A stretch of DNA of 64,000 bases from Herpetosiphon giganteus (GTDB lineage: Bacteria; Chloroflexota; Chloroflexia; Chloroflexales; Herpetosiphonaceae), in contig NZ_JAFBCZ010000009.1 in NCBI RefSeq assembly GCF_016907925.1, forward strand, positions 62,001 to 126,000, in the 5' to 3' direction. Numbering within the stretch: the stretch's first letter is position 1; each line of letters opens with the position of its first letter. The notes under the pieces are model-generated. The model worked only from the letters and a program-made list of their open reading frames with translations. It was not told the DNA's origin and searched no databases. Shown piece after piece: positions 1 to 64,000 of this stretch. The position numbers and the translations under genes were made by a program.

Positions 1-240
1 ATGCGGGCGGCAGAGCTTGGTTTAGGTAAAGTTTTGCGCTTGCCCAACCAACCCAAAGAATTTTTCGATCAATGGGTTCCTGAGTTTTCGGTTGAATCGA
101 TTCGGGCCAGCGTACGCGAGCTATTGCAAAGTCCCCGCTACCGCAGCAACGCCCAACGCTTTCAAGCCGAAATTCGCGAGCTACCAGGCCCCGAGCGGGT
201 AATTGAATTATTAACCAATTTGGCGCAATTAAAAGGGTAA
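1..240 (+). CDS. Glycosyltransferase, C-terminal end (partial)
   Basis: Only the last 79 residues lie in the window; the apparent start at base 1 is the window edge, not a proven start. The tail carries the pattern seen at the C-terminus of MGT/UGT-type (GT1) glycosyltransferases: an ESIRASVRELLQSPRYRSNA helix followed by ELPGPERVIELL, i.e. the 'LL..P.YR..A....E....PG....V..IE.L' signature after the nucleotide-sugar site. The nucleotide-binding region itself is outside the window. The next gene is a TylF-like methyltransferase, so the pair could decorate a glycosylated metabolite, but that is inference. Confidence 0.6.
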   Translation: MRAAELGLGKVLRLPNQPKEFFDQWVPEFSVESIRASVRELLQSPRYRSNAQRFQAEIRELPGPERVIELLTNLAQLKG

Positions 241-307
241 GTTTTTGCTGCGAACCACGGCAACGCTGGTTCATCGGTGGATGCCTGTTCCCCACTCCAT
301 GCCCTTG

Positions 308-375
308 AGGGGGTACAGGGGGATTAAAGCCCCCTGTGTCTCCCGCCTTGAGGCGGGAAGGAAGGGTGGTGAAAA
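308..375. repeat. Dispersed GC-rich repeat, family A, divergent copy
   Basis: Two hairpins in a row (a G-run/C-run stem, then a GCCTTGAGGC stem), ending in a GAAGGGTGGTGAAA tail. It resembles copies near 1756, 45007, 45758 and 58957. The spacer between the glycosyltransferase and methyltransferase genes (241-467) contains this element and no other gene. Confidence 0.6.
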
Positions 376-467
376 TGATTGTTAAGTATAGGGAAGAAAC
401 GAAGGATAAGGGGTATTAATCATCACGAATCCAATCAAGAATTTTTTGCAAGGGAGATTATCAATCA

Positions 468-1301
468 ATGGCAAACGAAACAACCCAGCTTTATCTTGAT
501 CTACTGAAGCGCTGTATTATGGGCTTGGTCTATGAAGATCAGCCATTACGCAATATTGTGTACGAGCCATTTAGCATCAATGCGCCCTACACCGGCCCCT
601 ACAGCACCTTTGATCGCGAAAAACGGCTGAATGGCCATGAATGGCCGAGCCAAGCGCATACGATGCTGAGTATGCATCGACTGAACAATATTCAAACTGT
701 GGTCACCGATATTCTCGAAAAGCAAATTCCTGGCGATTTAATTGAAACTGGCGTTTGGCGCGGCGGAGCCACAATCTTTATGCGCGGCATTCTCAAGGCC
801 TACAATTGCAGCGATCGCACAGTTTGGGTCGCCGATTCATTCCAAGGCTTTCCCAAAAACGAAGCTGAAGGCCTGCTTGGCGAAACCGAATCGCCTGGCC
901 TGCCCCAAGAGCAACATGGCCCGCCGCCCAAGCCCATCCAAGATATTCTCGACCTGCTGTGGAAAGGCACGTCATACGACGAAGTGCGCCAACATTTCGA
1001 GCAATATGGCTTGCTTGATGATCAGGTTAAGTTTCTCAAGGGTTGGTTTTGCCATACCCTGCATCAAGCGCCAATCGATAATTTGGCCCTCTTACGCTTA
1101 GATGGCGATTTATACGATTCAACCTACGATGCGTTAGAGGCGTTGTACCCCAAAGTTTCTCAAGGCGGCTATGTGATTGTTGACGATTATGCCACCTTCG
1201 AAGAGTGCTACAACGCTGTCCATGATTATCTCGAATCAATTGGCGAAACCGTCACAATGCAGCCCATTGACGAAGATTCGGTCTTTTGGCAAAAGGGCTA
1301 G
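468..1301 (+). CDS. TylF/MycF-family class I O-methyltransferase
   Basis: A 277-residue protein of the macrocin O-methyltransferase (TylF/MycF) family, which moves a methyl group from S-adenosylmethionine to a sugar or phenolic hydroxyl, usually with a divalent metal. The SAM-binding motif is ETGVWRGGA at about 93-101, followed by VADSFQGFP at 121-129, which is typical of the family. DGDLYDST and YVIVDDY further on supply the acidic metal-binding residues. The length is normal for the family. The ATG is preceded by AAGGGAG. It sits 227 bp after a glycosyltransferase gene, separated by a repeat. The natural substrate cannot be read from the sequence. Confidence 0.85.
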   Translation: MANETTQLYLDLLKRCIMGLVYEDQPLRNIVYEPFSINAPYTGPYSTFDREKRLNGHEWPSQAHTMLSMHRLNNIQTVVTDILEKQIPGDLIETGVWRGGATIFMRGILKAYNCSDRTVWVADSFQGFPKNEAEGLLGETESPGLPQEQHGPPPKPIQDILDLLWKGTSYDEVRQHFEQYGLLDDQVKFLKGWFCHTLHQAPIDNLALLRLDGDLYDSTYDALEALYPKVSQGGYVIVDDYATFEECYNAVHDYLESIGETVTMQPIDEDSVFWQKG

Positions 1302-1306
1302 GGGTG

Positions 1307-1334
1307 AAGGATGAAGGATGAAGGATGAAGGATG
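1307..1334. repeat. Heptamer tandem repeat (AAGGATG x4)
   Basis: Four exact copies of AAGGATG start six bases after the methyltransferase stop codon. Other heptamer arrays occur at 44816-44857 and 47473-47530. Confidence 0.85.
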
Positions 1335-1356
1335 AGAGCTAGGAGATTGAGCGATG

Positions 1357-1702
1357 GAAACCGCGAAGAACGCGAAGAGCGCGAAGGCTATAGGCTTTGG
1401 GCTATTGGCTCTTGGAAACATGAACGGGTTGGCAACCATGTCCCCTCGCCTCCCAACCCCCTCTCCCACTGAACACGGGCGAGGGTGAGCCGACCTTGTT
1501 TCCCAACAAATTGTCCAAGAGCCACACAATGAAAAGCCCCTCGCCTGTGCGCGGGAGAGGGGTTGGGGTGAGGGGATCTTAACAACCGACCCTTGAAGGG
1601 AGAGGGGCTGGAGGTGAGGGAAGTTTAAATCGGAGGGACGGAAAGAGAAATACTATTGAGGGATCAGGATTGAGAAACCGCGAAGAACGCGAAGAGCGCA
1701 AA
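1357..1702. repeat. Intergenic repeat cluster (CGCGAAGAA-type and CCCTCGCCC-type)
   Basis: This 573-bp spacer holds no convincing gene. It contains 9-bp units of the CGCGAAGAA/CGCGAAGAG type at about 1360-1387 and 1677-1702. It also has several palindromic modules of the 'CCCTCGCC...GGGCGAGGG' type at about 1438-1490 and 1530-1620 (family B), related to those at 10605-10735 and 49520-49713. Confidence 0.7.
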
Positions 1703-1755
1703 GGGAGAAGAATGGGGAAATAGCAGCAACAGCAACAATCCACAACATACATATT

Positions 1756-1822
1756 AGGGGGTGCAGGGGGATGAAAACCCCCTGCGTCTCCCTCCAGCGG
1801 AGGGACGGAAGGGAGGAGAAAT
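1756..1822. repeat. Dispersed GC-rich repeat, family A
   Basis: Two adjacent perfect hairpins, GCAGGGGG/CCCCCTGC and CCCTCC/GGAGGG, followed by GACGGAAGGG. It is almost identical to the copy at 58957-59023 and similar to those around 45007 and 45758. It lies just upstream of the small membrane-protein gene. Confidence 0.8.
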
Positions 1823-1874
1823 ATTGTTAAGGAATCGAACCGCTAATTCTCATAGTGTGTGTGAAGGAGTTCAA

Positions 1875-2153
1875 GTGAGTACACGTTTTTTAGGCATTCC
1901 GGCAGTCGTTTGGTCAATGTTGGCGCTGATTATTGCAGCAATCTTCGTGTATGTTTGGCCAAGCGATAAAGTGCCAGGCGATACCACCAGCATTCGCTAT
2001 TTGATTTTGCGCTGGGGCCATACGCTGGTGTGGCTGTTAATTGCAGGCTTTATTCTTTTGCGCAGCATTGGCGCTGTAACCCTTGCCAACTTCCTAGGAA
2101 CGTTGGCAGGTCTCACCTATCTAGCCTTTATTGCAACGCTGGTTATGAACTAA
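1875..2153 (+). CDS. Small membrane protein, unknown function
   Basis: A 92-residue hydrophobic protein with about three membrane segments: near 4-26 (FLGIPAVVWSMLALII...), near 45-62 (LVWLLIAGFILLRSIG) and near 68-90. The GTG start at 1875 is chosen because GAAGGAG sits six bases upstream. Starting further upstream would translate the family A repeat into protein. No motif tells its job. It stands alone between a repeat cluster and the RraA-like gene. Confidence 0.6.
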   Translation: MSTRFLGIPAVVWSMLALIIAAIFVYVWPSDKVPGDTTSIRYLILRWGHTLVWLLIAGFILLRSIGAVTLANFLGTLAGLTYLAFIATLVMN

Positions 2154-2184
2154 GCCTAAGCAAGCAACATTAAATCTTCTCTTA

Positions 2185-2209
2185 GGCGCGATGAGTCGAT
2201 CATCGCGCC
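2185..2209 (+). terminator. Hairpin after membrane-protein gene
   Basis: Perfect 10-bp stem GGCGCGATGA/TCATCGCGCC with a 5-base loop, 32 bp after the stop codon. There is no clear T-run, so it could be a Rho-assisted or weak terminator. Confidence 0.45.
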
Positions 2210-2334
2210 AGCCCAAGCAGCCCCGCAATAATCGCCAAACAAAATTGTCCTTCCTGCATGCCAATAATGTCACTTGTACCAGCTTGTATCATACAACCAT
2301 CAACGTTGATTAGACCTCGATGCAGGAGGATGTA

Positions 2335-3042
2335 ATGGATCAGATTGCTTATACCAATCAATTTGCGGCGCTTTCGACCCCGTTAATTGCCGATGCCTGT
2401 CTCCGCCTCAACTTACCGCTACGCGCTGCGCCAACACAAATTCAAGCCTTGCTGCCAAACAGCCATTGTGTTGGCCGAGCACTGCCTGTTCGTCATTATG
2501 GCAGTGTTGATATTTTCCTCGCTGTGCTCGAAACCGCCCAAGCTGGCGATATTTTGGTCATTGATAATGCAGGCCGAACCGATGAGGCCTGTATTGGCGA
2601 TCTGATTGTGCTTGAGGCGCAAACAGCTGGTTTGGCAGCGATTGTCGTTTGGGGCTTGCATCGCGATACCAACGATTTGCTGCGCATTGGGTTTCCAGTG
2701 TTTAGCGCTGGGCGGTGCACTGCTGGGCCACAGCGGCTTGACCCTTGGCAAGCAGAAGCTCTGAGCAACGCTCAAATCGGCAGTTGTCGCGTCACCAATG
2801 CGGATCTTGTGTTTGCTGATGCAGATGGCGTATTGTTTGTCGCTGCTGATCGTGCAGCTGAGGTTTTGGCAACCGCACAACAGATCGCAGAGCGTGAACG
2901 CCAGCAAGCCCGTGCCATCCAAGCAGGCCGCACGTTACGAGAACAAGTTCAGTTTCAGGCCTATACCGCCCATCGTGAGCGTGACCCCAGCTTAACCTTT
3001 CGCCAGCATTTGCGCCAAATCGGCGGGGCGATTGAAGAATAA
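2335..3042 (+). CDS. RraA-family protein (demethylmenaquinone methyltransferase-like fold / aldolase-like)
   Basis: A 235-residue member of the RraA/HMG-aldolase-like family. The core carries the family pattern: [22 protein letters not shown] at about 72-93, then an [14 protein letters not shown] segment (variant of G..VDGAVRD) and [14 protein letters not shown] (V..GD.V.AD.DGV..V). In this family, Asp/Arg residues in these loops bind a divalent metal and pyruvate-type substrates, or the protein inhibits RNase E. The ATG at 2335 has AGGAGG six bases upstream; the ATG at 2320 lies before that site and is less likely. Whether it is an aldolase/decarboxylase or a regulator cannot be told. Confidence 0.75.
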
Positions 3043-3152
3043 TCTTTTCGCCTACTAGCCCAATTGTGCGCGGGCAGGATGGTATACAACCTGCTTTTCA
3101 GAACGCGGGATGCAGCCAGCGAGGAGTATTAGCCACGATAAGGAAGGATTCT

Positions 3153-4172
3153 ATGCGCAAATCGACGTTCTATCGATTGATCCTGCTTGGCACAATCAGT
3201 ACCATGATGCTTGGAGCCATGCTCATTCAGCGCACAACTGCCCGCGCCACAAACAATCAGCCGACGTTGGTCAATCAGCCAAGACTGAGCACAACCTTGG
3301 TTATTAGCGAATTTCGCACCCGTGGCTCAAATGGGGCTGCTGATGAGTTTGTTGAACTCTATAATCTTTCCACTGAGCCAGTCAGCATTGGCGGCTGGAA
3401 ACTCAATGGTTCTAGTAGCAGTGGTACAGTTTCAACGCGGGCGACCATTCCTGCCAATACGGTGCTGCTTGCTGGCTGTCGCTACCTTTTGGTCAATTCA
3501 TCGGGCTATAGCGGGTCTACTAGCAGTAACCTTAACTATACAACCGGCGTTGCCGATGATGGCGGAGTTGCCCTACTCGACCCAAATAACGTTATCATCG
3601 ATATGGTAGGAATGAGCACTGGCGCAGCCTACAAAGAGGGTACGCCACTCGCTCCAACCGGCAATAATCTCAATCAGAGCTACGAGCGCAAGCCAGGTGG
3701 CAGCGCTGGCAATGGGATTGATACTGATAATAATCAGGCTGATTTTAGCTATGTTACAGGCAGCAATCCCCAAAACACCACTGCTGCTTGTACTGTTTTG
3801 AGCACACCAACTGTCACACCAATCGTGACTGCAACCGCGACTGTAACACCGACCCTGACTACAACCCCAACTCTGACTGTGACCGCGACCAACACGCCAA
3901 CACTGACTGCAACGCCAACTATCACACCGACCCTGATTGCGACCGCGACCAACACGCCAACGCTGACTGCAACGCCAACTATCACGCCGACTGCGACTGC
4001 GACCGCGACCAACACGCCAACCGTCACGCTTACGCCAATCGTAACTGCAACCGCGACCAACACGCCAACCGTCACGCTTACCCCAAGCCAAACCGCAACC
4101 GTGACCGCAAGTGCAACGCTGCCGATTCCTCAATTCAAGCTATGGCTACCATTGGTGGTGCGCGAAAAGTAA
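3153..4172 (+). CDS. Secreted lamin-tail-domain protein with Thr/Pro repeat tail
   Basis: A 339-residue exported protein. The first ~35 residues are a signal peptide (positive MRKST, then hydrophobic [17 protein letters not shown]). Residues ~45-190 form a lamin-tail domain ([23 protein letters not shown], then GGWKL, YLLVN, GGVALLD), a beta-sandwich often found on bacterial surface proteins. A low-complexity T/P/A tail ([19 protein letters not shown]) follows, built on 60-bp DNA repeats. The C-terminus, [12 protein letters not shown], has the [WY]LPLV tail common in Chloroflexi exported proteins and may be an anchoring or sorting signal (inference). AAGGAAGG lies just upstream of the ATG at 3153, which is preferred to the upstream in-frame starts. 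Its role is probably surface adhesion or scaffolding. Confidence 0.75.
3841..4090. repeat. 60-bp then 48-bp coding tandem repeats
   Basis: From about 3881 to 4020 the DNA repeats with a 60-bp period (GACCGCGACCAACACGCCAA recurring), then with a 48-bp period to about 4085. It encodes the Thr/Pro tail of the lamin-tail protein and is likely to vary in length by slippage. Confidence 0.85.
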
Positions 4173-4212
4173 ACCAAGACCGCAAATCCACAATCAGGAT
4201 TCAGATAGCATT

Positions 4213-4240
4213 GAGGCACGCTGAAATTTCAGCGTGCCTC
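4213..4240. terminator. Bidirectional terminator
   Basis: A 28-bp perfect palindrome (arms GAGGCACGCTGAAA/TTTCAGCGTGCCTC) followed by a T-rich GGTCTTGTTT. It lies between the converging lamin-tail and DNA-glycosylase genes. Confidence 0.8.
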
Positions 4241-4273
4241 GGTCTTGTTTGTACATCGGGATTTTGCCAACCG

Positions 4274-4783
4274 CTAACCTTGCTGCTTATGCTGCACGAT
4301 CACGGCCCAGGCTTGGAGTTTCGCGGCAAAGGCTTGGGTGTTGGCGGGGCTGGTCGATGGCAGCGCATGCAGCGTTAATCGCGCTTGCAATTCAGCACTC
4401 AGCGTTGGCCAGACCAGCCGCTCAAACAGTTGCTGAGCTTTGATGCCATTCAAGCCAATTGTGCGAATCGTGGGATAGTTGCCTAAAAACGTTGCAAAAT
4501 CATTGGGGATGGGCTGAGTAATTGCCGTATCAAGGCTGCCGTCACGCTCAGCAGCATGCAATACATCCCAAAGCGCAATCCCATGGCGCGCTAAAAAGTC
4601 AGTTCGTTCTGCGCTAGTCGTGCCAGGTTCAGCCTCAAATAATGCCTGCATAATCCGCCAAAATTGATTGCGTGGATGCATATAGTAGAACTGAGCCGCC
4701 AGCGATTGATCGCCTGGCAGCGTGCCAAGAATCAAACTCTGGCTGGTTGGCTGCACAATCGCTGGGAGCGCATACTTTGCCAT
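4274..4783 (-). CDS. Hypoxanthine-DNA glycosylase (uracil-DNA glycosylase superfamily, family 6-like)
   Basis: A 169-residue DNA repair protein that should remove deaminated bases, chiefly hypoxanthine, from DNA. Motif 1 is LILGTLPGDQSL at about 18-29. HPRNQFWRIM at about 36-45 contains the Asn that is important in this family. The C-terminal motif is LPSTSPAN at about 141-148. This order and length fit the HDG family better than Udg or Mug. The start MAKYALP at 4783 follows AGGGGGGTTGG on the minus strand; the longer upstream reading has no ribosome site. It converges with the lamin-tail gene. Confidence 0.85.
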   Translation of the reverse strand: MAKYALPAIVQPTSQSLILGTLPGDQSLAAQFYYMHPRNQFWRIMQALFEAEPGTTSAERTDFLARHGIALWDVLHAAERDGSLDTAITQPIPNDFATFLGNYPTIRTIGLNGIKAQQLFERLVWPTLSAELQARLTLHALPSTSPANTQAFAAKLQAWAVIVQHKQQG

Positions 4784-5018
4784 TTCCAACCCCCCTAAAA
4801 TAATTATGTCAACAAAAAAATAAACCTTGTGCCCGAAATTAAACAAAGAAGCGACCAACATGGTCGCTTGGTTTTCGTGCTTTGCTCAGCTTGAGTATAG
4901 CATGGCTGTCTAGGCCATAAAACGGCCTAACGCCGATTCTTTTTCGCTCGCCGCTCAGCTACAATCTTCAACATTCGGCTAACCAAGCGCCATCCAATAC
5001 CAACAAAGGGAGCAATTG

Positions 5019-7637
5019 ATGAATGGCTATGTGTTTGAATTTCATGAAATTAACCCAACCAATAGCACACTAGTGGGCGGGAAAGCTGCTAATTTGGCTA
5101 AACTCGCCCAGATTCCAAGCATTCATGTGCCAACTGGCTTTTGTCTTTCGACCGCCGCTTTTCAGCGCATGCTTGAACTAACTCCAGCGATCAGCGAATT
5201 GCTTGATCAAGCAGCCCTGTTGCGTTTCGATGATCGGGCAACGATTGCAACATTAAGCGCAACACTGCGCCAAACGATTGAATCAAGCCCCATGCCCGAC
5301 GATATTCATGCAGCAATCAGCCAGCTGCTGGCGCAGTTTGGCCCAACCAAAGCCTATGCGATTCGCTCAAGTGCAACTGCCGAGGATTCGCCAAGCGCCT
5401 CGTTTGCTGGCCAGCACGATAGCTATTTGAATATCGTTGGCGAAGCAGCAATCATGCAGCAGATCAAAGCATGCTGGGCCTCGCTGTTCAGCGAACGGGC
5501 CATGATCTATCGGTTGCAACAGGGCTTTGATCAGCGCAGCGTTAGCGTGGCAGTGATTGTGCAGGCCATGGTTTTTGCCAACGTTTCAGGCGTTATGTTT
5601 ACTGCCGATCCGATTACTGCCAATCGTAAGCTCTTGGCAATTGAAGCCAGTTTTGGTTTGGGCGAGGCCTTGGTTGCTGGCCACGTCAATCCAGATAGTT
5701 ATCGGCTGCGCAATGGCGAGGTTGTAAGCGCAACTATCGCAACCAAGCAACTTGCCATGTATCCAACCATGGCTGGCGGAACTGAAGAACAACCAATTCC
5801 ACCCGAACAACAGCAGCAACCAGCCCTCAATCAGCCCCAATTATCGCAGCTTGAAGCCATCGGCAGAACCATCGAACAGCATTTTGGCCAGCCCCAAGAT
5901 ATTGAATGGTGCTTAGCCGACGGGCAATTTTATATCGTTCAAAGTCGCCCAATCACCACGCTGTACCCAATTCCAGCAGCCAATGATGCCAAAAATCATA
6001 TCTATATTTCGGTTGGCCACCAACAAATGATGACCGATGCGATGAAACCCTTAGGCTTGTCGATTTGGCAATTAACTGCTGGCCGCCCAATGGTCCATGC
6101 TGGCGGACGCTTATTTGTCGATATAATTGATGATCTGGCTGTGCCAGCCCGCCGTGCAATTATGCTCGATGTTTTGGGCAAATCCGATCCCCTGATTCGC
6201 TCTGCCTTGACCACGTTGATCGAGCGTGGCGATATTATTCCAGCAACTCCGGCGCAGCCAGCAGCCTCAACGCTGGATAAATTCAAGCCTGCAAGCGCCG
6301 ATTCGCTCGAATTTCAGCCAACGATTGAAAATGATCCAACGATTGTTCCTGCGTTGATCGCCCAAAGCGAACGCGATCTGGCCACTTTAAAACAAACGAT
6401 TGCGCCAAAATCTGGCGCTGAACTCTGCGACTCCATTTTGCACGACATCCAACAGCTCAAGCAAAGCCTTGCCAACCCCCAAAGCTTTGGGGTGATTATG
6501 AACGCGATCAATGCTTCGAACTGGCTCAACGAGCGCATGGATGAGTGGTTGGGCGAAAAAAACGCTGCTGATAGCATTTCGCAATCGGTCGATCACAATA
6601 TCACTTCAGCAATGGGCTTAGCGCTGTTGGATGTGGCCGATGCAATTCGCCCCTATCCAGCGGTCATTGATTATTTAGCTCAAACCAACGAGCCGAATTT
6701 TTTGGCTACGTTGGAGCAATTTGCAGGTGGCAACCTAGCGCGACAGGCAATCGAGGCCTATCTGGCCAAATATGGGATGCGCTGCGCTGGCGAAATTGAT
6801 ATTACGCGCACACGTTGGAGCGAAAATCCAGCAACCTTGCTGCCATTAATTCTGCATAATATTAAAAGCTTTGCCCCTGGATTCAGCCAGCAAAAATTTG
6901 CCCATGGCCGCCAAGTAGCCTTAACCAAAGAGCATGAACTCTTGGAGCGCTTGCAGCAATTACCTGAGGGAGCAGCTAAAGCCGCTGCCACCAAACGCGT
7001 CATTGATCTGATTCGCAACTTCATTGGCTATCGTGAGTATCCCAAATATCACATTGTTAGCCGTTATTTTGTCTATAAACAGGCATTGTTGCAGGCCGCC
7101 GAGGTTTTGGTACAAGCCAATATCTTGCGCGACCAAAGCGATATAGCCTATCTCACCTTTGCTGAATTGCACGAAGTTCTGCGTACCCAACAGCTTGATG
7201 ATCAGCTGATTGAGCAGCGTAAAGCTGAGCATGCGCAGTTTCAAAAACTCACACCGCCGCGCGTGCTGACCTCTGATGGCGAGCTGCTGAATGGCAGCTA
7301 TCAACGCAGCGACGTGCCAACTGGGGCGCTGGTGGGCTTGCCAGTTTCGGCGGGCATCATCGAAGGTCGAGCACGGGTTATATTGCAAATGGAAGCAGCA
7401 GCGCTTGAAGCAGGCGATATTTTGGTTACTCGCTTTACCGACCCAAGCTGGACTCCATTATTTGTGGCAATTCACGGCCTTGTAACCGAAGTTGGCGGGC
7501 TGATGACTCATGGTGCGGTGATTGCCCGCGAATATGGCTTGCCAGCAGTCGTTGGCGTTGCTGATGCAACCAAACGCATCCACGATGGCCAACGAATTCG
7601 GCTCAATGGCAGCACAGGCACGATCGAAATACTCTAG
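5019..7637 (+). CDS. rph: Rifampin phosphotransferase (RPH)
   Basis: An 872-residue enzyme that inactivates rifamycins by moving the beta-phosphate of ATP to the drug's ansa-chain hydroxyl. It matches RPH end to end, as I recall the Listeria protein. There is an N-terminal ATP-grasp domain (VGGKAANLAKL, IRSSATAEDSPSASFAGQHD, DIEWCLADGQFYIVQSRP) to about 315. A long central rifampin-binding domain follows (YISVGHQQMMTDAMKPLG, AKYGMRCAGEIDITRTRW). The C-terminal swivelling His domain has GGLMTHGAVIAREYGLPAVV, with the catalytic His at about 831. The ATG at 5019 directly follows an in-frame TTG and has AAAGGGAG upstream. No actinobacterial-type rifamycin-associated element was seen. A PEP synthase is the alternative, but the length and central domain favour RPH. 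Confidence 0.92.
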   Translation: MNGYVFEFHEINPTNSTLVGGKAANLAKLAQIPSIHVPTGFCLSTAAFQRMLELTPAISELLDQAALLRFDDRATIATLSATLRQTIESSPMPDDIHAAISQLLAQFGPTKAYAIRSSATAEDSPSASFAGQHDSYLNIVGEAAIMQQIKACWASLFSERAMIYRLQQGFDQRSVSVAVIVQAMVFANVSGVMFTADPITANRKLLAIEASFGLGEALVAGHVNPDSYRLRNGEVVSATIATKQLAMYPTMAGGTEEQPIPPEQQQQPALNQPQLSQLEAIGRTIEQHFGQPQDIEWCLADGQFYIVQSRPITTLYPIPAANDAKNHIYISVGHQQMMTDAMKPLGLSIWQLTAGRPMVHAGGRLFVDIIDDLAVPARRAIMLDVLGKSDPLIRSALTTLIERGDIIPATPAQPAASTLDKFKPASADSLEFQPTIENDPTIVPALIAQSERDLATLKQTIAPKSGAELCDSILHDIQQLKQSLANPQSFGVIMNAINASNWLNERMDEWLGEKNAADSISQSVDHNITSAMGLALLDVADAIRPYPAVIDYLAQTNEPNFLATLEQFAGGNLARQAIEAYLAKYGMRCAGEIDITRTRWSENPATLLPLILHNIKSFAPGFSQQKFAHGRQVALTKEHELLERLQQLPEGAAKAAATKRVIDLIRNFIGYREYPKYHIVSRYFVYKQALLQAAEVLVQANILRDQSDIAYLTFAELHEVLRTQQLDDQLIEQRKAEHAQFQKLTPPRVLTSDGELLNGSYQRSDVPTGALVGLPVSAGIIEGRARVILQMEAAALEAGDILVTRFTDPSWTPLFVAIHGLVTEVGGLMTHGAVIAREYGLPAVVGVADATKRIHDGQRIRLNGSTGTIEIL

Positions 7638-7693
7638 CTGCATGTTGCTGCTGCAAGAAGACGTTCGCACACAGTATTCCCGATAATCACAGG

Positions 7694-7936
7694 CTATTGA
7701 TAGTTTTTGAAGACGCTTTTGGCCTTCTCCAACATCAACATCAAATCGGCATATGTCCAGCGCCATGGATCACCATTGCGGCGCGGATAGAGGATAATCT
7801 GCAAACCTTGAGGAGAATCATACACTTCAGCTACCGTCTCGCCTTTATGCCAGATTTCCGCAATCCATCCAGGTATTTCACTTTCACGATCATCATCTGC
7901 CAAACAGACGATAATTTCAATCTCATTCGTCTTCAT
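7694..7936 (-). CDS. Small protein of unknown function
   Basis: An 80-residue acidic protein with an ordered look: an N-terminal beta region (IEIIVCLADDDRESEIPGWIAEIWHKG), LQIILYPRRNG in the middle and a C-terminal helix (YADLMLMLEKAKSVFKNY). AAAGGA sits 8 bp before the ATG. No family is recognised; it could be an orphan immunity-type or regulatory protein, but nothing here proves it. It converges with rph with 56 bp between. Confidence 0.55.
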   Translation of the reverse strand: MKTNEIEIIVCLADDDRESEIPGWIAEIWHKGETVAEVYDSPQGLQIILYPRRNGDPWRWTYADLMLMLEKAKSVFKNYQ

Positions 7937-8004
7937 AGAATATCCTTTCGTAATGTTCGGTCTCGCGATGGAGGGTTGCAGCGACCAGCCATGGTAGGAT
8001 CAAC

Positions 8005-8032
8005 AGAGCCGTAGCATGTGGTCTACGGCTCT
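8005..8032 (+). terminator. Hairpin in leader of GNAT gene
   Basis: Perfect 10-bp stem AGAGCCGTAG/CTACGGCTCT with an 8-base loop, followed by CTTTAT and, seven bases on, by the GGAGG of the next gene. The gene upstream is on the other strand, so this lies in the leader of the acetyltransferase gene. It could be an attenuator or block minus-strand read-through. Confidence 0.5.
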
Positions 8033-8047
8033 CTTTATGGAGGTTCT

Positions 8048-8530
8048 ATGGAAGTCACGATTCGGCGCTATACTGCTGAGGATCGCACGGCGGTTGGCGA
8101 GCTTTCGATTCGGGCTTGGGCACCAGTGTTTGCTTCGATGGCAGCAGCAATGGATGCAGCGGTATTCGGCCATTTTTATCCCGATTGGATGAACGACCAG
8201 CGCAAAGCGGTTGCCGATGTCTGCGCCGCCGAAAGCAACCAAGTTTGGGTAGCCTTGCTTGATCAACAGCTTGCTGGCTTTGTAGCCACAACCCTGCATC
8301 AAGCAAGTAGCATGGGCGAAATTGTGATGCTCGCAGTTGAGCCAAGCTACCAGCAACGGGGAGTTGGCGCAGCGCTAACTAAGTTTGCGCTCGAACACTT
8401 TCGCAACGCTGGCATGCGGGTAGCAATGGTTGAAACTGGTGGCGACCCTGGCCATGAGCCTGCGCGCCAAACCTACGCCAAACAAGGTTTTCAGCTCATG
8501 CCAATTGCCCGCTACTTTCAAGCCTTGTAA
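8048..8530 (+). CDS. GNAT-family N-acetyltransferase
   Basis: A 160-residue acetyl-CoA-dependent acetyltransferase. The acetyl-CoA loop is visible as VEPSYQQRGVGAALTKFAL at about 101-119 (the Q/RxxGxG/A motif), with MLAVEP as motif B strand and a C-terminal YAKQGFQ (Y..xGF). The GGAGG at 8039-8043 points to the ATG at 8048, not the earlier in-frame ATG. The substrate cannot be inferred. Confidence 0.85.
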   Translation: MEVTIRRYTAEDRTAVGELSIRAWAPVFASMAAAMDAAVFGHFYPDWMNDQRKAVADVCAAESNQVWVALLDQQLAGFVATTLHQASSMGEIVMLAVEPSYQQRGVGAALTKFALEHFRNAGMRVAMVETGGDPGHEPARQTYAKQGFQLMPIARYFQAL

Positions 8531-8599
8531 GCTGTTCTGTAACAGGAGTTAACCATGCATCATTGTTTTCATGGCGCACTGCAACGCTGGCGCTAAACC

Positions 8600-8986
8600 C
8601 TAGAACATCGTGTTGTCGTTGGCCGAATCAGCAGGAATCGGCTGGAGCACATCCCAATGTTCAACAATCTTGCCAGCCTCATCGAGGCGAAAAATATCGA
8701 TGCCGGCCCAATCGTGATCGCCGGGCCATGTTTGGTAGCAATGCAATACCACATACGATCCTTCGGCAATCACTCGTTTGAAGGTAACATGTTTGCCAGG
8801 ATACTCTGCTGCCATCCGCTCAAAATAGGCAATAAACGCTGCTTTGCCATCGGCTACCGCCGGATTATGTTGAATATACTGGTCGCCAACATAGCGCGCG
8901 ATCGCTTCTGCTGGCTGACACTGGTTAAACATTAAATCGTAAAATGCTTGGACGTTTTGTTTGTTTTGTTCTACTTGATCATTCAT
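8600..8986 (-). CDS. SnoaL-like polyketide cyclase/NTF2-fold protein
   Basis: A 128-residue NTF2-like protein. The SnoaL-like pattern is [19 protein letters not shown], then [53 protein letters not shown]. The closing 'DIFR.DE.GKI.EHWDV.Q' is typical. Such proteins bind or isomerise small hydrophobic molecules, and many have no known substrate. GGAGTG lies 7 bp before the ATG. It is transcribed divergently from the MFS exporter gene. Confidence 0.8.
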
Positions 8987-9009
8987 GCTATCACTCCAGT
9001 TATGGCTCG

Positions 9010-9027
9010 CTGATCAGCGCTGATCAG
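9010..9027. promoter_or_regulatory. Perfect 18-bp palindrome, possible operator
   Basis: CTGATCAGC/GCTGATCAG is perfectly symmetric, and a further CTGAT half-site follows at about 9029. It lies in the 151-bp space between the divergent SnoaL-like and MFS genes. The arrangement suits a dimeric repressor site for the exporter, but no regulator gene is next door. Confidence 0.45.
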
Positions 9028-9137
9028 GCTGATTGTAGCAAGCATGTCAATTGAAACGCGAAGGGCCTCGCTAGCTAGCTAGCTAACAATTGTACCAACC
9101 AGCTTCTTGGTTGATGTCGAATACTTAAAGGAATGTT

Positions 9138-10592
9138 ATGCGCGTAGAGACTACCCCAAACTCACATGCCTCAAGCAACGCTACCAGCGAAAAAGGCATT
9201 ATTTTGACCTTATTAATCGCTACCTTTGTGGTGATTCTCAATGAAACTATTATGGGTGTGGCCCTACCACGCTTACAAACCGAATTCCAAGTTGAGGCCA
9301 GTACCGTGCAATGGCTGACCACGGCCTATCTTTTGGTCATGGCGGTGTTGATTCCCACCACGGGCTTTTTGATTCAGCGCTTTAGCACGAGAACACTCTT
9401 TCTGACGGCGATGAGTTTGTTTAGCGTTGGCACGATAACCGCCGCTGCCGCCCAAGGCTTTGAAGTGCTTTTAGTTGGGCGGATTTTTCAGGCCTCGGGC
9501 ACAGCGCTTATGTTGCCCTTGCTGATGACCGTGATTTTGGTGCTTGTGCCAATGGAGCGGCGGGGAGCCATGATGAGCACCGCCAGCATGGTAATTTCGG
9601 TCGCGCCAGCAATCGGCCCAGCCATCTCGGGCCTGATTATGCAAGCCCTGTCATGGCGTTTTATGTTTATTTTCGTCGTTCCGATTGCGCTTGGCGTGCT
9701 GGCCTATGGCTATTTGCGCTTGGTTAATGTTGGCAAGCTTCAGCCAGCTAGCCTTGATATTGCCTCAATCGTGATTGCCGCAATAGGCTTTGGCGGGCTG
9801 GTTTATGGCTTTAGCCGCGCAGGCGAACCAGGTAGCAGCATCAGCGATCCGCTGGTATTGGGCTTGATTGGAATTGGCGTGCTTGGCATTGCGCTCTTTG
9901 CTTGGCGACAAACTCGCTTGGCTAGCCCATTGCTTGATCTGCGGGTCTTTCGCTTTCCAATGTTTACCCTGAGCGTTGTGATGATGATGGTTGTGATGGT
10001 GACGCTCTTTGCCTCGGCGATTTTGTTGCCCTTCTATTTCCAAGAAATTCGCCATTTCAATACGCTGCAAACTGGGCTATTTTTGCTGCCTGGTGGGGCC
10101 TTGATGGGCTTTAGCGGGCTATTCGTCGGGCGGATTTTCGATCGTTCTGGGCCACGCGTGCTGGTTATCGGCGGCATGCTGCTGGTTGTGCTCGCACTTT
10201 GGCAATGGACATCGCTCAATCCAAACACATCGGTCATTTGGCTCTTGAGTTTGCATGTTATCTTCAGCTTGGGGCTTGCCTGCTTGTTCACACCAGTGCT
10301 GACGACTGGGCTTAATCAATTGCCCCAAGCCTTGCACTCGCATGGCACTGCAATCTCTAACACGCTGCAACAAGTTGCCGGAGCAATTGGCACAGCCTTG
10401 TTAATCACGATTATGAGTGCTGGGCAGGCTCGCCATTTACAAACGATCTCAGCTGATCCTATAGCAGCGTTGAACACAGGCATCCAACAGGCATTTGCGG
10501 TCGCGGCAGGCTTGGCCGTGGTTGGATTGCTCTTGGCGCTCTTTCTTCGCCGTACAGGAGAAACAAGCGGCGAAGCAACATTTATTCACTAG
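9138..10592 (+). CDS. MFS drug/solute exporter, DHA2 (EmrB/QacA) type
   Basis: A 484-residue integral membrane protein with about 14 hydrophobic segments, the DHA2 number. The first segment has the hallmark ATFVVILNETIMGVALPRLQ. WLTTAYLLVMAVLIPTTGFL follows. Motif C appears as SVAPAIGPAISGLIMQALSWRFMF. It should export hydrophobic compounds using the proton gradient. Start: ATG with AAAGGAATG upstream. A divergent SnoaL-like gene and a palindrome in the shared spacer suggest local regulation. Substrate unknown. Confidence 0.9.
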   Translation: MRVETTPNSHASSNATSEKGIILTLLIATFVVILNETIMGVALPRLQTEFQVEASTVQWLTTAYLLVMAVLIPTTGFLIQRFSTRTLFLTAMSLFSVGTITAAAAQGFEVLLVGRIFQASGTALMLPLLMTVILVLVPMERRGAMMSTASMVISVAPAIGPAISGLIMQALSWRFMFIFVVPIALGVLAYGYLRLVNVGKLQPASLDIASIVIAAIGFGGLVYGFSRAGEPGSSISDPLVLGLIGIGVLGIALFAWRQTRLASPLLDLRVFRFPMFTLSVVMMMVVMVTLFASAILLPFYFQEIRHFNTLQTGLFLLPGGALMGFSGLFVGRIFDRSGPRVLVIGGMLLVVLALWQWTSLNPNTSVIWLLSLHVIFSLGLACLFTPVLTTGLNQLPQALHSHGTAISNTLQQVAGAIGTALLITIMSAGQARHLQTISADPIAALNTGIQQAFAVAAGLAVVGLLLALFLRRTGETSGEATFIH

Positions 10593-10604
10593 AGTTTTTT
10601 TAAG

Positions 10605-10735
10605 ATCCCTTCGCCCGTGGCGTGGGCGAGGGGGCTTTAACAGCGTGGTTCTCTCCCAATTCCTTGGTGAACAATCGCTCATCCCTTCGCCCGCGTGCAG
10701 TGGGCGAGGGGCTGGGAGTGAGGGAACGTTCTACA
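10605..10735. repeat. Dispersed GC-rich palindromic repeat, family B (two units)
   Basis: Two inverted-repeat units of the form CTTCGCCC...GGGCGAGGG at about 10608-10636 and 10684-10712, in the 325-bp spacer after the MFS gene. They are related to units at 1438-1620 and 49520-49713. The rest of the spacer (10736-10917) shows nothing recognisable. Confidence 0.75.
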
Positions 10736-10917
10736 GCCGACCAATCGCTCAAAACCTACCCTTGTAAGCAGCCCCTCATCCCCAACAAACAGCGAGATAA
10801 TCAAAAACACTCGCTTAAGCTAGCTCTGCACCCTAACCCCGATCCCCAATCCCTTGAAAAATCCCTGCAATGCTTCTATAGTGGCAGCGTAGATTTAGTG
10901 TGTAGCTTGAGGATTTT

Positions 10918-11703
10918 ATGTCAAACGATCAAATTCGCTTCGACGATGGCGCAAGCTATGAGCGCTACATGGGTGTATGGAGCCAACTGGTAGCAGCCAA
11001 ATTCTTAACGTGGCTGGCTCCACAACAAGGCTTAAACTGGCTTGATGTTGGCTGTGGCAATGGTGCATTTACCGAAATGATCTTCAAACAATGCCAACCA
11101 AGCGCCGTCACTGGAATCGATCCAGCGCCCGCCCAAATTGGCTATGCCCGCCAGCGCTTGGCGGATTATCCAGTCAAACTGGAGGAAGGCGATGCCCAAA
11201 ACCTGCCTTTAGATAGTAACAGCGTCAATATCGCGGTGATGCCCTTGGTGATTTTCTTTGTGCCAGAGCCAGCCAAAGGCGTAGCCGAAATGGCGCGCGT
11301 GGTTGCCCCAAGCGGAACCGTTGCAGCCTACACCTGGGATATGTTTGGCGGCGGCTTCCCTTATGCTTCGTTGCAAGCAGCGTTGGTTAATGCAGGCATC
11401 AGCGTGCCGCGCCCGCCGAGTGCCGAAGCCTCACGCATGGAGGTTTTGCACGAGCTTTGGCTGCAAGCAGGTCTCAGCACTATTCAAACTGAAGTTATCA
11501 GCGTAACCCGTAGCTTTGTTGATTTTGCTGATTATTGGCAAACTGCGCTTGGCGCACCCAGCGTTGGCCCGCAACTGAATGCTATGAGTGCCAGCAAGCA
11601 GCAAGCCTTCCAAGCCCAGATTCGGGCGAATTTGCCACTCAATACCAATGGCCAGATCACGCTTCAAGCCCATGTCAATGCGATCAAAGGCATTGTGGTG
11701 TAA
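10918..11703 (+). CDS. Class I SAM-dependent methyltransferase
   Basis: A 261-residue protein of the Methyltransf_11/UbiE-like group. The glycine-rich SAM loop is LDVGCGNGAF at about 42-51. GIDPAP (motif post I) and a QNLPLDSNSVNIAV segment (motif II) follow. The N-terminal YERYMGVWS is common in this subgroup. GAGG sits upstream of the ATG. The gene ends at a strong terminator and seems to stand alone. Acceptor unknown. Confidence 0.85.
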   Translation: MSNDQIRFDDGASYERYMGVWSQLVAAKFLTWLAPQQGLNWLDVGCGNGAFTEMIFKQCQPSAVTGIDPAPAQIGYARQRLADYPVKLEEGDAQNLPLDSNSVNIAVMPLVIFFVPEPAKGVAEMARVVAPSGTVAAYTWDMFGGGFPYASLQAALVNAGISVPRPPSAEASRMEVLHELWLQAGLSTIQTEVISVTRSFVDFADYWQTALGAPSVGPQLNAMSASKQQAFQAQIRANLPLNTNGQITLQAHVNAIKGIVV

Positions 11704-11712
11704 TAAGCAAAC

Positions 11713-11755
11713 GCCATGGTGATAGTCAGCGTAACTATCATCATGGCATTTTTAT
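11713..11755 (+). terminator. Rho-independent terminator
   Basis: A 14-bp stem (GCCATGGTGATAGT with ACTATCATCATGGC, one wobble pair), loop of seven bases, then ATTTTTATTT, ten bases after the methyltransferase stop. Confidence 0.85.
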
Positions 11756-11806
11756 TTAATGCTTTGGTTTTGATTAATGAGCCATTATTTGCCGCCAAGT
11801 CTATCA

Positions 11807-12070
11807 TCAACAATCAGGAATTGGTAGGTTAGGAACATCGATATATGTCGGCTCTTGCAATGGGCCATCGACACCCATGATAACGACATCTTTGGTATCA
11901 CTCACTGTTTGCCATTGCCTTCGAATCGCATCACGCTCATCAGGAGTTATGATCTTGTGTTCAACCGCAGCAACAAGATAGTCATCCGTACTTGTAAAAA
12001 TCCCAATTTTGCTTGCCAGAAATTCCTTATTCAGTGCTTCTGTTCCACATAGCAGCAAAATGCTCAGCAT
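11807..12070 (-). CDS. Possible small protein, unknown function
   Basis: An 87-residue reading from the ATG at 12070 (an upstream TTG at 12088 is also possible). It opens with a short hydrophobic stretch (MLSILLLCG). A soluble region follows with a helical EHKIITPDERDAIRRQWQTVSDTK segment and PTYIDVPNLPIPDC at the end. The amino-acid make-up looks like real protein, but no ribosome site is visible and no family is recognised. It may be the remnant of a longer gene. Confidence 0.4.
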   Translation of the reverse strand: MLSILLLCGTEALNKEFLASKIGIFTSTDDYLVAAVEHKIITPDERDAIRRQWQTVSDTKDVVIMGVDGPLQEPTYIDVPNLPIPDC

Positions 12071-12212
12071 CGTGGCAATTGATCGCAAGCTGTAAGCGTG
12101 GTGTAATACTCTATTAATATCTCAGCCCTATACTATTAACAGCAACGTGGATCTATTTGGGCTAGCCAAACGTAGGTTGGGTTAGTGGTTGTTAGTTAAA
12201 AGGATGCTGAGC

Positions 12213-13115
12213 ATGAAAAAGATTCCCTCATCGGAGATAACGCCCGAAGCCTTGTTCCATTCGCGCCGCCAATTTATCAAGGGTGCAGCGGCCTTGGTTG
12301 GCAGTGCCGCGCTGTTAGCCGCATGTGGTAGCGACGATAGCAGCAATTTGCCAGCTGGCGTTGATGTGCAAACACCCTACGAATCGATCATCAACTACAA
12401 CAATTTCTATGAATTTAGCACCAATAAAGAAGCAGTTGCCGCAAAATCTAAAAACTTCACTACCACGCCGTGGACGGTTGAAGTTGGCGGCTTGGTCAAC
12501 AAACCTCAAACCTTTGCAATTGAAGATTTGCTCAAGCAGTTTACTCAAGAAGAACGGGTGTATCGCTTGCGCTGTGTTGAAGGCTGGTCGATGGTCATTC
12601 CGTGGACGGGATTTAGCCTTGCTGGCTTGTTGAAACAGGTCGAGCCAACCAGCGCTGCCAAATATGTGCGTTTTGAAACCGTGATGCGCCCCGAAGAAAT
12701 GCCCGGCCAAAATAGCAGCTACTACACTTGGCCCTACGTCGAGGGCTTGCGGCTCGATGAAGCCATGCACGATTTGACCTTGATGGCAACTGGAGTCTAT
12801 GGCAAGCCTATTTTGCCCCAAAATGGTGCGCCGTTACGCCTCGCCGTGCCATGGAAATATGGCTTCAAAAGCATCAAATCGATCGTCAAAATTGAGCTTG
12901 TGGCCGACCAACCAAGCAGTTTATGGATGAACGCAGCGCCAGATGAATATGGCTTCTATGCCAATGTTAATCCCGATGTGCCCCACCCACGTTGGTCGCA
13001 ATCAAGCGAGCGCCGCATTGGCGAGGCAGGCCGCCGCCGCACCTTGCCCTTCAATGGCTACGCCGATGAAGTCGCTTCGTTGTACAAAGATATGGATTTG
13101 AAAGCTAACTATTAA
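12213..13115 (+). CDS. msrP: Protein-methionine-sulfoxide reductase catalytic subunit MsrP (YedY type)
   Basis: A 300-residue molybdoenzyme that reduces methionine sulfoxide in exported proteins, taking electrons from the membrane partner MsrQ encoded next. It has a twin-arginine signal ([18 protein letters not shown] at about 18-35), so it is folded before export. The molybdenum-ligating Cys lies in [15 protein letters not shown]. Further family blocks are [32 protein letters not shown] and the closing [12 protein letters not shown]. The ATG at 12213 follows AAAAGG with about 9 bp spacing; the earlier ATG at 12204 touches that site. The stop is 12 bp before msrQ. Confidence 0.95.
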
Positions 13116-13127
13116 AAGGTAGGCCGC

Positions 13128-13769
13128 ATGCTCAATCAACTCAAACGTCATTGGCTACGCTATTTGGTGCATGTCGGGTGTCTGGTGCCGTTTGGGTTAT
13201 TGATCTTCGATTATCTGAACAATCAGTTAACCGTCAACCCGATTCAGGCAGCAACCTTGCGCACTGGCAAAACTGCATTAATTATTTTGGTGCTATCACT
13301 TGTATGCACACCAATCAAAACCTTTACGCCATTTAAACAGGTAACGGTGTTGCGACGACCACTAGGCTTATATGCCTTTTTCTATGTTTGCTTGCACCTG
13401 TTAATTTTTGTAGCCTGGGATTATGGCTTCGATTGGGAATTTATTGGCGAGGCGATTGGCGAAAAACGCTATATCATCGTTGGCTTAATCGCCTGGCTCT
13501 TGCTCATTCCATTGGCCATTACCTCGACCAAAGGCTGGATGCGGCGGCTTGGTAAGCGTTGGCGGCTTTTACATCGGCTGGTTTATTTGATTGCAGGCTT
13601 AGCTGTTTTACATTATGTCTGGTTAGTTAAGGCTGATGTGCGTGAACCACTCCTGTATGGCGCGGCGATTGGCATGCTCTTATTATTACGCTTGCCAGCA
13701 TTACGCCGTTGGCAGCAGCGCCAATATAAACAGCCAAAACCGCTTGATCGCTCAAGTGAAGCTTCCTAA
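13128..13769 (+). CDS. msrQ: MsrQ heme-binding membrane subunit (YedZ type)
   Basis: A 213-residue membrane protein with about six helices. It should pass electrons from the quinone pool to MsrP through b-type haem. Family features are HVGCLVPFGLLIFDYL near the start, LRTGKTALIILVLSLVCTPIKTF, RRPLGLYAFFYVCLHLLIFVAWD (haem His) and WRLLHRLVYLIAGLAVLHYVW, with two His on one helix. It is in an operon with msrP (12-bp gap, AAGGTAGG upstream) and ends at a strong bidirectional terminator. Confidence 0.95.
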   Translation: MLNQLKRHWLRYLVHVGCLVPFGLLIFDYLNNQLTVNPIQAATLRTGKTALIILVLSLVCTPIKTFTPFKQVTVLRRPLGLYAFFYVCLHLLIFVAWDYGFDWEFIGEAIGEKRYIIVGLIAWLLLIPLAITSTKGWMRRLGKRWRLLHRLVYLIAGLAVLHYVWLVKADVREPLLYGAAIGMLLLLRLPALRRWQQRQYKQPKPLDRSSEAS

Positions 13770-13774
13770 AAAAA

Positions 13775-13811
13775 CCAAGGCGCAACGATTGTAATAATCG
13801 TTGCGCCTTGG
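13775..13811. terminator. Bidirectional terminator (msrQ / cellulase)
   Basis: A perfect 16-bp stem (CCAAGGCGCAACGATT and its complement) around a 5-base loop, with an A-run before and TGTTTA after. It serves the converging msrQ and GH6 genes. Confidence 0.9.
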
Positions 13812-13858
13812 CTGTTTAATCGCGAGCGTATCGTGGATAGTCCAGCGTTGGAACTAGC

Positions 13859-16800
13859 CTACGGTGCAATTGCAGGATACGCGTTGCGAACCAACATCGC
13901 GAATTGTGATGAGAACCAGCGGCCTGCGTGTGGTGCACCTGCCAACGCATTGGTTGGGTACGCTGGGTTGTAGCGGTTTTGCGCGTTCGGGTCACACATT
14001 GCGTCAAACTGCTTGGCTGGGTCGGTTGGGTCAATCACCCCTGCCGTGGCCACGCCGTCGGATTCGCCTGGAGGCTTGACCCATACATAGGCATCAATCC
14101 CCGTCAATGGTGCTGCCGTTGGGCGTTCGCCAATCCCGGCTCCGGCTTGGTTACACCAGCCACCGCGGTGTGGACGACGATCCAGCTTCGAATCGTTGAC
14201 ATAGATTTCCAATGAGTTCGAGCTGCTTACCGACGTTGGCCGAGCCGTGCCACCCCAACCGTTGCGGCTGGTATCAATCAACATCCCGATCCCACTTGGG
14301 AATCCAGCGCTGATGAAGGCATTGCGCATCGCCACCACATAATCCACTTCGTCGAAGTACGGGTTCCATTCGTAGAACAATGATGAACGAATGGGGTTGC
14401 CACCACCCAAGGTCAAGCCCGAGTTTGGCAAGAACACTTCGTTCAATGGCGTGTAGTTGGCCGTGTTCGAGATGAAGCCATCGATCCCGCTCAAGCCTTT
14501 GGTCGTGCCGCGCACCGTTTGGGTGTACAGCTGAATCGCTGGCGTGAAGTTGCTGTCCCAGCCCAACCAACCGGAGTGCGCAATGTCCATGTAGATGTAG
14601 ACGTTGCTGGTCACATTCAGTTTGTTGATGGCGTATTGGACACCTTGGACATAGGCACCGCTCGAAATTGCTTCGGCACAAGCCGGAATGTTGGCGTTGG
14701 TCACCAAGTTCGAGAGTGAATCCGGTTCCAACACCACCACAATCCGCAACGAAGCATATTTGCTATCGCTCAGAATCGTAGCAATCGGGTCGATGTACTC
14801 AGCTTTGTAGCGGGCCAAGCCATTTTGCGAAATTTTCAACTCGCCGTTTGAAGCCAAAGCGGCACAGTCGCGGTTGGGCAAGTCGTACACAACAATCGAG
14901 ATCGCAACTTGTTGGCCGCTGGTTTGTTGTTGCACGAGGGCAGCATCCAAGTGACCGCGCAAGCCCATGGCATCGCTGCTGCCAGCGATAGCGGCAATCC
15001 GATCCAACCAAACCGCAGTTGGATACTCAGCAACTTTGCGCATTTGTGAACCAAGCGTGCCACCAGTGGCGTTTGCTTCAGCGTTCACCCGAGCAGCGTA
15101 TTCGCTATTGATGTAGCCTTGTGCGCCAACAAATGGGTTCGCAACGTGGACACCAGGAACGCTGGTTGGTGCAGGCGTGCTCGTTGGGGCTGGCGTGCTC
15201 GTTGGAGCAGGCGTGCCAACTGGCGTGCTGGTTGCAGGAACCGTCGTTGCAACTGGAGTCGTGGTTGGGTTGGTCGATTGCGAAATTGGTGGATACGCGT
15301 TGCGAACCAACATCGCGAATTGTGATGAGAACCAGCGGCCTGCGTGTGGTGCACCTGCCAACGCATTGGTTGGGTACGCTGGGTTGTAGCGGTTTTGCGC
15401 GTTCGGGTCACACATTGCGTCAAACTGCTTGGCTGGGTCGGTTGGGTCAATCACCCCTGCCGTGGCCACGCCGTCGGATTCGCCTGGAGGCTTGACCCAT
15501 ACATAGGCATCAATCCCCGTCAATGGTGCTGCCGTTGGGCGTTCGCCAATCCCGGCTCCGGCTTGGTTACACCAGCCACCGCGGTGTGGACGACGATCCA
15601 GCTTCGAATCGTTGACATAGATTTCCAATGAGTTCGAGCTGCTTACCGACGTTGGCCGAGCCGTGCCACCCCAACCGTTGCGGCTGGTATCAATCAACAT
15701 CCCGATCCCACTTGGGAATCCAGCGCTGATGAAGGCATTGCGCATCGCTACCACATAATCCACTTCGTCGAAGTACGGGTTCCATTCGTAGAACAACGAC
15801 GAGCGAATGGGGTTGCCACCACCCAAGGTCAAGCCCGAGTTTGGCAAGAACACTTCGTTCAATGGCGTGTAGTTGGCTGTATTCGAGATGAAGCCATCGA
15901 TCCCGCTCAAGCCTTTGGTCGTGCCGCGCACCGTTTGGGTGTACAGCTGAATCGCTGGCGTGAAGTTGCTGTCCCAGCCCAACCAACCGGAGTGCGCAAT
16001 GTCCATGTAGATGTAGACGTTGCTGGTCACATTCAGTTTGTTGATGGCGTATTGGACACCTTGGACATAGGCACCGCTCGAAATTGCTTCGGCACAAGCC
16101 GGAATGTTGGCGTTGGTCACCAAGTTCGAGAGTGAATCCGGTTCCAACACCACCACAATCCGCAACGAAGCATATTTGCTATCGCTCAGAATCGTAGCAA
16201 TCGGGTCGATGTACTCGGCTTTGTAGCGGGCCAAGCCATTTTCCGAAATTTTCAACTCGCCGTTTGAAGCCAAAGCGGCACAGTCGCGGTTGGGCAAGTC
16301 ATACACAACAATCGAGATCGCAACTTGTTGGCCGCTAGTTTGTTGTTGCACGAGGGCAGCGTCTAAGTGACCGCGCAAGCCCATGGCATCGCTGCTGCCA
16401 GCGATAGCGGCAATCCGATCCAGCCAAACCGCAGTTGGATACTCAGCAACTTTGCGCATTTGTGAACCAAGCGTGCCACCAGTGGCGTTTGCTTCAGCGT
16501 TCACCCGAGCAGCATATTCGCTATTGATGTAGCCTTGTGCGCCAACAAATGGGTTCGCAACGTGAATTCCAGGCTCAGTGGTTGGAGCTGGCGTATTGGT
16601 TGGAACGTTGGTTGGCACAGTTGTGTTGGTTGGGCGTGTGGTTGCGCTGGCAACTGGAGTGTTCGTCGGAACGTTGGTTGGGCGCGTAGTCGCGCTTGGA
16701 ACCGGTGTATTGGTTGCAACATTCGTTGGAACAGTCGTGTTGGTTGGACGCGTAGTTGCGCTTGGAACCGGTGTATTGGTTGGTGCAGTTGTGGGGACTG

Positions 16801-17248
16801 TGGTGTTGGTAGGAACAGTCGTTGGAACAACGACACCGCCACAGGTCACGCCATTGAGGGTAAAGGCGGTTGGTTTGGCATTGGCACCACTATAGGTTGC
16901 TTGGAAACCGAAGTTTACCGTGCCACCAGTGCCAATATTGCCATTCCAGCCAGCGTTGCTGACGTTGACATTCGCGCCAGTTTGGGCCAAAACCCCACCC
17001 CAAAGATTTGAGATGTTCTGGTTGCCTGCGAATGACCAGCCGACTGTCCAGCTTGAGACCGCTGAACCGGTGTTTTTGAGGGTTACATCGCCAATAAAAC
17101 CGCTACCCCAATCGTTAGCAATGTTATAGACGACTTCGCAGCTGGTGGCTGCGGCGGTTGGTTTAGCATTGAGTTGGCCTAAGCCACTGCTAACCACGGC
17201 GGTTAAAAGAACAAGAATTAATCCACGGGAATTAAAGATCCGAGCCAT
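13859..17248 (-). CDS. Secreted cellulase: CBM2 plus two tandem GH6 domains
   Basis: An 1129-residue secreted enzyme for crystalline cellulose (endoglucanase or cellobiohydrolase). Order: signal peptide (1-35); CBM2 cellulose-binding domain, about 36-138, with Cys at both ends; Thr/Pro linker to about 227; GH6 domain 1 (about 228-652); short PTSTPA linker; GH6 domain 2 (about 700-1124). Each GH6 domain has VVYDLPNRDCAALASNGE, with the likely proton-donor Asp, and VLEPDSL. The disulfide cysteines are also present. The two GH6 domains are nearly identical at DNA level over about 1.27 kb. The C-terminus ends right after domain 2. The promoter and operator candidates are described under 17373-17500. 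It converges with msrQ. Confidence 0.93.
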   Translation of the reverse strand: MARIFNSRGLILVLLTAVVSSGLGQLNAKPTAAATSCEVVYNIANDWGSGFIGDVTLKNTGSAVSSWTVGWSFAGNQNISNLWGGVLAQTGANVNVSNAGWNGNIGTGGTVNFGFQATYSGANAKPTAFTLNGVTCGGVVVPTTVPTNTTVPTTAPTNTPVPSATTRPTNTTVPTNVATNTPVPSATTRPTNVPTNTPVASATTRPTNTTVPTNVPTNTPAPTTEPGIHVANPFVGAQGYINSEYAARVNAEANATGGTLGSQMRKVAEYPTAVWLDRIAAIAGSSDAMGLRGHLDAALVQQQTSGQQVAISIVVYDLPNRDCAALASNGELKISENGLARYKAEYIDPIATILSDSKYASLRIVVVLEPDSLSNLVTNANIPACAEAISSGAYVQGVQYAINKLNVTSNVYIYMDIAHSGWLGWDSNFTPAIQLYTQTVRGTTKGLSGIDGFISNTANYTPLNEVFLPNSGLTLGGGNPIRSSLFYEWNPYFDEVDYVVAMRNAFISAGFPSGIGMLIDTSRNGWGGTARPTSVSSSNSLEIYVNDSKLDRRPHRGGWCNQAGAGIGERPTAAPLTGIDAYVWVKPPGESDGVATAGVIDPTDPAKQFDAMCDPNAQNRYNPAYPTNALAGAPHAGRWFSSQFAMLVRNAYPPISQSTNPTTTPVATTVPATSTPVGTPAPTSTPAPTSTPAPTSVPGVHVANPFVGAQGYINSEYAARVNAEANATGGTLGSQMRKVAEYPTAVWLDRIAAIAGSSDAMGLRGHLDAALVQQQTSGQQVAISIVVYDLPNRDCAALASNGELKISQNGLARYKAEYIDPIATILSDSKYASLRIVVVLEPDSLSNLVTNANIPACAEAISSGAYVQGVQYAINKLNVTSNVYIYMDIAHSGWLGWDSNFTPAIQLYTQTVRGTTKGLSGIDGFISNTANYTPLNEVFLPNSGLTLGGGNPIRSSLFYEWNPYFDEVDYVVAMRNAFISAGFPSGIGMLIDTSRNGWGGTARPTSVSSSNSLEIYVNDSKLDRRPHRGGWCNQAGAGIGERPTAAPLTGIDAYVWVKPPGESDGVATAGVIDPTDPAKQFDAMCDPNAQNRYNPAYPTNALAGAPHAGRWFSSQFAMLVRNAYPAIAP
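13879..16565. repeat. 1.27-kb direct duplication (GH6 domain)
   Basis: Bases 13879-15149 and 15295-16565 are direct copies offset by 1416 bp. By eye they differ at only a dozen or so scattered positions (for example near 14331/15747 and 14379/15795), many of them synonymous. The 145 bp between them encodes a Thr/Pro linker. This indicates a recent in-frame duplication or ongoing gene conversion. Confidence 0.95.
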
Positions 17249-17372
17249 CGAATTCGCCTCCTTGCGTAGTATGTGTACTCTTCATCGATTAAAACGCGCA
17301 TGGTTTTATGTACACAAACAATTCATTGTCATTCAACGTGGAAACTGGGTAAAAAAAGTGGCTAACCTCCTT

Positions 17373-17386
17373 TGGAACCGGTCTCA
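17373..17386 (-). promoter_or_regulatory. Operator candidate O2 in GH6 leader
   Basis: TGGAACCGGTCTCA (plus strand) is an imperfect palindrome with a central CCGG, like LacI-family operators. The same 14 bases occur at 23576-23589 before the GH74 gene. Confidence 0.6.
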
Positions 17387-17443
17387 TTTTTATAGCTTAT
17401 GTGGGTGAAAACAGGCTTTGGAATGGGAGGCGAGAGCGTTTTT

Positions 17444-17457
17444 TGAGAGCGATCCCA
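17444..17457 (-). promoter_or_regulatory. Operator candidate O1 in GH6 leader
   Basis: The minus strand reads TGGGATCGCTCTCA, two mismatches from the CelR-type LacI-family box TGGGAGCGCTCCCA known from actinobacterial cellulase genes. It lies about 15 bp downstream of the -10 box, where a bound repressor would block transcription. Confidence 0.55.
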
Positions 17458-17471
17458 AAGCTGTTGGACGA

Positions 17472-17500
17472 ATGTTAAATCTTTTAATCAATTTTGTCAA
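17472..17500 (-). promoter_or_regulatory. Promoter of GH6 cellulase gene
   Basis: Minus strand: -35 TTGACA (17495-17500), 17-bp spacer, -10 TAACAT (17472-17477). Upstream lies an A/T-rich TTCTAAAGTTTTG block shared with the GH74 promoter. The leader to the ATG is about 220 nt. Confidence 0.7.
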
Positions 17501-17615
17501 TAGCAAAACTTTAGAAATTCTTAAGTAAAAATTGGTTAGGCAAAAGTCGGTTTGGTGGCAACGTTTTTGGTACAATAACTACACGCATTTTCAGGACATA
17601 AAGGATCAGATTGCC

Positions 17616-20444
17616 ATGCCGAATTCGTTACGAACCGCCGCGCCCCGCGTCGATCAAGCTACGCTCACCAACTTACTTCAGAGCTTTGATTGGCGTGCAA
17701 CGCCGCTTGGGGCAATCGAAACATGGCCAATTGCCATGCGCAGCATCGTGGATATGATGCTGGCGGTTCCGGTTGCTATCGCCACTTTATGGGGCAGGCA
17801 AGGCGTGCTGATCTACAATGCTGGCTATTCAACTATTGCTGGTTCGCGCCACCCTGCGCTTTTTGGCCGTCCAATTCTTGAAGCGTGGCCTGAAATTGCC
17901 GATTTCAATCAAGCGATCCTCGATCAGGTGTTTGCAGGCCAAAGCCTGACCTATGAAAAGCACGCTTTGATGCTCCAACGGAATGGACGCACTGAACAAG
18001 CATGGTTCGACTTAAGTTATAGCCCAATCGTGGATCAACAGGGCGAAATTCTTGGGGTGATGGCCTTAGTCGTCGAAATAACCTCACAAGTGCTGGCTGA
18101 GCAACAACGCTATCGCGCCGAAGAACGCTATCAATTAGCCTTAGACGCTGGTTTACTTATCGGCACATGGGATTGGGATATTGTGGACGATCGCTGTATC
18201 GTCGATCCCCGTTTTGCCGAGTATTTTTCGCTTGATCCCGTGCTTGCAAGCCAAGGCGTGAGCGTCAGCACCATGTTTGAGTCAATTCATCCTGATGATC
18301 GCCCAAGCATTGCGCACTTGATCGAATCAGCGATTCATAACGGCCAATCGTATCAGGCCGAATATCGGGTGCGCCACCGCGATGGCGGCTATCGTTGGGT
18401 CGAAGCAAGTGGTTTTTGCATTTTTGAAAACGAGCAACCACAGCGCTTTCCTGGCGTGCTAATCGATATTACCGAACGTAAGCGCCGTGAAGATGCCTTG
18501 GCTCATAGCGAAGCACGGTTACGCGCAATTTTCGATACCTTGCCAGTTGGTTTGGTCTTTGCCGAAACTCCGACCGGACGGATTACCGATGGCAATGCTC
18601 ATGTCGAGCGCATTTTGTTGCATCCTGTTTTGCCGTCGCCTGCAACCGATGCCTATGGCGAATGGATTGCCTACGACGAACATAATCAACTTGTGCCAAT
18701 CCACGAATATCCGCTGGCAATTGCTGTGCAAACCGGCCAAGTTTCCGAGCGCGATTTTCACTATCAACGTGGCGATGGCTCGCGGGCTTGGATTAAGGTT
18801 ATCGGCGGCCCAGTCCGCGATCTTGATAACACGATCACTGGTGGCTTAATCACCATTATTGATATTGACCGCGAAAAACGCACCGAAAAGCAACTTCAAG
18901 CGCTCAATAACGACCTCGAGGGCTTGGTAGCCCAACGCACCCGCGAACGCGACCGCATTTGGTTGGTCAGCCAAGATTTATTGGGCATTGCCGATCCAGA
19001 TGGCAATTGGCTTTCAATCAATCCTGCTTGGCAACGCACGCTCGGTTGGGATGATGCCGATATTCTTGGCCGCACCAGCACTTGGCTTGAACACCCAGAT
19101 GATCATGAGCGCACCCAGCAAGAAATCGCCAAATTGGCGCGGGGAATTCCCACCAGCTCATTTGAAAATCGCTTCCGCGACCGCGATGGCAAGTATCATT
19201 GGCTTTCGTGGACGGCAGTGCTCGACAATAAATATCTCTATTGTGTTGCCCGCGATATTACTAGCGAAAAACAGCGCCAAGCTGAAATTGAAGTTATGCA
19301 AACCCAGCTCCGTCAATCGCAAAAAATGGAGGCCATTGGCCAACTCACTGGCGGCATCGCCCACGATTTCAATAATATTTTGACCAGCATTCTTGGCGGG
19401 CTAGATTTGCTGCAACGCCGAATTAATGCTGGCCGTTTTGATACCATTGAACGCTACATTACCAGCGCGGTTAAATCGGCCAAGCGCGCAGCAGCTTTGA
19501 CTCAACGCCTGCTCGCCTTCTCGCGCCAACAAGCGCTTGATGTGCAACCAATCAATGTCAATAACCTGATTCAATCGCTTGACGATTTGCTGCAACGCAG
19601 CCTTGGCGAGCAGATTCAGGTCGAAACCACGCTTGGCAACGATGTTTGGCGCGTACAGACTGATGCCAATCAACTTGAAAACGCCTTACTCAACCTAGCG
19701 ATCAATGCCCGCGATGCAATGCCGTATGGCGGAACGCTGCGGATTGCAACCAGCAACATCAACACGCAACAAGCCAGCCAACAACAACTTGATCCCGCAG
19801 ACTATGTGTTGATCGAAGTTGCCGACACTGGCACTGGCATGAGTACAGAGATTGTCGAACGCGCCTTTGATCCGTTTTTTACCACCAAACCACTTGGCCA
19901 AGGCACAGGTTTGGGCTTATCGATGATTTATGGCTTTATTAAACAAATTGGCGGCCATATTCAAATTGACAGTCAACTTGAACAAGGCACGAATATTAAG
20001 CTCTATTTACCACGTGATGAAAGCGGGATCGACCCCAATTTTGCTGCCGAATCGGCCCAATCGCGCAGCATTGAAGGCGCAACAATTTTGGTCGTTGAGG
20101 ATGATGAGGCAGTGCGCATGGTCTTAATTGATGTGTTGGGCGAGTTGGGCTACTACACCTTAGAATCGTATGACGCAACCAGTGCCTTAGCCATTTTTGC
20201 CCAAAATATCCCGATCGATTTGGTGATTACTGATATTGGCCTGCCCAAAACCGATGGCTACGATTTATCACTCCAGATTCGCCAACGCTCCCCAAACTTA
20301 CCAATTTTGTTGGTCAGCGGCTATACCGATCGAGCGGCAGTGCGCAGCGGCGAGCTTGAACCGCATATGGAGTTGCTCAGCAAGCCATTTGAAATTACCG
20401 ATTTGGCCAATAAAATTCACGACCTGTTGCAACAAAGCCACTAG
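17616..20444 (+). CDS. Hybrid sensor histidine kinase with several PAS domains and a C-terminal receiver
   Basis: A 942-residue soluble signalling kinase with no membrane segments. The N-terminal ~150 residues are a PAS/GAF-like module ([16 protein letters not shown], a block common in such kinases). Three PAS/PAC modules follow, near 170-290, 305-425 and 440-560 ([31 protein letters not shown]). The dimerisation His is at about 583 in [14 protein letters not shown]. The ATPase boxes are [22 protein letters not shown] and [14 protein letters not shown]. The receiver domain has phospho-acceptor Asp about 873 ([13 protein letters not shown]). AAAGGATC precedes the ATG at 17616. It lies between the cellulase and xyloglucanase genes and is divergent from the former, so it may sense plant-polymer breakdown; that is inference from position only. 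Confidence 0.9.
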
Positions 20445-20487
20445 CAAGCCCGCTGCCTAGAAGCAAGCTCACCAGTGGCTGCCAACA

Positions 20488-20524
20488 TAGAGCGTGCCTG
20501 CTGCCTAGAAACAGGCGCGCTCTA
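20488..20524. terminator. Convergent hairpin terminator
   Basis: A 13-bp stem (TAGAGCGTGCCTG with CAGGCGCGCTCTA, one wobble) between the kinase stop and the end of the GH74 gene. Confidence 0.7.
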
Positions 20525-20531
20525 CCAACAC

Positions 20532-23375
20532 CTATGGAGCAACGCTACAAGCAACTCCATTCAGAACAAAGTTACTTGGCACAGCATTTGTGCCATTATG
20601 AGTTGCAATAAAGCCAAAGCTTTGCGTGCCGTTGGTTGCAATATTCGCATTCCAATCGGCGCTATGCTTGGCTGTTACAGCTGAACCAGTTTGCGTCAAA
20701 ACCGTGTTCCAACTGCTGGAAATCGTTTGGCTATTGGCAAAATTCCAGGTCAATGTCCAGCCACCGCTAATTGGTGCCCCCAAATTCGTGATTGTCAGAT
20801 TGCCAGTAAAGCCCGTATTCCACTGATTGACAACATAATTGATTCGGCAACCACCAGCTGGCGGCGTGGATGTTGCGGTTGGCACACGAGTTGGCGTTGG
20901 AGTAAATGGCAGTGCCGTTGGCGTAGTCGTGGCTGGCACGCGCGTCACCGTGGCGGTTGGTGGCACGCTGGTCACGGTTGGCGTACCAGTCGCAGGTACA
21001 AAGGTTGGTGTGCCAGTTGCTGGAACGCGCGTCGCCGTTGCGGTTGCGGGCACGCTGGTCGCCGTCGCTGGCACGCGGGTTGCGGTCGCCGTCGCTGGGG
21101 CTGGCGTAGTGGTCGGGATTGAGCCAGCAATATCACCATAAATAATCCCGCGCCCATTCGTCCCAATATACACGCGGCCATAAATTCGGGGGTCGCCCGT
21201 GATCGTTTCGTTAGTCGAGCCATATTGATGTTGATCATCGTTGATGCGCAGCCAAGTTGTGCCGCCATCGTCCGAGCGGAAGAAGCCTTCAGCACCATCA
21301 ATCGTGCCAGTAATATAGATTGCCTGATAGCTCTGGCCCGGCGCAGCCTTGCCAAAACCAACGACATTGGCAACTTCGACCCCAGCAATTTTGCTGAAGC
21401 TCGTGCCACCATTGGTCGAATGATACAAGCCATCTTTACGCCCAGCCAACCAAACATCGCCTTCAATCCCAGGAACTGCTTTGATTTTGGTCGTTTCAGC
21501 AGGCAGGTTGCTGGCAACGAGGCTGAAGTTTAATCCACCATCGGTGCTGCGATAGAAGCTGCCAGCAGCAATGCCATAGAAAGTTTTGGGATTAACCCGA
21601 TCGGCAACCACTACTGCGCCACTTGGAATGCCAGCGCTGGCTGTCCACGAGTTGCCACAACCGCTGGCTACACTCACTGGCGCGGTCGTGCCACTCCAAA
21701 TAATGCTTGCACCATCGGCGGCAACTGCAACTTTACCACCACCAACTGCGCCAGTTGGTTCGCTCGAAGCATGCGACCAGTTCTTGCCACCATCCCACGA
21801 GCAGGCTAATTTTTTGGTTGTGCTGCCTTCAGAAACATAGCCAACCCGCGCCATCGTCGTTGGCATCTTTTCAGCAAAATCGATGCCGGTTGATGTACCA
21901 AGCTGCAAGCCGCTCGACCATGATGGGGCAACATTGAGGCTAGTATGGTAAAAACCAGCAATATCGCCCAATGAACTGACCAAATTTGCGCCCGATGGTG
22001 GGCTAATCAAATCGAGCACTGCTGTTTCTTCAAGGCCATGCGCCCGCACATCCAAGGCAACCTTGCCGCCGGTATCCCAAGCGGTCAAATTGCTAGTGCC
22101 ATAGATGGTTGCGCCAGTCCCATACAGCATTGTATTCGAATCAAATGGATCAATTTCAATATCGCCAATCATCCAGCCCAATTTTGGTGCAACTTCCGGC
22201 GCATTGGCCGTGCCGCCAAAATCAAGCCATGGCGAGGTGCTAATATCTTGAGTATAGCGAAAAATCCGTTCGGGATAATTGCCCCACGACCAAATGCCGC
22301 TCCAAGTTGCCCCGCCATCGGTGCTGCGATAGAGCAAGGCATCGGGCCACCACGAATTAAGGCTGCTGACCACCAAGGTATTGGGGTTTTGGGCATCAAC
22401 CGCCAAGCCACCATAGCCAAAATAATTGTCAGCGCTGCTCGAAGGAATGGGGCTAATATTCGTCCACGTTTGATTGGCGGTGTTATATTTCCAAACATCA
22501 CCCTTACCGCCATCGTAGGGGCCAGGTGTATCGCTATAGGTGATGTAGAGCATGCCATTTGAGGCCAATGTTGCGTGATGCGGAAAATATCCAGCAGTTG
22601 GTTGGCCCGCCAAAGCAGCCCACGTTGCGCCGCCATCGGTGCTGCGGTAAATGCTGGTGGTCGTGTCGACCACACCTGCATAAATCACCTGCGAAGCGCT
22701 GCCATTACTGCTGCTGCGTGGGTCAAATGTCACCCACACCACTCCAGTTCGGTCGCCAAAATAGGGATCGGTGTAGTTGCCGATTGCCGAAAAACTGGTA
22801 ACTTTCGCCCACGTCACCCCATAATCGGTGCTGCGCCAAAGCCCTTGGCCGCGTGTCCCAAGATAAAGCACGCTATTTTTGTTGGGATCGATGGCCAAAC
22901 GTTCGCCCATCGAGCGGCCCGGCATATTGCCACCAAGCTTAAATGGCAAATCAGTGCGGCTCCAAGTATTGCCTTTATCGTTTGAGCGTAAAATTGCGCC
23001 ATTGGCCGAAGTCCAATCGTTGGTATACGTACCAGCGGCCAAATAGAGGCGATTAGGTTCAACTGGGTCGGTTGCCAAGCTCTCAATCCCAGTCCAATTC
23101 CAAGCGGTTGCATTAATCCAATCGGTCAGGGGAATCCAGCGTTTGGTGGTTGGGTTCCAACGATATGCGCCGCCAATATCGGTACGCGCATAGACCAAAT
23201 TGCGTTCAGTTGGATTATAAACAATGCCCGGCACGAAACCGCCGCCAACAATCTCAGCATTGGCCCACGTATAGGGCTGGCTGCTTGCCGCCCGCGATTG
23301 CGGTACGGCGACCATTGCTTGAATCACGCCTGCAAACAGCACCACTACTGCTGCGGCCATCTTTAGCATACGCAT
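20532..23375 (-). CDS. Secreted GH74 xyloglucanase with C-terminal CBM2
   Basis: A 947-residue secreted enzyme that cleaves the beta-1,4-glucan backbone of xyloglucan. Signal peptide 1-29 (cleavage after SRA). Two seven-bladed propeller halves, about 33-770, contain repeated YRSTDGGATW-type blade motifs. The likely catalytic Asp pair is D66 (ARTDIGGAYRW) and D471 (SSLGDIAGFYH). A Thr/Pro linker of PATATRVP units runs from about 775 to 840. The final CBM2 (about 842-947, bounded by Cys) should bind cellulose in plant walls. A shared promoter/operator set with the GH6 gene suggests joint induction. Confidence 0.93.
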   Translation of the reverse strand: MRMLKMAAAVVVLFAGVIQAMVAVPQSRAASSQPYTWANAEIVGGGFVPGIVYNPTERNLVYARTDIGGAYRWNPTTKRWIPLTDWINATAWNWTGIESLATDPVEPNRLYLAAGTYTNDWTSANGAILRSNDKGNTWSRTDLPFKLGGNMPGRSMGERLAIDPNKNSVLYLGTRGQGLWRSTDYGVTWAKVTSFSAIGNYTDPYFGDRTGVVWVTFDPRSSSNGSASQVIYAGVVDTTTSIYRSTDGGATWAALAGQPTAGYFPHHATLASNGMLYITYSDTPGPYDGGKGDVWKYNTANQTWTNISPIPSSSADNYFGYGGLAVDAQNPNTLVVSSLNSWWPDALLYRSTDGGATWSGIWSWGNYPERIFRYTQDISTSPWLDFGGTANAPEVAPKLGWMIGDIEIDPFDSNTMLYGTGATIYGTSNLTAWDTGGKVALDVRAHGLEETAVLDLISPPSGANLVSSLGDIAGFYHTSLNVAPSWSSGLQLGTSTGIDFAEKMPTTMARVGYVSEGSTTKKLACSWDGGKNWSHASSEPTGAVGGGKVAVAADGASIIWSGTTAPVSVASGCGNSWTASAGIPSGAVVVADRVNPKTFYGIAAGSFYRSTDGGLNFSLVASNLPAETTKIKAVPGIEGDVWLAGRKDGLYHSTNGGTSFSKIAGVEVANVVGFGKAAPGQSYQAIYITGTIDGAEGFFRSDDGGTTWLRINDDQHQYGSTNETITGDPRIYGRVYIGTNGRGIIYGDIAGSIPTTTPAPATATATRVPATATSVPATATATRVPATGTPTFVPATGTPTVTSVPPTATVTRVPATTTPTALPFTPTPTRVPTATSTPPAGGCRINYVVNQWNTGFTGNLTITNLGAPISGGWTLTWNFANSQTISSSWNTVLTQTGSAVTAKHSADWNANIATNGTQSFGFIATHNGTNAVPSNFVLNGVACSVAP

Positions 23376-23490
23376 AGATGGGGTCTCCTTTGCACCCTAG
23401 GATTAGATCTATTAGGTAAAGCAGCAGCCAAGCACAAAGTAGAATCGAAGCAAGAATGGGCTTGGCCTTTGAGGAAAGTTTTAGAAGTTT

Positions 23491-23510
23491 TCTTGGAATC
23501 GATTCCAAGA
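23491..23510. promoter_or_regulatory. Perfect 20-bp palindrome in GH74 leader
   Basis: TCTTGGAATCGATTCCAAGA is perfectly symmetric. Its core TGGAATCGATTCCA has the size and central CG of a LacI-family operator. It lies 116 bp before the GH74 start codon. Confidence 0.65.
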
Positions 23511-23575
23511 AAAGGATTAGCTAGGGCTTAGTAAGCCCAATGAACGAATAAAACCTCCTTCACTATTCAATCTAG

Positions 23576-23589
23576 TGGAACCGGTCTCA
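23576..23589 (-). promoter_or_regulatory. Operator candidate in GH74 leader
   Basis: TGGAACCGGTCTCA, identical to the site at 17373-17386 before the GH6 gene, about 20-30 bp downstream of the predicted transcription start. Confidence 0.6.
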
Positions 23590-23614
23590 AAAATTAAATA
23601 GCGATTAATAAAGC

Positions 23615-23642
23615 ATCTTAGCCAAAAAAAGCAGTCTGTCAA
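23615..23642 (-). promoter_or_regulatory. Promoter of GH74 gene
   Basis: Minus strand: -35 TTGACA (23637-23642), 16-bp spacer, -10 TAAGAT (23615-23620). An upstream TTCTAAAGTTTT block nearly matches the GH6 promoter, including AGTATTGACA versus GCTATTGACA around the -35. Confidence 0.65.
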
Positions 23643-23704
23643 TACTAAAACTTTAGAATTTATTAAAATGTGGCTTCAATTTGCGCAACCGCGTAGCGCA
23701 GCTC

Positions 23705-24634
23705 TTAATCATTCGCAGCTGCAAGCAAGCTTTTCAGCCATGTATGAGTTTTGGCAATAAAGCGTTGACCAATGGCTGTAGCAAAGGCCCAATTCTGAAA
23801 GCCATGCGGCCCGCCAGCGATAACTTCAAACGTTACGTCAACCTTATCAGCCTGCAAACGTTCAGCATAACGCCGATTTTCTTCGTAAAACAAATCAATA
23901 TCGCCAACCCCAATCCAGGTTGCTGGCAACCCAGCCAAATCGGCACGCCGAGCAGCAGCAGCATAGGCTGGAAGCTCGTCAAAGCTTGGTTTGTGGCCCA
24001 AATAGGCCTGCCAACCAAGCATGTTTTTGTGGTTATTCCAGACAAAATGATCGATTGCCGTCAAACCGCGATCAAGCGTCGTGCGATCATCAAGCATTGG
24101 GCATAATAGCAATTGGCCAATTGGCTGCGCTTGGCCCGCATCAAACAAGCGCTGCACCAAACTGGCAGCCAAGCCGCCGCCAGCGCTTTCGCCGCCAATA
24201 ATCACCCGCGTTGGATCAACGTTAAGCGTTGCTGCATGCTGTTGCAGCCAATCCCAGCCCGCCAAACAATCATCAAGCGGCGCAGGAAACGGGTGTTCAG
24301 GGGCAAGCCGATAATCAACCGAAACCACCACAATTCCCAATTTTTGGGCGGTCGTGGCGCAAAATTGATCATCTTGAGCAGCATTCCCAATAATCAGCCC
24401 ACCACCGTGAATCCATACCAAGGCGGCGCTGGAGTGGCAAACAACTGGGCGATAGATGCGCAATGGAGGATTCAGCTCGGTATGCTGTTCAATGCTCACG
24501 CCAGCAAACTGCTTGTTTGGCAGGCGCTTGCCCAACCAACGCACAAAACGTCGCCCCCAATTGCTGCCAAGCGGAATCGGTGGAATGCGGCGAACATAGG
24601 GTTGTAATTCAGGATCGACTCTTGAAAGTTGCAT
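23705..24634 (-). CDS. Alpha/beta-hydrolase esterase, hormone-sensitive lipase (HSL) family
   Basis: A 309-residue carboxylesterase. The oxyanion-hole motif is HGGGLIIG at about 76-83. The nucleophile lies in GESAGGG at about 148-154. The acid is Asp in GVGDIDLFYEEN, and the His is in GGPHGFQNW near 284. VSVDYRLAPEHPFPAPLDD is the usual HSL block. No signal peptide is seen, so it is probably cytoplasmic. ATG 24634 follows AAAGG by eight bases; a GTG three bases earlier is also possible. It is downstream of and divergent from the VWA gene. Short acyl esters are the usual substrates. Confidence 0.9.
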   Translation of the reverse strand: MQLSRVDPELQPYVRRIPPIPLGSNWGRRFVRWLGKRLPNKQFAGVSIEQHTELNPPLRIYRPVVCHSSAALVWIHGGGLIIGNAAQDDQFCATTAQKLGIVVVSVDYRLAPEHPFPAPLDDCLAGWDWLQQHAATLNVDPTRVIIGGESAGGGLAASLVQRLFDAGQAQPIGQLLLCPMLDDRTTLDRGLTAIDHFVWNNHKNMLGWQAYLGHKPSFDELPAYAAAARRADLAGLPATWIGVGDIDLFYEENRRYAERLQADKVDVTFEVIAGGPHGFQNWAFATAIGQRFIAKTHTWLKSLLAAAND

Positions 24635-24927
24635 CACGTTGGCCTTTCTTGGGTGGATTAACCTCGATTTTTAGCATTGTACTGGCGTTTTGTACAGTAA
24701 ATGGCAGTATTTCACCAGTAAAAATCCATTTTTTCGCCATTTGCGGCAGGTATTCTAAAGCTGGATCACCCAAGGAGCTTTAATTGATAGCGCGTTCAAT
24801 CCGCAGCATTGAGTTACGAAGAGCTAGGCAGAAACTACAGATAGCTATGGAACAAAAATTTCTTTGGTAGCGTTTGATGGGTGTGGTCCACAATTGCTTG
24901 ATCAACATTATCTGAAAAGAGGCTGTT

Positions 24928-26598
24928 ATGCGATTCAAACGAGGTAGCATTGTGCTGATCGCACTGATCATCAGCGCTTGTGGGGGAGAAGCGAGTGTTC
25001 CAACGTCAGTCAGCGATCCAAAATCACGTCCAGCACCACAAAGTATCCCAACCAGCGTCGCTCAACAACCAGCGCCACAATTTGAGCCAACCGGCTTACC
25101 GGAACAACCAGCGCCGCGGCCAATCCCCAGCCAACCACCAGCTAATGCAGGTGCGCCATTGCCAGATGTGCAAGTAATGCCAACCCAACCGCTTGATCCA
25201 GGTCGGCCCTACTCAAGCGACCAAGATCAAGAAGTGTTCGACTCGATGTACTTCAAAAATTATGGCACCAATCCATTCGTGCGTACAGAAACTGACCCCT
25301 TATCAACCTTTGCGATGGATATTGATAGTGCCTCGTATAGCCTGATGCGCAGCAGCATCAATCAAAACCTCTTGCCACCAGCCGATTCGGTGCGGGTCGA
25401 AGAATATCTGAACGCCTTTGATTATGATTATCCACAGCCAGAAGATGGTGATTTTGCAATTTACAGCGAGGTAGCACCATCGCCATTTGGAGGCCCGAAT
25501 TACGAATTGGTACAAATTGGGATTCAAGCGCGCGAGATTGCAGTTGCCGATCGCAAGCCAGCAGCGCTGACCTTTGTGATCGATAGCTCAGGCTCGATGG
25601 CGCAAGATGGTCGCTTAGATATGGTCAAAAACGCCTTGCTCTATTTGGCTGGCAAGTTGCAGCCAGATGATAGTTTGGCGATTGTGGCCTTCAACAATGA
25701 TATGCAGATCATCTTGCCACCAACTACGGGCGAAAATCAGATGGCTATTATTACGGCGATCAATTCGCTGGAACCGAGCGGCGGCACCAATGCAGAGGCA
25801 GGCCTGCGAGCTGGCTTCGATTTAGCGTGGCAAGCCTTCAAACCAGAAGGCATCAACCGGATTTTGATGTGCTCGGATGGCGTTGCCAACAGCGGCATGA
25901 CCGAGCCAAGCCAACTCTTGGCAACCTTCCAAGAATATCTTGATGCAGGCGTGCAACTTTCGACCTATGGGGTTGGCATGGGCAACTACAACGATATTCT
26001 GTTGGAGCAATTGGCCGATAAAGGCGATGGCAACTATGGTTATATCGACTCAGCAGACGAAGCCCAACGCTTGTTTGGCGAGCAACTAACTGGCTCGCTC
26101 GAAACCATTGGCCGCGAAGCCAAGATCCAAGTCAGTTTTGATCCCAATGTGGTCAAGCGTTATCGCCTGATTGGCTACGAAAATCGTGATGTTGCTGATA
26201 GCGACTTCCGCAACGATAGTGTTGATGGGGGCGAAGTTGGTGGCGGGCATAATGTAACCGCGCTGTATGAAATCAAGCGCCATCCTGAGGCGCAGGGCAC
26301 AATTGGCCAAGTCACTATTCGTTATGTCGATATGGATACGGACGCGCCGGTTGAAGAAAGCCTGAGCATTAGCACCGAGCAAATTCATAGCAGCTTTGAT
26401 CGGTCGAGTGCACGAATGCATTTGGCGGCCAGTGTTGCCGAATTTGCCGAACTTTTGCGCCATTCGCGCTGGAACAACGGCACTGACATCTTAGATGTTC
26501 TTGATTTAGCTGAAGAAGCAGCACTTGATTTACCCAACAACCAAGGTGCAGCCGAATTTGTGAACTTGCTCAAACAAGCAGAGCGCATGCACCAATAA
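24928..26598 (+). CDS. VWA-domain lipoprotein, YfbK family
   Basis: A 556-residue surface lipoprotein. The signal peptide ends in a lipobox (LIISACGG, Cys about 18), followed by a Pro/Gln-rich spacer to about 85. A von Willebrand N-terminal region has TFAMDIDSASYSLMRSSI and VRVEEYLNAFDYDYP. A VWA domain (about 205-380) has an intact metal site, DSSGSM plus GGTNAEAG. The C-terminal DUF3520-type region runs to the end (QVSFDPNVVKRYRLIGYENR, FAELLRHS, DLAEEAA). This architecture is characteristic of YfbK proteins. The function is poorly known, probably protein binding at the cell surface. It ends at a good terminator. Confidence 0.9.
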   Translation: MRFKRGSIVLIALIISACGGEASVPTSVSDPKSRPAPQSIPTSVAQQPAPQFEPTGLPEQPAPRPIPSQPPANAGAPLPDVQVMPTQPLDPGRPYSSDQDQEVFDSMYFKNYGTNPFVRTETDPLSTFAMDIDSASYSLMRSSINQNLLPPADSVRVEEYLNAFDYDYPQPEDGDFAIYSEVAPSPFGGPNYELVQIGIQAREIAVADRKPAALTFVIDSSGSMAQDGRLDMVKNALLYLAGKLQPDDSLAIVAFNNDMQIILPPTTGENQMAIITAINSLEPSGGTNAEAGLRAGFDLAWQAFKPEGINRILMCSDGVANSGMTEPSQLLATFQEYLDAGVQLSTYGVGMGNYNDILLEQLADKGDGNYGYIDSADEAQRLFGEQLTGSLETIGREAKIQVSFDPNVVKRYRLIGYENRDVADSDFRNDSVDGGEVGGGHNVTALYEIKRHPEAQGTIGQVTIRYVDMDTDAPVEESLSISTEQIHSSFDRSSARMHLAASVAEFAELLRHSRWNNGTDILDVLDLAEEAALDLPNNQGAAEFVNLLKQAERMHQ

Positions 26599-26607
26599 CG
26601 AAAAAGC

Positions 26608-26644
26608 AGCAACGCCCGTTTCAGCGTGTGAAATGGGCGTTGCT
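26608..26644. terminator. Convergent terminator
   Basis: A 15-16 bp stem (AGCAACGCCCGTTTCA and TGAAATGGGCGTTGCT, one wobble) with a 5-base loop, between the VWA and pentapeptide genes, preceded by an A-run. Confidence 0.85.
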
Positions 26645-26675
26645 TAGCAAAATGCCAGTTCAAAAAAATGAATAA

Positions 26676-27284
26676 CTAGCAAGCAACCTCACGAGCAAGC
26701 AGATGGTCATCGAAAATCATACCATGATCGGCAGTGTTCCAACCCAATGGCCACACCGTGCCAGCATTATAGCGAGCACCTTGGAGTTGAACATCAGTCA
26801 GGATAGCGTTGCGCAAATCAGCATCACGCAAATCGGCACCGCGCAAATCAGCGCCAGTAAAGTTCAATTGTTGGCGGGCTGGGTGGGCTGATTGATTGGA
26901 GCGAACCCCAAACAACGAAGCGTTGACCAAGCGTGCGCCACAGAATTGAGCTTGGCTCAAATTGGCCCCTGAAAGATCGGCATTGGTGAAATCAGCACCA
27001 TCACATTGGGCTTGATTCAGATTCGCATCACGGAAATCAGCAGCGATAGCGGCAACCCGATTGAGTCGAGCGCGGTGAAAATTACAGCGTTGCAGATTTG
27101 CACCACTCAATTGAGCACGCACTAAATCAGCCAAGTTGAATTGAGTATCTGCCAAGTTTGCATCACAGAAATCGTGGTGGCGCAAGCGGGCAAATTGCAT
27201 GTTGCTGCGATAGGCCGACAAAACGGGCATTTGAACAGGGTGGTTTTGTACATCCAAAACCAAGACATCGCGCAGGGTTGTCAT
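26676..27284 (-). CDS. Pentapeptide-repeat protein
   Basis: A 202-residue protein dominated by A(D/N)LxX pentapeptide repeats from about 30 to 175 (ANLADTQFNLADLVRAQLSG, GADLRGADLRDADLRNAIL), which fold as a right-handed beta-helix. Such proteins can mimic DNA (gyrase protection) or serve as scaffolds. No transmembrane or enzymatic domain is present, so the role stays open. GAAGGTAG lies before the ATG. It is the last recognisable gene before the 1.1-kb hairpin-rich spacer. Confidence 0.85.
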   Translation of the reverse strand: MTTLRDVLVLDVQNHPVQMPVLSAYRSNMQFARLRHHDFCDANLADTQFNLADLVRAQLSGANLQRCNFHRARLNRVAAIAADFRDANLNQAQCDGADFTNADLSGANLSQAQFCGARLVNASLFGVRSNQSAHPARQQLNFTGADLRGADLRDADLRNAILTDVQLQGARYNAGTVWPLGWNTADHGMIFDDHLLAREVAC

Positions 27285-27354
27285 AGCAGTCTACCTTCAT
27301 TTAACAACGTGGTTAAAAGAGCAAGGGCGAATTATGATGAGCGAAGGTTTGCGA

Positions 27355-27561
27355 TTAGCGTTTGCCTAAGCAAGAACTATGCTCATCGTTCGGTGACCAA
27401 GCCAAAAGGTATCTAGAACACCAGCTACGCTGTTGAACCGAGGCTATTGCAGGCAAGAATGAAACCAAAAGAGCAATTGTTTGGGCAATGATACCAACGC
27501 GAACGGATGATTGGTCGGTGAATGTCGCTTCACCGTGGTCTGCTACAAGACAATACAACAT
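27355..27561 (-). CDS. Possible small membrane protein (doubtful)
   Basis: A 68-residue reading from the ATG at 27561, with TTTGGAG about five bases upstream and one hydrophobic segment (VGIIAQTIALLVSFLPAIASV). It lies 70 bp upstream of, and in line with, the pentapeptide gene. The rest of the sequence is not convincing protein. It may be spurious or part of the pentapeptide leader. Confidence 0.25.
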   Translation of the reverse strand: MLYCLVADHGEATFTDQSSVRVGIIAQTIALLVSFLPAIASVQQRSWCSRYLLAWSPNDEHSSCLGKR

Positions 27562-27599
27562 GGTAACTCCAAACATCAGACGGTCAGGGTCTGAGGTAA

Positions 27600-28435
27600 G
27601 AATTTGGTGTGTTTATGCCATATAAACACGGGCCGATACAAATCCCGCCTCCGATAGCTCCTACCAGCCTAGGCTAGTACCTAGTTTGTGCGATGGCAGC
27701 AAGCTGCGGTATATCACCCACAATCACCAGCCAAAGCTCCAAATCAGCAACGAGGCTATTAGCCTTGTACAGGGTTGCCTGCTGGAACTTTCAGCCCGAC
27801 ACCTTTACCCACGAGGGGGATAAATCGTCAATTGTTGTGGCAGGTCGTGCCACAATAATTTGGTGATGGTTGTTCAGATCCGGTTGGTTTATCTGTGGGT
27901 TGTGGGGAGATTATACACAGATTACCCGCCATACCACTAGGTAATTAGAAACCATTTGGATAGTACCAATAGTACCACCTGGTTTCTGACCTAGAGTGTA
28001 TAGGAACTCAGTACTAGCACTTCTAGAATGAATTACCCATGCTATGGTATAACACCCATAGGGATAATTAGGCAACGACTGTTCTAGTCCTGACTATCAA
28101 ATAGTTAGGATTAGTGTAGGCCGTATCATACCAAGAATTGCGAAATTTGTCACATGGAAATGATGGTACTGGTGTAGTTGCACTTCGGGCCTGATATCCA
28201 ACTTAAATACTATACAACCATAGTCCAGCTATGGTACACTTCTCACACATAAATCCAGAGTCGTATGCAGCTATGGATGTATGTAAAGTGTAAATAGTTC
28301 CGCTCAGGATTGAGCCATTGCTGCTTGAAATCAATCTATTCTGCGCTTTGCTCCAAGCATCCATTCAAGCAGTTTCTTGTGGTAACTGATGGAAGAGTTG
28401 TGTAACTTTGGTAGGGCATAGCAGGCGCTATGCTG
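27600..28435 (+). ncRNA. Hairpin-rich noncoding region, candidate structured RNA
   Basis: No protein gene fits here. Strong stems found by eye: 27609-27616/27622-27629 (GTGTTTAT); 27831-27842/27848-27859 (12 bp, one wobble); 27891-27897/27916-27922 (7 bp); 27937-27942/27989-27994 enclosing 27947-27954/27980-27987 (6+8 bp); 28042-28047/28056-28061; 28084-28097/28101-28114 (14 bp, two wobbles); 28217-28223/28229-28235; 28321-28329/28364-28372; 28416-28422/28427-28433. The wobble pairs in the two longest stems are G.U only if the plus strand is transcribed; the minus strand would have A.C mismatches. This points to plus-strand RNA, either a separate RNA gene or a very long leader of the hybrid kinase. 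No known RNA family is recognised. Confidence 0.4.
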
Positions 28436-28446
28436 AAGGAGCACCC

Positions 28447-30714
28447 ATGCAAGCCTCAATCCAGCGCTGGCTGAATCGCATTAATCTTACCGACCCTGTG
28501 CAACGTGAGCAAGCGTTCCTACTACAGATAATGTTAATTGGCTTAAGTATCATCTGTTTCGTTACTGTTCCAACTGCGTTTATTGTCTCAAGCACCAGTG
28601 GCAGCGCTTTTCGGGCGAGCCTTACCAGTCTTTTAATTTTCATTTTCTTTGTGATTGCGGTAGTGAATCTGCGCCAAGGTCATTTTCGCCGCGCAGTTAC
28701 GCTGGCATCAAGCGGGCTTGTGGTAGGGTTATCGATAATTTTGGCGCTTGAAGGCTTACGCAATAGTGCCTGGATTCTTTCGGCCTTTATGATGCCAATT
28801 ACACTCTCAGGATTGTTAACTGGTCGCAAGGGCATTAAAACCATTGCTGGCGCAAGCATCGTTGTGATTGCCCTCATTGGTGGTCTACAACTCTTTAATG
28901 CGCAATTTATCGGAGCCTATCCACGGCTCGGCGATCTGTTGCCACCAACGATTAGCACGTTTGTATTTAGCGTTTTGATTGTAGGCTTCTTTTTTCATCG
29001 TTTTAGCGCCTCTTTAAATGATGCCTTGAGCCGCGCATTACAGCGTGAATCTGAATTACAACAGATTCGCGATAAACTTGAGATTTTGGTCGATCAGCGC
29101 ACCGCTGCCTTGCAAGATGCCTTGCACGAAGTTGAGGAACGCGAAGGTCGGCTTGAGAAAACCAATCTCGAGTTGGCAAGCGCCAAAAACGCTGCCGAAG
29201 AAGCCAACCAACTTAAATCGCGCTTCTTGGCCAATATGAGCCACGAGCTGCGCACGCCACTCAATGCAATTATCAATTTCACCGCCTTTCTTGATCGCTA
29301 TGGCGAGTTTTCCGAGCGCCAGCGCGAGCTGCAAGAACGGGTGCTGTATAACGCCGATCACTTGCTTGGCTTGATCAACGACATCCTTGATCTCTCGAAA
29401 ATCGAGGCTGGCAGGATGGAATTGATGTATGAACAAACCGAGCTTGAACCCATTATCACTGGAGTAATGGCCACTGCGAGCGGCCTGACGCGCGACAAAG
29501 GGCTTGAACTTGACTTAGAAATGCCCGAAGAATTGCCAACCATGGTGATTGATAAGGTCCGAATTCGCCAAGTGCTGCTCAATTTGCTTTCAAATGCCGT
29601 CAAATTCACAGAGCAAGGTCTTGTGAAGGTCACAATCAGCCAACCAGATCCTGAAACGGTGCAAATTGCAGTCCAAGATAGTGGGATTGGGATCGCTCCT
29701 GAGAATCAACAACAGATTTTCGAGGAGTTCCAACAAGTGCAAAACGAAGTCACCCATCAATATCAAGGCACTGGTTTAGGCTTACCAATTAGCAAACTAT
29801 TGGTGGAAATGCACGGCGGCAGCATGTGGCTCGAAAGCACGCAAGGCGAAGGCTCGACCTTTTACTTTAGCTTGCCCATTACCAATAGCTTGGCCGAAAC
29901 TACAACCATTGATCTTGCCGCGCCACCAAGTTTGGTCGAACTTGAAGCCGCAGCAAACGACCCAGCAAGCATTGAGATTGTGGTGATTGACGATAACCCT
30001 GATGCCCATGAAACCTTTCGGGTTATGCTGGAATCAGGGGGCTATCGGGTGCATAGCATCTTAGATAGCCGCTTGGCGATTAGCAGCATCAAACAAATTG
30101 AACCACGATTAATTATTACTGATGTGCAAATGCCAAATCTTGATGGTTGGGAGTTGCTGGCCCAAATCAAAAATGATCCAACGATTGCCCATATTCCGAT
30201 TGTTGTCTGTTCAGTGGTTGATCAGGGGACGATTGGGCTGGTGTTGGGGGCAAGGAAACATATTGTCAAACCTGTACGTGAGGAGGTATTGCTGGCTATT
30301 GTGCAAGAATGTGTCGAACCAACTGCTGAGATCTTGGTTGTTGATGATAACCCTGATGCTCGCCACGTTATCCAACACATTCTCGCGGCACGAGATTATG
30401 CGCTGAGCGAGGCAGCGGATGGGGTTGAGGCATTGGCGCTGATCGCACAATCCAAGCCCGATCTGGTTATTCTCGATCTGATGATGCCGAATATGGATGG
30501 CTTTGAAGTGCTCGAAGCCCTGCGGAATAATCCCAACTATGCTGACATTCCCGTGATTATTGTCAGCGCCAAGGATCTTGATCAACAGGAACATGATTGG
30601 CTGCGTACCCGCGCCCAAGGGGTCATTGCTAAACGCCAACTTAGTGAGGAAGAATTTCTTAGACGCATTAATGAGATCTTTAACCAAGGAGTAGAGTATG
30701 CCCGTGGCAAGTAA
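28447..30714 (+). CDS. Membrane hybrid histidine kinase with two receiver domains
   Basis: A 755-residue sensor. The N-terminal ~190 residues form about six membrane helices with no large extracellular domain. A coiled coil follows (LEILVDQRTAALQDALHEVE). HisKA has His about 266 in NMSHELRTPLNAII. The ATPase boxes are LLNLLSNAVKFTEQG, VQDSGIGI and YQGTGLGLPISKLLVEMHGG. Two receiver domains follow, about 510-625 (LIITDVQMPNLDGW) and 635-750 (LVILDLMMPNMDGF). GAAGGAG is six bases before the ATG at 28447. A hairpin ends just before that site. It overlaps the next gene by 17 bp, so kinase and receiver protein are co-translated. Its signal is unknown. Confidence 0.92.
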   Translation: MQASIQRWLNRINLTDPVQREQAFLLQIMLIGLSIICFVTVPTAFIVSSTSGSAFRASLTSLLIFIFFVIAVVNLRQGHFRRAVTLASSGLVVGLSIILALEGLRNSAWILSAFMMPITLSGLLTGRKGIKTIAGASIVVIALIGGLQLFNAQFIGAYPRLGDLLPPTISTFVFSVLIVGFFFHRFSASLNDALSRALQRESELQQIRDKLEILVDQRTAALQDALHEVEEREGRLEKTNLELASAKNAAEEANQLKSRFLANMSHELRTPLNAIINFTAFLDRYGEFSERQRELQERVLYNADHLLGLINDILDLSKIEAGRMELMYEQTELEPIITGVMATASGLTRDKGLELDLEMPEELPTMVIDKVRIRQVLLNLLSNAVKFTEQGLVKVTISQPDPETVQIAVQDSGIGIAPENQQQIFEEFQQVQNEVTHQYQGTGLGLPISKLLVEMHGGSMWLESTQGEGSTFYFSLPITNSLAETTTIDLAAPPSLVELEAAANDPASIEIVVIDDNPDAHETFRVMLESGGYRVHSILDSRLAISSIKQIEPRLIITDVQMPNLDGWELLAQIKNDPTIAHIPIVVCSVVDQGTIGLVLGARKHIVKPVREEVLLAIVQECVEPTAEILVVDDNPDARHVIQHILAARDYALSEAADGVEALALIAQSKPDLVILDLMMPNMDGFEVLEALRNNPNYADIPVIIVSAKDLDQQEHDWLRTRAQGVIAKRQLSEEEFLRRINEIFNQGVEYARGK

Positions 30715-31144
30715 TGAATATTTTGTTCCCGTTGTACCCAGCGACGCATCGGTGGTTATTGTCGAGGATAATCCCGATAATTTATTCGTTTTGGAGATTC
30801 TGCTCCGCGAAGATTTGCGGGTCAAATATTATAACGGACGAGCCTCTGGCCGCCAATTCTTTAAGTTGCTTGAGGCAAATCCCCGCCTGCACCCCGATTT
30901 GGTCTTGCTTGACATTCAGTTGCCCTATGAAGATGGTTTTACCGTCTTCAAAAATATGCTGCATGTGCCGCAACTTAAAAACACCCAAGTAATTGCGGTT
31001 ACGGCTAACGTGATGCCGCAGGATGTAGCCAAAGCGCGTGAGCTTGGTTTCAATGGACTGATTGGCAAGCCGATTAATCGCAATCGCTTTCCCAATCAAA
31101 TCACCCGCATTTTAAATGGCGAATCGGTCTGGGAACCTTACTAG
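30698..31144 (+). CDS. Stand-alone response-regulator receiver protein
   Basis: A 148-residue CheY-like protein with no output domain. It has VIVEDNPDNLFVLEILL (acidic pocket), phospho-acceptor Asp in LVLLDIQLPYEDGF, a conserved Thr in VIAVTANVMPQD and Lys in LIGKPINRNRFP. The last ~15 residues (QITRILNGESVWEPY) are shared with the paralogue at 34694. It overlaps the hybrid kinase gene and has its own AAGGAG. It probably carries phosphate from that kinase to a partner protein. Confidence 0.88.
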   Translation: MPVASNEYFVPVVPSDASVVIVEDNPDNLFVLEILLREDLRVKYYNGRASGRQFFKLLEANPRLHPDLVLLDIQLPYEDGFTVFKNMLHVPQLKNTQVIAVTANVMPQDVAKARELGFNGLIGKPINRNRFPNQITRILNGESVWEPY

Positions 31145-31252
31145 ATCGCGGTAGCTCAACCAGCGCGTGATTGCTCGGCGCTGGTTGGGCTGCTATCCAG
31201 AAAGGAGCAGGGTTAAGATTACGACCTTGTGTAGGATCTCGACCCTTTGCCT

Positions 31253-32818
31253 ATGAGCTTAATTCTTGACATTTTACTCAATGATTTGCGGGCATTAATT
31301 CGCGACCTTGGCCAGAATGGCGGCCTGATGAGTCCGTCGGTCTATGATACTGCCCAAGCCTTGCGCTTATACCCAACTCCCAACGAAGATCATGTTTGGC
31401 CAGCAGTTAATTGGTTAGTCGGCCAACAACATGCCGATGGTGGTTGGGGTAATCCTGCCATGCCCTTAAGTCGGGCAGTGCCAACTTTAGCGGCGATTTT
31501 GGCGCTGCGCCACCATTGCCAACGGCGCTCAACCTTCGATGGCTTGCTCGAAGCCAAACGTTTTCTGCGCCGCCAGCTTGAATATTGGGAAAAACCTTTG
31601 CCCGATAATCTGCCAGTTGGCATGGAATTGCTGCTACCGTATATGCTCAAAGAGGCGTACCGCGAGGAACATGCCGACGATGCTGATGGGATTCCGATTA
31701 AATTACGCCTCGATATTCCCCTTGCGCCCTATCGCGAATTGATCGCCTTGGGCGAACACAAACGGGCATTGATTCAGCAAAAGAAGCCGCGCGCAGGTAC
31801 TGCTCCGGTCTATTCGTGGGAAGCGTGGGCAAGCCATGCCGATCCTGGCTTAGTTGATGGCTCCGGTGGAATTGGCCATAGCCCTGCGGCAACTGCTGCC
31901 TGGTTATTTGCCGCCAACCATAATCCGAGTTTGCAAGCAGAGATTGCTGGCGCAGAAAGCTACTTGCGCCAAGCATCATTAGCAACATCGGAAAGCGCGC
32001 CCTGTATTATGCCAACCGCATGGCCAATTCCCCGTTTCGAGCAATCATTCAGCCTCTATGCCTTGGTAACCGCCGGAATTCTCGATTTTCCGAGCATTCA
32101 AGATGTGCTCAAACCACAAATTGCTGATTTACAGCAAGCGCTCAAGCCCAAAGGCATTGGGTTTAGCGATGATTTTATGCCCGATGGCGATGATACAGCG
32201 GCAGCAGTTGCCGTGTTGATCGCCGCCGGCTATCCGGTCGATCTTGAAATTTTACGCCAATTTGAGCGCGACCAATGTTTTGTTGCCTATCACGGCGAAC
32301 TTCAACCTTCAATCTCGCTGACAGCGCGGGCGGTGCATGCCCTCGATTTGGCTGGAGTCGATATTTCGCGCTGGTGGAAGATTTTCATTGATGCCCAAAA
32401 GCTTGATGGCAGCTGGAGCGGCGATAAATGGAATACCTCGTGGCTCTATACAACATGTCACGTGTTGATTGCCTTGAAAAACTCGCCCTATAAAACAGCC
32501 ATGAAAGAAGCGGTTGCGGCGCTACAAGTCCATCAACACCCTGATGGCGGCTGGGGCATTATTCAACGCTCAACCACGGTCGAAACCGCCTATGCAGTGC
32601 TGGCTTTGCAAAATTTACGTGATGCGGGGCTGCTTGATAACGATGACATTCGCATGCTCCAACGTGGCTATAATTGGCTCTGCTCTCATTATCGCCCTTT
32701 CCGCATGAAAGAGTATCAATGTTGGCTCAATAAAGAAATTTATTGCCCCCAACGGATTGATCGCGCCTATGAGCTAAGCGCCATGTTAGCAGTCACCTTA
32801 GGAGATTTAAGGATATGA
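31253..32818 (+). CDS. Class II diterpene cyclase (kolavenyl diphosphate synthase-like)
   Basis: A 521-residue terpene cyclase of the squalene-hopene/copalyl-diphosphate fold. The catalytic acid motif DxDD is DGDDTAA at 311-317, the mark of protonation-started class II cyclases. QW-like repeats are QQHADGGWG (59-67) and VHQHPDGGWG near the end. It should cyclise geranylgeranyl diphosphate. Together with the next two genes it matches, from memory, the Haur_2145-2147 cluster of H. aurantiacus, where this enzyme makes (+)-kolavenyl diphosphate. The start is taken as the ATG at 31253; a TTG six bases earlier is also open, and the ribosome site is weak. The stop overlaps the next start (ATGA). Confidence 0.92.
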   Translation: MSLILDILLNDLRALIRDLGQNGGLMSPSVYDTAQALRLYPTPNEDHVWPAVNWLVGQQHADGGWGNPAMPLSRAVPTLAAILALRHHCQRRSTFDGLLEAKRFLRRQLEYWEKPLPDNLPVGMELLLPYMLKEAYREEHADDADGIPIKLRLDIPLAPYRELIALGEHKRALIQQKKPRAGTAPVYSWEAWASHADPGLVDGSGGIGHSPAATAAWLFAANHNPSLQAEIAGAESYLRQASLATSESAPCIMPTAWPIPRFEQSFSLYALVTAGILDFPSIQDVLKPQIADLQQALKPKGIGFSDDFMPDGDDTAAAVAVLIAAGYPVDLEILRQFERDQCFVAYHGELQPSISLTARAVHALDLAGVDISRWWKIFIDAQKLDGSWSGDKWNTSWLYTTCHVLIALKNSPYKTAMKEAVAALQVHQHPDGGWGIIQRSTTVETAYAVLALQNLRDAGLLDNDDIRMLQRGYNWLCSHYRPFRMKEYQCWLNKEIYCPQRIDRAYELSAMLAVTLGDLRI

Positions 32819-33690
32819 TCCGCGACAGCATTCCAACGCTTGCAGAATTTCTCCAAGCTCCACTTGAATCCATCCGCCAGGTTGCGCCAAAAACCATGGT
32901 TTTTTCGAGTGGCGGCAGCCGCCGTAAAGCGGCATTGGCCAATTTGCCAGCAACTGGCGAAGCGTATGCGCGTTGGTCGCACGGACAATTATTAGCATGT
33001 TTACAGCTCTTTTTCCGCCACGGCATTAAGCATCTGTTTTTACCAATGCTTTTGCCCAATCAATTCCAAGAAACCACACCAGATTATCGCGAACATCTTG
33101 AGGGTTGGGTTGCTCGCGGAGCTGCTGGCTCCGCCATGCGAGAGTTTTATCGCGAACACAATTGGCGAGTGCGCTTGCTCGATACCCAACCATCGCCGAT
33201 TATCACCGAAGCGGCTCAAAGCCTGCATCAACCTTCCGACAATTCGGAGCAGCCAACCCTCTGGTGGTTTATTGTCCGCGATTCAGAAGATCCTTGGCAA
33301 GCTATTTTCCAAGCTGCCCATCAGACTGCCTTCAAAACACGGAGTCAAGCAATTGAGGCGATCTATGGCGAACCAATTCCGCCTGCTGAATTATTGGTTT
33401 CATTTGGTAAACCACAGATTAATCAGGATGTGTTACCACCCTTGTTGGTGGGCAATCTGCAATGTTACTGGACGCAAAAACCGGGTTATACCTTGAGCGA
33501 AGCCGAATTTCGCCAGATTTTGTATGATTTTGCCTACACGCGCCAAACCTGGCAGAGCGATAAAACCGAACGTACCAAGGCCGCCTTAGAATTTCGGCAG
33601 CACTGGGAACGCGGCCCCATTCTCGGGCTTGGCCAACAACTAGGCCCATTTTGGTATCCACAATCAACCAGCATTGAATTAGAGTTGTAG
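32815..33690 (+). CDS. Diterpene synthase of the tuberculosinol-synthase (Rv3378c) type, kolavelool synthase-like
   Basis: A 291-residue enzyme that should remove diphosphate from the class II product and add water (kolavelool formation in the characterised Herpetosiphon cluster). It resembles mycobacterial Rv3378c, which has a cis-prenyltransferase-like fold, in length and landmarks: GGSRRKAAL at 33-41, FRHGIKHLFLPML, EFYREHNWRVRLLDT, IEAIYGEPIPPAEL and FRQILYDFAYTRQ. It has none of the DDxxD/NSE motifs of ordinary class I terpene synthases. The tandem Arg 36-37 is kept, but the Asp that I recall as D34 in Rv3378c is Gly here. TTAAGGAT lies before the ATG, which overlaps the cyclase stop, so the two are translationally coupled. 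Confidence 0.88.
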   Translation: MIRDSIPTLAEFLQAPLESIRQVAPKTMVFSSGGSRRKAALANLPATGEAYARWSHGQLLACLQLFFRHGIKHLFLPMLLPNQFQETTPDYREHLEGWVARGAAGSAMREFYREHNWRVRLLDTQPSPIITEAAQSLHQPSDNSEQPTLWWFIVRDSEDPWQAIFQAAHQTAFKTRSQAIEAIYGEPIPPAELLVSFGKPQINQDVLPPLLVGNLQCYWTQKPGYTLSEAEFRQILYDFAYTRQTWQSDKTERTKAALEFRQHWERGPILGLGQQLGPFWYPQSTSIELEL

Positions 33691-33713
33691 CAGCGTTTTA
33701 AGGAGAATTGTGT

Positions 33714-34565
33714 ATGACAGTCTTAGCAACCGATCTATCAGAACCCAACCCACCAAGCATCAACGATGTCGAAACCTATTACGACGCAATGGGGCCATTT
33801 TATAAGCTGATTTGGGGTGATAGTGTTCACGGGGGCTATTGGCCAGCGGGCTTAGAACATTTATCATTGCCCGAAGCCCAAGAACATTTGACCTATTTGA
33901 TGATTGAGAAAACGCCAATTGCCGCTGGTCAACACATGCTTGATCTTGGTTGTGGCACAGGTTTACCAGCAATTCGCATGGCCGCTGCCAAAAACTGTCA
34001 CGTGCATGGCATTACTGTTGCCCACGGCCAAGTTGCTGAAGCCCAAACTACTATTCAAGCCATGCAAATGCAGGAAAAGGTGCAGATTGCTTGGGGCAAC
34101 GCCATGGAATTGCCCTTTGCTGATGGGTTTTTCAACGCTGCATGGGCTTTCGAATCAATCTTCCATATGCCCAGCCGCCTGACTGTCTTACAAGAGGCCA
34201 ATCGCGTGTTGCAAGCTGGCAGCTATTTGGTGCTGACCGATATTGTTGAAGTCAAACCACTAAGCCTTGAGCAAAAACACATCTTTTACCCTGCATTTCA
34301 GATCAATACCCTGACCACTAAGCAGGGCTACCTTGAGCTTTTTGATCAAACGGGCTTCGAACAGCTTGAATTGATCGATTTGACCGCAGGAATCGCCAAA
34401 ACGCTGGCCCACACCAAACTTGGTATCGAGAAAAAACGGGCCGAACTGGAGGCGATTTATCCACCACCAATGTTGGCGATGATCGAACAAACATGGCCGA
34501 TGGTTGAGAAAATTTATGCAGATTATGTGCGCTATGTGTTGATTGTGGCGCGCAAACGTGGCTAA
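33714..34565 (+). CDS. SAM-dependent O-methyltransferase of the diterpene cluster
   Basis: A 283-residue class I methyltransferase related to the UbiE/gamma-tocopherol methyltransferase group. An N-terminal YYDAMGPFYKLIWGDSVHGGYW block precedes the SAM loop MLDLGCGTGLPA (about 75-86). GNAMELPFADGFFNAAWAFESIFHM is motif II/III. In the characterised cluster the matching enzyme O-methylates kolavelool. AAGGAG lies eight bases before the ATG at 33714; the upstream in-frame TTG overlaps that site. It is 23 bp after the synthase gene, so it is the last gene of a three-gene operon. Confidence 0.9.
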   Translation: MTVLATDLSEPNPPSINDVETYYDAMGPFYKLIWGDSVHGGYWPAGLEHLSLPEAQEHLTYLMIEKTPIAAGQHMLDLGCGTGLPAIRMAAAKNCHVHGITVAHGQVAEAQTTIQAMQMQEKVQIAWGNAMELPFADGFFNAAWAFESIFHMPSRLTVLQEANRVLQAGSYLVLTDIVEVKPLSLEQKHIFYPAFQINTLTTKQGYLELFDQTGFEQLELIDLTAGIAKTLAHTKLGIEKKRAELEAIYPPPMLAMIEQTWPMVEKIYADYVRYVLIVARKRG

Positions 34566-34693
34566 ACTCAGCCATCATTAATTTCAATTGTTGTGCTCAT
34601 TTTATTCATTCCATATCCCAGATCAGCGACAACGATTTACGTCAATACTTCCGGTTATCAATCAATTAATCGACTCACGAAGGAGTTAATTGT

Positions 34694-35119
34694 ATGTCGC
34701 TGATTCAAAAAATGACCAAAGCATTTGTGCTAATTGTCGAAGATAATATCGATAATATGCTGGTACTAACTGAATTATTGAATGTTATGCCAGAAGTGAG
34801 CTACAGTAAGGTCCGGCCCTCAGGTAGGCAGCTGTTTGCTTTGCTTGAAAATGATACAGTGCCTGCAATTAATTTAATTTTGTTGGATATTAATCTGCCG
34901 CGGGAAAATGGCTATGTGCTGTTGCCCAAAATTCGTGCCCATCCGAAATTATGTAATGCGATTGTGATTGCAGTCAGTGCCCAATCTGAACCCCAAGAAG
35001 TGGCCAAAATGCGCGCTGCTGGCTTTGATGGTTTTCTCGCCAAGCCACTCCATTTCCAACGCTTTCCCGAGCAGCTGCGCCGAATTATGAATGGCGAGCA
35101 AATTTGGGAAGGCCGTTAA
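34694..35119 (+). CDS. Stand-alone response-regulator receiver protein, paralogue of 30698-31144
   Basis: A 141-residue single receiver domain: LIVEDNIDNMLVLTELL, phospho-acceptor in LILLDINLPRENGY, VIAVSAQSEPQEVA and Lys in FLAKPLHFQRFP. It ends QLRRIMNGEQIWEGR, closely like the tail of the protein at 30698. AAGGAG lies before the ATG. It is 128 bp after the diterpene methyltransferase gene, so the two receiver paralogues bracket the terpene genes. Confidence 0.88.
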   Translation: MSLIQKMTKAFVLIVEDNIDNMLVLTELLNVMPEVSYSKVRPSGRQLFALLENDTVPAINLILLDINLPRENGYVLLPKIRAHPKLCNAIVIAVSAQSEPQEVAKMRAAGFDGFLAKPLHFQRFPEQLRRIMNGEQIWEGR

Positions 35120-35278
35120 ACGAAATACCCAAATAGCTCATTCTTAAGTATCGTGCCCAATAAATTATAGAATAAATAGAGCCAATATATTTGCTAGCTA
35201 TATAGCTTATTTTGGCTTTGTTAATAAAATTGCCTCAAAATTTGAATTAAATTTAACCAAATTTAGTTTTTTTTGACG

Positions 35279-35284
35279 TATAAT
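35279..35284 (+). promoter_or_regulatory. -10 box of the metallophosphatase gene
   Basis: A perfect TATAAT 35 bp before the ATG, in a very A/T-rich stretch (35130-35290). No good -35 box is seen at the right spacing. Confidence 0.5.
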
Positions 35285-35318
35285 ACTCTTTGATCTGTGT
35301 GTCCAGGAGAAACAATTC

Positions 35319-37487
35319 ATGGATTTTGCAATGTGGCATAACGTGAAAAGCAAAGTAGGGGTCTTACTTGGCTTGACGCTGTTGGCCGGCTCAATTGGCC
35401 AAGCTGCTCCAACCAAAGCCGCCGAGAAGCTGTGTTTCGACCAGCCAGGCGTTGTTGAATGTATTGCTCCCGAGTTCCGCGATTATTGGGAAAAGAACGG
35501 TGGCTTGCCCGTTTTTGGCTATCCCCAAACCGCAGCCTATGAAGAAGTCACGCCAGAAGGCAAGTTCTTGGTGCAATATTTCGAGCGCCAACGGCTTGAA
35601 TATCACCCCGAAACTCCAGCTCCCTTTACGATTTTGCTCGGACGGATTAATGATGAAGTGCTGTTGCGCGAAAACCGCGTCTGGCGCGACTTCCCAACCG
35701 CTCCACAAGCCAATGGCTGCCAATTGTTCAGCGAAACTGGCCACAGCGTTTGTGGTGAGTTCTTGAAATATTGGAACTCGCAAGGCTTGGATTTGGGCGA
35801 AAACGGCATTACCTACGGCGAATCGTTAGCCTTGTGGGGCTTGCCACTCTCTGATCCACAAGAAGAAATCAATATCGATGGCGATAAAGTCGTGACCCAA
35901 CACTTCGAGCGCGCGCGCATGGAATGGCACACCAAAGATGGCAAGAACCAAATCTTGCTGACCCGCCTTGGCGTGACCTTGGTGCCCATGCAGCTCAAAA
36001 TGTTGGCAATCAACGACTTCCACGGCCAAATCTCAACTGGCCGCAAAGTGAGCAACAAAGATGTTGGTGGCGCTGCCTATTTGAGCAGCTACATCAAACA
36101 AGCTCGCGCCAAATCCCGCTACTCCTTAACGGTGCAAGCTGGCGATATGGTCGGCGCAAGCCCGCCAAGCTCGGCCTTGTTGCAAGACCAACCAACCATG
36201 GAATTCTTGAATACCTTGGGTGTGAACGTCGGCACAATTGGTAACCACGAGTTTGATGAAGGCGTTGATGAACTGATGCGCTTGATCGACGGTGGCTGTC
36301 ACCCAACCGCTGGCTGCTGGGATGGTGCAAACTATCCTTATATCGCTGCCAACGTGATTGACAAACGCACCAACAAAACCATCTTGCCAGCCTACCACGT
36401 TGTCAACGTCGATGGCGCACGGATTGGTTTTATTGGGGTTGTGTTGAAAAACACGCCTGAAATCGTGATTCCTTCGGGCGTTGCAAACCTTGAGTTCATC
36501 GATGAAGTGACCGCAATCAACCAAGCAGTTACCGATTTGAACGGCCAAGGCGTGCATGCAATTGTTGTTTTGGCCCACGAAGGTGGCACCCAAAACGCAA
36601 CCAGTGGCGTAATTACTGGCCCAATCGCCGAAATTGCCAATAATGTGAATGATGATGTTGACGTGATTGTCAGCGCACACACCCACACCTCAATCAGCGG
36701 CGAAGTCGATGGCAAATTGATCACCCAAGCGCTGTCGTATAGCACCGCGTTTGCTGATATTGATTTGACGATTGACCGCGCCAAGCGCGATATTGTGGGC
36801 AAAAAAGCCACAATCGTCACGACCTTCCACGAAGGCATGACCCCAGATGCTGAAGTTGCAGCGATGGTCAAGAAATATGAAGACCAAGTTGCACCACAAG
36901 TCAACCGTGTGGTTGGCTCAGCCTCAATCGCGATCAACAACACCCCCAACGATGCAGGCGAATCGGCCTTGGGCAACTTGATTGCCGATGCCCAACGCAA
37001 CACCATGAATACCCAATTTGCCTTCATGAATCCTGGTGGCATTCGCGCACCACTCGATGCTGGCGAAATCACTTGGGGCGAGTTGTACGCTATTCAACCA
37101 TTCAGCAATGATTTGGTTAAGATGACGGTTTCAGGCAACGACATCTACACCTTGCTCAACCAACAATGGCAAACCCAAAGCGATGGCACAGTGCGCGCTC
37201 GCATCCTGCAAATTTCAGGCTTGAGCTACACCTGGACTGATGCCAACCCAATTGGTCAAAAGGTGTTAGAAGTTCGCGGTGGCGATGGCCAATTGTTGGA
37301 TAAAGCTGCAAGCTATACCATCACCGTCAATAGCTTCTTGGCCGATGGCGGCGACGGCTTCGTGGTGCTCAAACAAGGCAGCAACCGCGAAGTTGGCCCA
37401 ACCGACCTCGATGGCCTCGTACGTTACATCGAAAAATTGGCGCAACCAGTCAATGCCAATGTCGAAAACCGCATCATCAAACAATAA
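35319..37487 (+). CDS. Secreted 5'-nucleotidase/2',3'-cyclic phosphodiesterase-type metallophosphatase
   Basis: A 722-residue exported enzyme of the UshA/CpdB family, which releases phosphate from nucleotides outside the cell. Signal peptide to about 35. An extra N-terminal region (40-225) contains two copies of a Chloroflexi-type module (YWEKNGGLPVFGYP, QYFERQRLEYHPE; then YWNSQGLDLGENGITYG, QHFERARMEWH). The calcineurin-like metal domain has INDFHGQI, QAGDMVGASP, GNHEFDEG, VLAHEGG and SAHTHT. The C-terminal 5_nucleotid_C domain has FAFMNPGGIRAPLDAGEITWGELYAIQPFSNDL. It starts 35 bp after a TATAAT and ends at a terminator. Phosphate scavenging from lysed prey is a plausible use (inference). 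Confidence 0.93.
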   Translation: MDFAMWHNVKSKVGVLLGLTLLAGSIGQAAPTKAAEKLCFDQPGVVECIAPEFRDYWEKNGGLPVFGYPQTAAYEEVTPEGKFLVQYFERQRLEYHPETPAPFTILLGRINDEVLLRENRVWRDFPTAPQANGCQLFSETGHSVCGEFLKYWNSQGLDLGENGITYGESLALWGLPLSDPQEEINIDGDKVVTQHFERARMEWHTKDGKNQILLTRLGVTLVPMQLKMLAINDFHGQISTGRKVSNKDVGGAAYLSSYIKQARAKSRYSLTVQAGDMVGASPPSSALLQDQPTMEFLNTLGVNVGTIGNHEFDEGVDELMRLIDGGCHPTAGCWDGANYPYIAANVIDKRTNKTILPAYHVVNVDGARIGFIGVVLKNTPEIVIPSGVANLEFIDEVTAINQAVTDLNGQGVHAIVVLAHEGGTQNATSGVITGPIAEIANNVNDDVDVIVSAHTHTSISGEVDGKLITQALSYSTAFADIDLTIDRAKRDIVGKKATIVTTFHEGMTPDAEVAAMVKKYEDQVAPQVNRVVGSASIAINNTPNDAGESALGNLIADAQRNTMNTQFAFMNPGGIRAPLDAGEITWGELYAIQPFSNDLVKMTVSGNDIYTLLNQQWQTQSDGTVRARILQISGLSYTWTDANPIGQKVLEVRGGDGQLLDKAASYTITVNSFLADGGDGFVVLKQGSNREVGPTDLDGLVRYIEKLAQPVNANVENRIIKQ

Positions 37488-37513
37488 GCTATAATTTTCG
37501 ACACACGATCACC

Positions 37514-37540
37514 AATGCAGCAGGCAAGACCTGCTGCATT
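37514..37540. terminator. Convergent terminator
   Basis: A perfect 11-bp stem AATGCAGCAGG/CCTGCTGCATT with loop CAAGA, then GTGTTTTA, between the phosphatase and TolB-like genes. Confidence 0.85.
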
Positions 37541-37545
37541 GTGTT

Positions 37546-38571
37546 TTAGGGCAACCAGCGCGGCCAAATCGCATCATCAGCACGTTGGTTGGCAGTTGCT
37601 GCGGCCAGATCTTGCTGCCAAATTGAATAGCGGATTTGCTGCAAGTCAAGTCTGCTCCAAACCAATTGTTGGCTATCAGGCGACCATTGGGGGTCGAAAT
37701 TATCGTAGCGTGGATCATCAGTCAGTTGGCGTGGCGGTTGAGGATTGTTGAGATTTAGCAGCCAAAGATCGCCAACTTCGGCTCCCAACAGGCGACGAAT
37801 ATAGGCTAATTGCTGGCCATCAGGAGCCAGCCTTGGATAATAAACATCAGCATCGGTGCTTTCGAGCACAACGCTTAGTTGCTGGCTAGCGAGATCGTAG
37901 CGCACCAAACGGCCAAAACGCCCTGCTGCTGGCTCGGTCAATTGCGCAATAATCAGTGCTTGGCTATCGGGCTGCCATGTAAATGTACCAGTGAAGGTTA
38001 GTTCGCTTGTCTCGCCTGTCGCCGCTTGCAAGACTAAATTGGGTCGATCAGCCAATTCATAGATCAGCCAGTTGCCATCAGGCGACCATTGTTGGTTCAA
38101 GGCTGGCGTTTGATCAGCATCCAAGCTTTGGGGTTGGCTCGCACTTGCGCCAATTTGCCAAATGCTGGAGGGCGCAGGCTCGTCATCAATCAACTCCAAT
38201 GGTGAACGCAAATAGAGCACTTGATCGTTAACTGGATGGCAGGTGGCTTGGCTCAACACTGCCGCAGGATCATCAACCAAGGTTTGGGTTTGACGCATAT
38301 TTACATCACTTGCTAGTAAGCGATTCGTGCCGCTCAGCTTCGTCGTATAAATCAAGCGTCCTTGACTAAGACAGACTGGCCCATTGACACCAGAGGCAAT
38401 GGTTTGCGGCGCTGTATTTTGGCTGCTCATGACCAAATTCGCCTCAGCCAAGGGCTGTTGGACGTAGCCCAAACGCCAACTTTGTGGGCCAACGGTTGGC
38501 ACAGCGGTTGATTGCTGCGCACCACAACTGATTAAACTAGCAAGAATTGCTAAAAATAGGATCCAACGCAT
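37546..38571 (-). CDS. TolB-like beta-propeller lipoprotein
   Basis: A 341-residue lipoprotein with a short signal ending in lipobox SLISCG (Cys about 13). Residues ~140-335 contain PD40/TolB propeller repeats (QQWSPDGNWLIYEL, PRLAPDGQQLAYIRR, PQWSPDSQQLVWSRL). Such propellers usually bind proteins or glycans rather than catalyse. The ATG at 38571 follows AGGGGAA by about nine bases; starts further upstream lack a site. It lies just before the peptidoglycan hydrolase group and is on the same strand. Confidence 0.8.
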   Translation of the reverse strand: MRWILFLAILASLISCGAQQSTAVPTVGPQSWRLGYVQQPLAEANLVMSSQNTAPQTIASGVNGPVCLSQGRLIYTTKLSGTNRLLASDVNMRQTQTLVDDPAAVLSQATCHPVNDQVLYLRSPLELIDDEPAPSSIWQIGASASQPQSLDADQTPALNQQWSPDGNWLIYELADRPNLVLQAATGETSELTFTGTFTWQPDSQALIIAQLTEPAAGRFGRLVRYDLASQQLSVVLESTDADVYYPRLAPDGQQLAYIRRLLGAEVGDLWLLNLNNPQPPRQLTDDPRYDNFDPQWSPDSQQLVWSRLDLQQIRYSIWQQDLAAATANQRADDAIWPRWLP

Positions 38572-38661
38572 GCGATCAAATTCCCCTAAATACCTAGAAT
38601 CCGTCAGGCTCACTGTTTTGCAGCAGCGGCCATGACGGATTATACGCCAGACGAATAATAA

Positions 38662-39582
38662 TTATTTATAGCGAATGTGTAAGTGATTATCGTGATTTGG
38701 GTACGAAGTCGTCAAGCCTTCGTTAATCAACACTGGATCATTGAAGTAGATCACGGTAATTTGGCCAGGGGCGGCGGCGCGAATCGCTTTGACCAAATTG
38801 CGGGTTGCGGCCCGATCGTAGGTGCTTGATTGCCATGTGATGCGGCTGCCGGAGCATTGATTGCTATCGCTGCGAATTGGCCAAATATCCACATCGAGGC
38901 CTGTTTCGTGCGACGCATGGCCTGGAATATCGCCGCCATGCTCAAAGCTAATATCGCCAAGTGGCACTTTGCCTTTGCCAAAGCTGGCAAAATTACTGCT
39001 TGCTTCTTCCAATTGGGCCACGGTTGAGGCTACGCCCCAGTTGGCATTGCCATTGCCATCGGGATCTTTATCGCAGATATTGGCGCTCATATCGGCATAT
39101 TCATAGTGCCAAATCAAATTTTTCCAAGTTGTGGGGCCAACCACGCCATCGGCGCTCAAGCCAGCATGGCTCTGAAAACTCTTGACAGCGCTTTCGGTGC
39201 CTGCGCCAAAATCGCCGTCGACCGTCAGGCCTGCATTGCGTTTGGCGTTCAACAAGGTTTGCACAGCTTTGACGGCGTTGCCATTATCGCCACGACGCAC
39301 GGTGACGACCAACGCGCCCCACGTATTTGGACCAATGATGCCATCGGCTCCAAGGCCTTTGCTGGATTGAAAGCTCTTGACCGAGCTTTCGGTACCTGAG
39401 CCAAATACGCCATCGGCATCGATATTGAGCAAATATTGCATCGCCTTGACATCGCTGCCGCGATTGCCCTTGCTAACAGTGTGAAAAAATGCCGCTGAAA
39501 ATGCCTGCGCCGTGTTGATCGAACTCAGCATAATGCCAAGAATTAATGTACAACTGGCGATTCGCCAAACCAAAGCTTTCAT
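38662..39582 (-). CDS. Secreted peptidoglycan hydrolase: two PG-binding domains plus MepA/M74-like endopeptidase
   Basis: A 306-residue exported protein. Signal peptide 1-27 (cleaved after AQA). Two PG_binding_1 domains, about 36-95 and 96-160 ([42 protein letters not shown]). The C-terminal zinc peptidase looks like penicillin-insensitive murein endopeptidase (LAS/M74): [21 protein letters not shown] (His..His..Asp) and [11 protein letters not shown] at the end. It should cut peptide cross-links in cell walls. It is one of three neighbouring wall hydrolases on the minus strand, 12 bp after the amidase gene in coordinates (the amidase lies upstream), so the two probably share a transcript. 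Confidence 0.87.
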
Positions 39583-39594
39583 GAAGTAACCTCA

Positions 39595-40665
39595 CTACAT
39601 CGCTAAGTTATTCCAGCTATTCAGGCCAACCACGCCATCAACCGTCAATTGACGATTGGTTTGGAAGGCACGCACCAAGGTATTTACGCCGGTGCCAAAG
39701 TTGCCATCAATCGTGGTTGGATAATTTTGCACGCTCAGTTGATTTTGCAAGGCTTTGACGGCCTCACCAGTATCGTTCAAGCGCACGGTCATAATCAGTT
39801 TTTCCCATGTCGCCGCCCCAACAATCCCATCGGAGGTGAGGCCATTGGCGGTTTGAAAGGTTTTGACGGCGGTTTCGGTGCCTGGGCCAAACGCGCCATC
39901 GGCGGTAATCGTCGCGCCACGTGCCCGCAAGAGATATTGCATGGTTTTGGCAAGGCCAGTCGCTGGCGTGTTGCGGCGTAAAATCGGCCACATGCGGCCA
40001 ACCGCACCACCATTGAGCGTCGTATCGACGGCGGTGCGCAATTGAGGCAACAAGCTATAGAGCGTATCGCCCGGGCAGCTGGTGCTATCCAAATCGCGGT
40101 GACCCACAATATCGTTGGCAGTAAGGCCATATTGCTGGCAAATATAGGCAATCAAGGCTACCAGTTTATTCCACAATGGCAGGCTTGGCGTGACATTCAT
40201 ATACAAGCCTTCGCATTCGATGCCAATATGGGTTTCATTATGGCCATCGACGTGCGCACCCTGCACATGCTTCGTGCCGCCCTGCAAAATGCTCAGGCTT
40301 TGATGGCGACCTTCCATAATCCAGCCACCACGGCTGATCGTAAATTGTTGGCCAGTATCGATCCAGCCACGATTGAAGTGGCTTTGTTGAATTTGGCGAG
40401 CCACTTGCCAAGCCTTGTTGCGGGTAAAATCGTTGGTGTTGAGGTTGGTGGTGTGGTGAACGACGATGCCAATTGGCTTTTGATTGAGCACATTAATTGG
40501 CTCTTTGGCTGCGGCAGAACCCCAAGCAGCAGTGCCATCGATGGCTGGGGTTGGCACGACGGCGTGGGCCGAGCGCAACAAACGTAATTCCGTCCCGCCA
40601 ACGACCACACTCATTGCTACGCCCATTGATAACTTGCCAAATGTTCGGCGCGAAATTTTCTTCAT
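39595..40665 (-). CDS. Tat-exported N-acetylmuramoyl-L-alanine amidase with two PG-binding domains
   Basis: A 356-residue protein. A twin-arginine signal (KKISRRTFGKLSMGVAMS) and AHA cleavage near 35 precede an amidase_2/PGRP-type zinc domain, about 60-215. Zinc and catalytic residues lie in GIVVHHTTN, GQQFTISRGGWIMEGR, GAHVDGHNETHIGIECEG and IVGHRDLDSTSCPGD. Two PG_binding_1 domains follow at the C-terminus (TMQYLLRARGATITADGAFG, NQLSVQNYPTTIDGNFGTG). The domain order is the reverse of its two neighbours. It cuts the bond between sugar chain and stem peptide. The Tat route differs from the Sec-like signals of the neighbours. Confidence 0.9.
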   Translation of the reverse strand: MKKISRRTFGKLSMGVAMSVVVGGTELRLLRSAHAVVPTPAIDGTAAWGSAAAKEPINVLNQKPIGIVVHHTTNLNTNDFTRNKAWQVARQIQQSHFNRGWIDTGQQFTISRGGWIMEGRHQSLSILQGGTKHVQGAHVDGHNETHIGIECEGLYMNVTPSLPLWNKLVALIAYICQQYGLTANDIVGHRDLDSTSCPGDTLYSLLPQLRTAVDTTLNGGAVGRMWPILRRNTPATGLAKTMQYLLRARGATITADGAFGPGTETAVKTFQTANGLTSDGIVGAATWEKLIMTVRLNDTGEAVKALQNQLSVQNYPTTIDGNFGTGVNTLVRAFQTNRQLTVDGVVGLNSWNNLAM

Positions 40666-40683
40666 TGCAGGGCTTTCCTTTGT

Positions 40684-40721
40684 TCAAAAAACAAGCCCCA
40701 CGTTAGACAACGTGAGGCTTG
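40684..40721 (-). terminator. Rho-independent terminator of the 40735-41697 gene
   Basis: Minus strand: a stem of 6 bp, one mismatch, then 6 bp (CAAGCC/GGCTTG outside, CACGTT/AACGTG inside), loop of four, followed by a run of six T. It sits in the gap before the amidase gene. Confidence 0.85.
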
Positions 40722-40734
40722 CAGGCAAGGTCGA

Positions 40735-41697
40735 TTATGGGCGCGGCCAAGCGCAGTGAATGTGGGTGCTGTGGCCGGAATCGCCGGGGCCAAGCACTTC
40801 GGTTGCGCCGAGGTTTGCGCATTTGTTGCGGAATGATTGTTGGTTGGGGTGTGATGCGCTAACGTGTGAGCCGTTGATGACGTTGACATCGACCGCAACG
40901 CCAGCATAGTGACGTGAATTTGCGCTGTGCGAGCCGCCAGCAATTTCGCTGACCGAGTAGCTCCACGATTGCGAGAGGGTAATCATGCCGTTCAAGAGTG
41001 AGGCAGCGAGGTTGACCGAGCCACCTGGAGCATTGCCATAGCTGCTGCGGCGAGCTGCGCCACCATTCGCGGTATCAACAATGTTTTGGCGGGCGGTTGC
41101 GCTATCGGAAACGCCTGAGGTGTGGATGGTTGCCAAAGCGATGCGGCTGCTATCGCGGATGGTGCGAGCCAAATCGGCGCGGGTTGAGCCGCCGCCACCG
41201 CTGGCATTGCCAGTCAAGGCAGCCCAAGTATCAGCACCAACGATGCCATCTGCGCCTAAGCCTTTGCTTGATTGGAAGCTCTTGACTGCCGACAACGTGC
41301 CAGCGCCAAAATCGCCATCAACCGTCAGCGAGTGGCCGTGTTTGCGCAATTGGCGTTGCAAAGCATTGACAACGATATTGTTATCGCCTGAGCGCACAAC
41401 AACCACCAATTGTTCCCAAGTATTTGGGCCAACCACGCCATCGGCGCTCAAGCCTTTGCTCGATTGAAAGCTTTTGACTGCCGACAAGGTGCCAGGGCCG
41501 AAATCGCCATCGACGGTCAAGCTATAGCCACGTTGTTTCAACATTGCTTGCACGGTGTAGACGTTATCGCCGGTGTCGCCATTGCTGACCGTTGCCCAAG
41601 TGCGAGCTGCTACGCCGCGTGCCAAGGGGCCGAAACTCGCAAACGCCACTAAGGCTATGGTTAGGCCGCTGAACCAAAATGCCCATCGCTTGTGCAT
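40735..41697 (-). CDS. Secreted peptidoglycan hydrolase: two PG-binding domains plus M15-like carboxypeptidase
   Basis: A 320-residue exported protein. Signal peptide 1-32 (ARGVAARTWA region). Two PG_binding_1 domains, about 36-100 and 101-165, are nearly identical in their cores ([35 protein letters not shown]). A Gly/Ser linker follows, then a LAS-type zinc domain with GGSHSANSRHYAGVAVDV and GDSGHSTHIHCAWP, which fits D-Ala-D-Ala carboxypeptidase (M15) or a related endopeptidase. It has its own terminator. It is divergent from the REC-NB-ARC regulator across a 187-bp spacer rich in operator-like repeats. Confidence 0.87.
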   Translation of the reverse strand: MHKRWAFWFSGLTIALVAFASFGPLARGVAARTWATVSNGDTGDNVYTVQAMLKQRGYSLTVDGDFGPGTLSAVKSFQSSKGLSADGVVGPNTWEQLVVVVRSGDNNIVVNALQRQLRKHGHSLTVDGDFGAGTLSAVKSFQSSKGLGADGIVGADTWAALTGNASGGGGSTRADLARTIRDSSRIALATIHTSGVSDSATARQNIVDTANGGAARRSSYGNAPGGSVNLAASLLNGMITLSQSWSYSVSEIAGGSHSANSRHYAGVAVDVNVINGSHVSASHPNQQSFRNKCANLGATEVLGPGDSGHSTHIHCAWPRP

Positions 41698-41761
41698 AAT
41701 CGCTATCCTTCCTTGTGAATGACACCAAAAAAGATCGGGAATGGGACTGTTGCATGATTGT

Positions 41762-41777
41762 CGAAAAGCGCTTTTCG
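41762..41777. promoter_or_regulatory. Perfect 16-bp palindrome in divergent spacer
   Basis: CGAAAAGC/GCTTTTCG is perfectly symmetric and stands just before a TATACT (41782-41787) that could be a -10 box for the regulator gene. Confidence 0.5.
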
Positions 41778-41798
41778 TAGGTATACTATATACAACGC

Positions 41799-41840
41799 TT
41801 CTTAAAAAATTCTAAAAAACTTGTTATATTTCTAAAAAAC
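41799..41840. promoter_or_regulatory. Direct repeats TTCTAAAAAAC, possible OmpR-type binding array
   Basis: TTCTAAAAAAC occurs exactly at 41810-41820 and 41830-41840, with a weaker copy (TTCTTAAAAAA) at 41799. Starts are spaced 11 and 20 bp, about one and two helical turns. OmpR/PhoB-type winged-helix proteins bind direct repeats, and such a protein is encoded 45 bp downstream. Confidence 0.5.
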
Positions 41841-41884
41841 ATCTTAAGAAGCCTTCAAGGAGCAACGAGCCACTAGGAGGTTCC

Positions 41885-44812
41885 ATGACGCAACAGCCTA
41901 CGATCTTAGTGATTCAGCCAGATCGCGCCTTGCAAGCCTTGATTGTGCGGGTGTTAAAAACCGCTAGTTTTCAGGTTGTGCGCAGCACCAGCATTCACGA
42001 GGCCCAAGCCTTAGTCGAGCAAGAAGCCTTCGATTTGGTCGTGATCGATCAGTGGATGCCCGACCACGATGCGTTAGAATTTTGCCGTAGTTTGCGTGAG
42101 CATTCGAGCGTGCCGTTGCTGATGGTTGGAGCCAGCAGTGATGCCTATATGCGCGGGATTGCGCTCGATCAAGGCATTGATGATTATGTGATTACGCCGT
42201 TTCACGAAAGCGAATTTTTGGCCCGCGTGCGTGCATTATTGCGCCGCAGTCAACAAACAACCTTGCAACAACAGCCCAACTATACCGAATGCGGCTCGTT
42301 GCTGATCAATTGGCAGGATCAGCAAGTACGCAAACATGGCGAGCTGGTGCATCTGACCAAGACTGAATGGGCTTTGCTCAAATTATTTATTCAATATCAT
42401 GGCCAAGTATTGACCCACCGCATGCTGTTGCAACAGGTTTGGGGCAAAAGCTATAGCGAAGATCGCGCTTATTTGCACGCCTATATGCGGCGCTTGCGAG
42501 CCAAGCTCGAAGACGACCCAACCAAGCCGCAGTTAATTCACTCCGAATCGGGAATTGGCTATCGCTTTGCGCGCATCGAAGCGCCCAGTTATGCGCCAGC
42601 AGCCAATCCAGCGAGCCTTGCCCATTTACGCTTGCCCTATCCCATCGCCGCCCTAATTGGCCGCCAGCATGAGTTAACCACGCTCCAAGCATTGTTGGCC
42701 AAACCAGAAGCGCGGCTGATCACGATAACGGGCATGGGCGGTTCAGGCAAAACGAGCCTTGCTAGCTATATCGCCCAAACCATGCACCAAACGCAACAAA
42801 TTCCAGTAGTTTTTGTGGCGCTCGATACGGTTAATGACCCGAGTTTGGTGGCGGCAACCCTCGCTCGCGCTGCTGGATTACGCGACCATGGCGATGATGA
42901 GTCGCTTGAACGCTTACAAGATTGGGTTGGCCAACAAACCATACTGCTCATTTTAGATAATTTTGAACAAGTGCTGGCCGCAGCACCGCAAGTTAGCCAA
43001 TTGCTCCAGCATTGCCCAAATTTAAAAATTGTAGTTACGAGCCGCATTGTGTTGGGCATTTATGGCGAATATGAATTTGTGTTGCCGCCGCTGGGCTTGC
43101 CCGATTTGCAACAAAGCCCTGAATTCGAGCAAATTGCTGCCAGCCCCGCCATTCAACTCTTTGTCCAGCGCGCGCAGGCAGTTGATAGCCAGTTTCGCTT
43201 GACCGCTGAAAACGCTGCCATCGTGGCCGAAATTTGTGTGCGGCTTGATGGTTTGGCCTTGGCGATTGAGTTGGCGGCGGTGCATAGCAAATTCTATCCA
43301 CCACAGGTGATGCTGCAACGGCTTAATCAGCGGCTTGATTTTCTCCAGCACAATAGCCCAGATCGCACGCCACGCCAACATTCCTTGCGCGGCGCAATCG
43401 ATTGGAGCTACGAACTGCTTGGCAGCTACGAGCAAACGATTTTCCAAGGCATTGGCTTGTTTGCTGGCAGTTTTACCCGCGATGCGGCCCAAGCTTTGTG
43501 GCCCAATGACGAGCCAAGCAGGATCGAACGCGGCTTGCACCACTTGGTTAATGCCAGTTTGTTGCAACGCGAAACCAGCAGCGATGGCTTAAGCTGGTTC
43601 GCCATGCTCGATACAATTCGCGAATATAGCCTAAGCAAATTGCCCAAAGGCGAGGCTCATTGGCTGCAACAACAACTACTTGATTATTATGTTGAGTTAA
43701 TGCAGCAAGCAGAGCAGGCCTTCTTGGTCAGCAACCACACCGGCTGGATCAAGCGGCTTGAACGCGAATTGCCCACGATTCGCAGCATTCTCGCATGGGG
43801 CATTCAGCAAGATAATGCCATGGCGGTGTGGCAATTGGGCGCTAGTTTTTGGCGTTTTTGGCACGAGCAAGGCCAAATTAGCGAAGGCCGCGAGTGGCTG
43901 GCCAAAATCCAACAGCTGCAACCAACCAGTATTCCGCTGGCAATTCGCGATAAAGTGCGGCTTGGCGCTGGCGTACTGGCCTTTATCCAAGATGATTATG
44001 CGGCGGCCAATCGGGCATTTGGCGAAGTGCTGGTTGAGCCACGCAGCGAACATCAAACAAAGGCAATTGCCCACGCCTTGACCAACATTGGCATGGTCGC
44101 CTATTGGCAAGGTCGCTACGCCGAGGCAATTCAGGCCTTGCAAGAAAGCTTGCCTTTGCTCAAAATGCTTGATGATCGCTATGGCTTGGCCAGCAGTTTG
44201 CGCCATTTGGGCATGAGCCAATTGGTGCAACATGGCTCGCGCAGCGCCTTGGCCTTGTTGGCCGAAAGCCTCAGTTTTTATCAAGAGCTTGGCAGCAAAA
44301 GCGGCATTGGCACAGCAATGGGCTTCTATGGCCGAGCGCTCCTAATCTACGGCGACGATCATGAAGCCCAGCAATGGCTCGAACAGAGCATCGCCATGCT
44401 TGAGCCATTGGGCAACTGGCCAGCGGTTGCGCGGAGCCAAACCTTTCTCGCTCGGGTTGCCTTGGCCCAAAAACGCTATGCTGATGCTCAACAGCTGCTG
44501 CATGAAAGCCTTGCCACGCTCTATCGCGTTGGCGACCGCGAAGGTGTGGCGGCTTCAATCGAAGGCTTGGCGGTTTGGAGTGCACTTAATCAGCAGCCAG
44601 AGCGTGCCCAAGCGCTTTGGGCGGGCGCTCACTGGCTGCGCGAACTACTCGGTGCGCCAATTCCACCAGCCGATCATCAAGCCTTACGCCGGATGTTGCC
44701 GCATCAGTTTAGCTTTGTTCAGCAAACGCAGGCCCCGAAATCGCTGCGCCACTTGGTTGGTTGTGCCTTGGCCGCCGATTGCAGCTCGTTGGGCTGCGCT
44801 GAGCATGGGTAG
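41885..44812 (+). CDS. Regulator: receiver + OmpR-type winged helix + NB-ARC ATPase + TPR
   Basis: A 975-residue multi-domain regulator. Residues 5-120 are a receiver domain with likely phospho-acceptor D55 (LVVIDQWMPDHD). The OmpR/PhoB winged helix spans about 135-230 (LTKTEWALLKLFIQYHGQVLT, DRAYLHAYMRRLRAKLEDD, GIGYRF). The NB-ARC/STAND ATPase spans about 250-560, with P-loop GMGGSGKT at 283-290, a Walker B-like ILLILDNFEQVL, and RLDGLALAIELAA. C-terminal TPR repeats run from about 620 to 950 (GDDHEAQQWLEQSIAMLEP). Family knowledge: STAND proteins switch by ATP-driven assembly after ligand binding to the TPRs. It is divergent from a peptidoglycan hydrolase gene and may control that cluster (inference). 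Confidence 0.9.
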   Translation: MTQQPTILVIQPDRALQALIVRVLKTASFQVVRSTSIHEAQALVEQEAFDLVVIDQWMPDHDALEFCRSLREHSSVPLLMVGASSDAYMRGIALDQGIDDYVITPFHESEFLARVRALLRRSQQTTLQQQPNYTECGSLLINWQDQQVRKHGELVHLTKTEWALLKLFIQYHGQVLTHRMLLQQVWGKSYSEDRAYLHAYMRRLRAKLEDDPTKPQLIHSESGIGYRFARIEAPSYAPAANPASLAHLRLPYPIAALIGRQHELTTLQALLAKPEARLITITGMGGSGKTSLASYIAQTMHQTQQIPVVFVALDTVNDPSLVAATLARAAGLRDHGDDESLERLQDWVGQQTILLILDNFEQVLAAAPQVSQLLQHCPNLKIVVTSRIVLGIYGEYEFVLPPLGLPDLQQSPEFEQIAASPAIQLFVQRAQAVDSQFRLTAENAAIVAEICVRLDGLALAIELAAVHSKFYPPQVMLQRLNQRLDFLQHNSPDRTPRQHSLRGAIDWSYELLGSYEQTIFQGIGLFAGSFTRDAAQALWPNDEPSRIERGLHHLVNASLLQRETSSDGLSWFAMLDTIREYSLSKLPKGEAHWLQQQLLDYYVELMQQAEQAFLVSNHTGWIKRLERELPTIRSILAWGIQQDNAMAVWQLGASFWRFWHEQGQISEGREWLAKIQQLQPTSIPLAIRDKVRLGAGVLAFIQDDYAAANRAFGEVLVEPRSEHQTKAIAHALTNIGMVAYWQGRYAEAIQALQESLPLLKMLDDRYGLASSLRHLGMSQLVQHGSRSALALLAESLSFYQELGSKSGIGTAMGFYGRALLIYGDDHEAQQWLEQSIAMLEPLGNWPAVARSQTFLARVALAQKRYADAQQLLHESLATLYRVGDREGVAASIEGLAVWSALNQQPERAQALWAGAHWLRELLGAPIPPADHQALRRMLPHQFSFVQQTQAPKSLRHLVGCALAADCSSLGCAEHG

Positions 44813-44815
44813 CAA

Positions 44816-44857
44816 AGAGCATAGAACATAGAACATAGAGCATAGAGCATAGATTAT
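44816..44857. repeat. Heptamer tandem repeat (AGAGCAT/AGAACAT x6)
   Basis: Six 7-bp units begin three bases after the regulator stop codon (AGAGCAT, AGAACAT, AGAACAT, AGAGCAT, AGAGCAT, AGATTAT). A CACGAAGCG/CACGAAGAG 9-bp array follows at about 44866-44892. The 307-bp spacer to 45119 has only such repeats. Confidence 0.85.
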
Positions 44858-45006
44858 TTTTGATCCACGAAGCGCACGAAGAGCACGAAGCGGATGAGGC
44901 TATTGGCTTTTGGCTCTTGGCGAGCGGAACAATTGGTGGGTGATGCAACAGTGGTTGGCACTGTACGGATACCAGTCCCCAGCCCCTGACCCCCGACCCC
45001 TCGCAC

Positions 45007-45082
45007 AAAACCCCTGCGTTTCCCTCCGGCGGAGGGACGGAAGGGTGGCGAAATCCAATGAGATCAACAATTTCCACGTTTA
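45007..45082. repeat. 76-bp direct repeat, left copy (family A plus tail)
   Basis: It matches 45775-45850 at all but three of 76 positions. It contains the family A hairpin CCCTCCGGCGGAGGG and then a shared tail AATGAGATCAACAA that the other family A copies lack. It lies just upstream of the AT-rich gene. Confidence 0.9.
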
Positions 45083-45119
45083 TACATCTAATTTCGATTT
45101 TTGTGGAGATACATTTTCA

Positions 45120-45695
45120 ATGATCGTCTATCAATCGACCCTTGAGCACATTCGTTCAATTATCAAAGTACAAACAAATCTCGATATTATCGATTCAATT
45201 AGCATTCAAAATAGCAAAATAGTGTTCATCAATAGCTTACATTTGCCAATTATTCGCCGAATAATGGAAGAATATACTATTAATTTAAATGGTTTATATT
45301 TGCTTAAACCAATTCATCTATTAAACGATTCAATTAATCTCGATACAATTTTTATTGATCAATCGATTAATCGGCCAAATGCAATCATCGATAAACGCAA
45401 CATCGATTATACAATTTGGCTTGAATCTGAGGCAAGCTCAGCTGAATTCCACAATCAATTCAATCGAACACTCGATGCTATTAATATGAGTATAAGCTTT
45501 ACCGATGGGGATAACTTTAGCTTTAGTATTGAAACATTCGACTTTTTTGATCTTCAATTAACTAAATCAGCTGAATTGGGTTTATTTGAAACACCAGATA
45601 TTTTGATTCAGAGCCTCGATCGGCCAACAATTGAATGCATGGTTGCGCATCTGATCGAGCATAATCAGCTTGATGATAGATTTTTAACCACATAG
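45120..45695 (+). CDS. AT-rich orphan gene, unknown function
   Basis: A 191-residue protein from the ATG at 45120 (GGAGAT about 12 bases upstream). It is rich in Ile, Asn, Asp and Ser (IRSIIKVQTNLDIIDSISIQ, IDQSINRPNAIIDKRN) and built from AT-rich codons, quite unlike the neighbouring genes. No signal peptide, membrane segment or recognised domain is seen; predicted alternation of strands suggests an alpha/beta protein. Starting further upstream would translate the repeat. It is enclosed by 76-bp direct repeats, which suggests that gene and repeats arrived or moved together. It could be a small effector or immunity-like protein, but that is speculation. Confidence 0.6.
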   Translation: MIVYQSTLEHIRSIIKVQTNLDIIDSISIQNSKIVFINSLHLPIIRRIMEEYTINLNGLYLLKPIHLLNDSINLDTIFIDQSINRPNAIIDKRNIDYTIWLESEASSAEFHNQFNRTLDAINMSISFTDGDNFSFSIETFDFFDLQLTKSAELGLFETPDILIQSLDRPTIECMVAHLIEHNQLDDRFLTT

Positions 45696-45757
45696 GGGAA
45701 TCTTTTTTAACCACGAAGAGGGATTTGTACCAGCAGCACATTCCACAACATAAACAT

Positions 45758-45850
45758 TTGGGGTGCAGGGGATGAAAACCCCTGCGTTTCCCTCCGGCGG
45801 AGGGACGGAAGGGTGGCGAAATTCAATGAGATCAACAACTTCCACGGTTA
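45758..45850. repeat. Dispersed repeat family A, with right copy of 76-bp direct repeat
   Basis: It begins with GGGTGCAGGGG and the G-run/C-run hairpin. From 45775 on it repeats the left copy (45007-45082). Confidence 0.9.
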
Positions 45851-45889
45851 GAATAAAAGCCTAGATTCAACAATAATCTACAGATTAAA

Positions 45890-45923
45890 TCAAAAAGCCA
45901 GCGATCAACACATGATCGCTGGC
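45890..45923 (-). terminator. Rho-independent terminator of the sigma-factor operon
   Basis: Minus strand: a perfect 11-bp stem GCCAGCGATCA/TGATCGCTGGC, loop of five, then TTTTTG, 15 bp after the stop of the LolA/RseB-like gene. Confidence 0.85.
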
Positions 45924-45937
45924 CTGCTATTCAAGGC

Positions 45938-46813
45938 TTATTGGCTAACTTCGATTGGAGCGCCTGCTGGTGGAGCGAAGAAATCGGCTGGGTAATCAGC
46001 ATTAACTTCGAATTCAGTATAGGCTGATTCAACGAACATATCGCCATTCGATTCGTAATACTCCGACTTCAGCACCACAAACAACTCATCATCAATCCAG
46101 AATTTGAGTCGGCTGTTGGCTTGGTCGCTATCGCCACCAATCACGCATTCGATCACCAAGGCATCGCGACCCAAGAAGCTTTCTTGACCAACGGTTGAAA
46201 GTTGATCGCCTGGTTGGGCGCACAAACCGTCGCTATTGCCATTCGAGTCGAGCGAAGCGGTTGGGTTTGGAATCACATACAATGCGCCATCCAATTCGCT
46301 TGAACTGAACTGGGAAACGGTGCCATCAACTGTATTAGGCTGGCCTGCTGGCGAGATCCAAGCCCAAGCATCAGCGCCATTCATAATTTGGGTTTCGTAT
46401 TGTTCGGCGCTGGTTTCGCTGCCTGGCCAAACAATTTCTTTGCGCAATTTATTTGGTTGCTGGACCCAAATTTCTTCGCTGACCGTGCTGCCAGTTCCTG
46501 GCACATGGGTTTCGAGCACGCCATGCAGCGAATCGATGCCAGTCAAACCAAAGGCGGTTACTTGTTCGGCGCGGCGCAAGGCTTCTTTGGCACTAACTTG
46601 GCTGACTTGGCTTGGCAGCAAGCCAAAACCAACTGCGGCCAATGCTACTCCAGTCGCGGCCATCATCGCTGGGCGCAACCAGCCCGTGCGACGGGTTTGT
46701 GGCTTGAGGCTAGCTTGTTGTTGCAATGGTTTGAGCATGTTGAGCGATCCTTCGGGAATTTCGTGCTCTGCCACGTTGGCGAGTGCTTTTGAGATGGTAT
46801 TATCGTTATGCAT
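45938..46813 (-). CDS. Membrane-anchored RseB/LolA-like protein, probable sigma-factor partner
   Basis: A 291-residue protein with a ~45-residue cytoplasmic N-terminus, one membrane helix about 49-68 (MMAATGVALAAVGFGLLPS) and an extracellular domain. The latter resembles the MucB/RseB-LolA fold (LHGVLETHVPGTGSTVSEEIW, RLKFWIDDELFVVLKSEYYESNG, YTEFEVNADYPADFFAPP). The domain usually senses lipid or envelope state. The gene is 14 bp after the ECF sigma gene, so it probably acts as, or together with, the anti-sigma factor. No zinc-binding anti-sigma motif (HxxxCxxC) is visible. Confidence 0.8.
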   Translation of the reverse strand: MHNDNTISKALANVAEHEIPEGSLNMLKPLQQQASLKPQTRRTGWLRPAMMAATGVALAAVGFGLLPSQVSQVSAKEALRRAEQVTAFGLTGIDSLHGVLETHVPGTGSTVSEEIWVQQPNKLRKEIVWPGSETSAEQYETQIMNGADAWAWISPAGQPNTVDGTVSQFSSSELDGALYVIPNPTASLDSNGNSDGLCAQPGDQLSTVGQESFLGRDALVIECVIGGDSDQANSRLKFWIDDELFVVLKSEYYESNGDMFVESAYTEFEVNADYPADFFAPPAGAPIEVSQ

Positions 46814-46827
46814 TACAGACTCCTCGA

Positions 46828-47394
46828 CTACACAGATTCATTAATAATTGGGGCTAAGAGCCGACGTAGACGTTCGCGAGCACCCAACAGGCGTTGTTTG
46901 ATCGCGCCTGGGCTGGTGGCTGCATCGTGAGCCATTTCGGCTTCGCTCATGCCAAGGTAATAGCGTTGCACAATTGCCGCACGCTGCAACGGCGTTAGTT
47001 GATTCAAGGCCTGCACGACGGTTTCGCGCATAGCATCTTGTTCTAGCAAGGCCTCTGGTTGCGGCTCATTGCTCATCAATTCTTCAAACATTGCCAAACC
47101 AGCAGCGTTCGATTGATCAAGTGATCGGTGACGTTCGCGGCGTTGGGCATCTTTCAAGGCATCATTCAACACAATTTTCATAAACCACGGCCCAAAGGCC
47201 CGCTGGCTATCAAATTGTTGGATGCGCTGCACCACCCGCAGAAAAGCCGATTGAACAATATCTTCGGCGGCAGATCGATCGCGGACAACCAAGATCGCTG
47301 CTCGCACTGCCTGATATTGATATTGGTGAACCAAGGGGGCCAGCCCAGCAATATCACCTTGTTTGAGTCGAGCTATAGCCTCGTGATCGTGCAT
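46828..47394 (-). CDS. ECF-type RNA polymerase sigma factor
   Basis: A 188-residue sigma-70-family protein. Region 2 is about 25-90 (YQAVRAAILVVRDRSAAEDIVQSAFLRVVQRI, RAFGPWFMKIVLNDALKDAQRR). Region 4 is about 125-175 (LNQLTPLQRAAIVQRYYLGMSEAEMAHDAATSPGAIKQRLLGARERL). It directs transcription of a stress regulon. It is followed directly by a membrane partner gene and ends at a shared terminator. A palindrome at 47417-47430, 22 bp upstream of the start codon, may be part of its control region. Confidence 0.92.
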   Translation of the reverse strand: MHDHEAIARLKQGDIAGLAPLVHQYQYQAVRAAILVVRDRSAAEDIVQSAFLRVVQRIQQFDSQRAFGPWFMKIVLNDALKDAQRRERHRSLDQSNAAGLAMFEELMSNEPQPEALLEQDAMRETVVQALNQLTPLQRAAIVQRYYLGMSEAEMAHDAATSPGAIKQRLLGARERLRRLLAPIINESV

Positions 47395-47416
47395 ATCCTT
47401 CCTTTCAGCCTAAGAT

Positions 47417-47430
47417 TGAGAGCGCTCTCG
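47417..47430. promoter_or_regulatory. Palindrome upstream of ECF sigma gene
   Basis: GAGAGCGCTCTC (47418-47429) is a perfect 12-bp palindrome. TGAGAGCGCTCTCG around it resembles the LacI-family-type boxes noted in the cellulase leaders. Confidence 0.45.
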
Positions 47431-47472
47431 CTTTATATATCCAAGAGCAGGCCAAAAAGTTAGGTCTAAGGA

Positions 47473-47735
47473 TAGAACAAAGAACAAAGAGCAAAGAAGA
47501 AAAGTCAGAAGGATGAGGGATGAAGGATGAAAGCAAAAGTCAAAAATCAAATCAGAAGCCCATAGCCACCAGCCTATAACCACAGCTTCGTACCCTTCTT
47601 GGAGAGCATGTTTAACGCAGAGGCGCAGAGAAATAAGGCTATGGGATGGTGGCTATCGGAACATCATTCTTGCAATTCGTGCAATTCGTAGCAAAAATGA
47701 AGCCTTCGTGTTCTTCGCGCTCTTCGTGGTTCCGA
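47473..47735. repeat. Heptamer and 9-bp repeat cluster
   Basis: The 460-bp spacer between the sigma gene and the GNAT gene holds no protein gene. It contains heptamers (AAAGAAC/AAAGAGC near 47473-47500, AAGGATG/AGGGATG near 47509-47530). It also has an inverted 9-bp array (CTTCGTGTTCTTCGCGCTCTT near 47704-47725). An AACGCAGAGGCGCAGAG phrase at about 47613 recurs inverted at about 47840-47857. Confidence 0.75.
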
Positions 47736-47854
47736 TGCGAGGGATCGGGTGTCAGGGATTGGGGATCGGTTCCGTGTCAATTCCCAACGTCTTTGCTAAA
47801 CCTGTTAAATTCCGATAGCCAACAGCCAACAGCCTGATCCTCTGCGCCTCTGCG

Positions 47855-48388
47855 TTAAAATTCTCTTCGTGAGTCTTTTTCTATCGAATAGAGCATTGCC
47901 GGCGTGCCATCGAGCACAATTTCACGCTCTATGTGCATGCCCATTTTTTCAGCAACCCGCATCGAAGCAGCATTTTCGGGAATTGGCAAACAAATCAGGC
48001 GCTCAAAATTCAATACATCAAAGCCATAAGCCACAATTGCTTGGGCTGCCTCGGTTGCCAAACCCTGCCCCCAATAGGCTCGATCGAGCAAATAGGCCAC
48101 TTCAACTTCTTGGCGCTCATCGATGACCCACGGCAATAAGCCACAACGCCCAATAAATGCTCCGGTTGGCTTATAAATCGTCGCCCATAAACCATAGCCA
48201 TACTCGCCATAATACACCTTGATAATCCAATCAAGCTCAGCTTTAGTTTCCTCGCGATCCAACACGCCCTCGGGAAAATGCTCGCGAATAATCGGATCTC
48301 GGTAAAGCCGAAATAAAGCATCAAGATCGGCATCCGTTAGTTTGCGTAACATCAGGCGTTCGGTTTCAAGAATAATCTGATCAGCCAT
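47855..48388 (-). CDS. GNAT acetyltransferase, RimJ/RimL type
   Basis: A 177-residue acetyltransferase. Family landmarks are TERLMLRKLTDADLDALFRL near the start, GRCGLLPWVIDERQEVEVAYLLDRAYWGQGLATEA (acetyl-CoA loop WGQGLATEA) and NAASMRVAEKMGM with the final ER. RimJ/RimL-like enzymes acetylate protein N-termini or small molecules. AAGGAGC precedes the ATG. It appears to be a single gene. Confidence 0.9.
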   Translation of the reverse strand: MADQIILETERLMLRKLTDADLDALFRLYRDPIIREHFPEGVLDREETKAELDWIIKVYYGEYGYGLWATIYKPTGAFIGRCGLLPWVIDERQEVEVAYLLDRAYWGQGLATEAAQAIVAYGFDVLNFERLICLPIPENAASMRVAEKMGMHIEREIVLDGTPAMLYSIEKDSRREF

Positions 48389-48487
48389 AAACTGCTCCTT
48401 AAACTGTTTACTGGATGCTAGCAGTTTTGCTTGAATTACGAATCAATCGCTTGATTGAGCGTAAAATCATCCCTGCGCCCTTCATGC

Positions 48488-48493
48488 TATAAT
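48488..48493 (+). promoter_or_regulatory. Extended -10 promoter
   Basis: TATAAT preceded by TG one base upstream (TGCTATAAT), 46 bp before the DUF4268 gene start. Confidence 0.6.
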
Positions 48494-48538
48494 CGGTAGT
48501 AGTTTTGCAGCCCAACGGTGTAGTGAGGAATTACGGCG

Positions 48539-49519
48539 ATGAATCAGCTTGGTCGGCTTAAACGGGTTCCGATTCACGATGCTTGGCGACAAGCAGCCAG
48601 CCATTTTACCCATTGGCTCACTCAAGCAGAAAATATCGCCCAATTAAACACCGCCACCAACCTCGAATTGCGTTTTGAGGCGCTCAACAAAGGCACTGGC
48701 AATTTGCGCCAAAGCCTTGTCTGCTACGATCAACGCACCGAAACCAAAGTCTTGATCGAAAATCAATTAGCTGGCAGCGATCACGCTCATCTTGGCCAAT
48801 TGCTCACCACCGCCAGCAGCGTTAAAGCGACGATTTTGATTTGGATTGCTGAGCATTTTACGCCTGAGCATCGGGCCACCATCGAATGGCTCAATCAACA
48901 AACTCTGCCGCATCTCTTGTTTTTTGCAATTGAACTGGAATTATGGCAAATTGATGATTCACCGTTTGCCCCGCATTTCAAGCTGATTTGTAAGCCCGCA
49001 GATTGGGAATTGGCGATTACTAACGAGCCAAGTTTGCCAGCCGCTCCGCCAACAGCAAATCCCAGCAAAAACATTTATTTAGGCTATTGGATGCGCTTTA
49101 ATGCGATGTTGCGCGAGCGTAATAGCCACCTTGGAGCCAAAAAACCGCATTCTGAGCCAAGCACCAGCTTTGCCTTAGGCCGAGCCGATTGCAGCTTGCA
49201 AGCGAGCTTAAATGCCCGCGATAATTGGCTTGGGGTAGCGGTGATGTTGAGTGGAATTTCAGCCAAATTGCGTTTTCGCTGGCTGCGCCAACAACGAGTA
49301 GCGATTGAGCAACAATTAGGCGTTGGCCTCGAATGGCGCGAAAATCCCTTAACTAAGGAATATCAAATTTGGCTGGTTCGGCGCAACGCCAACCTCCACG
49401 ATCATCAGCATTGGGCCGACCATCACGTTTGGATGATCGACACCCTTGAGCGTTTTTACCGCGTGTTTACGCCGTTGCTCAAGCAATTGTATATTCGCAA
49501 CGAGCCAGAACAGAATTAA
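48539..49519 (+). CDS. DUF4268-domain protein, PD-(D/E)XK-like
   Basis: A 326-residue protein. The N-terminal half (about 10-165) resembles the nuclease-like fold next to DUF4268 domains: LELRFEALNKGTGNLRQSLVCYD, VLIENQLAGSDHAHLGQLL (with a possible E-x-Q/D active-site pair) and ILIWIAEHFTPEHRATIEWLN. The C-terminal half is DUF4268 (WMRFNAMLRERN, LNARDNWLGVAVMLSG). Such proteins may be defence-associated nucleases or repair proteins; the activity is unproven. GTGAGG precedes the ATG, and an extended -10 box lies 46 bp upstream. Confidence 0.75.
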   Translation: MNQLGRLKRVPIHDAWRQAASHFTHWLTQAENIAQLNTATNLELRFEALNKGTGNLRQSLVCYDQRTETKVLIENQLAGSDHAHLGQLLTTASSVKATILIWIAEHFTPEHRATIEWLNQQTLPHLLFFAIELELWQIDDSPFAPHFKLICKPADWELAITNEPSLPAAPPTANPSKNIYLGYWMRFNAMLRERNSHLGAKKPHSEPSTSFALGRADCSLQASLNARDNWLGVAVMLSGISAKLRFRWLRQQRVAIEQQLGVGLEWRENPLTKEYQIWLVRRNANLHDHQHWADHHVWMIDTLERFYRVFTPLLKQLYIRNEPEQN

Positions 49520-49713
49520 GATCCCCTCACCCCAAACCCGCTCCCGTGGCGCGGGCGAGGGGCTTTAATCCATAGTTCGTACACAATTCGGCGGTAAAAA
49601 TAGGTGCTCGCCCGCGTCCAGTGGAAAAGGTGCTTAATCTGATGGTTTTCGCATGATTGCCAAATGCTCCCCCTCGCCCGCGTTCAGTGGGCGAGGGGGC
49701 TGGGGGGTGAGGG
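49520..49713. repeat. Dispersed GC-rich palindromic repeat, family B (two units)
   Basis: Units of CCCGTGGCGCGGGCGAGG (about 49543-49563) and CCTCGCCC...GGGCGAGGGG (about 49672-49700) fill the space between the converging DUF4268 and STAS genes. They may replace an ordinary terminator. Confidence 0.75.
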
Positions 49714-49721
49714 AACAGCCT

Positions 49722-51287
49722 TTAACGTCTGCGGGTTTGCAAATACTCAGTGGCGCGGCTGAAGGCTTGGGCCAAGGTTGCTGCCGTATCAATCACCGCC
49801 AGATCCAAGTGCAAATTAACCAAGGTTTCGGCCATATCAGGCCGAATCCCAGCCAAAATCACCCGTGCGCCGAGCAATTGGGCCGCATGCGAGGCATTGA
49901 TCAAGGCGCGGGCAACCGCTGCATCGACTACTGGCACGCCCGTAATATCCATAATCACAACTTTGGCTTGTTGCTGCTCAATCGCTTTGAGCAAGGTTGC
50001 ATTAATATCACCAGCTCGATTGGCGCTAAATTCACCAACCAACGGCATGACCAAAATTTGTTTGGTAATTGGGATGGTCGGCATGCTCAAGCGACGGACG
50101 GTTTCGAGTAGGCGTTCTTGCTCCACATTTTGGGCCTGCACCTCGGCCAAGGCATGGTGTAACTCGCCAGTTCGCGTCACGACCAAGCCTTCTAGCTCCT
50201 CGTTCATCTTCGCAAGCTTGGTTTGCGAGGCGTTCAAGCCCACCACCATCGTATTGAAGGCATCGCCAAGGCTGGCCAATTCATCGCGAGTTTTGAGGTG
50301 CACAGGCGTGTAGGCCTTGGGATCGTTGGTAAAGCGCGTGACGCTAGCATACAGTTCTTGAACTGGTAAGGCCAGCCGCCGCCCAACATACCAGCCAATC
50401 CCCGCCACGAGTGGCAAGGCAATCCCAATTACGATGGAGAGGCTGAGCGCCAATGTTCGCACATTACTATAGATTACGTCAAGTGGACGTTCGACGATCA
50501 ACAGCCAATCGGTGGGATCAAGCGCGGTGCGCACGCCCAATACTTCTTCGCCAAATGGGCTAGTGTAGGTTTCAATGGTATTGCCATTTGTCAGCAACGG
50601 CAAGTTAGCTAAATCTTGATGTTCGATCAGCGATTGGGTATTGGCCGCGCTGAGAAGCTGGCCTTGTTGATTAACCACCAACACCCGCATCTGAGCCGCC
50701 GATTCGATCCGCGAAGTCGTTTCCCAAATCCGATCCATGCTAATATCGGCAACCAGAATTAATTCGCCATTGGCACGGCCCAACACAGGCAAGGCCATGC
50801 GAAAACGTGGCACTTCGCTTGGCGCAAGCGGCAAAGAAACTGCCTGCAATGGCTCGGGATTTTGAATGGCAACTTGGCGATTTTGCAGCATTTGCAATAA
50901 TGGCGAGCCAGCCAAACTTTCGGGCATCTGCACGCCGCGCAAACGGGCGGCCACTGCAATCCGTTCGCCAGTAACCCGATATACGCCAACTTCGGAGAAG
51001 CTTGAGCCAAACAGCACTTGCGAACCTAATTGCAAATCGCTCAGCTGGCTGGGATTGCCATTATTGCCAATTGTATTGCTGGCGTTGCGCAATTCATCCA
51101 TACTATTGAGGATAAAGCGCCGATAATCTTCAGCTGCAAGGTTGGTCAGCGCAATTTGCTGATTTTGGGCAGAATTCTGTTGCGCACGATAACTAATCGT
51201 CAAGGCAATTGCCCAGACCGCTAATAACGGCAACAGCGCCGCAAGCAAAACTATTAATGTAACTCGTTGGCGAACCCGTGCCCGCAT
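49722..51287 (-). CDS. Transmembrane sensor: dCache-like, HAMP and STAS (RsbR-type) domains
   Basis: A 521-residue sensor. Membrane helices at about 8-30 and 275-300 enclose a Cache-like extracellular domain. A HAMP region follows about 300-355 (RRLALPVQELYASVTRF, RDELASLGDAFN), then a coiled coil to about 400. The STAS domain is about 405-515 (LVMPLVGEF, VVIMDITGVPVVDAAVARALI, ILAGIRPDMAETLV). RsbR-type STAS proteins sit in stressosomes. The Thr in AETLV matches one RsbR phosphorylation site, while the other (VDTxVA) is Ala here, as far as memory of the family serves. It lies 72 bp after the ABC binding-protein gene on the same strand, suggesting a ligand-to-stressosome pathway. Confidence 0.85.
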   Translation of the reverse strand: MRARVRQRVTLIVLLAALLPLLAVWAIALTISYRAQQNSAQNQQIALTNLAAEDYRRFILNSMDELRNASNTIGNNGNPSQLSDLQLGSQVLFGSSFSEVGVYRVTGERIAVAARLRGVQMPESLAGSPLLQMLQNRQVAIQNPEPLQAVSLPLAPSEVPRFRMALPVLGRANGELILVADISMDRIWETTSRIESAAQMRVLVVNQQGQLLSAANTQSLIEHQDLANLPLLTNGNTIETYTSPFGEEVLGVRTALDPTDWLLIVERPLDVIYSNVRTLALSLSIVIGIALPLVAGIGWYVGRRLALPVQELYASVTRFTNDPKAYTPVHLKTRDELASLGDAFNTMVVGLNASQTKLAKMNEELEGLVVTRTGELHHALAEVQAQNVEQERLLETVRRLSMPTIPITKQILVMPLVGEFSANRAGDINATLLKAIEQQQAKVVIMDITGVPVVDAAVARALINASHAAQLLGARVILAGIRPDMAETLVNLHLDLAVIDTAATLAQAFSRATEYLQTRRR

Positions 51288-51359
51288 ATCAATGATCCTA
51301 TCTTTGCTGAAACGTTGCTTTGCGACGTTGAATCAAATGTAATGCCTCAAGCATTCTGC

Positions 51360-52511
51360 TTAGCGCAGCTGGCTTGGGTCAAGTTTATCGAGAAAAATAA
51401 AATCTCCACGCTCAATTTGCACAAACAAGACAGTTTTGTTAACTTCGCGCTCTGGCGTAAAGGCAATCACCCCCGTTACGCCTTCAAAGGTTTGGGTTGC
51501 GGCCAAGCTATCGCGAATTGTGCTCGAACTGCTATTTGGGCTACGCTTGAAGGCATCGATCAATAAGTTGGTCGCATCGTAGGTCGACGAAGCCACCACA
51601 TCAGGGTCGATATTGTAGGCGTTGCGAAATTCACGAATAAAATTTTGCACAATTGCCCGTGGATCATTGCGTGAAAAATCGGTTGCCAAGATCACACCTT
51701 CAACATCGCTGCCGCCGAGTTTGACCAACGAAGGCGAATCTAAGCCATCGGAGCCAATAATTGGCAAGGTAATACCTGCTTGGCGCACTTGTTTAATAAT
51801 ATCAGCACTTTGCGCATAATAGCCAATCAATATCAAGGCATCTGCTGGTTTGGCCTTGATCGTAGCAATCTGGCTACTAAAATCGCTCGTATCGCTGGTA
51901 TATTCACTGGTGCTAACAATTGTTGATTGATTGGCGATTGCGGTTTTGGTAAAGGCTTCGGTAACGCTGCGCCCATAATCATTATTAATATTCAAGACAT
52001 GGAAATTACGATAGTTCAGTTTGGTTGTCGCATACTGAGCAAGCGCTTTCCCTTGCACCGTCGTTATATAAATGACCCGAAAAATCATCGAGCCAGTTTT
52101 GGTAACGTCGGGATGGGTTGCATACGCCGCGAGCATTGGAATGCCGGCCTGCTGAAAGATGGGGGCTGCTGCGCGGGTTGTGCTGCTGTAGGAGCCGCCA
52201 ATCACCGCCCGCACCTTATCCTCGGTTACCAGCTTTTGGGCCACCGTAATCGCTTGATTTGGCTCAAGTTGATCGTCGTAGGCAACCAATTCAAAGGTTT
52301 TGCCAGGCACGCTTTGGTTGGCGTTCGCTTGATCAATCGCCAGCTTAGCCGCATGCATTGCATTATTCCCATCGCTCGCACTCGCACCAGTTAATGGGCC
52401 GAAAAAGCCAATTTTAATCGTCTCTGATTGGGGCTGAGAAGAACTTCCACAGGCACTAACCAAGGCCAAGCCGATGAAGACAAGCATTCCCAAGCTGGCT
52501 CGTTTGAGCAT
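51360..52511 (-). CDS. ABC-type branched-chain amino acid/amide binding lipoprotein (orphan)
   Basis: A 383-residue lipoprotein of the Peripla_BP_6 (LivJ-like) family. Lipobox LALVSACG (Cys about 21), then IKIGFFGPLTGASASDGNNA and VRAVIGGSYSSTTRAAAPIFQQAGIPMLA. A two-lobed ligand-binding fold continues to the end. AGGAGG lies before the ATG at 52511; the longer upstream reading lacks one. No permease or ATPase genes are nearby; instead a transmembrane STAS sensor follows. It may present its ligand to that sensor (inference). Confidence 0.9.
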   Translation of the reverse strand: MLKRASLGMLVFIGLALVSACGSSSQPQSETIKIGFFGPLTGASASDGNNAMHAAKLAIDQANANQSVPGKTFELVAYDDQLEPNQAITVAQKLVTEDKVRAVIGGSYSSTTRAAAPIFQQAGIPMLAAYATHPDVTKTGSMIFRVIYITTVQGKALAQYATTKLNYRNFHVLNINNDYGRSVTEAFTKTAIANQSTIVSTSEYTSDTSDFSSQIATIKAKPADALILIGYYAQSADIIKQVRQAGITLPIIGSDGLDSPSLVKLGGSDVEGVILATDFSRNDPRAIVQNFIREFRNAYNIDPDVVASSTYDATNLLIDAFKRSPNSSSSTIRDSLAATQTFEGVTGVIAFTPEREVNKTVLFVQIERGDFIFLDKLDPSQLR

Positions 52512-52788
52512 GGTCAATCCTCCTGTATGGGATAGCACATGGCTTAGTAGGCTACTAACGATGAGCGATTTCGCTTAAATCACGCTGCCGCATGGCTAGT
52601 CTAGCACACAAGCACCCGCATGAGCAGTTGAGATTTAGAGGGAATTTTTAGCTGATCGCCAACCCTCTAGGCTATGCGCATGCTAGGAGTATTGGCTTAT
52701 TGCCCAACTGAATCCAAGCATTCTCTCATCAGCAAGCGCAAATTACGTGGTAGCATGAGACCGGATTCATCAACTGATGGAGAACATC

Positions 52789-53769
52789 ATGCAACAACTC
52801 AAATGGGGTTTGCTCGGAACGGGCTGGATCGCTGAACAATTTGCCAATGCTTTGGCCGATTTGCCCGGTGCTCAACGCTGGAGCGTGCTTTCGCGCAATC
52901 AAACCTCGGCTGAAACCTTCGCCCAAACCCATCAATTTGCCCATGCCCATAGCGATATTGAAACATTTTTGGCTGATCCAGCGCTTGATGTGGTGGTGAT
53001 TGGCTCGCCGCATCCACGCCATGCAGAACAAGCCATCGCTTGTTTGAATGCTGGCAAACATGTGTTATGCGAAAAACCAATGGGTATCAACAGCCAACAA
53101 GTTGAGGCAATGATTGCTGCGGCCAAAGCCAACCAGCGCTTTTTGATGGAAGCAATGTGGATGTGGTTTCATCCGAGCACCATTAAAGCCAAAGCATTGA
53201 TTGAAGAGGGCGCAATTGGCACGCCACATCTGTTTCATGCCGATTTCAGCGTCCACTTCCCATTTGATCCGACGCATCGCATGTATGACCCTGCGCTTGG
53301 CGGCGGAGCCTTGCTTGATATTGGGATTTATCCCTTGGCCTTGGCCTTGTATCTGTTTAGTGCACCAAGCAGCGTCTATGGCCAAGCCCAAATCGGCCAA
53401 ACTGGGGTTGATGAGCAAGAAAGCATCATTTTGCAATATGCTGATGGCCGCCATGCCAATTGTGTCGCGAGCGTGCGCGCTGCGGGGCCATGCGAAGCCA
53501 CGATCACCGGCAGCAACGGCTATATTCGCTTTCAACGCAATTTTTGGCACTCGCAACAATTGCTGGTCGCAAGCAACGGCCAAACTGAAACTCTCGATTT
53601 GCCCTTCATTGGCAATGGCTATGTCACCGAAGTTGCCCATGTGGCCGAATGTATTCAAGCAGGCTTGATCGAAAGCCCAATCGTCACTTGGGAAGCCTCA
53701 CGCAGCCTGATCAACACGATGGATCAATTGCGCCAAAGCTGGGGTATTCAGTATCCCGATGAGCGGTAA
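52789..53769 (+). CDS. Gfo/Idh/MocA-family NAD(P)-dependent oxidoreductase
   Basis: A 326-residue dehydrogenase. The Rossmann loop is GLLGTGWIAEQFANAL at about 7-22. The catalytic/dinucleotide motif CEKPMGIN is at about 88-95, and the C-terminal domain has MEAMWMWFHPSTIKAK and LGGGALLDIGIYPLAL. The family oxidises or reduces sugars, sugar acids and trans-dihydrodiols. GGAG lies six bases before the ATG at 52789, preferred to the ATG at 52777. The gene stands alone and ends at a convergent terminator with trpA. Confidence 0.92.
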   Translation: MQQLKWGLLGTGWIAEQFANALADLPGAQRWSVLSRNQTSAETFAQTHQFAHAHSDIETFLADPALDVVVIGSPHPRHAEQAIACLNAGKHVLCEKPMGINSQQVEAMIAAAKANQRFLMEAMWMWFHPSTIKAKALIEEGAIGTPHLFHADFSVHFPFDPTHRMYDPALGGGALLDIGIYPLALALYLFSAPSSVYGQAQIGQTGVDEQESIILQYADGRHANCVASVRAAGPCEATITGSNGYIRFQRNFWHSQQLLVASNGQTETLDLPFIGNGYVTEVAHVAECIQAGLIESPIVTWEASRSLINTMDQLRQSWGIQYPDER

Positions 53770-53788
53770 TTAAGCACTTGGGGAGCAG

Positions 53789-53819
53789 AAACCCGCGCCT
53801 GTTGAAAAGGCGCGGGTTT
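53789..53819. terminator. Bidirectional terminator
   Basis: A perfect 12-bp stem AAACCCGCGCCT/AGGCGCGGGTTT with a 7-base loop, between the oxidoreductase and trpA. Confidence 0.88.
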
Positions 53820-53836
53820 GCTGTGAGGGCAATTAA

Positions 53837-54652
53837 TTATTGGTGATAGCCATTGGCTTGGTCGGCAGCATCACGCAGTTTTTGCACAAACTGTTGCGCG
53901 CCAGCCGCCTGTTGGTCGTTTGGCAAACTACCAATATAATCGAGCAAGGCGCTGGCACAAATCGCGCCTTCGGCCATGGTGGCAACTGAGGCAACATGTT
54001 CAGGCTTGGAAATTCCAAAACCCACCGCGCGCGGCAATTGGCTGTGTTGGCGTACTCGCGCCAAGAAATCGCCCAAATCGTCGGCCAAGGCCGCGCGTGC
54101 GCCAGTTACTCCGCGCAAGGCCACACAATAGATAAAGCCCGATGACAAGCCAGCAACTTTGGCAATCCGCGCATCGGTTGAGGTTGGAGCCAAGAGAAAC
54201 ACCAAATCAAGCTCATGGGCTTTGGTGGCCGCATGAAACTCTTGGGCTTCTTCTGGTGGCAAATCGGGCACGATAAAGCCATCGGCTCCTGCTGCTTTGG
54301 CCGCTGCCACAAATCGCTCAACGCCATATTGAAACATGGGGTTGAAATAGCCCATCAGCAAGAGCGGAATGCTCAGCCCAGCAGCCCGCAACTGGCGCAC
54401 GGTTTCCAAGCAAAATTCAAGATCAACGCCATTGGCCAGCGCAATATCGGTCGTGCGTTGAATCGTCGCGCCATCGGCCAAGGGGTCGGAAAATGGCATG
54501 CCGAGTTCCAGCATATCCGCGCCGCCAGCCACCAAGGCTTGGGCTAAACTCAGGGCAGAATCGCGCTCAGGGTAGCCAATCGTCAAAAACGGCATCAGGG
54601 CTGTCCGACCCTGGCTGGCCAAGCGTTCAAAGGTTTGGGCAATTCGGCTCAT
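53837..54652 (-). CDS. trpA: Tryptophan synthase alpha subunit
   Basis: A 271-residue TIM-barrel enzyme that splits indole-3-glycerol phosphate into indole and glyceraldehyde phosphate for the TrpB subunit. The catalytic Glu is in [18 protein letters not shown] (about 42-59) and the catalytic Asp in [19 protein letters not shown] and [13 protein letters not shown] are further family blocks. AGGAT lies before the ATG at 54652. It is separated from all other trp genes. It is 23 bp after the ligase gene and may share its transcript, which is an unusual partner. Confidence 0.95.
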
Positions 54653-54675
54653 AGCATCCTCAACTACAGCAGCCA

Positions 54676-56358
54676 CTACTCACGAAACTGGCTGTCATTC
54701 CATTCGGCAAAGAGTTCTTGCAAACGCAAGCGCTGATATTTGCCCGTTGCGGTCACCGGAATTTCGTTGCCAAATACCACAACTTTGGGGCATTTCGCAA
54801 AGGGCATGTGGGCACGACAATGGGCTAAAATTGCGGCGGCATCAAGTTGCGCACCTTCTTCGGGCACAATATAAGCGCCAACTTCCTCACCATACCAATT
54901 ATTTGGGAAGGCAATTGCCAAGGCTGTGCGCACACCAGGCACTGCCAGCAGCACTTCCTCAATTTCAAACGGGCTATATTTAACTCCACCACGATTAATT
55001 AGCTCTTTCAGGCGGCCTGTGATAAACAAAAATTGGCGGCCTTGGGCATCCCATTGATAAAAACCTTCATCGCCAGAACGAAACCAGCCATATTTAAAGG
55101 CTTCTGCATTCGCATCAGGTCGGTTGAAATAGCTCATCATCACGTTATGGCCACGAATCACAATCTCGCCGCGCTCGCCCTCGGACAAGGCATGGCCTTG
55201 CGGATCGTGGATCGCCATTTCATTTGGCCAGATTGCCACCCCAATGCTGGGATAGCCAAAATCTTCCATCCAATGGCGATATTCTGCATCGCTCAAGTTG
55301 GTTGGCAAGAAACATGAATAACAGGTGGTTTCGGAAAGCCCATAGCCATGCAAAACGCGCACGCCGAATTGGTCGTAAAAGCGTTTGGCCAAGGCAACAG
55401 GCAACGTACCAGCGCCACAAATCAAATAGCGCAAATGGCTACGCTCAAATTGGCTATGCTCTGGCTTGGCTTCGCACAAATATTGCAAAATCGTTGGCAC
55501 AACCGAGACAATCTGCACCCGCTCGTTGGCGATGCGCTGCCAAAATGTGCCCGCACTAAACGCCCGATTGAGCACCACCGAGGCTTGGGCCAACAACGGC
55601 GTAACCAAAGTCACCACAATCCCGTTAACATGATGAATTGGCAAAATTGCCATCAAACGGCTATCAGCATTGATACCATGCCAGCGCATAATGCCGGTGC
55701 AATCGGCCAGCAAATTATAGTGGCTCAGTTGCACGCCTTTGGGCGCGCCAGTTGTGCCCGATGTATAGACCAACAAGGCCTCATCAGCGAGGCTTGGGGC
55801 TTGGCTTGGCTCAAACGTCGCTGCTTGGGCTGCCAAGGCTTGCTCAAAATCAGCATCCAACGCCACAACATGAGCAACACCTGCTGCATGGCTGCTAATC
55901 GTTGTCGCTCGTTCGAGATATTCGGGCCGCGCCAGCACCACGCGCACCGCCGCATTGCTCAAAATAAAGCCAATCCGCTGGTCATCTTCGCCGACATTTT
56001 GCGGCGCAATCGTCGCCCCAATCAGCCAACATGCTGCATAAATTGCCACTGTATCAGGGTGATTATAGGCCAAGGTGGCAACCCGCTCGCCGTGGCACAC
56101 GCCATACACTGTCGTTAGCAAATTCGCAATTCGTGCCGCGCGCGCGAACAAATCGGCATAACTCCAACGAATTTCTTCGCCTGCATGATCGTTGAAATAG
56201 GCCAAAAACTCGCGTTCAGCATCGCTGGCAGCGCGAGCCTGCAACAGCTCTGCCAGCGAATGCCATGGCGTTTGAATCGTCGAGGCAGGAATTCCCGTGT
56301 AGGTATGGGCAGCATTCAACAACTGCATTGTCGTTGGATCAAGCTCAGGGTGCGTCAT
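54676..56358 (-). CDS. AMP-forming acyl/aryl-CoA ligase (adenylate-forming enzyme)
   Basis: A 560-residue enzyme of the ANL superfamily that activates a carboxylic acid as an adenylate and usually transfers it to CoA. Signature motif [19 protein letters not shown] (about 200-218), [64 protein letters not shown] (A8 region) and the final Lys in VTATGKYQR. Length and order fit long/medium-chain acyl-CoA synthetases. AAGGAGT lies before the ATG at 56358. trpA follows closely, but no pathway link is obvious. Confidence 0.9.
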
Positions 56359-56480
56359 TGCACAAATACTCCTTAACTGAGAGCACACAGCGAACAGCCT
56401 CACCATTATATACGATGCTTGTGGTCGAGAATTAAGTTAATATAGTGTGTCACAATTCATACAATCCAAGGAAGCGAGTG

Positions 56481-57029
56481 ATGACAGAGCAACAACCAAT
56501 GGCCGCTGCGCCAATCAAATATCGCGACGATGGCGAGGTCGATTGGGCCAATATGTGGGAAAGCTTTTGTGGTTTGGCACTTGAAGGCGGGCCGCCGCAT
56601 CGCAGCGATGATGCAGCTATTCCAATGCAGATTAATGCTAATTCGCAGCATCCCAACTATATGCAGGTCTATGCAGAGCTATGTCGCGGCATTTACGAGG
56701 TCAGCGGCCTAAGTGCCCATATGAGCGAAGCCGCCGAATGGTTGGCGATTGAATGCCCGATTGTTGGCCAAGCCCAATGGCTGGCTGGTGCAATTAATCA
56801 AGAGCATGTGGCAGCCCAAGCCAATGGTCAACAACTCTGGGTGCCAATTCATCAAGATTTTAGCCTCAAAAGCGAAATTAAAAGCGTGATTACGGTTGTG
56901 GCCAAAACCACCCACTACTGGACAGAGCATCTGCCACAGTCGGTTAAACAGAGTTTTGCCATCCAAGCCCAATTCAGCAACGTCGGCCAAAAGCTCAAAC
57001 GCCTATTTAGCCGAAATAAATTAGTTTAA
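56481..57029 (+). CDS. Protein of unknown function
   Basis: A 182-residue soluble protein with no signal peptide. Landmarks are KYRDDGEVDWANMWESFCGLALEGGPPHR near the start, a central AEWLAIECPIVGQAQWLAGAI helix, and a basic C-terminus (GQKLKRLFSRNKLV). No family is recognised with confidence. The even amino-acid make-up, AAGGAAG before the ATG at 56481, and codon use like its neighbours support a real gene. It lies 76 bp before the Trp/Pro-rich Tat protein and may be in the same operon. Confidence 0.65.
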   Translation: MTEQQPMAAAPIKYRDDGEVDWANMWESFCGLALEGGPPHRSDDAAIPMQINANSQHPNYMQVYAELCRGIYEVSGLSAHMSEAAEWLAIECPIVGQAQWLAGAINQEHVAAQANGQQLWVPIHQDFSLKSEIKSVITVVAKTTHYWTEHLPQSVKQSFAIQAQFSNVGQKLKRLFSRNKLV

Positions 57030-57105
57030 TTAAGGAAAGGCACTCAATCCCCATTGCGTCTTTATGGCATCGAAAGAGTTAAGTTCGTTCGTCAGGAGGA
57101 TTTCA

Positions 57106-58221
57106 ATGGGGATTAACGATCAGGCTGAAGATACGATCAATCATCCAAATTCACGGCGCTCGTTTTTACGCAATAGTGGTTTGGCAGCGTTAGCAACCGC
57201 TGGCGCAATCAGCGCGTTCGATCAGGCTGCTGCCAGCACCAAGCCCGCAATCGACGACAATCAGCTTGCTGCTGGCGGCGAAATTCCTGCTAGCGCCCAA
57301 TATGCGCGCCGCGCTTTTCGCTCATTGACCTTGCTTACAATGAGCGCAGTCAGCAGTGACCAAACATTTGCCAAAAAAGTCTATGATTTTGCGCTTGCCG
57401 ACCTTGACAAGAATGTGACTGGTTTATCCAATGCCAGTGATTCGGTCAACAGCCTGAGCTACACACCCAACCCCGACGACGATTACGAACCACGCCCGTG
57501 GTGGTGGCCACGCCCGTGGTGGCGGCTCAAAGACCAACTGTTTACGCCAATTGATCGGATTCCTGCTGGTGGGTTGATTGTCTTAGATTTGCATCGGAGC
57601 TTGGATGCATTCAACATTGCCTTCCAATATGGCGATCAAGCTTTGCAAGCAGAGAATCTGCGCATGGCTCGCAGCGAAATTCGCAGCCATTTTGTGGCAC
57701 TGAAACGGGCAAATAGCTTTGCAGCATGGGAGCCAGGCGACGATCTCTGCCCGCCATGGTGGCCGTTCCCATGGCCACCAAAACGCCAAGTAGGCATTCC
57801 AACGCCACAACCATTGCTTGAACTCGGCAATCTTGCCAAAGGCTTAATCAATTATGGGCTTGGCAAAAGCATGAGCAATACCACGCTTGGCCTTGCTCGC
57901 AGCAAAGCAATTATTCTCCAAGTTATGGGTAGTGCCCGCAAAATGACCAGTTATAGTGGCAATTTAGTTGGTTGGGTAGATGGCGATGACATTTGCCCTC
58001 GCTGGCCATTCCCATGGCCTGGCCCATGGTCACTTGGGCAATTGCTTGATCAATACAACCCTAAACCACAACCAGATCCATGGCAGCCAGTTGCCAGCGA
58101 AGTGCTGCGTGCCAGCACCATCTTTGCAGTAGCCAGCAGCCTCGGTGATCGGGGAATTGCCCAAGGCTTACGCGACGCAGCAATTGGGCACATTCAGGCG
58201 CAAGTTGGCAAATTAACCTAA
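57106..58221 (+). CDS. Tat-exported Trp/Pro-rich protein, unknown function
   Basis: A 371-residue protein. The twin-arginine signal SRRSFLRNSGLAALATAG starts near residue 17. The mature part has helical blocks separated by three odd Trp/Pro clusters: PRPWWWPRPWW at about 129-139, GDDLCPPWWPFPWP at 211-224 and GDDICPRWPFPWPGPW at 293-308. The last two are copies of one motif, W-x-x-GDD-[LI]-C-P-x-W-P-F-P-W-P, each with a single Cys, so a disulfide between C215 and C297 is possible. No enzymatic motif is seen. AGGAGG lies before the ATG at 57106, preferred to the ATG at 57064. I do not recognise the family. Trp/Pro clusters of this sort occur in membrane-active peptides such as indolicidin; any such role here is speculation. 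Confidence 0.75.
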   Translation: MGINDQAEDTINHPNSRRSFLRNSGLAALATAGAISAFDQAAASTKPAIDDNQLAAGGEIPASAQYARRAFRSLTLLTMSAVSSDQTFAKKVYDFALADLDKNVTGLSNASDSVNSLSYTPNPDDDYEPRPWWWPRPWWRLKDQLFTPIDRIPAGGLIVLDLHRSLDAFNIAFQYGDQALQAENLRMARSEIRSHFVALKRANSFAAWEPGDDLCPPWWPFPWPPKRQVGIPTPQPLLELGNLAKGLINYGLGKSMSNTTLGLARSKAIILQVMGSARKMTSYSGNLVGWVDGDDICPRWPFPWPGPWSLGQLLDQYNPKPQPDPWQPVASEVLRASTIFAVASSLGDRGIAQGLRDAAIGHIQAQVGKLT

Positions 58222-58248
58222 TTGATAAATTGAAGCAGTGCAGCCGAG

Positions 58249-58797
58249 CTACGCAACCCGTTTGCTCGGCTGCAAACGATTAAGTGGCCAAATCTCTAGC
58301 TCATCTAGCTCGCGCAGCAAGCGTTGAGTTGGCACAAACCGCCCAACTGCTTGAATCGAAGCTGGTTGGTCGGGCAATTGATGTTTAACCTCGTGAGCTG
58401 GCAAATACTGGCTGTGTTGGTTGAACCATGGCCGCAGCTGCGCCACAGGCAACACATAAACCTTGCTGGTCGCAACCACATAGCTATACCAATATTCAGC
58501 CGCCGTGATTTGCAAACGGCTGGCAGGGTCGGGGTCTGCTTGCCAGGTTGGAATAAACAACTGCTGATCGTTGCCATATTCATCGTAGTAGAAGGCAATC
58601 CGAATATTACGCTTGGAGCATGGAGGAATGCGCACTTTCCAAACAATATTGACGGCTAATTGCTGATAGAGCGGCACATGGGCAACATCATTCACTTCTA
58701 AAGTATCGCTAAAACTGCGCAAATGCTTCATGAGCAGACGCTTAACTTCACGGCTTTGTTGGTCGCGCAGCGAGGGTATTTGCAGAATTGTTGCCAT
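58249..58797 (-). CDS. Protein of unknown function
   Basis: A 182-residue soluble protein. It has helices near the start (LRDQQSREVKRLLMKHLRSF) and a beta-rich middle (VNIVWKVRIPPCSKRNIRIAFYYDEYGND, AAEYWYSYVVATSKVYVLPVAQL). A charged C-terminus has RLLRELDELEIWPLNRLQ. The middle resembles nuclease-like or PD-(D/E)XK-type sandwiches in outline, but no catalytic motif can be defended. GAGGC lies before the ATG. It converges with the Trp/Pro-rich gene with 27 bp between. Confidence 0.6.
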   Translation of the reverse strand: MATILQIPSLRDQQSREVKRLLMKHLRSFSDTLEVNDVAHVPLYQQLAVNIVWKVRIPPCSKRNIRIAFYYDEYGNDQQLFIPTWQADPDPASRLQITAAEYWYSYVVATSKVYVLPVAQLRPWFNQHSQYLPAHEVKHQLPDQPASIQAVGRFVPTQRLLRELDELEIWPLNRLQPSKRVA

Positions 58798-58956
58798 TAG
58801 AATGCCTCATTTCGTAGTTGCTTCAGTCACCCATTTTGACTATACCAGAACAAATTTTCTATGTCAAGCACACATGTCAAGTTGAGGCGGTTTAGATAGA
58901 TTAAATTAGTTGTTTCGGTATATTGCTCACTTACATTCTTTCCACAGAACAAATAT

Positions 58957-59023
58957 TAGGGGGTGCAGGGGGATGAAAACCCCCTGCGTTTCCCTCCAGC
59001 GGAGGGACGGAAGGGTGGCGAAT
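58957..59023. repeat. Dispersed GC-rich repeat, family A
   Basis: It is almost base-for-base the copy at 1756-1822, with the same two hairpins and an AAGGGTGGCGAA end. The 331-bp spacer (58798-59128) otherwise holds only the terminator at 59077. Confidence 0.85.
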
Positions 59024-59076
59024 CAATATCTGATCCTAAAACTTCTATTGCTAACAATGAACTAAATTACTAAAAA

Positions 59077-59103
59077 AGGCCAGTCGCTTAGCGCAACTGG
59101 CCT
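59077..59103 (-). terminator. Rho-independent terminator
   Basis: Minus strand: stem AGGCCAGT/ACTGGCCT around a GCGC-containing loop, then TTTTTA, 25 bp after the stop of the PNPOx-like gene. Confidence 0.75.
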
Positions 59104-59128
59104 AAATCTAGCGATAAATCCTAAAAGC

Positions 59129-59626
59129 TTAGAGGCTAACCTTGCCATGATCGCCAACATCTGGGCGTTCGCCAGTCACCAGCGCTGTCAAAAAGCCCTT
59201 GACTTGGACAAAGGTGCTATTTGGCGTATCCCAATATTCAACGACGCTTGGCTCGACCTTAATCAGGATAATGTTCGGGTCGTTTTCATCTTTAAACCAA
59301 GCTTTGGCAAATGGAGTCCATAACTCTTTGATTTTGGCCCGATCATCGACCAATTGGGCTTTGCCACTGACTGAGACATAGCGCGAGTCATCAACATTCA
59401 CAAAGGCTACGTTCACTTGTTTATCGTTGTTTAATTCATCGATCTTGCCACTATCGCGGCTGGTCATAAACCACAAATCGCCATCAAATTCTTTTTCTTG
59501 CACGACCATTGGGCGGCTGTGCAATGAATCATTTTGGGCAACCGTGGTTAACATAGCAATTTTAAAGCCTTTAAGTTGCTCGGCAACTTTGGCGATATTT
59601 TGTTGAACTGGGGTTTGCTCTGCCAT
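59129..59626 (-). CDS. Pyridoxamine 5'-phosphate oxidase-like flavin-binding protein (general stress protein 26 type)
   Basis: A 165-residue split-barrel protein. Family pattern: FKIAMLTTVAQNDSLHSRPMVVQ at about 20-42, LWFMTSRDSGKIDELNNDKQVNVAFVN and YVSVSGKAQLVDDRAKIKELW, closing with VKVEPSVVEYWD. Such proteins bind FMN or similar cofactors, and many are stress proteins of unknown substrate. AGGAGG... GGAGG lies before the ATG at 59626. Single gene, with its own terminator, divergent from the aldo/keto reductase gene. Confidence 0.88.
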   Translation of the reverse strand: MAEQTPVQQNIAKVAEQLKGFKIAMLTTVAQNDSLHSRPMVVQEKEFDGDLWFMTSRDSGKIDELNNDKQVNVAFVNVDDSRYVSVSGKAQLVDDRAKIKELWTPFAKAWFKDENDPNIILIKVEPSVVEYWDTPNSTFVQVKGFLTALVTGERPDVGDHGKVSL

Positions 59627-59749
59627 TGAAGTATCCTCCAAACTAGAATTTCTACTAGCTCATCAAGGCAAGAGCTATGCCAAGAGCCACGATAAATCCG
59701 TGGTATGATCAGATTGTAATTTCAGCATATCTTCACTTAGGAGGCTTCT

Positions 59750-60682
59750 GTGGAATATCGACGGCTAGGCAAAGCAGGCATGCGGGTTAGCGCCGTATCG
59801 TTGGGTGCATGGTTAACCTACGGCGGGAGTGTCGAAAGCGATATGGCCGCCCAATGTTTGCGGGCAGCAATCGACAATGGCATTAACTTTATCGATGTTG
59901 CCGATGCATATGCCTACGGCGAAGCTGAAAGAGTCGTTGGTGCAGTTATTCGCGATTACAAACGCTCGGATTTGGTGCTTTCTTCCAAGCTTTTTTGGCC
60001 CATGAGTAGCAACGTCAACGATCAAGGGCTTAGTCGCAAGCACATTATGGAATCAATCGATAAAAGCTTACGCCATTTTGGCACCGATTATTTGGATATT
60101 TATTTCTGCCATCGCTTCGACCCCAACACGCCACTTGAAGAAACTGTGCGCGCAATGAGCGATTTGGTTCAAGCTGGCAAGGTGCTGTATTGGGGCACAA
60201 GCGTTTGGGAAGCCGATCAAATTGAGCAAGCGGTCAGCATCGCTAAACAATATAATGGCTACTTGCCCCAAGTTGAGCAGCCCCGCTACAATATGCTCGA
60301 TCGCCATATTGAGCCAGCAATCATCCCAACCTGCGAGCAACACGGCCTTGGCTTAACCGTTTGGAGTCCGCTTGCCCAAGGGTTATTAACAGGCAAATAT
60401 AATGCTGGCGTGCCCGAGGGCAGCCGTGGCGCAACCACCAAATGGCTTGATCGCGAACTCAACGATAGCAATTTGCAAAAAATTCGCCAATTGACCGCAA
60501 TTGCCGAAGAGCTTGAGCTGACCACCAGCCAATTGGCCTTGGCGTGGGTCTTGCGCTTGCCGCAAATTAGCTCGGTGATTACCGGCGCAACCAAGCCCGA
60601 GCATGTGCTCGATAATATCAAGGCTGGCGAAGTGCAATTAAGCGCCGATGTTCAAGCCCAAATCGAAGCAATTCTGGCCTAA
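59750..60682 (+). CDS. Aldo/keto reductase (YajO/Kv-beta-like, AKR family)
   Basis: A 310-residue NADPH-dependent aldehyde/ketone reductase with a TIM-barrel fold. The catalytic tetrad is visible: Asp in NFIDVADAYAYGEAE, Tyr in that loop, Lys in LVLSSKLFWP and His in IYFCHRFDPNTP. NADPH-binding SPLAQGLLTGKY and SVITGATKPEHVLDN are typical of the potassium-channel-beta-like group. The GTG start at 59750 has AGGAGG six bases upstream. Single gene. Ends at a strong convergent terminator. Confidence 0.93.
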   Translation: MEYRRLGKAGMRVSAVSLGAWLTYGGSVESDMAAQCLRAAIDNGINFIDVADAYAYGEAERVVGAVIRDYKRSDLVLSSKLFWPMSSNVNDQGLSRKHIMESIDKSLRHFGTDYLDIYFCHRFDPNTPLEETVRAMSDLVQAGKVLYWGTSVWEADQIEQAVSIAKQYNGYLPQVEQPRYNMLDRHIEPAIIPTCEQHGLGLTVWSPLAQGLLTGKYNAGVPEGSRGATTKWLDRELNDSNLQKIRQLTAIAEELELTTSQLALAWVLRLPQISSVITGATKPEHVLDNIKAGEVQLSADVQAQIEAILA

Positions 60683-60690
60683 AATACACC

Positions 60691-60722
60691 GTGCGCCACC
60701 AACAGTTTTGTTGGTGGCGCAC
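60691..60722. terminator. Bidirectional terminator
   Basis: A perfect 13-bp stem GTGCGCCACCAAC/GTTGGTGGCGCAC with loop AGTTTT, between the aldo/keto reductase and VapA-like genes. Confidence 0.88.
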
Positions 60723-60734
60723 CAGCAAATACGC

Positions 60735-61202
60735 TTATTGCATCGTCCAAGTACCGCTGCCGCCAGTAACCGAGGCTGCCACGGCCAAAGCTGCCCCCGT
60801 AAAGTTGCCAAGGTAGTCGTTGCCGCGCCAGAATTGAATCGTTACCGCGCCGCCAACCCCAGAAACAACCGTCACTTGGAAGCTGCAATCGCCAACTAAT
60901 TGGTTGATAGGAACCCCAATATAGCCGCCAGCACTGGTACCACCACCAAGCCCAATGCCCCACATCGTGCCATAGAAGCGAATTTTTTGGTTATTATCAA
61001 AGGTCAAAATACATTCGCATGTACCATAAATGAAAGCAGTGGCAAATGTAGAAGTCCCAGTTGCGGTCGAGGTTGAAGCTGCGGTTAATTGATTTGGTGC
61101 ATTTTTATCAGCATCAGGAAACGCTTGCTTGAGTGATTCAACCGTAGCATCGTATTGGGCTTTTGCAATTGAAGCATAATCAATTTGTTGTTCAGTCGCC
61201 AT
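60735..61202 (-). CDS. Glycine-rich beta-barrel-like protein, possibly VapA-family
   Basis: A 155-residue protein. A helical start (ASIAKAQYDATVESLKQAF) is followed by a beta-rich Gly/Thr core: FATAFIYGTCECILTFDN, IRFYGTMWGIGLGGGTSAGG, FQVTVVSGVGGAVTIQFWRG and LGNFTGAALAVAASVTGGSG. The pattern and size recall the eight-stranded barrel of Rhodococcus VapA-type proteins, found in some bacteria and fungi. No signal peptide is seen, unlike VapA. The family call is tentative. Neighbouring the lectin gene, it may be another small released protein. Confidence 0.5.
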   Translation of the reverse strand: MATEQQIDYASIAKAQYDATVESLKQAFPDADKNAPNQLTAASTSTATGTSTFATAFIYGTCECILTFDNNQKIRFYGTMWGIGLGGGTSAGGYIGVPINQLVGDCSFQVTVVSGVGGAVTIQFWRGNDYLGNFTGAALAVAASVTGGSGTWTMQ

Positions 61203-61374
61203 TATTCATTCCTTTACTACACAAATTCTACAGTCCATTGAATCGATTCATACTTAAAACGTTCAAGCGCAGCAAATCCTGAATTATTTCAAAGGCTTAG
61301 ATAAAAATTGAATTACTAGCGCCAATCATAAAGCAATACAGGCATAGCAATGAGTATATGCCTAAAACAAAAAA

Positions 61375-61402
61375 CCAGCCATGATCAGCTGATCATGGCT
61401 GG
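61375..61402 (-). terminator. Terminator of lectin gene
   Basis: A 28-bp perfect palindrome (arms CCAGCCATGATCAG/CTGATCATGGCTGG) followed on the minus strand by TTTTTTG, 18 bp after the lectin stop. Confidence 0.9.
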
Positions 61403-61419
61403 CAAGCGAAGATTAAGCG

Positions 61420-61821
61420 TTATTGGAGTTTGCCACGAAAACCAATTGGGCCTTCGCCAGCATAAACCATTGTGCCATTCAGGGTTTGGCCGCCATCTTG
61501 TGAATTAACATCAAGATTAATCGGATTTTGGTTATCACGCCCACCGATCACCCACGTGCCACCTGGATGCCATGGGGCATCATCGCCACCCCATTGATTT
61601 TCAACAGCATAGTTGTTGGTACTGGTACGATTTGCGCGGAAGCCAATTGGGCCTTCGTTATTGTAGGTCATGGTTCCAGTAAATGTTTGGCCATTATCAG
61701 CCGAGGAAATATTGATTGCCACAACATTCTGGTTATCACGTGCGCCCAACACCCATGTGCCACCTGGATGCCAGGGTGCATCATCGCCGCCCCATTGATT
61801 TTCAACCCAATATGCGCTCAT
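61420..61821 (-). CDS. OAA-type high-mannose-binding lectin (two tandem repeats)
   Basis: A 133-residue lectin made of two ~66-residue repeats. Each has VENQWGGDDAPWHPGGTW, then G-RDNQN, a Q(T)-NGTM/FTGTM segment and EGPIGFR. This matches the Oscillatoria agardhii agglutinin (OAA) family, which folds as a compact barrel with one high-mannose site per repeat. Relatives occur in Myxococcus (haemagglutinin MBHA) and Pseudomonas. No signal peptide. Strong terminator. It may help to bind prey or other cells, but that is inference. Confidence 0.95.
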   Translation of the reverse strand: MSAYWVENQWGGDDAPWHPGGTWVLGARDNQNVVAINISSADNGQTFTGTMTYNNEGPIGFRANRTSTNNYAVENQWGGDDAPWHPGGTWVIGGRDNQNPINLDVNSQDGGQTLNGTMVYAGEGPIGFRGKLQ

Positions 61822-62002
61822 TCGGTTGGCCTCCTAAACTAAACCGTTGTACCAAGAGAACCCAGCTCGCACCACCACAAACCATCGTAGGCAAAAGAGA
61901 AGCTGTGATCAAGGGTTATTTGGTTGATTGCTGGCTCTGCATGTTAAACGCTGCTCAGTAAACAATCCTGAATAGTTTTAAACCTAAATTTTGATCAATT
62001 GC

Positions 62003-62473
62003 TCACGCTAAAAACCAAAGAAATCCCGTAACCGTGAGTGGCAGCCCAAGCGCCAGCAGTAGATTGATGCTCAATCGGAGCACTCGCCCTTCAGCAACCC
62101 GCCATTCAACGAAGATACTGCGCAGGATAATCCCAAGACTATTGCCAAAAAAGATCCAATAGCCCAATTCTACATTCTTAATCAGGAAGCCGAAGATTGC
62201 GATGCCATAAATAACGCAGAGCAAACCCAAACCCCAATGATGCAGCTTTTTTGCTGGCTGATAGAATAGCCCTAATCCCCGCCAACTAGCCATGGCCCCA
62301 ATAATTGGCCAAAAACACACAATCAGCCAAAGAATTGCTCCACAGATTATCAACAATCCTGAACCAAACGATAAAAACGGTGCTCCAACCGTTAAAAAGA
62401 AGGCTCCAGCCAGCCATATCAGAATCACGAACCCAAAAACAACCAAATATGAACTAAAACGCTGCAACCACAT
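62003..62473 (-). CDS. Small polytopic membrane protein, tandem paralogue A
   Basis: A 156-residue protein with four to five membrane helices (YLVVFGFVILIWLAGAFFL, LLIICGAILWLIVCFWPIIG, GLGLLCVIYGIAIFGFLI, a final LLLALGLPLTVTGFLWFL). Landmarks shared with the next gene upstream are WGLGLLC.IYG, W.FFGNSLGIILRS and EWRVAEGRVLRLSINLLLALGLP. The ATG at 62473 replaces earlier starts that fall in the duplicated leader. No function is recognised. About 80 bp before the start are copied in front of the second gene too. Confidence 0.65.
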   Translation of the reverse strand: MWLQRFSSYLVVFGFVILIWLAGAFFLTVGAPFLSFGSGLLIICGAILWLIVCFWPIIGAMASWRGLGLFYQPAKKLHHWGLGLLCVIYGIAIFGFLIKNVELGYWIFFGNSLGIILRSIFVEWRVAEGRVLRLSINLLLALGLPLTVTGFLWFLA

Positions 62474-63468
62474 AAACCTAAACCTCGCTATGCAATCGGT
62501 TGAATGAACCAAAGCTTAGCCGCAGCGCGTTACACTGCCGTTACAACGTTGAAGAGTTTTAGCGCCTATTTGATCCAATTAAGCCTTAAGCCACTAATTT
62601 AAAACAAAATGACAACTGCTCTGCTTTTTGGCTGGGTCGTACCAACAGACCCGATCGACGTAACGTGAATAAAGAAATAGAATGGAATGCGTTCTATAGT
62701 ATCCTAAGCGATAACTTGTTTCCTTAGGTTGATACACCCACTCCGTAGATGCATAATCATCGACATCAATATAGCGCCAGCCATATGGTTGCTTGCATTG
62801 CTCCCTAAATGCTAGCGAATCCAATTCAATGTCAAGTTCCAAGGATTGGGGATAATTGCCGTGTTGAGCATAATATTGGAAAAGTTTCTCAGCAGTTTGA
62901 TCAAGTGCAGCCTGAAATTTACAATCTTGATCCTTGATCCTAGGATATTCAATCAGTGTTTTAGCGCTGATTGGCAGCACAAGCGCAAGCAGCAGATTAA
63001 TCGTTAATCGGCGAGCGCGCACTTCGGCAACCCGCCACTCAATACAAACCGCTTCGCAAAAGAACACCAAGCCCATTACCTAAAAAGATCCAATCGCCAG
63101 ATAACCACGGGTCATCAATTATTAACAAGAGGATACCTACACCATAAATAAGGCACAGCAAGCCTAAACCCCAATAATGCGGCTTTTTTTCTGATCGATG
63201 GAACAACCCCATACTCTGCCAACTAATCACAGCCCCAGCAATTGGCCACCCATAGAAAAGCAACAAAATAGCTGCAAAAGCGACGAATGGCAGCATTGTA
63301 ACAATCACCAACAACATTGCACCCATAGGAATCAGAATAATAATGATCCCAATGATGATTACCAAGCCAAAAAAGCGCCCAAGCCACATAAACCAAAACC
63401 TCGCTATGCAATCGGTTGAATGAACCAGAGCTTAGCCGCAGCACGTTACAGCGTTGTTACAACGGCAG
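62472..63468. repeat. Duplicated leader and gene start (tandem paralogues)
   Basis: The leader segments 62472-62553 and 63388-63468 are near-identical (both contain CTCGCTATGCAATCGGTTGA and TTAGCCGCAGC). They lie in front of two homologous membrane-protein genes, so the duplication unit is about 915 bp and includes the control region. Confidence 0.85.
62594..63389 (-). pseudogene. Frameshifted membrane protein, tandem paralogue B
   Basis: Read from the ATG at 63389 the frame gives 116 residues (MWLGRFFGLVIIIGIIIILI... WIFLGNGLGVLLRS) and stops at 63039. The continuation EWRVAEVRARRLTINLLLALVLP lies in another frame. Comparison with paralogue A (LGIILRS-IFVEWRVAE) shows one extra base in TTTGTATTGAG, near 63040-63046. 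Joined, the protein would have about 264 residues. The membrane part would be followed by an extra C-terminal domain (DQTAEKLFQYYAQHGNYPQSLELD, RVCWYDPAKKQSSC), which recalls pilin-like or periplasmic folds and is absent from A. A sequencing error is possible. Confidence 0.7.
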
Positions 63469-63537
63469 ATGGGCTTTTACAGCGCGTGAATTTAACCATA
63501 TACACAAATATCACAATTTAATTAAATATTTTTAATG

Positions 63538-63543
63538 TATAAT
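63538..63543 (+). promoter_or_regulatory. -10 box of the metalloprotease-like gene
   Basis: TATAAT in an A/T-rich stretch, 37 bp before the ATG. The -35 box is not clear. Confidence 0.5.
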
Positions 63544-63579
63544 AGATAGGTATCCACTTCTACCTCTAGGAGGTTTGGC

Positions 63580-64000
63580 ATGCCCGGAAAACGTTCATCG
63601 TTGGTGATCGTTGCAGCCTTGGTGGTTGCATTGCTGAGTAGCTTTGCTGCCGCCACCCTCGTCACTCCTACCGCCGCTTCGTCCGATGGCTTTTGGCAAG
63701 ATGTGCAAGAAAGTCGGCTGGTGCAAAAAGGCGCACGCCAAATTGTACCAACCATCTATCGCACTGTCGGTCTCGATTTGGATGGCTTAAGCCAATATCT
63801 GGCCAAAGCGCCATTAGAGCAAGACCAAGCAGTAGCAAACTCGTTGTATACGCTGCAATTGCCCATGCCCGATGGCAAATTTGAGCAATTCCGCGTCGTC
63901 GAATCGCCAGTTATGCAGCCTGAACTTGCGGCGAAGTTTCCCGAAATTCGCACCTACCTGATCGTTGGGGTGGATACACCGAATCGTAGCGGACGCTTGG
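63580..64000 (+). CDS. Secreted metalloprotease-type protein, N-terminal part (partial)
   Basis: The gene runs off the window after 140 codons. AGGAGGT (63568-63574) precedes the ATG. Residues 1-32 are a signal peptide (LVIVAALVVALLSSFAAATL). The following region, ending FRVVESPVMQPELAAKFPEIRTYLI-VGVDTPNRSGRL, matches the propeptide that precedes secreted reprolysin-like zinc metalloproteases (pattern 'V.ESPVM.PELAA.FPEI.TY.G.G.D'). The catalytic domain is outside the window, so this is a family inference. Confidence 0.75.
   Translation, partial: MPGKRSSLVIVAALVVALLSSFAAATLVTPTAASSDGFWQDVQESRLVQKGARQIVPTIYRTVGLDLDGLSQYLAKAPLEQDQAVANSLYTLQLPMPDGKFEQFRVVESPVMQPELAAKFPEIRTYLIVGVDTPNRSGRL

Follow-up and report, generated by a model that had tools for sequence, protein, structure and literature searches.

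What is encoded in the long, hairpin-rich spacer between a pentapeptide-repeat gene and a hybrid histidine kinase gene in Herpetosiphon, and on which strand is it read? The spacer adjoins a diterpene gene cluster in the window analysed here (the whole 64-kb stretch, G000:C9:62001-126000, of a Herpetosiphon genome). An earlier note had described it as a candidate large structured RNA on the plus strand, possibly a very long leader of the kinase message.

Locus and gene content

The spacer runs between the starts of two divergent genes:

26676..27284, minus strand: pentapeptide-repeat protein gene (PF00805, E 1e-29), the next gene downstream on the minus strand
28447..30714, plus strand: hybrid histidine kinase gene (HisKA, HATPase_c and two receivers), the first gene of the divergent side

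The kinase gene is the first beside the genes for a class II diterpene synthase, a kolavelool synthase and a methyltransferase (31247-34565). As far as its citation in PMC9440906 conveys, the O-methylkolavelool cluster of H. aurantiacus (Nakano et al. 2015) is the counterpart of these genes and the same cluster that the window carries, with the spacer separating it from the pentapeptide gene. The literature that we searched yielded no description of a long leader or a second HMG-CoA reductase for the O-methylkolavelool cluster, and no paper on a Herpetosiphon transcriptome or non-coding RNA.

Two further observations concern the surroundings of the spacer. Synteny ends at ~44.9 kb, since most of the window to the right of this point (44910-64000) has nothing equivalent in the H. 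aurantiacus DSM 785 neighbourhood. Within the kinase gene, the N-terminal (sensor) part at 28500-29050 is swapped in H. llansteffanensis and genome G003, with ~57-69% DNA identity over most of its length, while the spacer and kinase core of these two genomes are as conserved as elsewhere; the sensor appears to be a modular exchange between species.

The absence of a protein gene from 27562-28446, claimed from the window alone, holds across genomes: no conserved frame with protein-like substitutions was found there, and a hidden protein was rejected. Nor does the stretch match a known RNA family, again as proposed: for the window, for the spacer and for related loci, Rfam searches at gathering and relaxed thresholds (E up to 5) came back empty; a search for tRNA and tmRNA likewise found none.

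Conservation across the genus

A search of other Herpetosiphon genomes, which the earlier note had suggested, recovered the spacer as a single, syntenic copy in 6/6 genomes compared. These genomes form two clades, one comprising the window genome, H. llansteffanensis and H. geysericola, and the other H. aurantiacus DSM 785 and two others. Identity to H. aurantiacus is 0.97 over 27550-27660, 0.96 over 27859-28035 and 0.95 over 28083-28165, whereas between-clade identity at four-fold degenerate sites is 50-59% in the VWA and kinase genes and 72-76% in the pentapeptide gene. Identity of 94% is reached by 36% of 50-nt windows here, compared with 0-23% in the other alignable spacers of the 64-kb window, none of which equals this one in conservation. 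The alternation of conserved blocks with freely varying pieces (27510-27535, 27661-27705 and 28166-28192) speaks for purifying selection and against recent exchange. Half a kilobase of noncoding DNA is near-unchanged here although nearly half of the silent sites have diverged, which indicates a strong function absent from the annotation.

The conservation has its own limits. The kinase-proximal spacer, 28256-28420, is poorly conserved (72-75% identity between clades), and on the other side conservation extends past the fold described below into 27285-27500, where there is no significant fold. Over codons 1-50 of the pentapeptide gene (27135-27284), 17/20 four-fold sites are identical between clades, compared with 15/25 in the next 50 codons, so that nucleotide constraint may extend into this gene.

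A decayed protein gene or a mobile element is scarcely credible in such a setting. An HMG-CoA reductase gene does fill the neighbouring position in a sister genus, as a decayed gene would lead one to expect, but decay is incompatible with 95-97% identity where neutral sites are at 50-59%. The mobile or repeated element was rejected because the spacer is single copy and without a phage, plasmid, viral-contig or Rfam match. Conservation refutes both, unless the spacer alone was swapped between species by recombination.

Beyond the genus, BLAST, two covariance models and a DNA pattern, applied to up to 82 genomes of the order, returned only one block, in the sister genus; the pattern missed a base present in Herpetosiphon, which makes its zero matches there uninformative. 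Weak matches in other genomes were low-scoring and were set aside, the best of them (G028) being a G+C-rich repeat. Varied gene contexts or phyla were not seen in these searches, which place the element in Herpetosiphon and, as a ~100-nt block, in one sister genus only.

Hairpins and other sequence elements

The hairpin-rich stretch reported by the earlier note is real, exceptional and conserved, and all the stems listed there were located in the sequence. Those that matter most for the argument are the following:

27830-27842 x 27848-27860, strand not assigned: 13-pair hairpin (12 Watson-Crick pairs and one G.T) with an invariant core, GTGGCA/TGCCAC
27929..28003, strand not assigned: compound hairpin with a 6+8-bp stem (27937-27942 x 27989-27994 and 27947-27954 x 27980-27987)
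28084-28097 x 28101-28114, strand not assigned: 14-bp stem (12 Watson-Crick pairs and two G.T), where the predicted minus-strand RNA begins
27735..27798, minus strand: arm with compensatory changes (27778-27747, G-C/A-T between clades; 27763-27755, G-C/A-T in H. geysericola)
28416..28433, plus strand: perfect 7-bp hairpin GCATAGC-AGGC-GCTATGC, invariant, two bases before the kinase Shine-Dalgarno

Hairpins occur at two to eight times their frequency in shuffled sequence: 14 have at least seven Watson-Crick pairs, where dinucleotide shuffles give 5.9 +- 2.5 and never more than 11, and four have at least nine, where shuffles give 0.5. The outer pairs of the 27830-27860 hairpin are broken in the far clade. 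The compound hairpin at 27929-28003 is the best local folding window (z -5.5 on the minus strand), on which it corresponds to helices 7-9 of the consensus fold (29 pairs, one broken cell), and two of its CTAGs pair with each other. The CTAG excess noted from the window is likewise borne out, since 27400-28120 has nine copies where shuffled sequence averages 3.0 (threefold; 0/500 shuffles as high), with 9-10 copies in the near clade and six in the far clade. An invariant direct repeat with 10-bp spacing, ATAGTACC, lies at 27961-27978 and is a possible candidate for a protein-binding site.

Promoter-like sites

Two promoter-like sites stand out in a scan that, as a limitation, used the E. coli sigma70 consensus:

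28125..28153, minus strand: candidate promoter GTGACA, 17 nt, extended -10 TGG-TATGAT (score 12), invariant in six genomes
28211..28240, plus strand: candidate kinase promoter TATACA, 18 nt, extended -10 TGG-TACACT (score 10), with the -10 invariant

The first is the strongest promoter-like site of the spacer (0.04 expected per 1162 bp in the window) and has a predicted start near 28118; the conserved structured stretch sits exactly downstream of it and ends at 27561. The second is the next best (0.71 expected per 1162 bp) and lies inside an ACCATAG/CTATGGT dyad, downstream of the structured part, where it would be a fitting start for the kinase message. Upstream of 28211, the spacer scan gave no plus-strand site with a score of at least 9. 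No terminator-like site was found in 27200-28500, where factor-dependent ends may still occur.

Consensus fold and strand

Base composition shows no strand preference, and because the single-sequence MFE z is low on both strands (-4.85 on plus, -6.66 on minus), folding energy does not choose between them. The RNAalifold consensus fold of 27550-28118 in six genomes has a z against column shuffles of -7.8 on the plus strand and -5.6 on the minus strand, compared with -3.5 to 0 for three equally long coding controls drawn from the six-genome alignment. All six genomes share 43 MFE pairs on the minus strand and 29 on the plus strand; in the coding controls they share 0-2. The conserved fold is therefore specific to 27550-28118.

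On the minus strand, 99.6% of cells are paired, with 10 double-change cells in five pairs and a covariation of 0.062 (0/500 shuffles each), against 98.3%, three double-change cells in three pairs and 0.049 on the plus strand (22/500 shuffles each). Single-sequence folds also agree better on the minus strand, although in some genomes the column-shuffle z and the single-sequence z are equally low or lower on the plus strand. The clearest compensatory pair, 27778-27747, is G-C in one clade and A-U in the other. A conserved structure with compensatory changes is thus present (z -5.6, five two-sided pairs, negative controls), with modest power. The covariation test that the earlier note had proposed is, then, weakly positive, resting on five pairs in six related genomes of two clades and on a structure derived from the same alignment; because the genomes are related and most stem columns invariant, minus-strand covariation is support rather than proof.

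The plus-strand assignment had been argued from the two longest stems, in which mismatched positions are G.U pairs only on that strand. This holds for the strongest simple stems as they stand in the window; in the other five genomes, however, the pair 28086-28112 is A.C on the plus strand and G.U on the minus strand. The assignment is not well supported, given that the best promoter-like site is an invariant one on the minus strand, where pairs of the fold are also broken less often and compensated more often. A conserved structured RNA without an Rfam family at this spacer is well supported, and it is most likely read from the minus strand, away from the diterpene genes. We set out the predicted RNA as follows:

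27562..28118, minus strand: conserved structured noncoding leader (predicted RNA), based on block identity, the consensus fold and controls near zero

By the same evidence, it is improbable that, as first suggested, the hybrid kinase mRNA has this stretch as a very long plus-strand leader. The G.U pairs of the strongest stems in the window would suit such a leader, and the plus-strand consensus fold is also significant. However, that fold has more broken pairs, the scan gave no plus-strand promoter candidate upstream of the structured part (that of the kinase lies downstream of it), and the stretch nearest the kinase is the poorly conserved one.

The hairpins could also be dyad operators in a DNA-level regulatory region for two divergent operons, with RNA structure incidental. 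Invariant dyads are predicted by the operator and RNA readings alike, and their arms are indeed invariant and their loops variable (6.5% of stem columns vary, 19% of loops and 23% of the rest). The repeated AATAGTACC at 10-bp spacing, the CTAG sites, the two divergent promoter candidates and the alike fold scores of both strands would fit operators as well. The dyads, however, are unlike each other in sequence and too many over ~560 bp for ordinary operators, long-range pairs carry compensatory changes, and no DNA-binding regulator was identified among the neighbouring cluster genes examined. The length, the dyad variety and the long-range compensations therefore make operators less likely, and we consider them a rather unlikely explanation.

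Start site and sister genus

At its downstream end, the predicted minus-strand RNA runs into a translation start:

27604-27589 x 27581-27565, minus strand: terminal hairpin, 14 pairs invariant in six genomes, pairing the Shine-Dalgarno GGAG (27570-27567)
27355..27561, minus strand: 68-codon open frame (62 codons in the far clade) whose ATG follows the covered Shine-Dalgarno; coding doubtful

The ATG at 27561 and the GGAG are themselves invariant in six genomes. Of expression-platform features, the invariant Shine-Dalgarno helix is present and a terminator is not. The apparent order on the minus strand, read from the sequence, is an invariant promoter-like site, a structured stretch and a Shine-Dalgarno.

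The frame behind this start seems to evolve unlike a protein and its coding status is doubtful: it has two synonymous against 14 non-synonymous codon changes, 24/30 four-fold sites identical and no Pfam match. It ends ~70 nt before the pentapeptide gene, a distance equal to that between reductase and pentapeptide gene in G007, a genome of the same family and another genus. The frame is open in 6/6 genomes, has a hydrophobic stretch and differs between clades by an in-frame 18-nt indel.

In G007, the gene that precedes the pentapeptide gene is a second, cluster-linked class II HMG-CoA reductase, which is absent from Herpetosiphon at this locus; a housekeeping copy lies elsewhere in G007. The Shine-Dalgarno, ATG and CAGAC/GTCTG hairpin of this reductase align with window positions 27554-27646, so that the gene starts at an ATG homologous to 27561 behind the same hairpin, with the inner CAGAC/GTCTG arms kept. 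The alignment covers a ~90-100-nt piece only, with E-values of 2.6e-5 in blastn and 1.9e-5 in nhmmer (on G007 contigs) and of 1.2e-16 with a covariance model that includes the G007 sequence itself. The reductase leader folds better on the minus strand (z -2.6, versus -1.0 on the plus strand). Since the homologous start serves the reductase, minus-strand transcription has a known purpose there, the production of a mevalonate-pathway enzyme. Another G007 contig carries the kinase, a response regulator, the two diterpene synthases and the methyltransferase in unchanged order, the spacer being broken by an IS-like inverted repeat.

Further features of G007 were seen in passing. The second reductase (L124:2857-4167) lies beside a cytochrome P450-like gene (L124:683-2197), and the contig ends L124:4478-4577 and L125:1-95 carry the same ~95-bp sequence inverted, like the terminal repeats of insertion elements.

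The genes downstream are thus the 68-codon frame and the pentapeptide gene in Herpetosiphon, and HMG-CoA reductase and the pentapeptide gene in the sister genus. The leader was not found before the housekeeping reductase genes of Herpetosiphon. The reductase tree, in which one row was in the wrong frame, does not separate a loss by Herpetosiphon from a gain by the sister genus; the leader has outlived the reductase only if Herpetosiphon once had this gene here and lost it.

Discussion

The explanation that we favour, and hold to be just on the probable side, is that the spacer, as the divergent control region of the O-methylkolavelool cluster, holds a structured minus-strand 5' leader of ~557 nt that acts in cis as a translational gate. 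Specifically, an RNA would be made from the candidate promoter at 28153-28125, and its first ~557 nt (28118-27562) would adopt the conserved multi-branched structure, with the terminal hairpin covering the Shine-Dalgarno of the ATG at 27561. The closed hairpin would block ribosome loading, and refolding would give ribosomes access to the frame at 27561 and to the pentapeptide gene that follows. The trigger of refolding could be a metabolite, a protein or temperature.

Alternatively, the spacer might encode an independent large non-coding RNA that acts in trans, from either strand, perhaps as the remnant leader of a lost HMG-CoA reductase gene. Its structured, conserved part has a definite start at the candidate promoter, the frame that follows lacks protein-level conservation, and conservation of the element persists between genera without a conserved downstream gene. 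An RNA of this kind would not need an invariant Shine-Dalgarno and ATG, however, and the one found here is confined to one genus and without a terminator-like site in 27200-28500. We regard it as unlikely, if still worth serious consideration. To the related idea of a ~560-nt structured RNA class of Herpetosiphon, once the leader of the second HMG-CoA reductase in the diterpene cluster, kept with its start site when that gene disappeared and now an RNA in its own right, we attach the same limited credence.

Structured cis-regulatory 5' leaders, such as riboswitches and leader motifs, likewise lie between a promoter-like site and a Shine-Dalgarno, and likewise have a conserved fold with a terminal helix that pairs the Shine-Dalgarno. 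Compared with the usual ones, the spacer element is longer (~557 nt), occurs in one genus only and has no Rfam match. Large ornate bacterial RNAs (OLE, GOLLD, ROOL and HEARO) are hundreds of nucleotides long, multi-branched and encode no protein, all of which the spacer element shares; unlike them, it is genus-restricted, ends at a translation start and lacks a terminator, and it gave no Rfam match to them. We therefore file it as a structured cis-regulatory leader of a known kind, with an unusual length and an unusual history.

The corrected strand changes the choice of probe and reporter. If the spacer does encode a leader RNA, a characterised diterpene cluster of a predatory bacterium would gain a control point that can be tested. 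The leader would also be a case of RNA regulation in a phylum where little is known of it, and would show that an RNA element can persist after the gene that it served.
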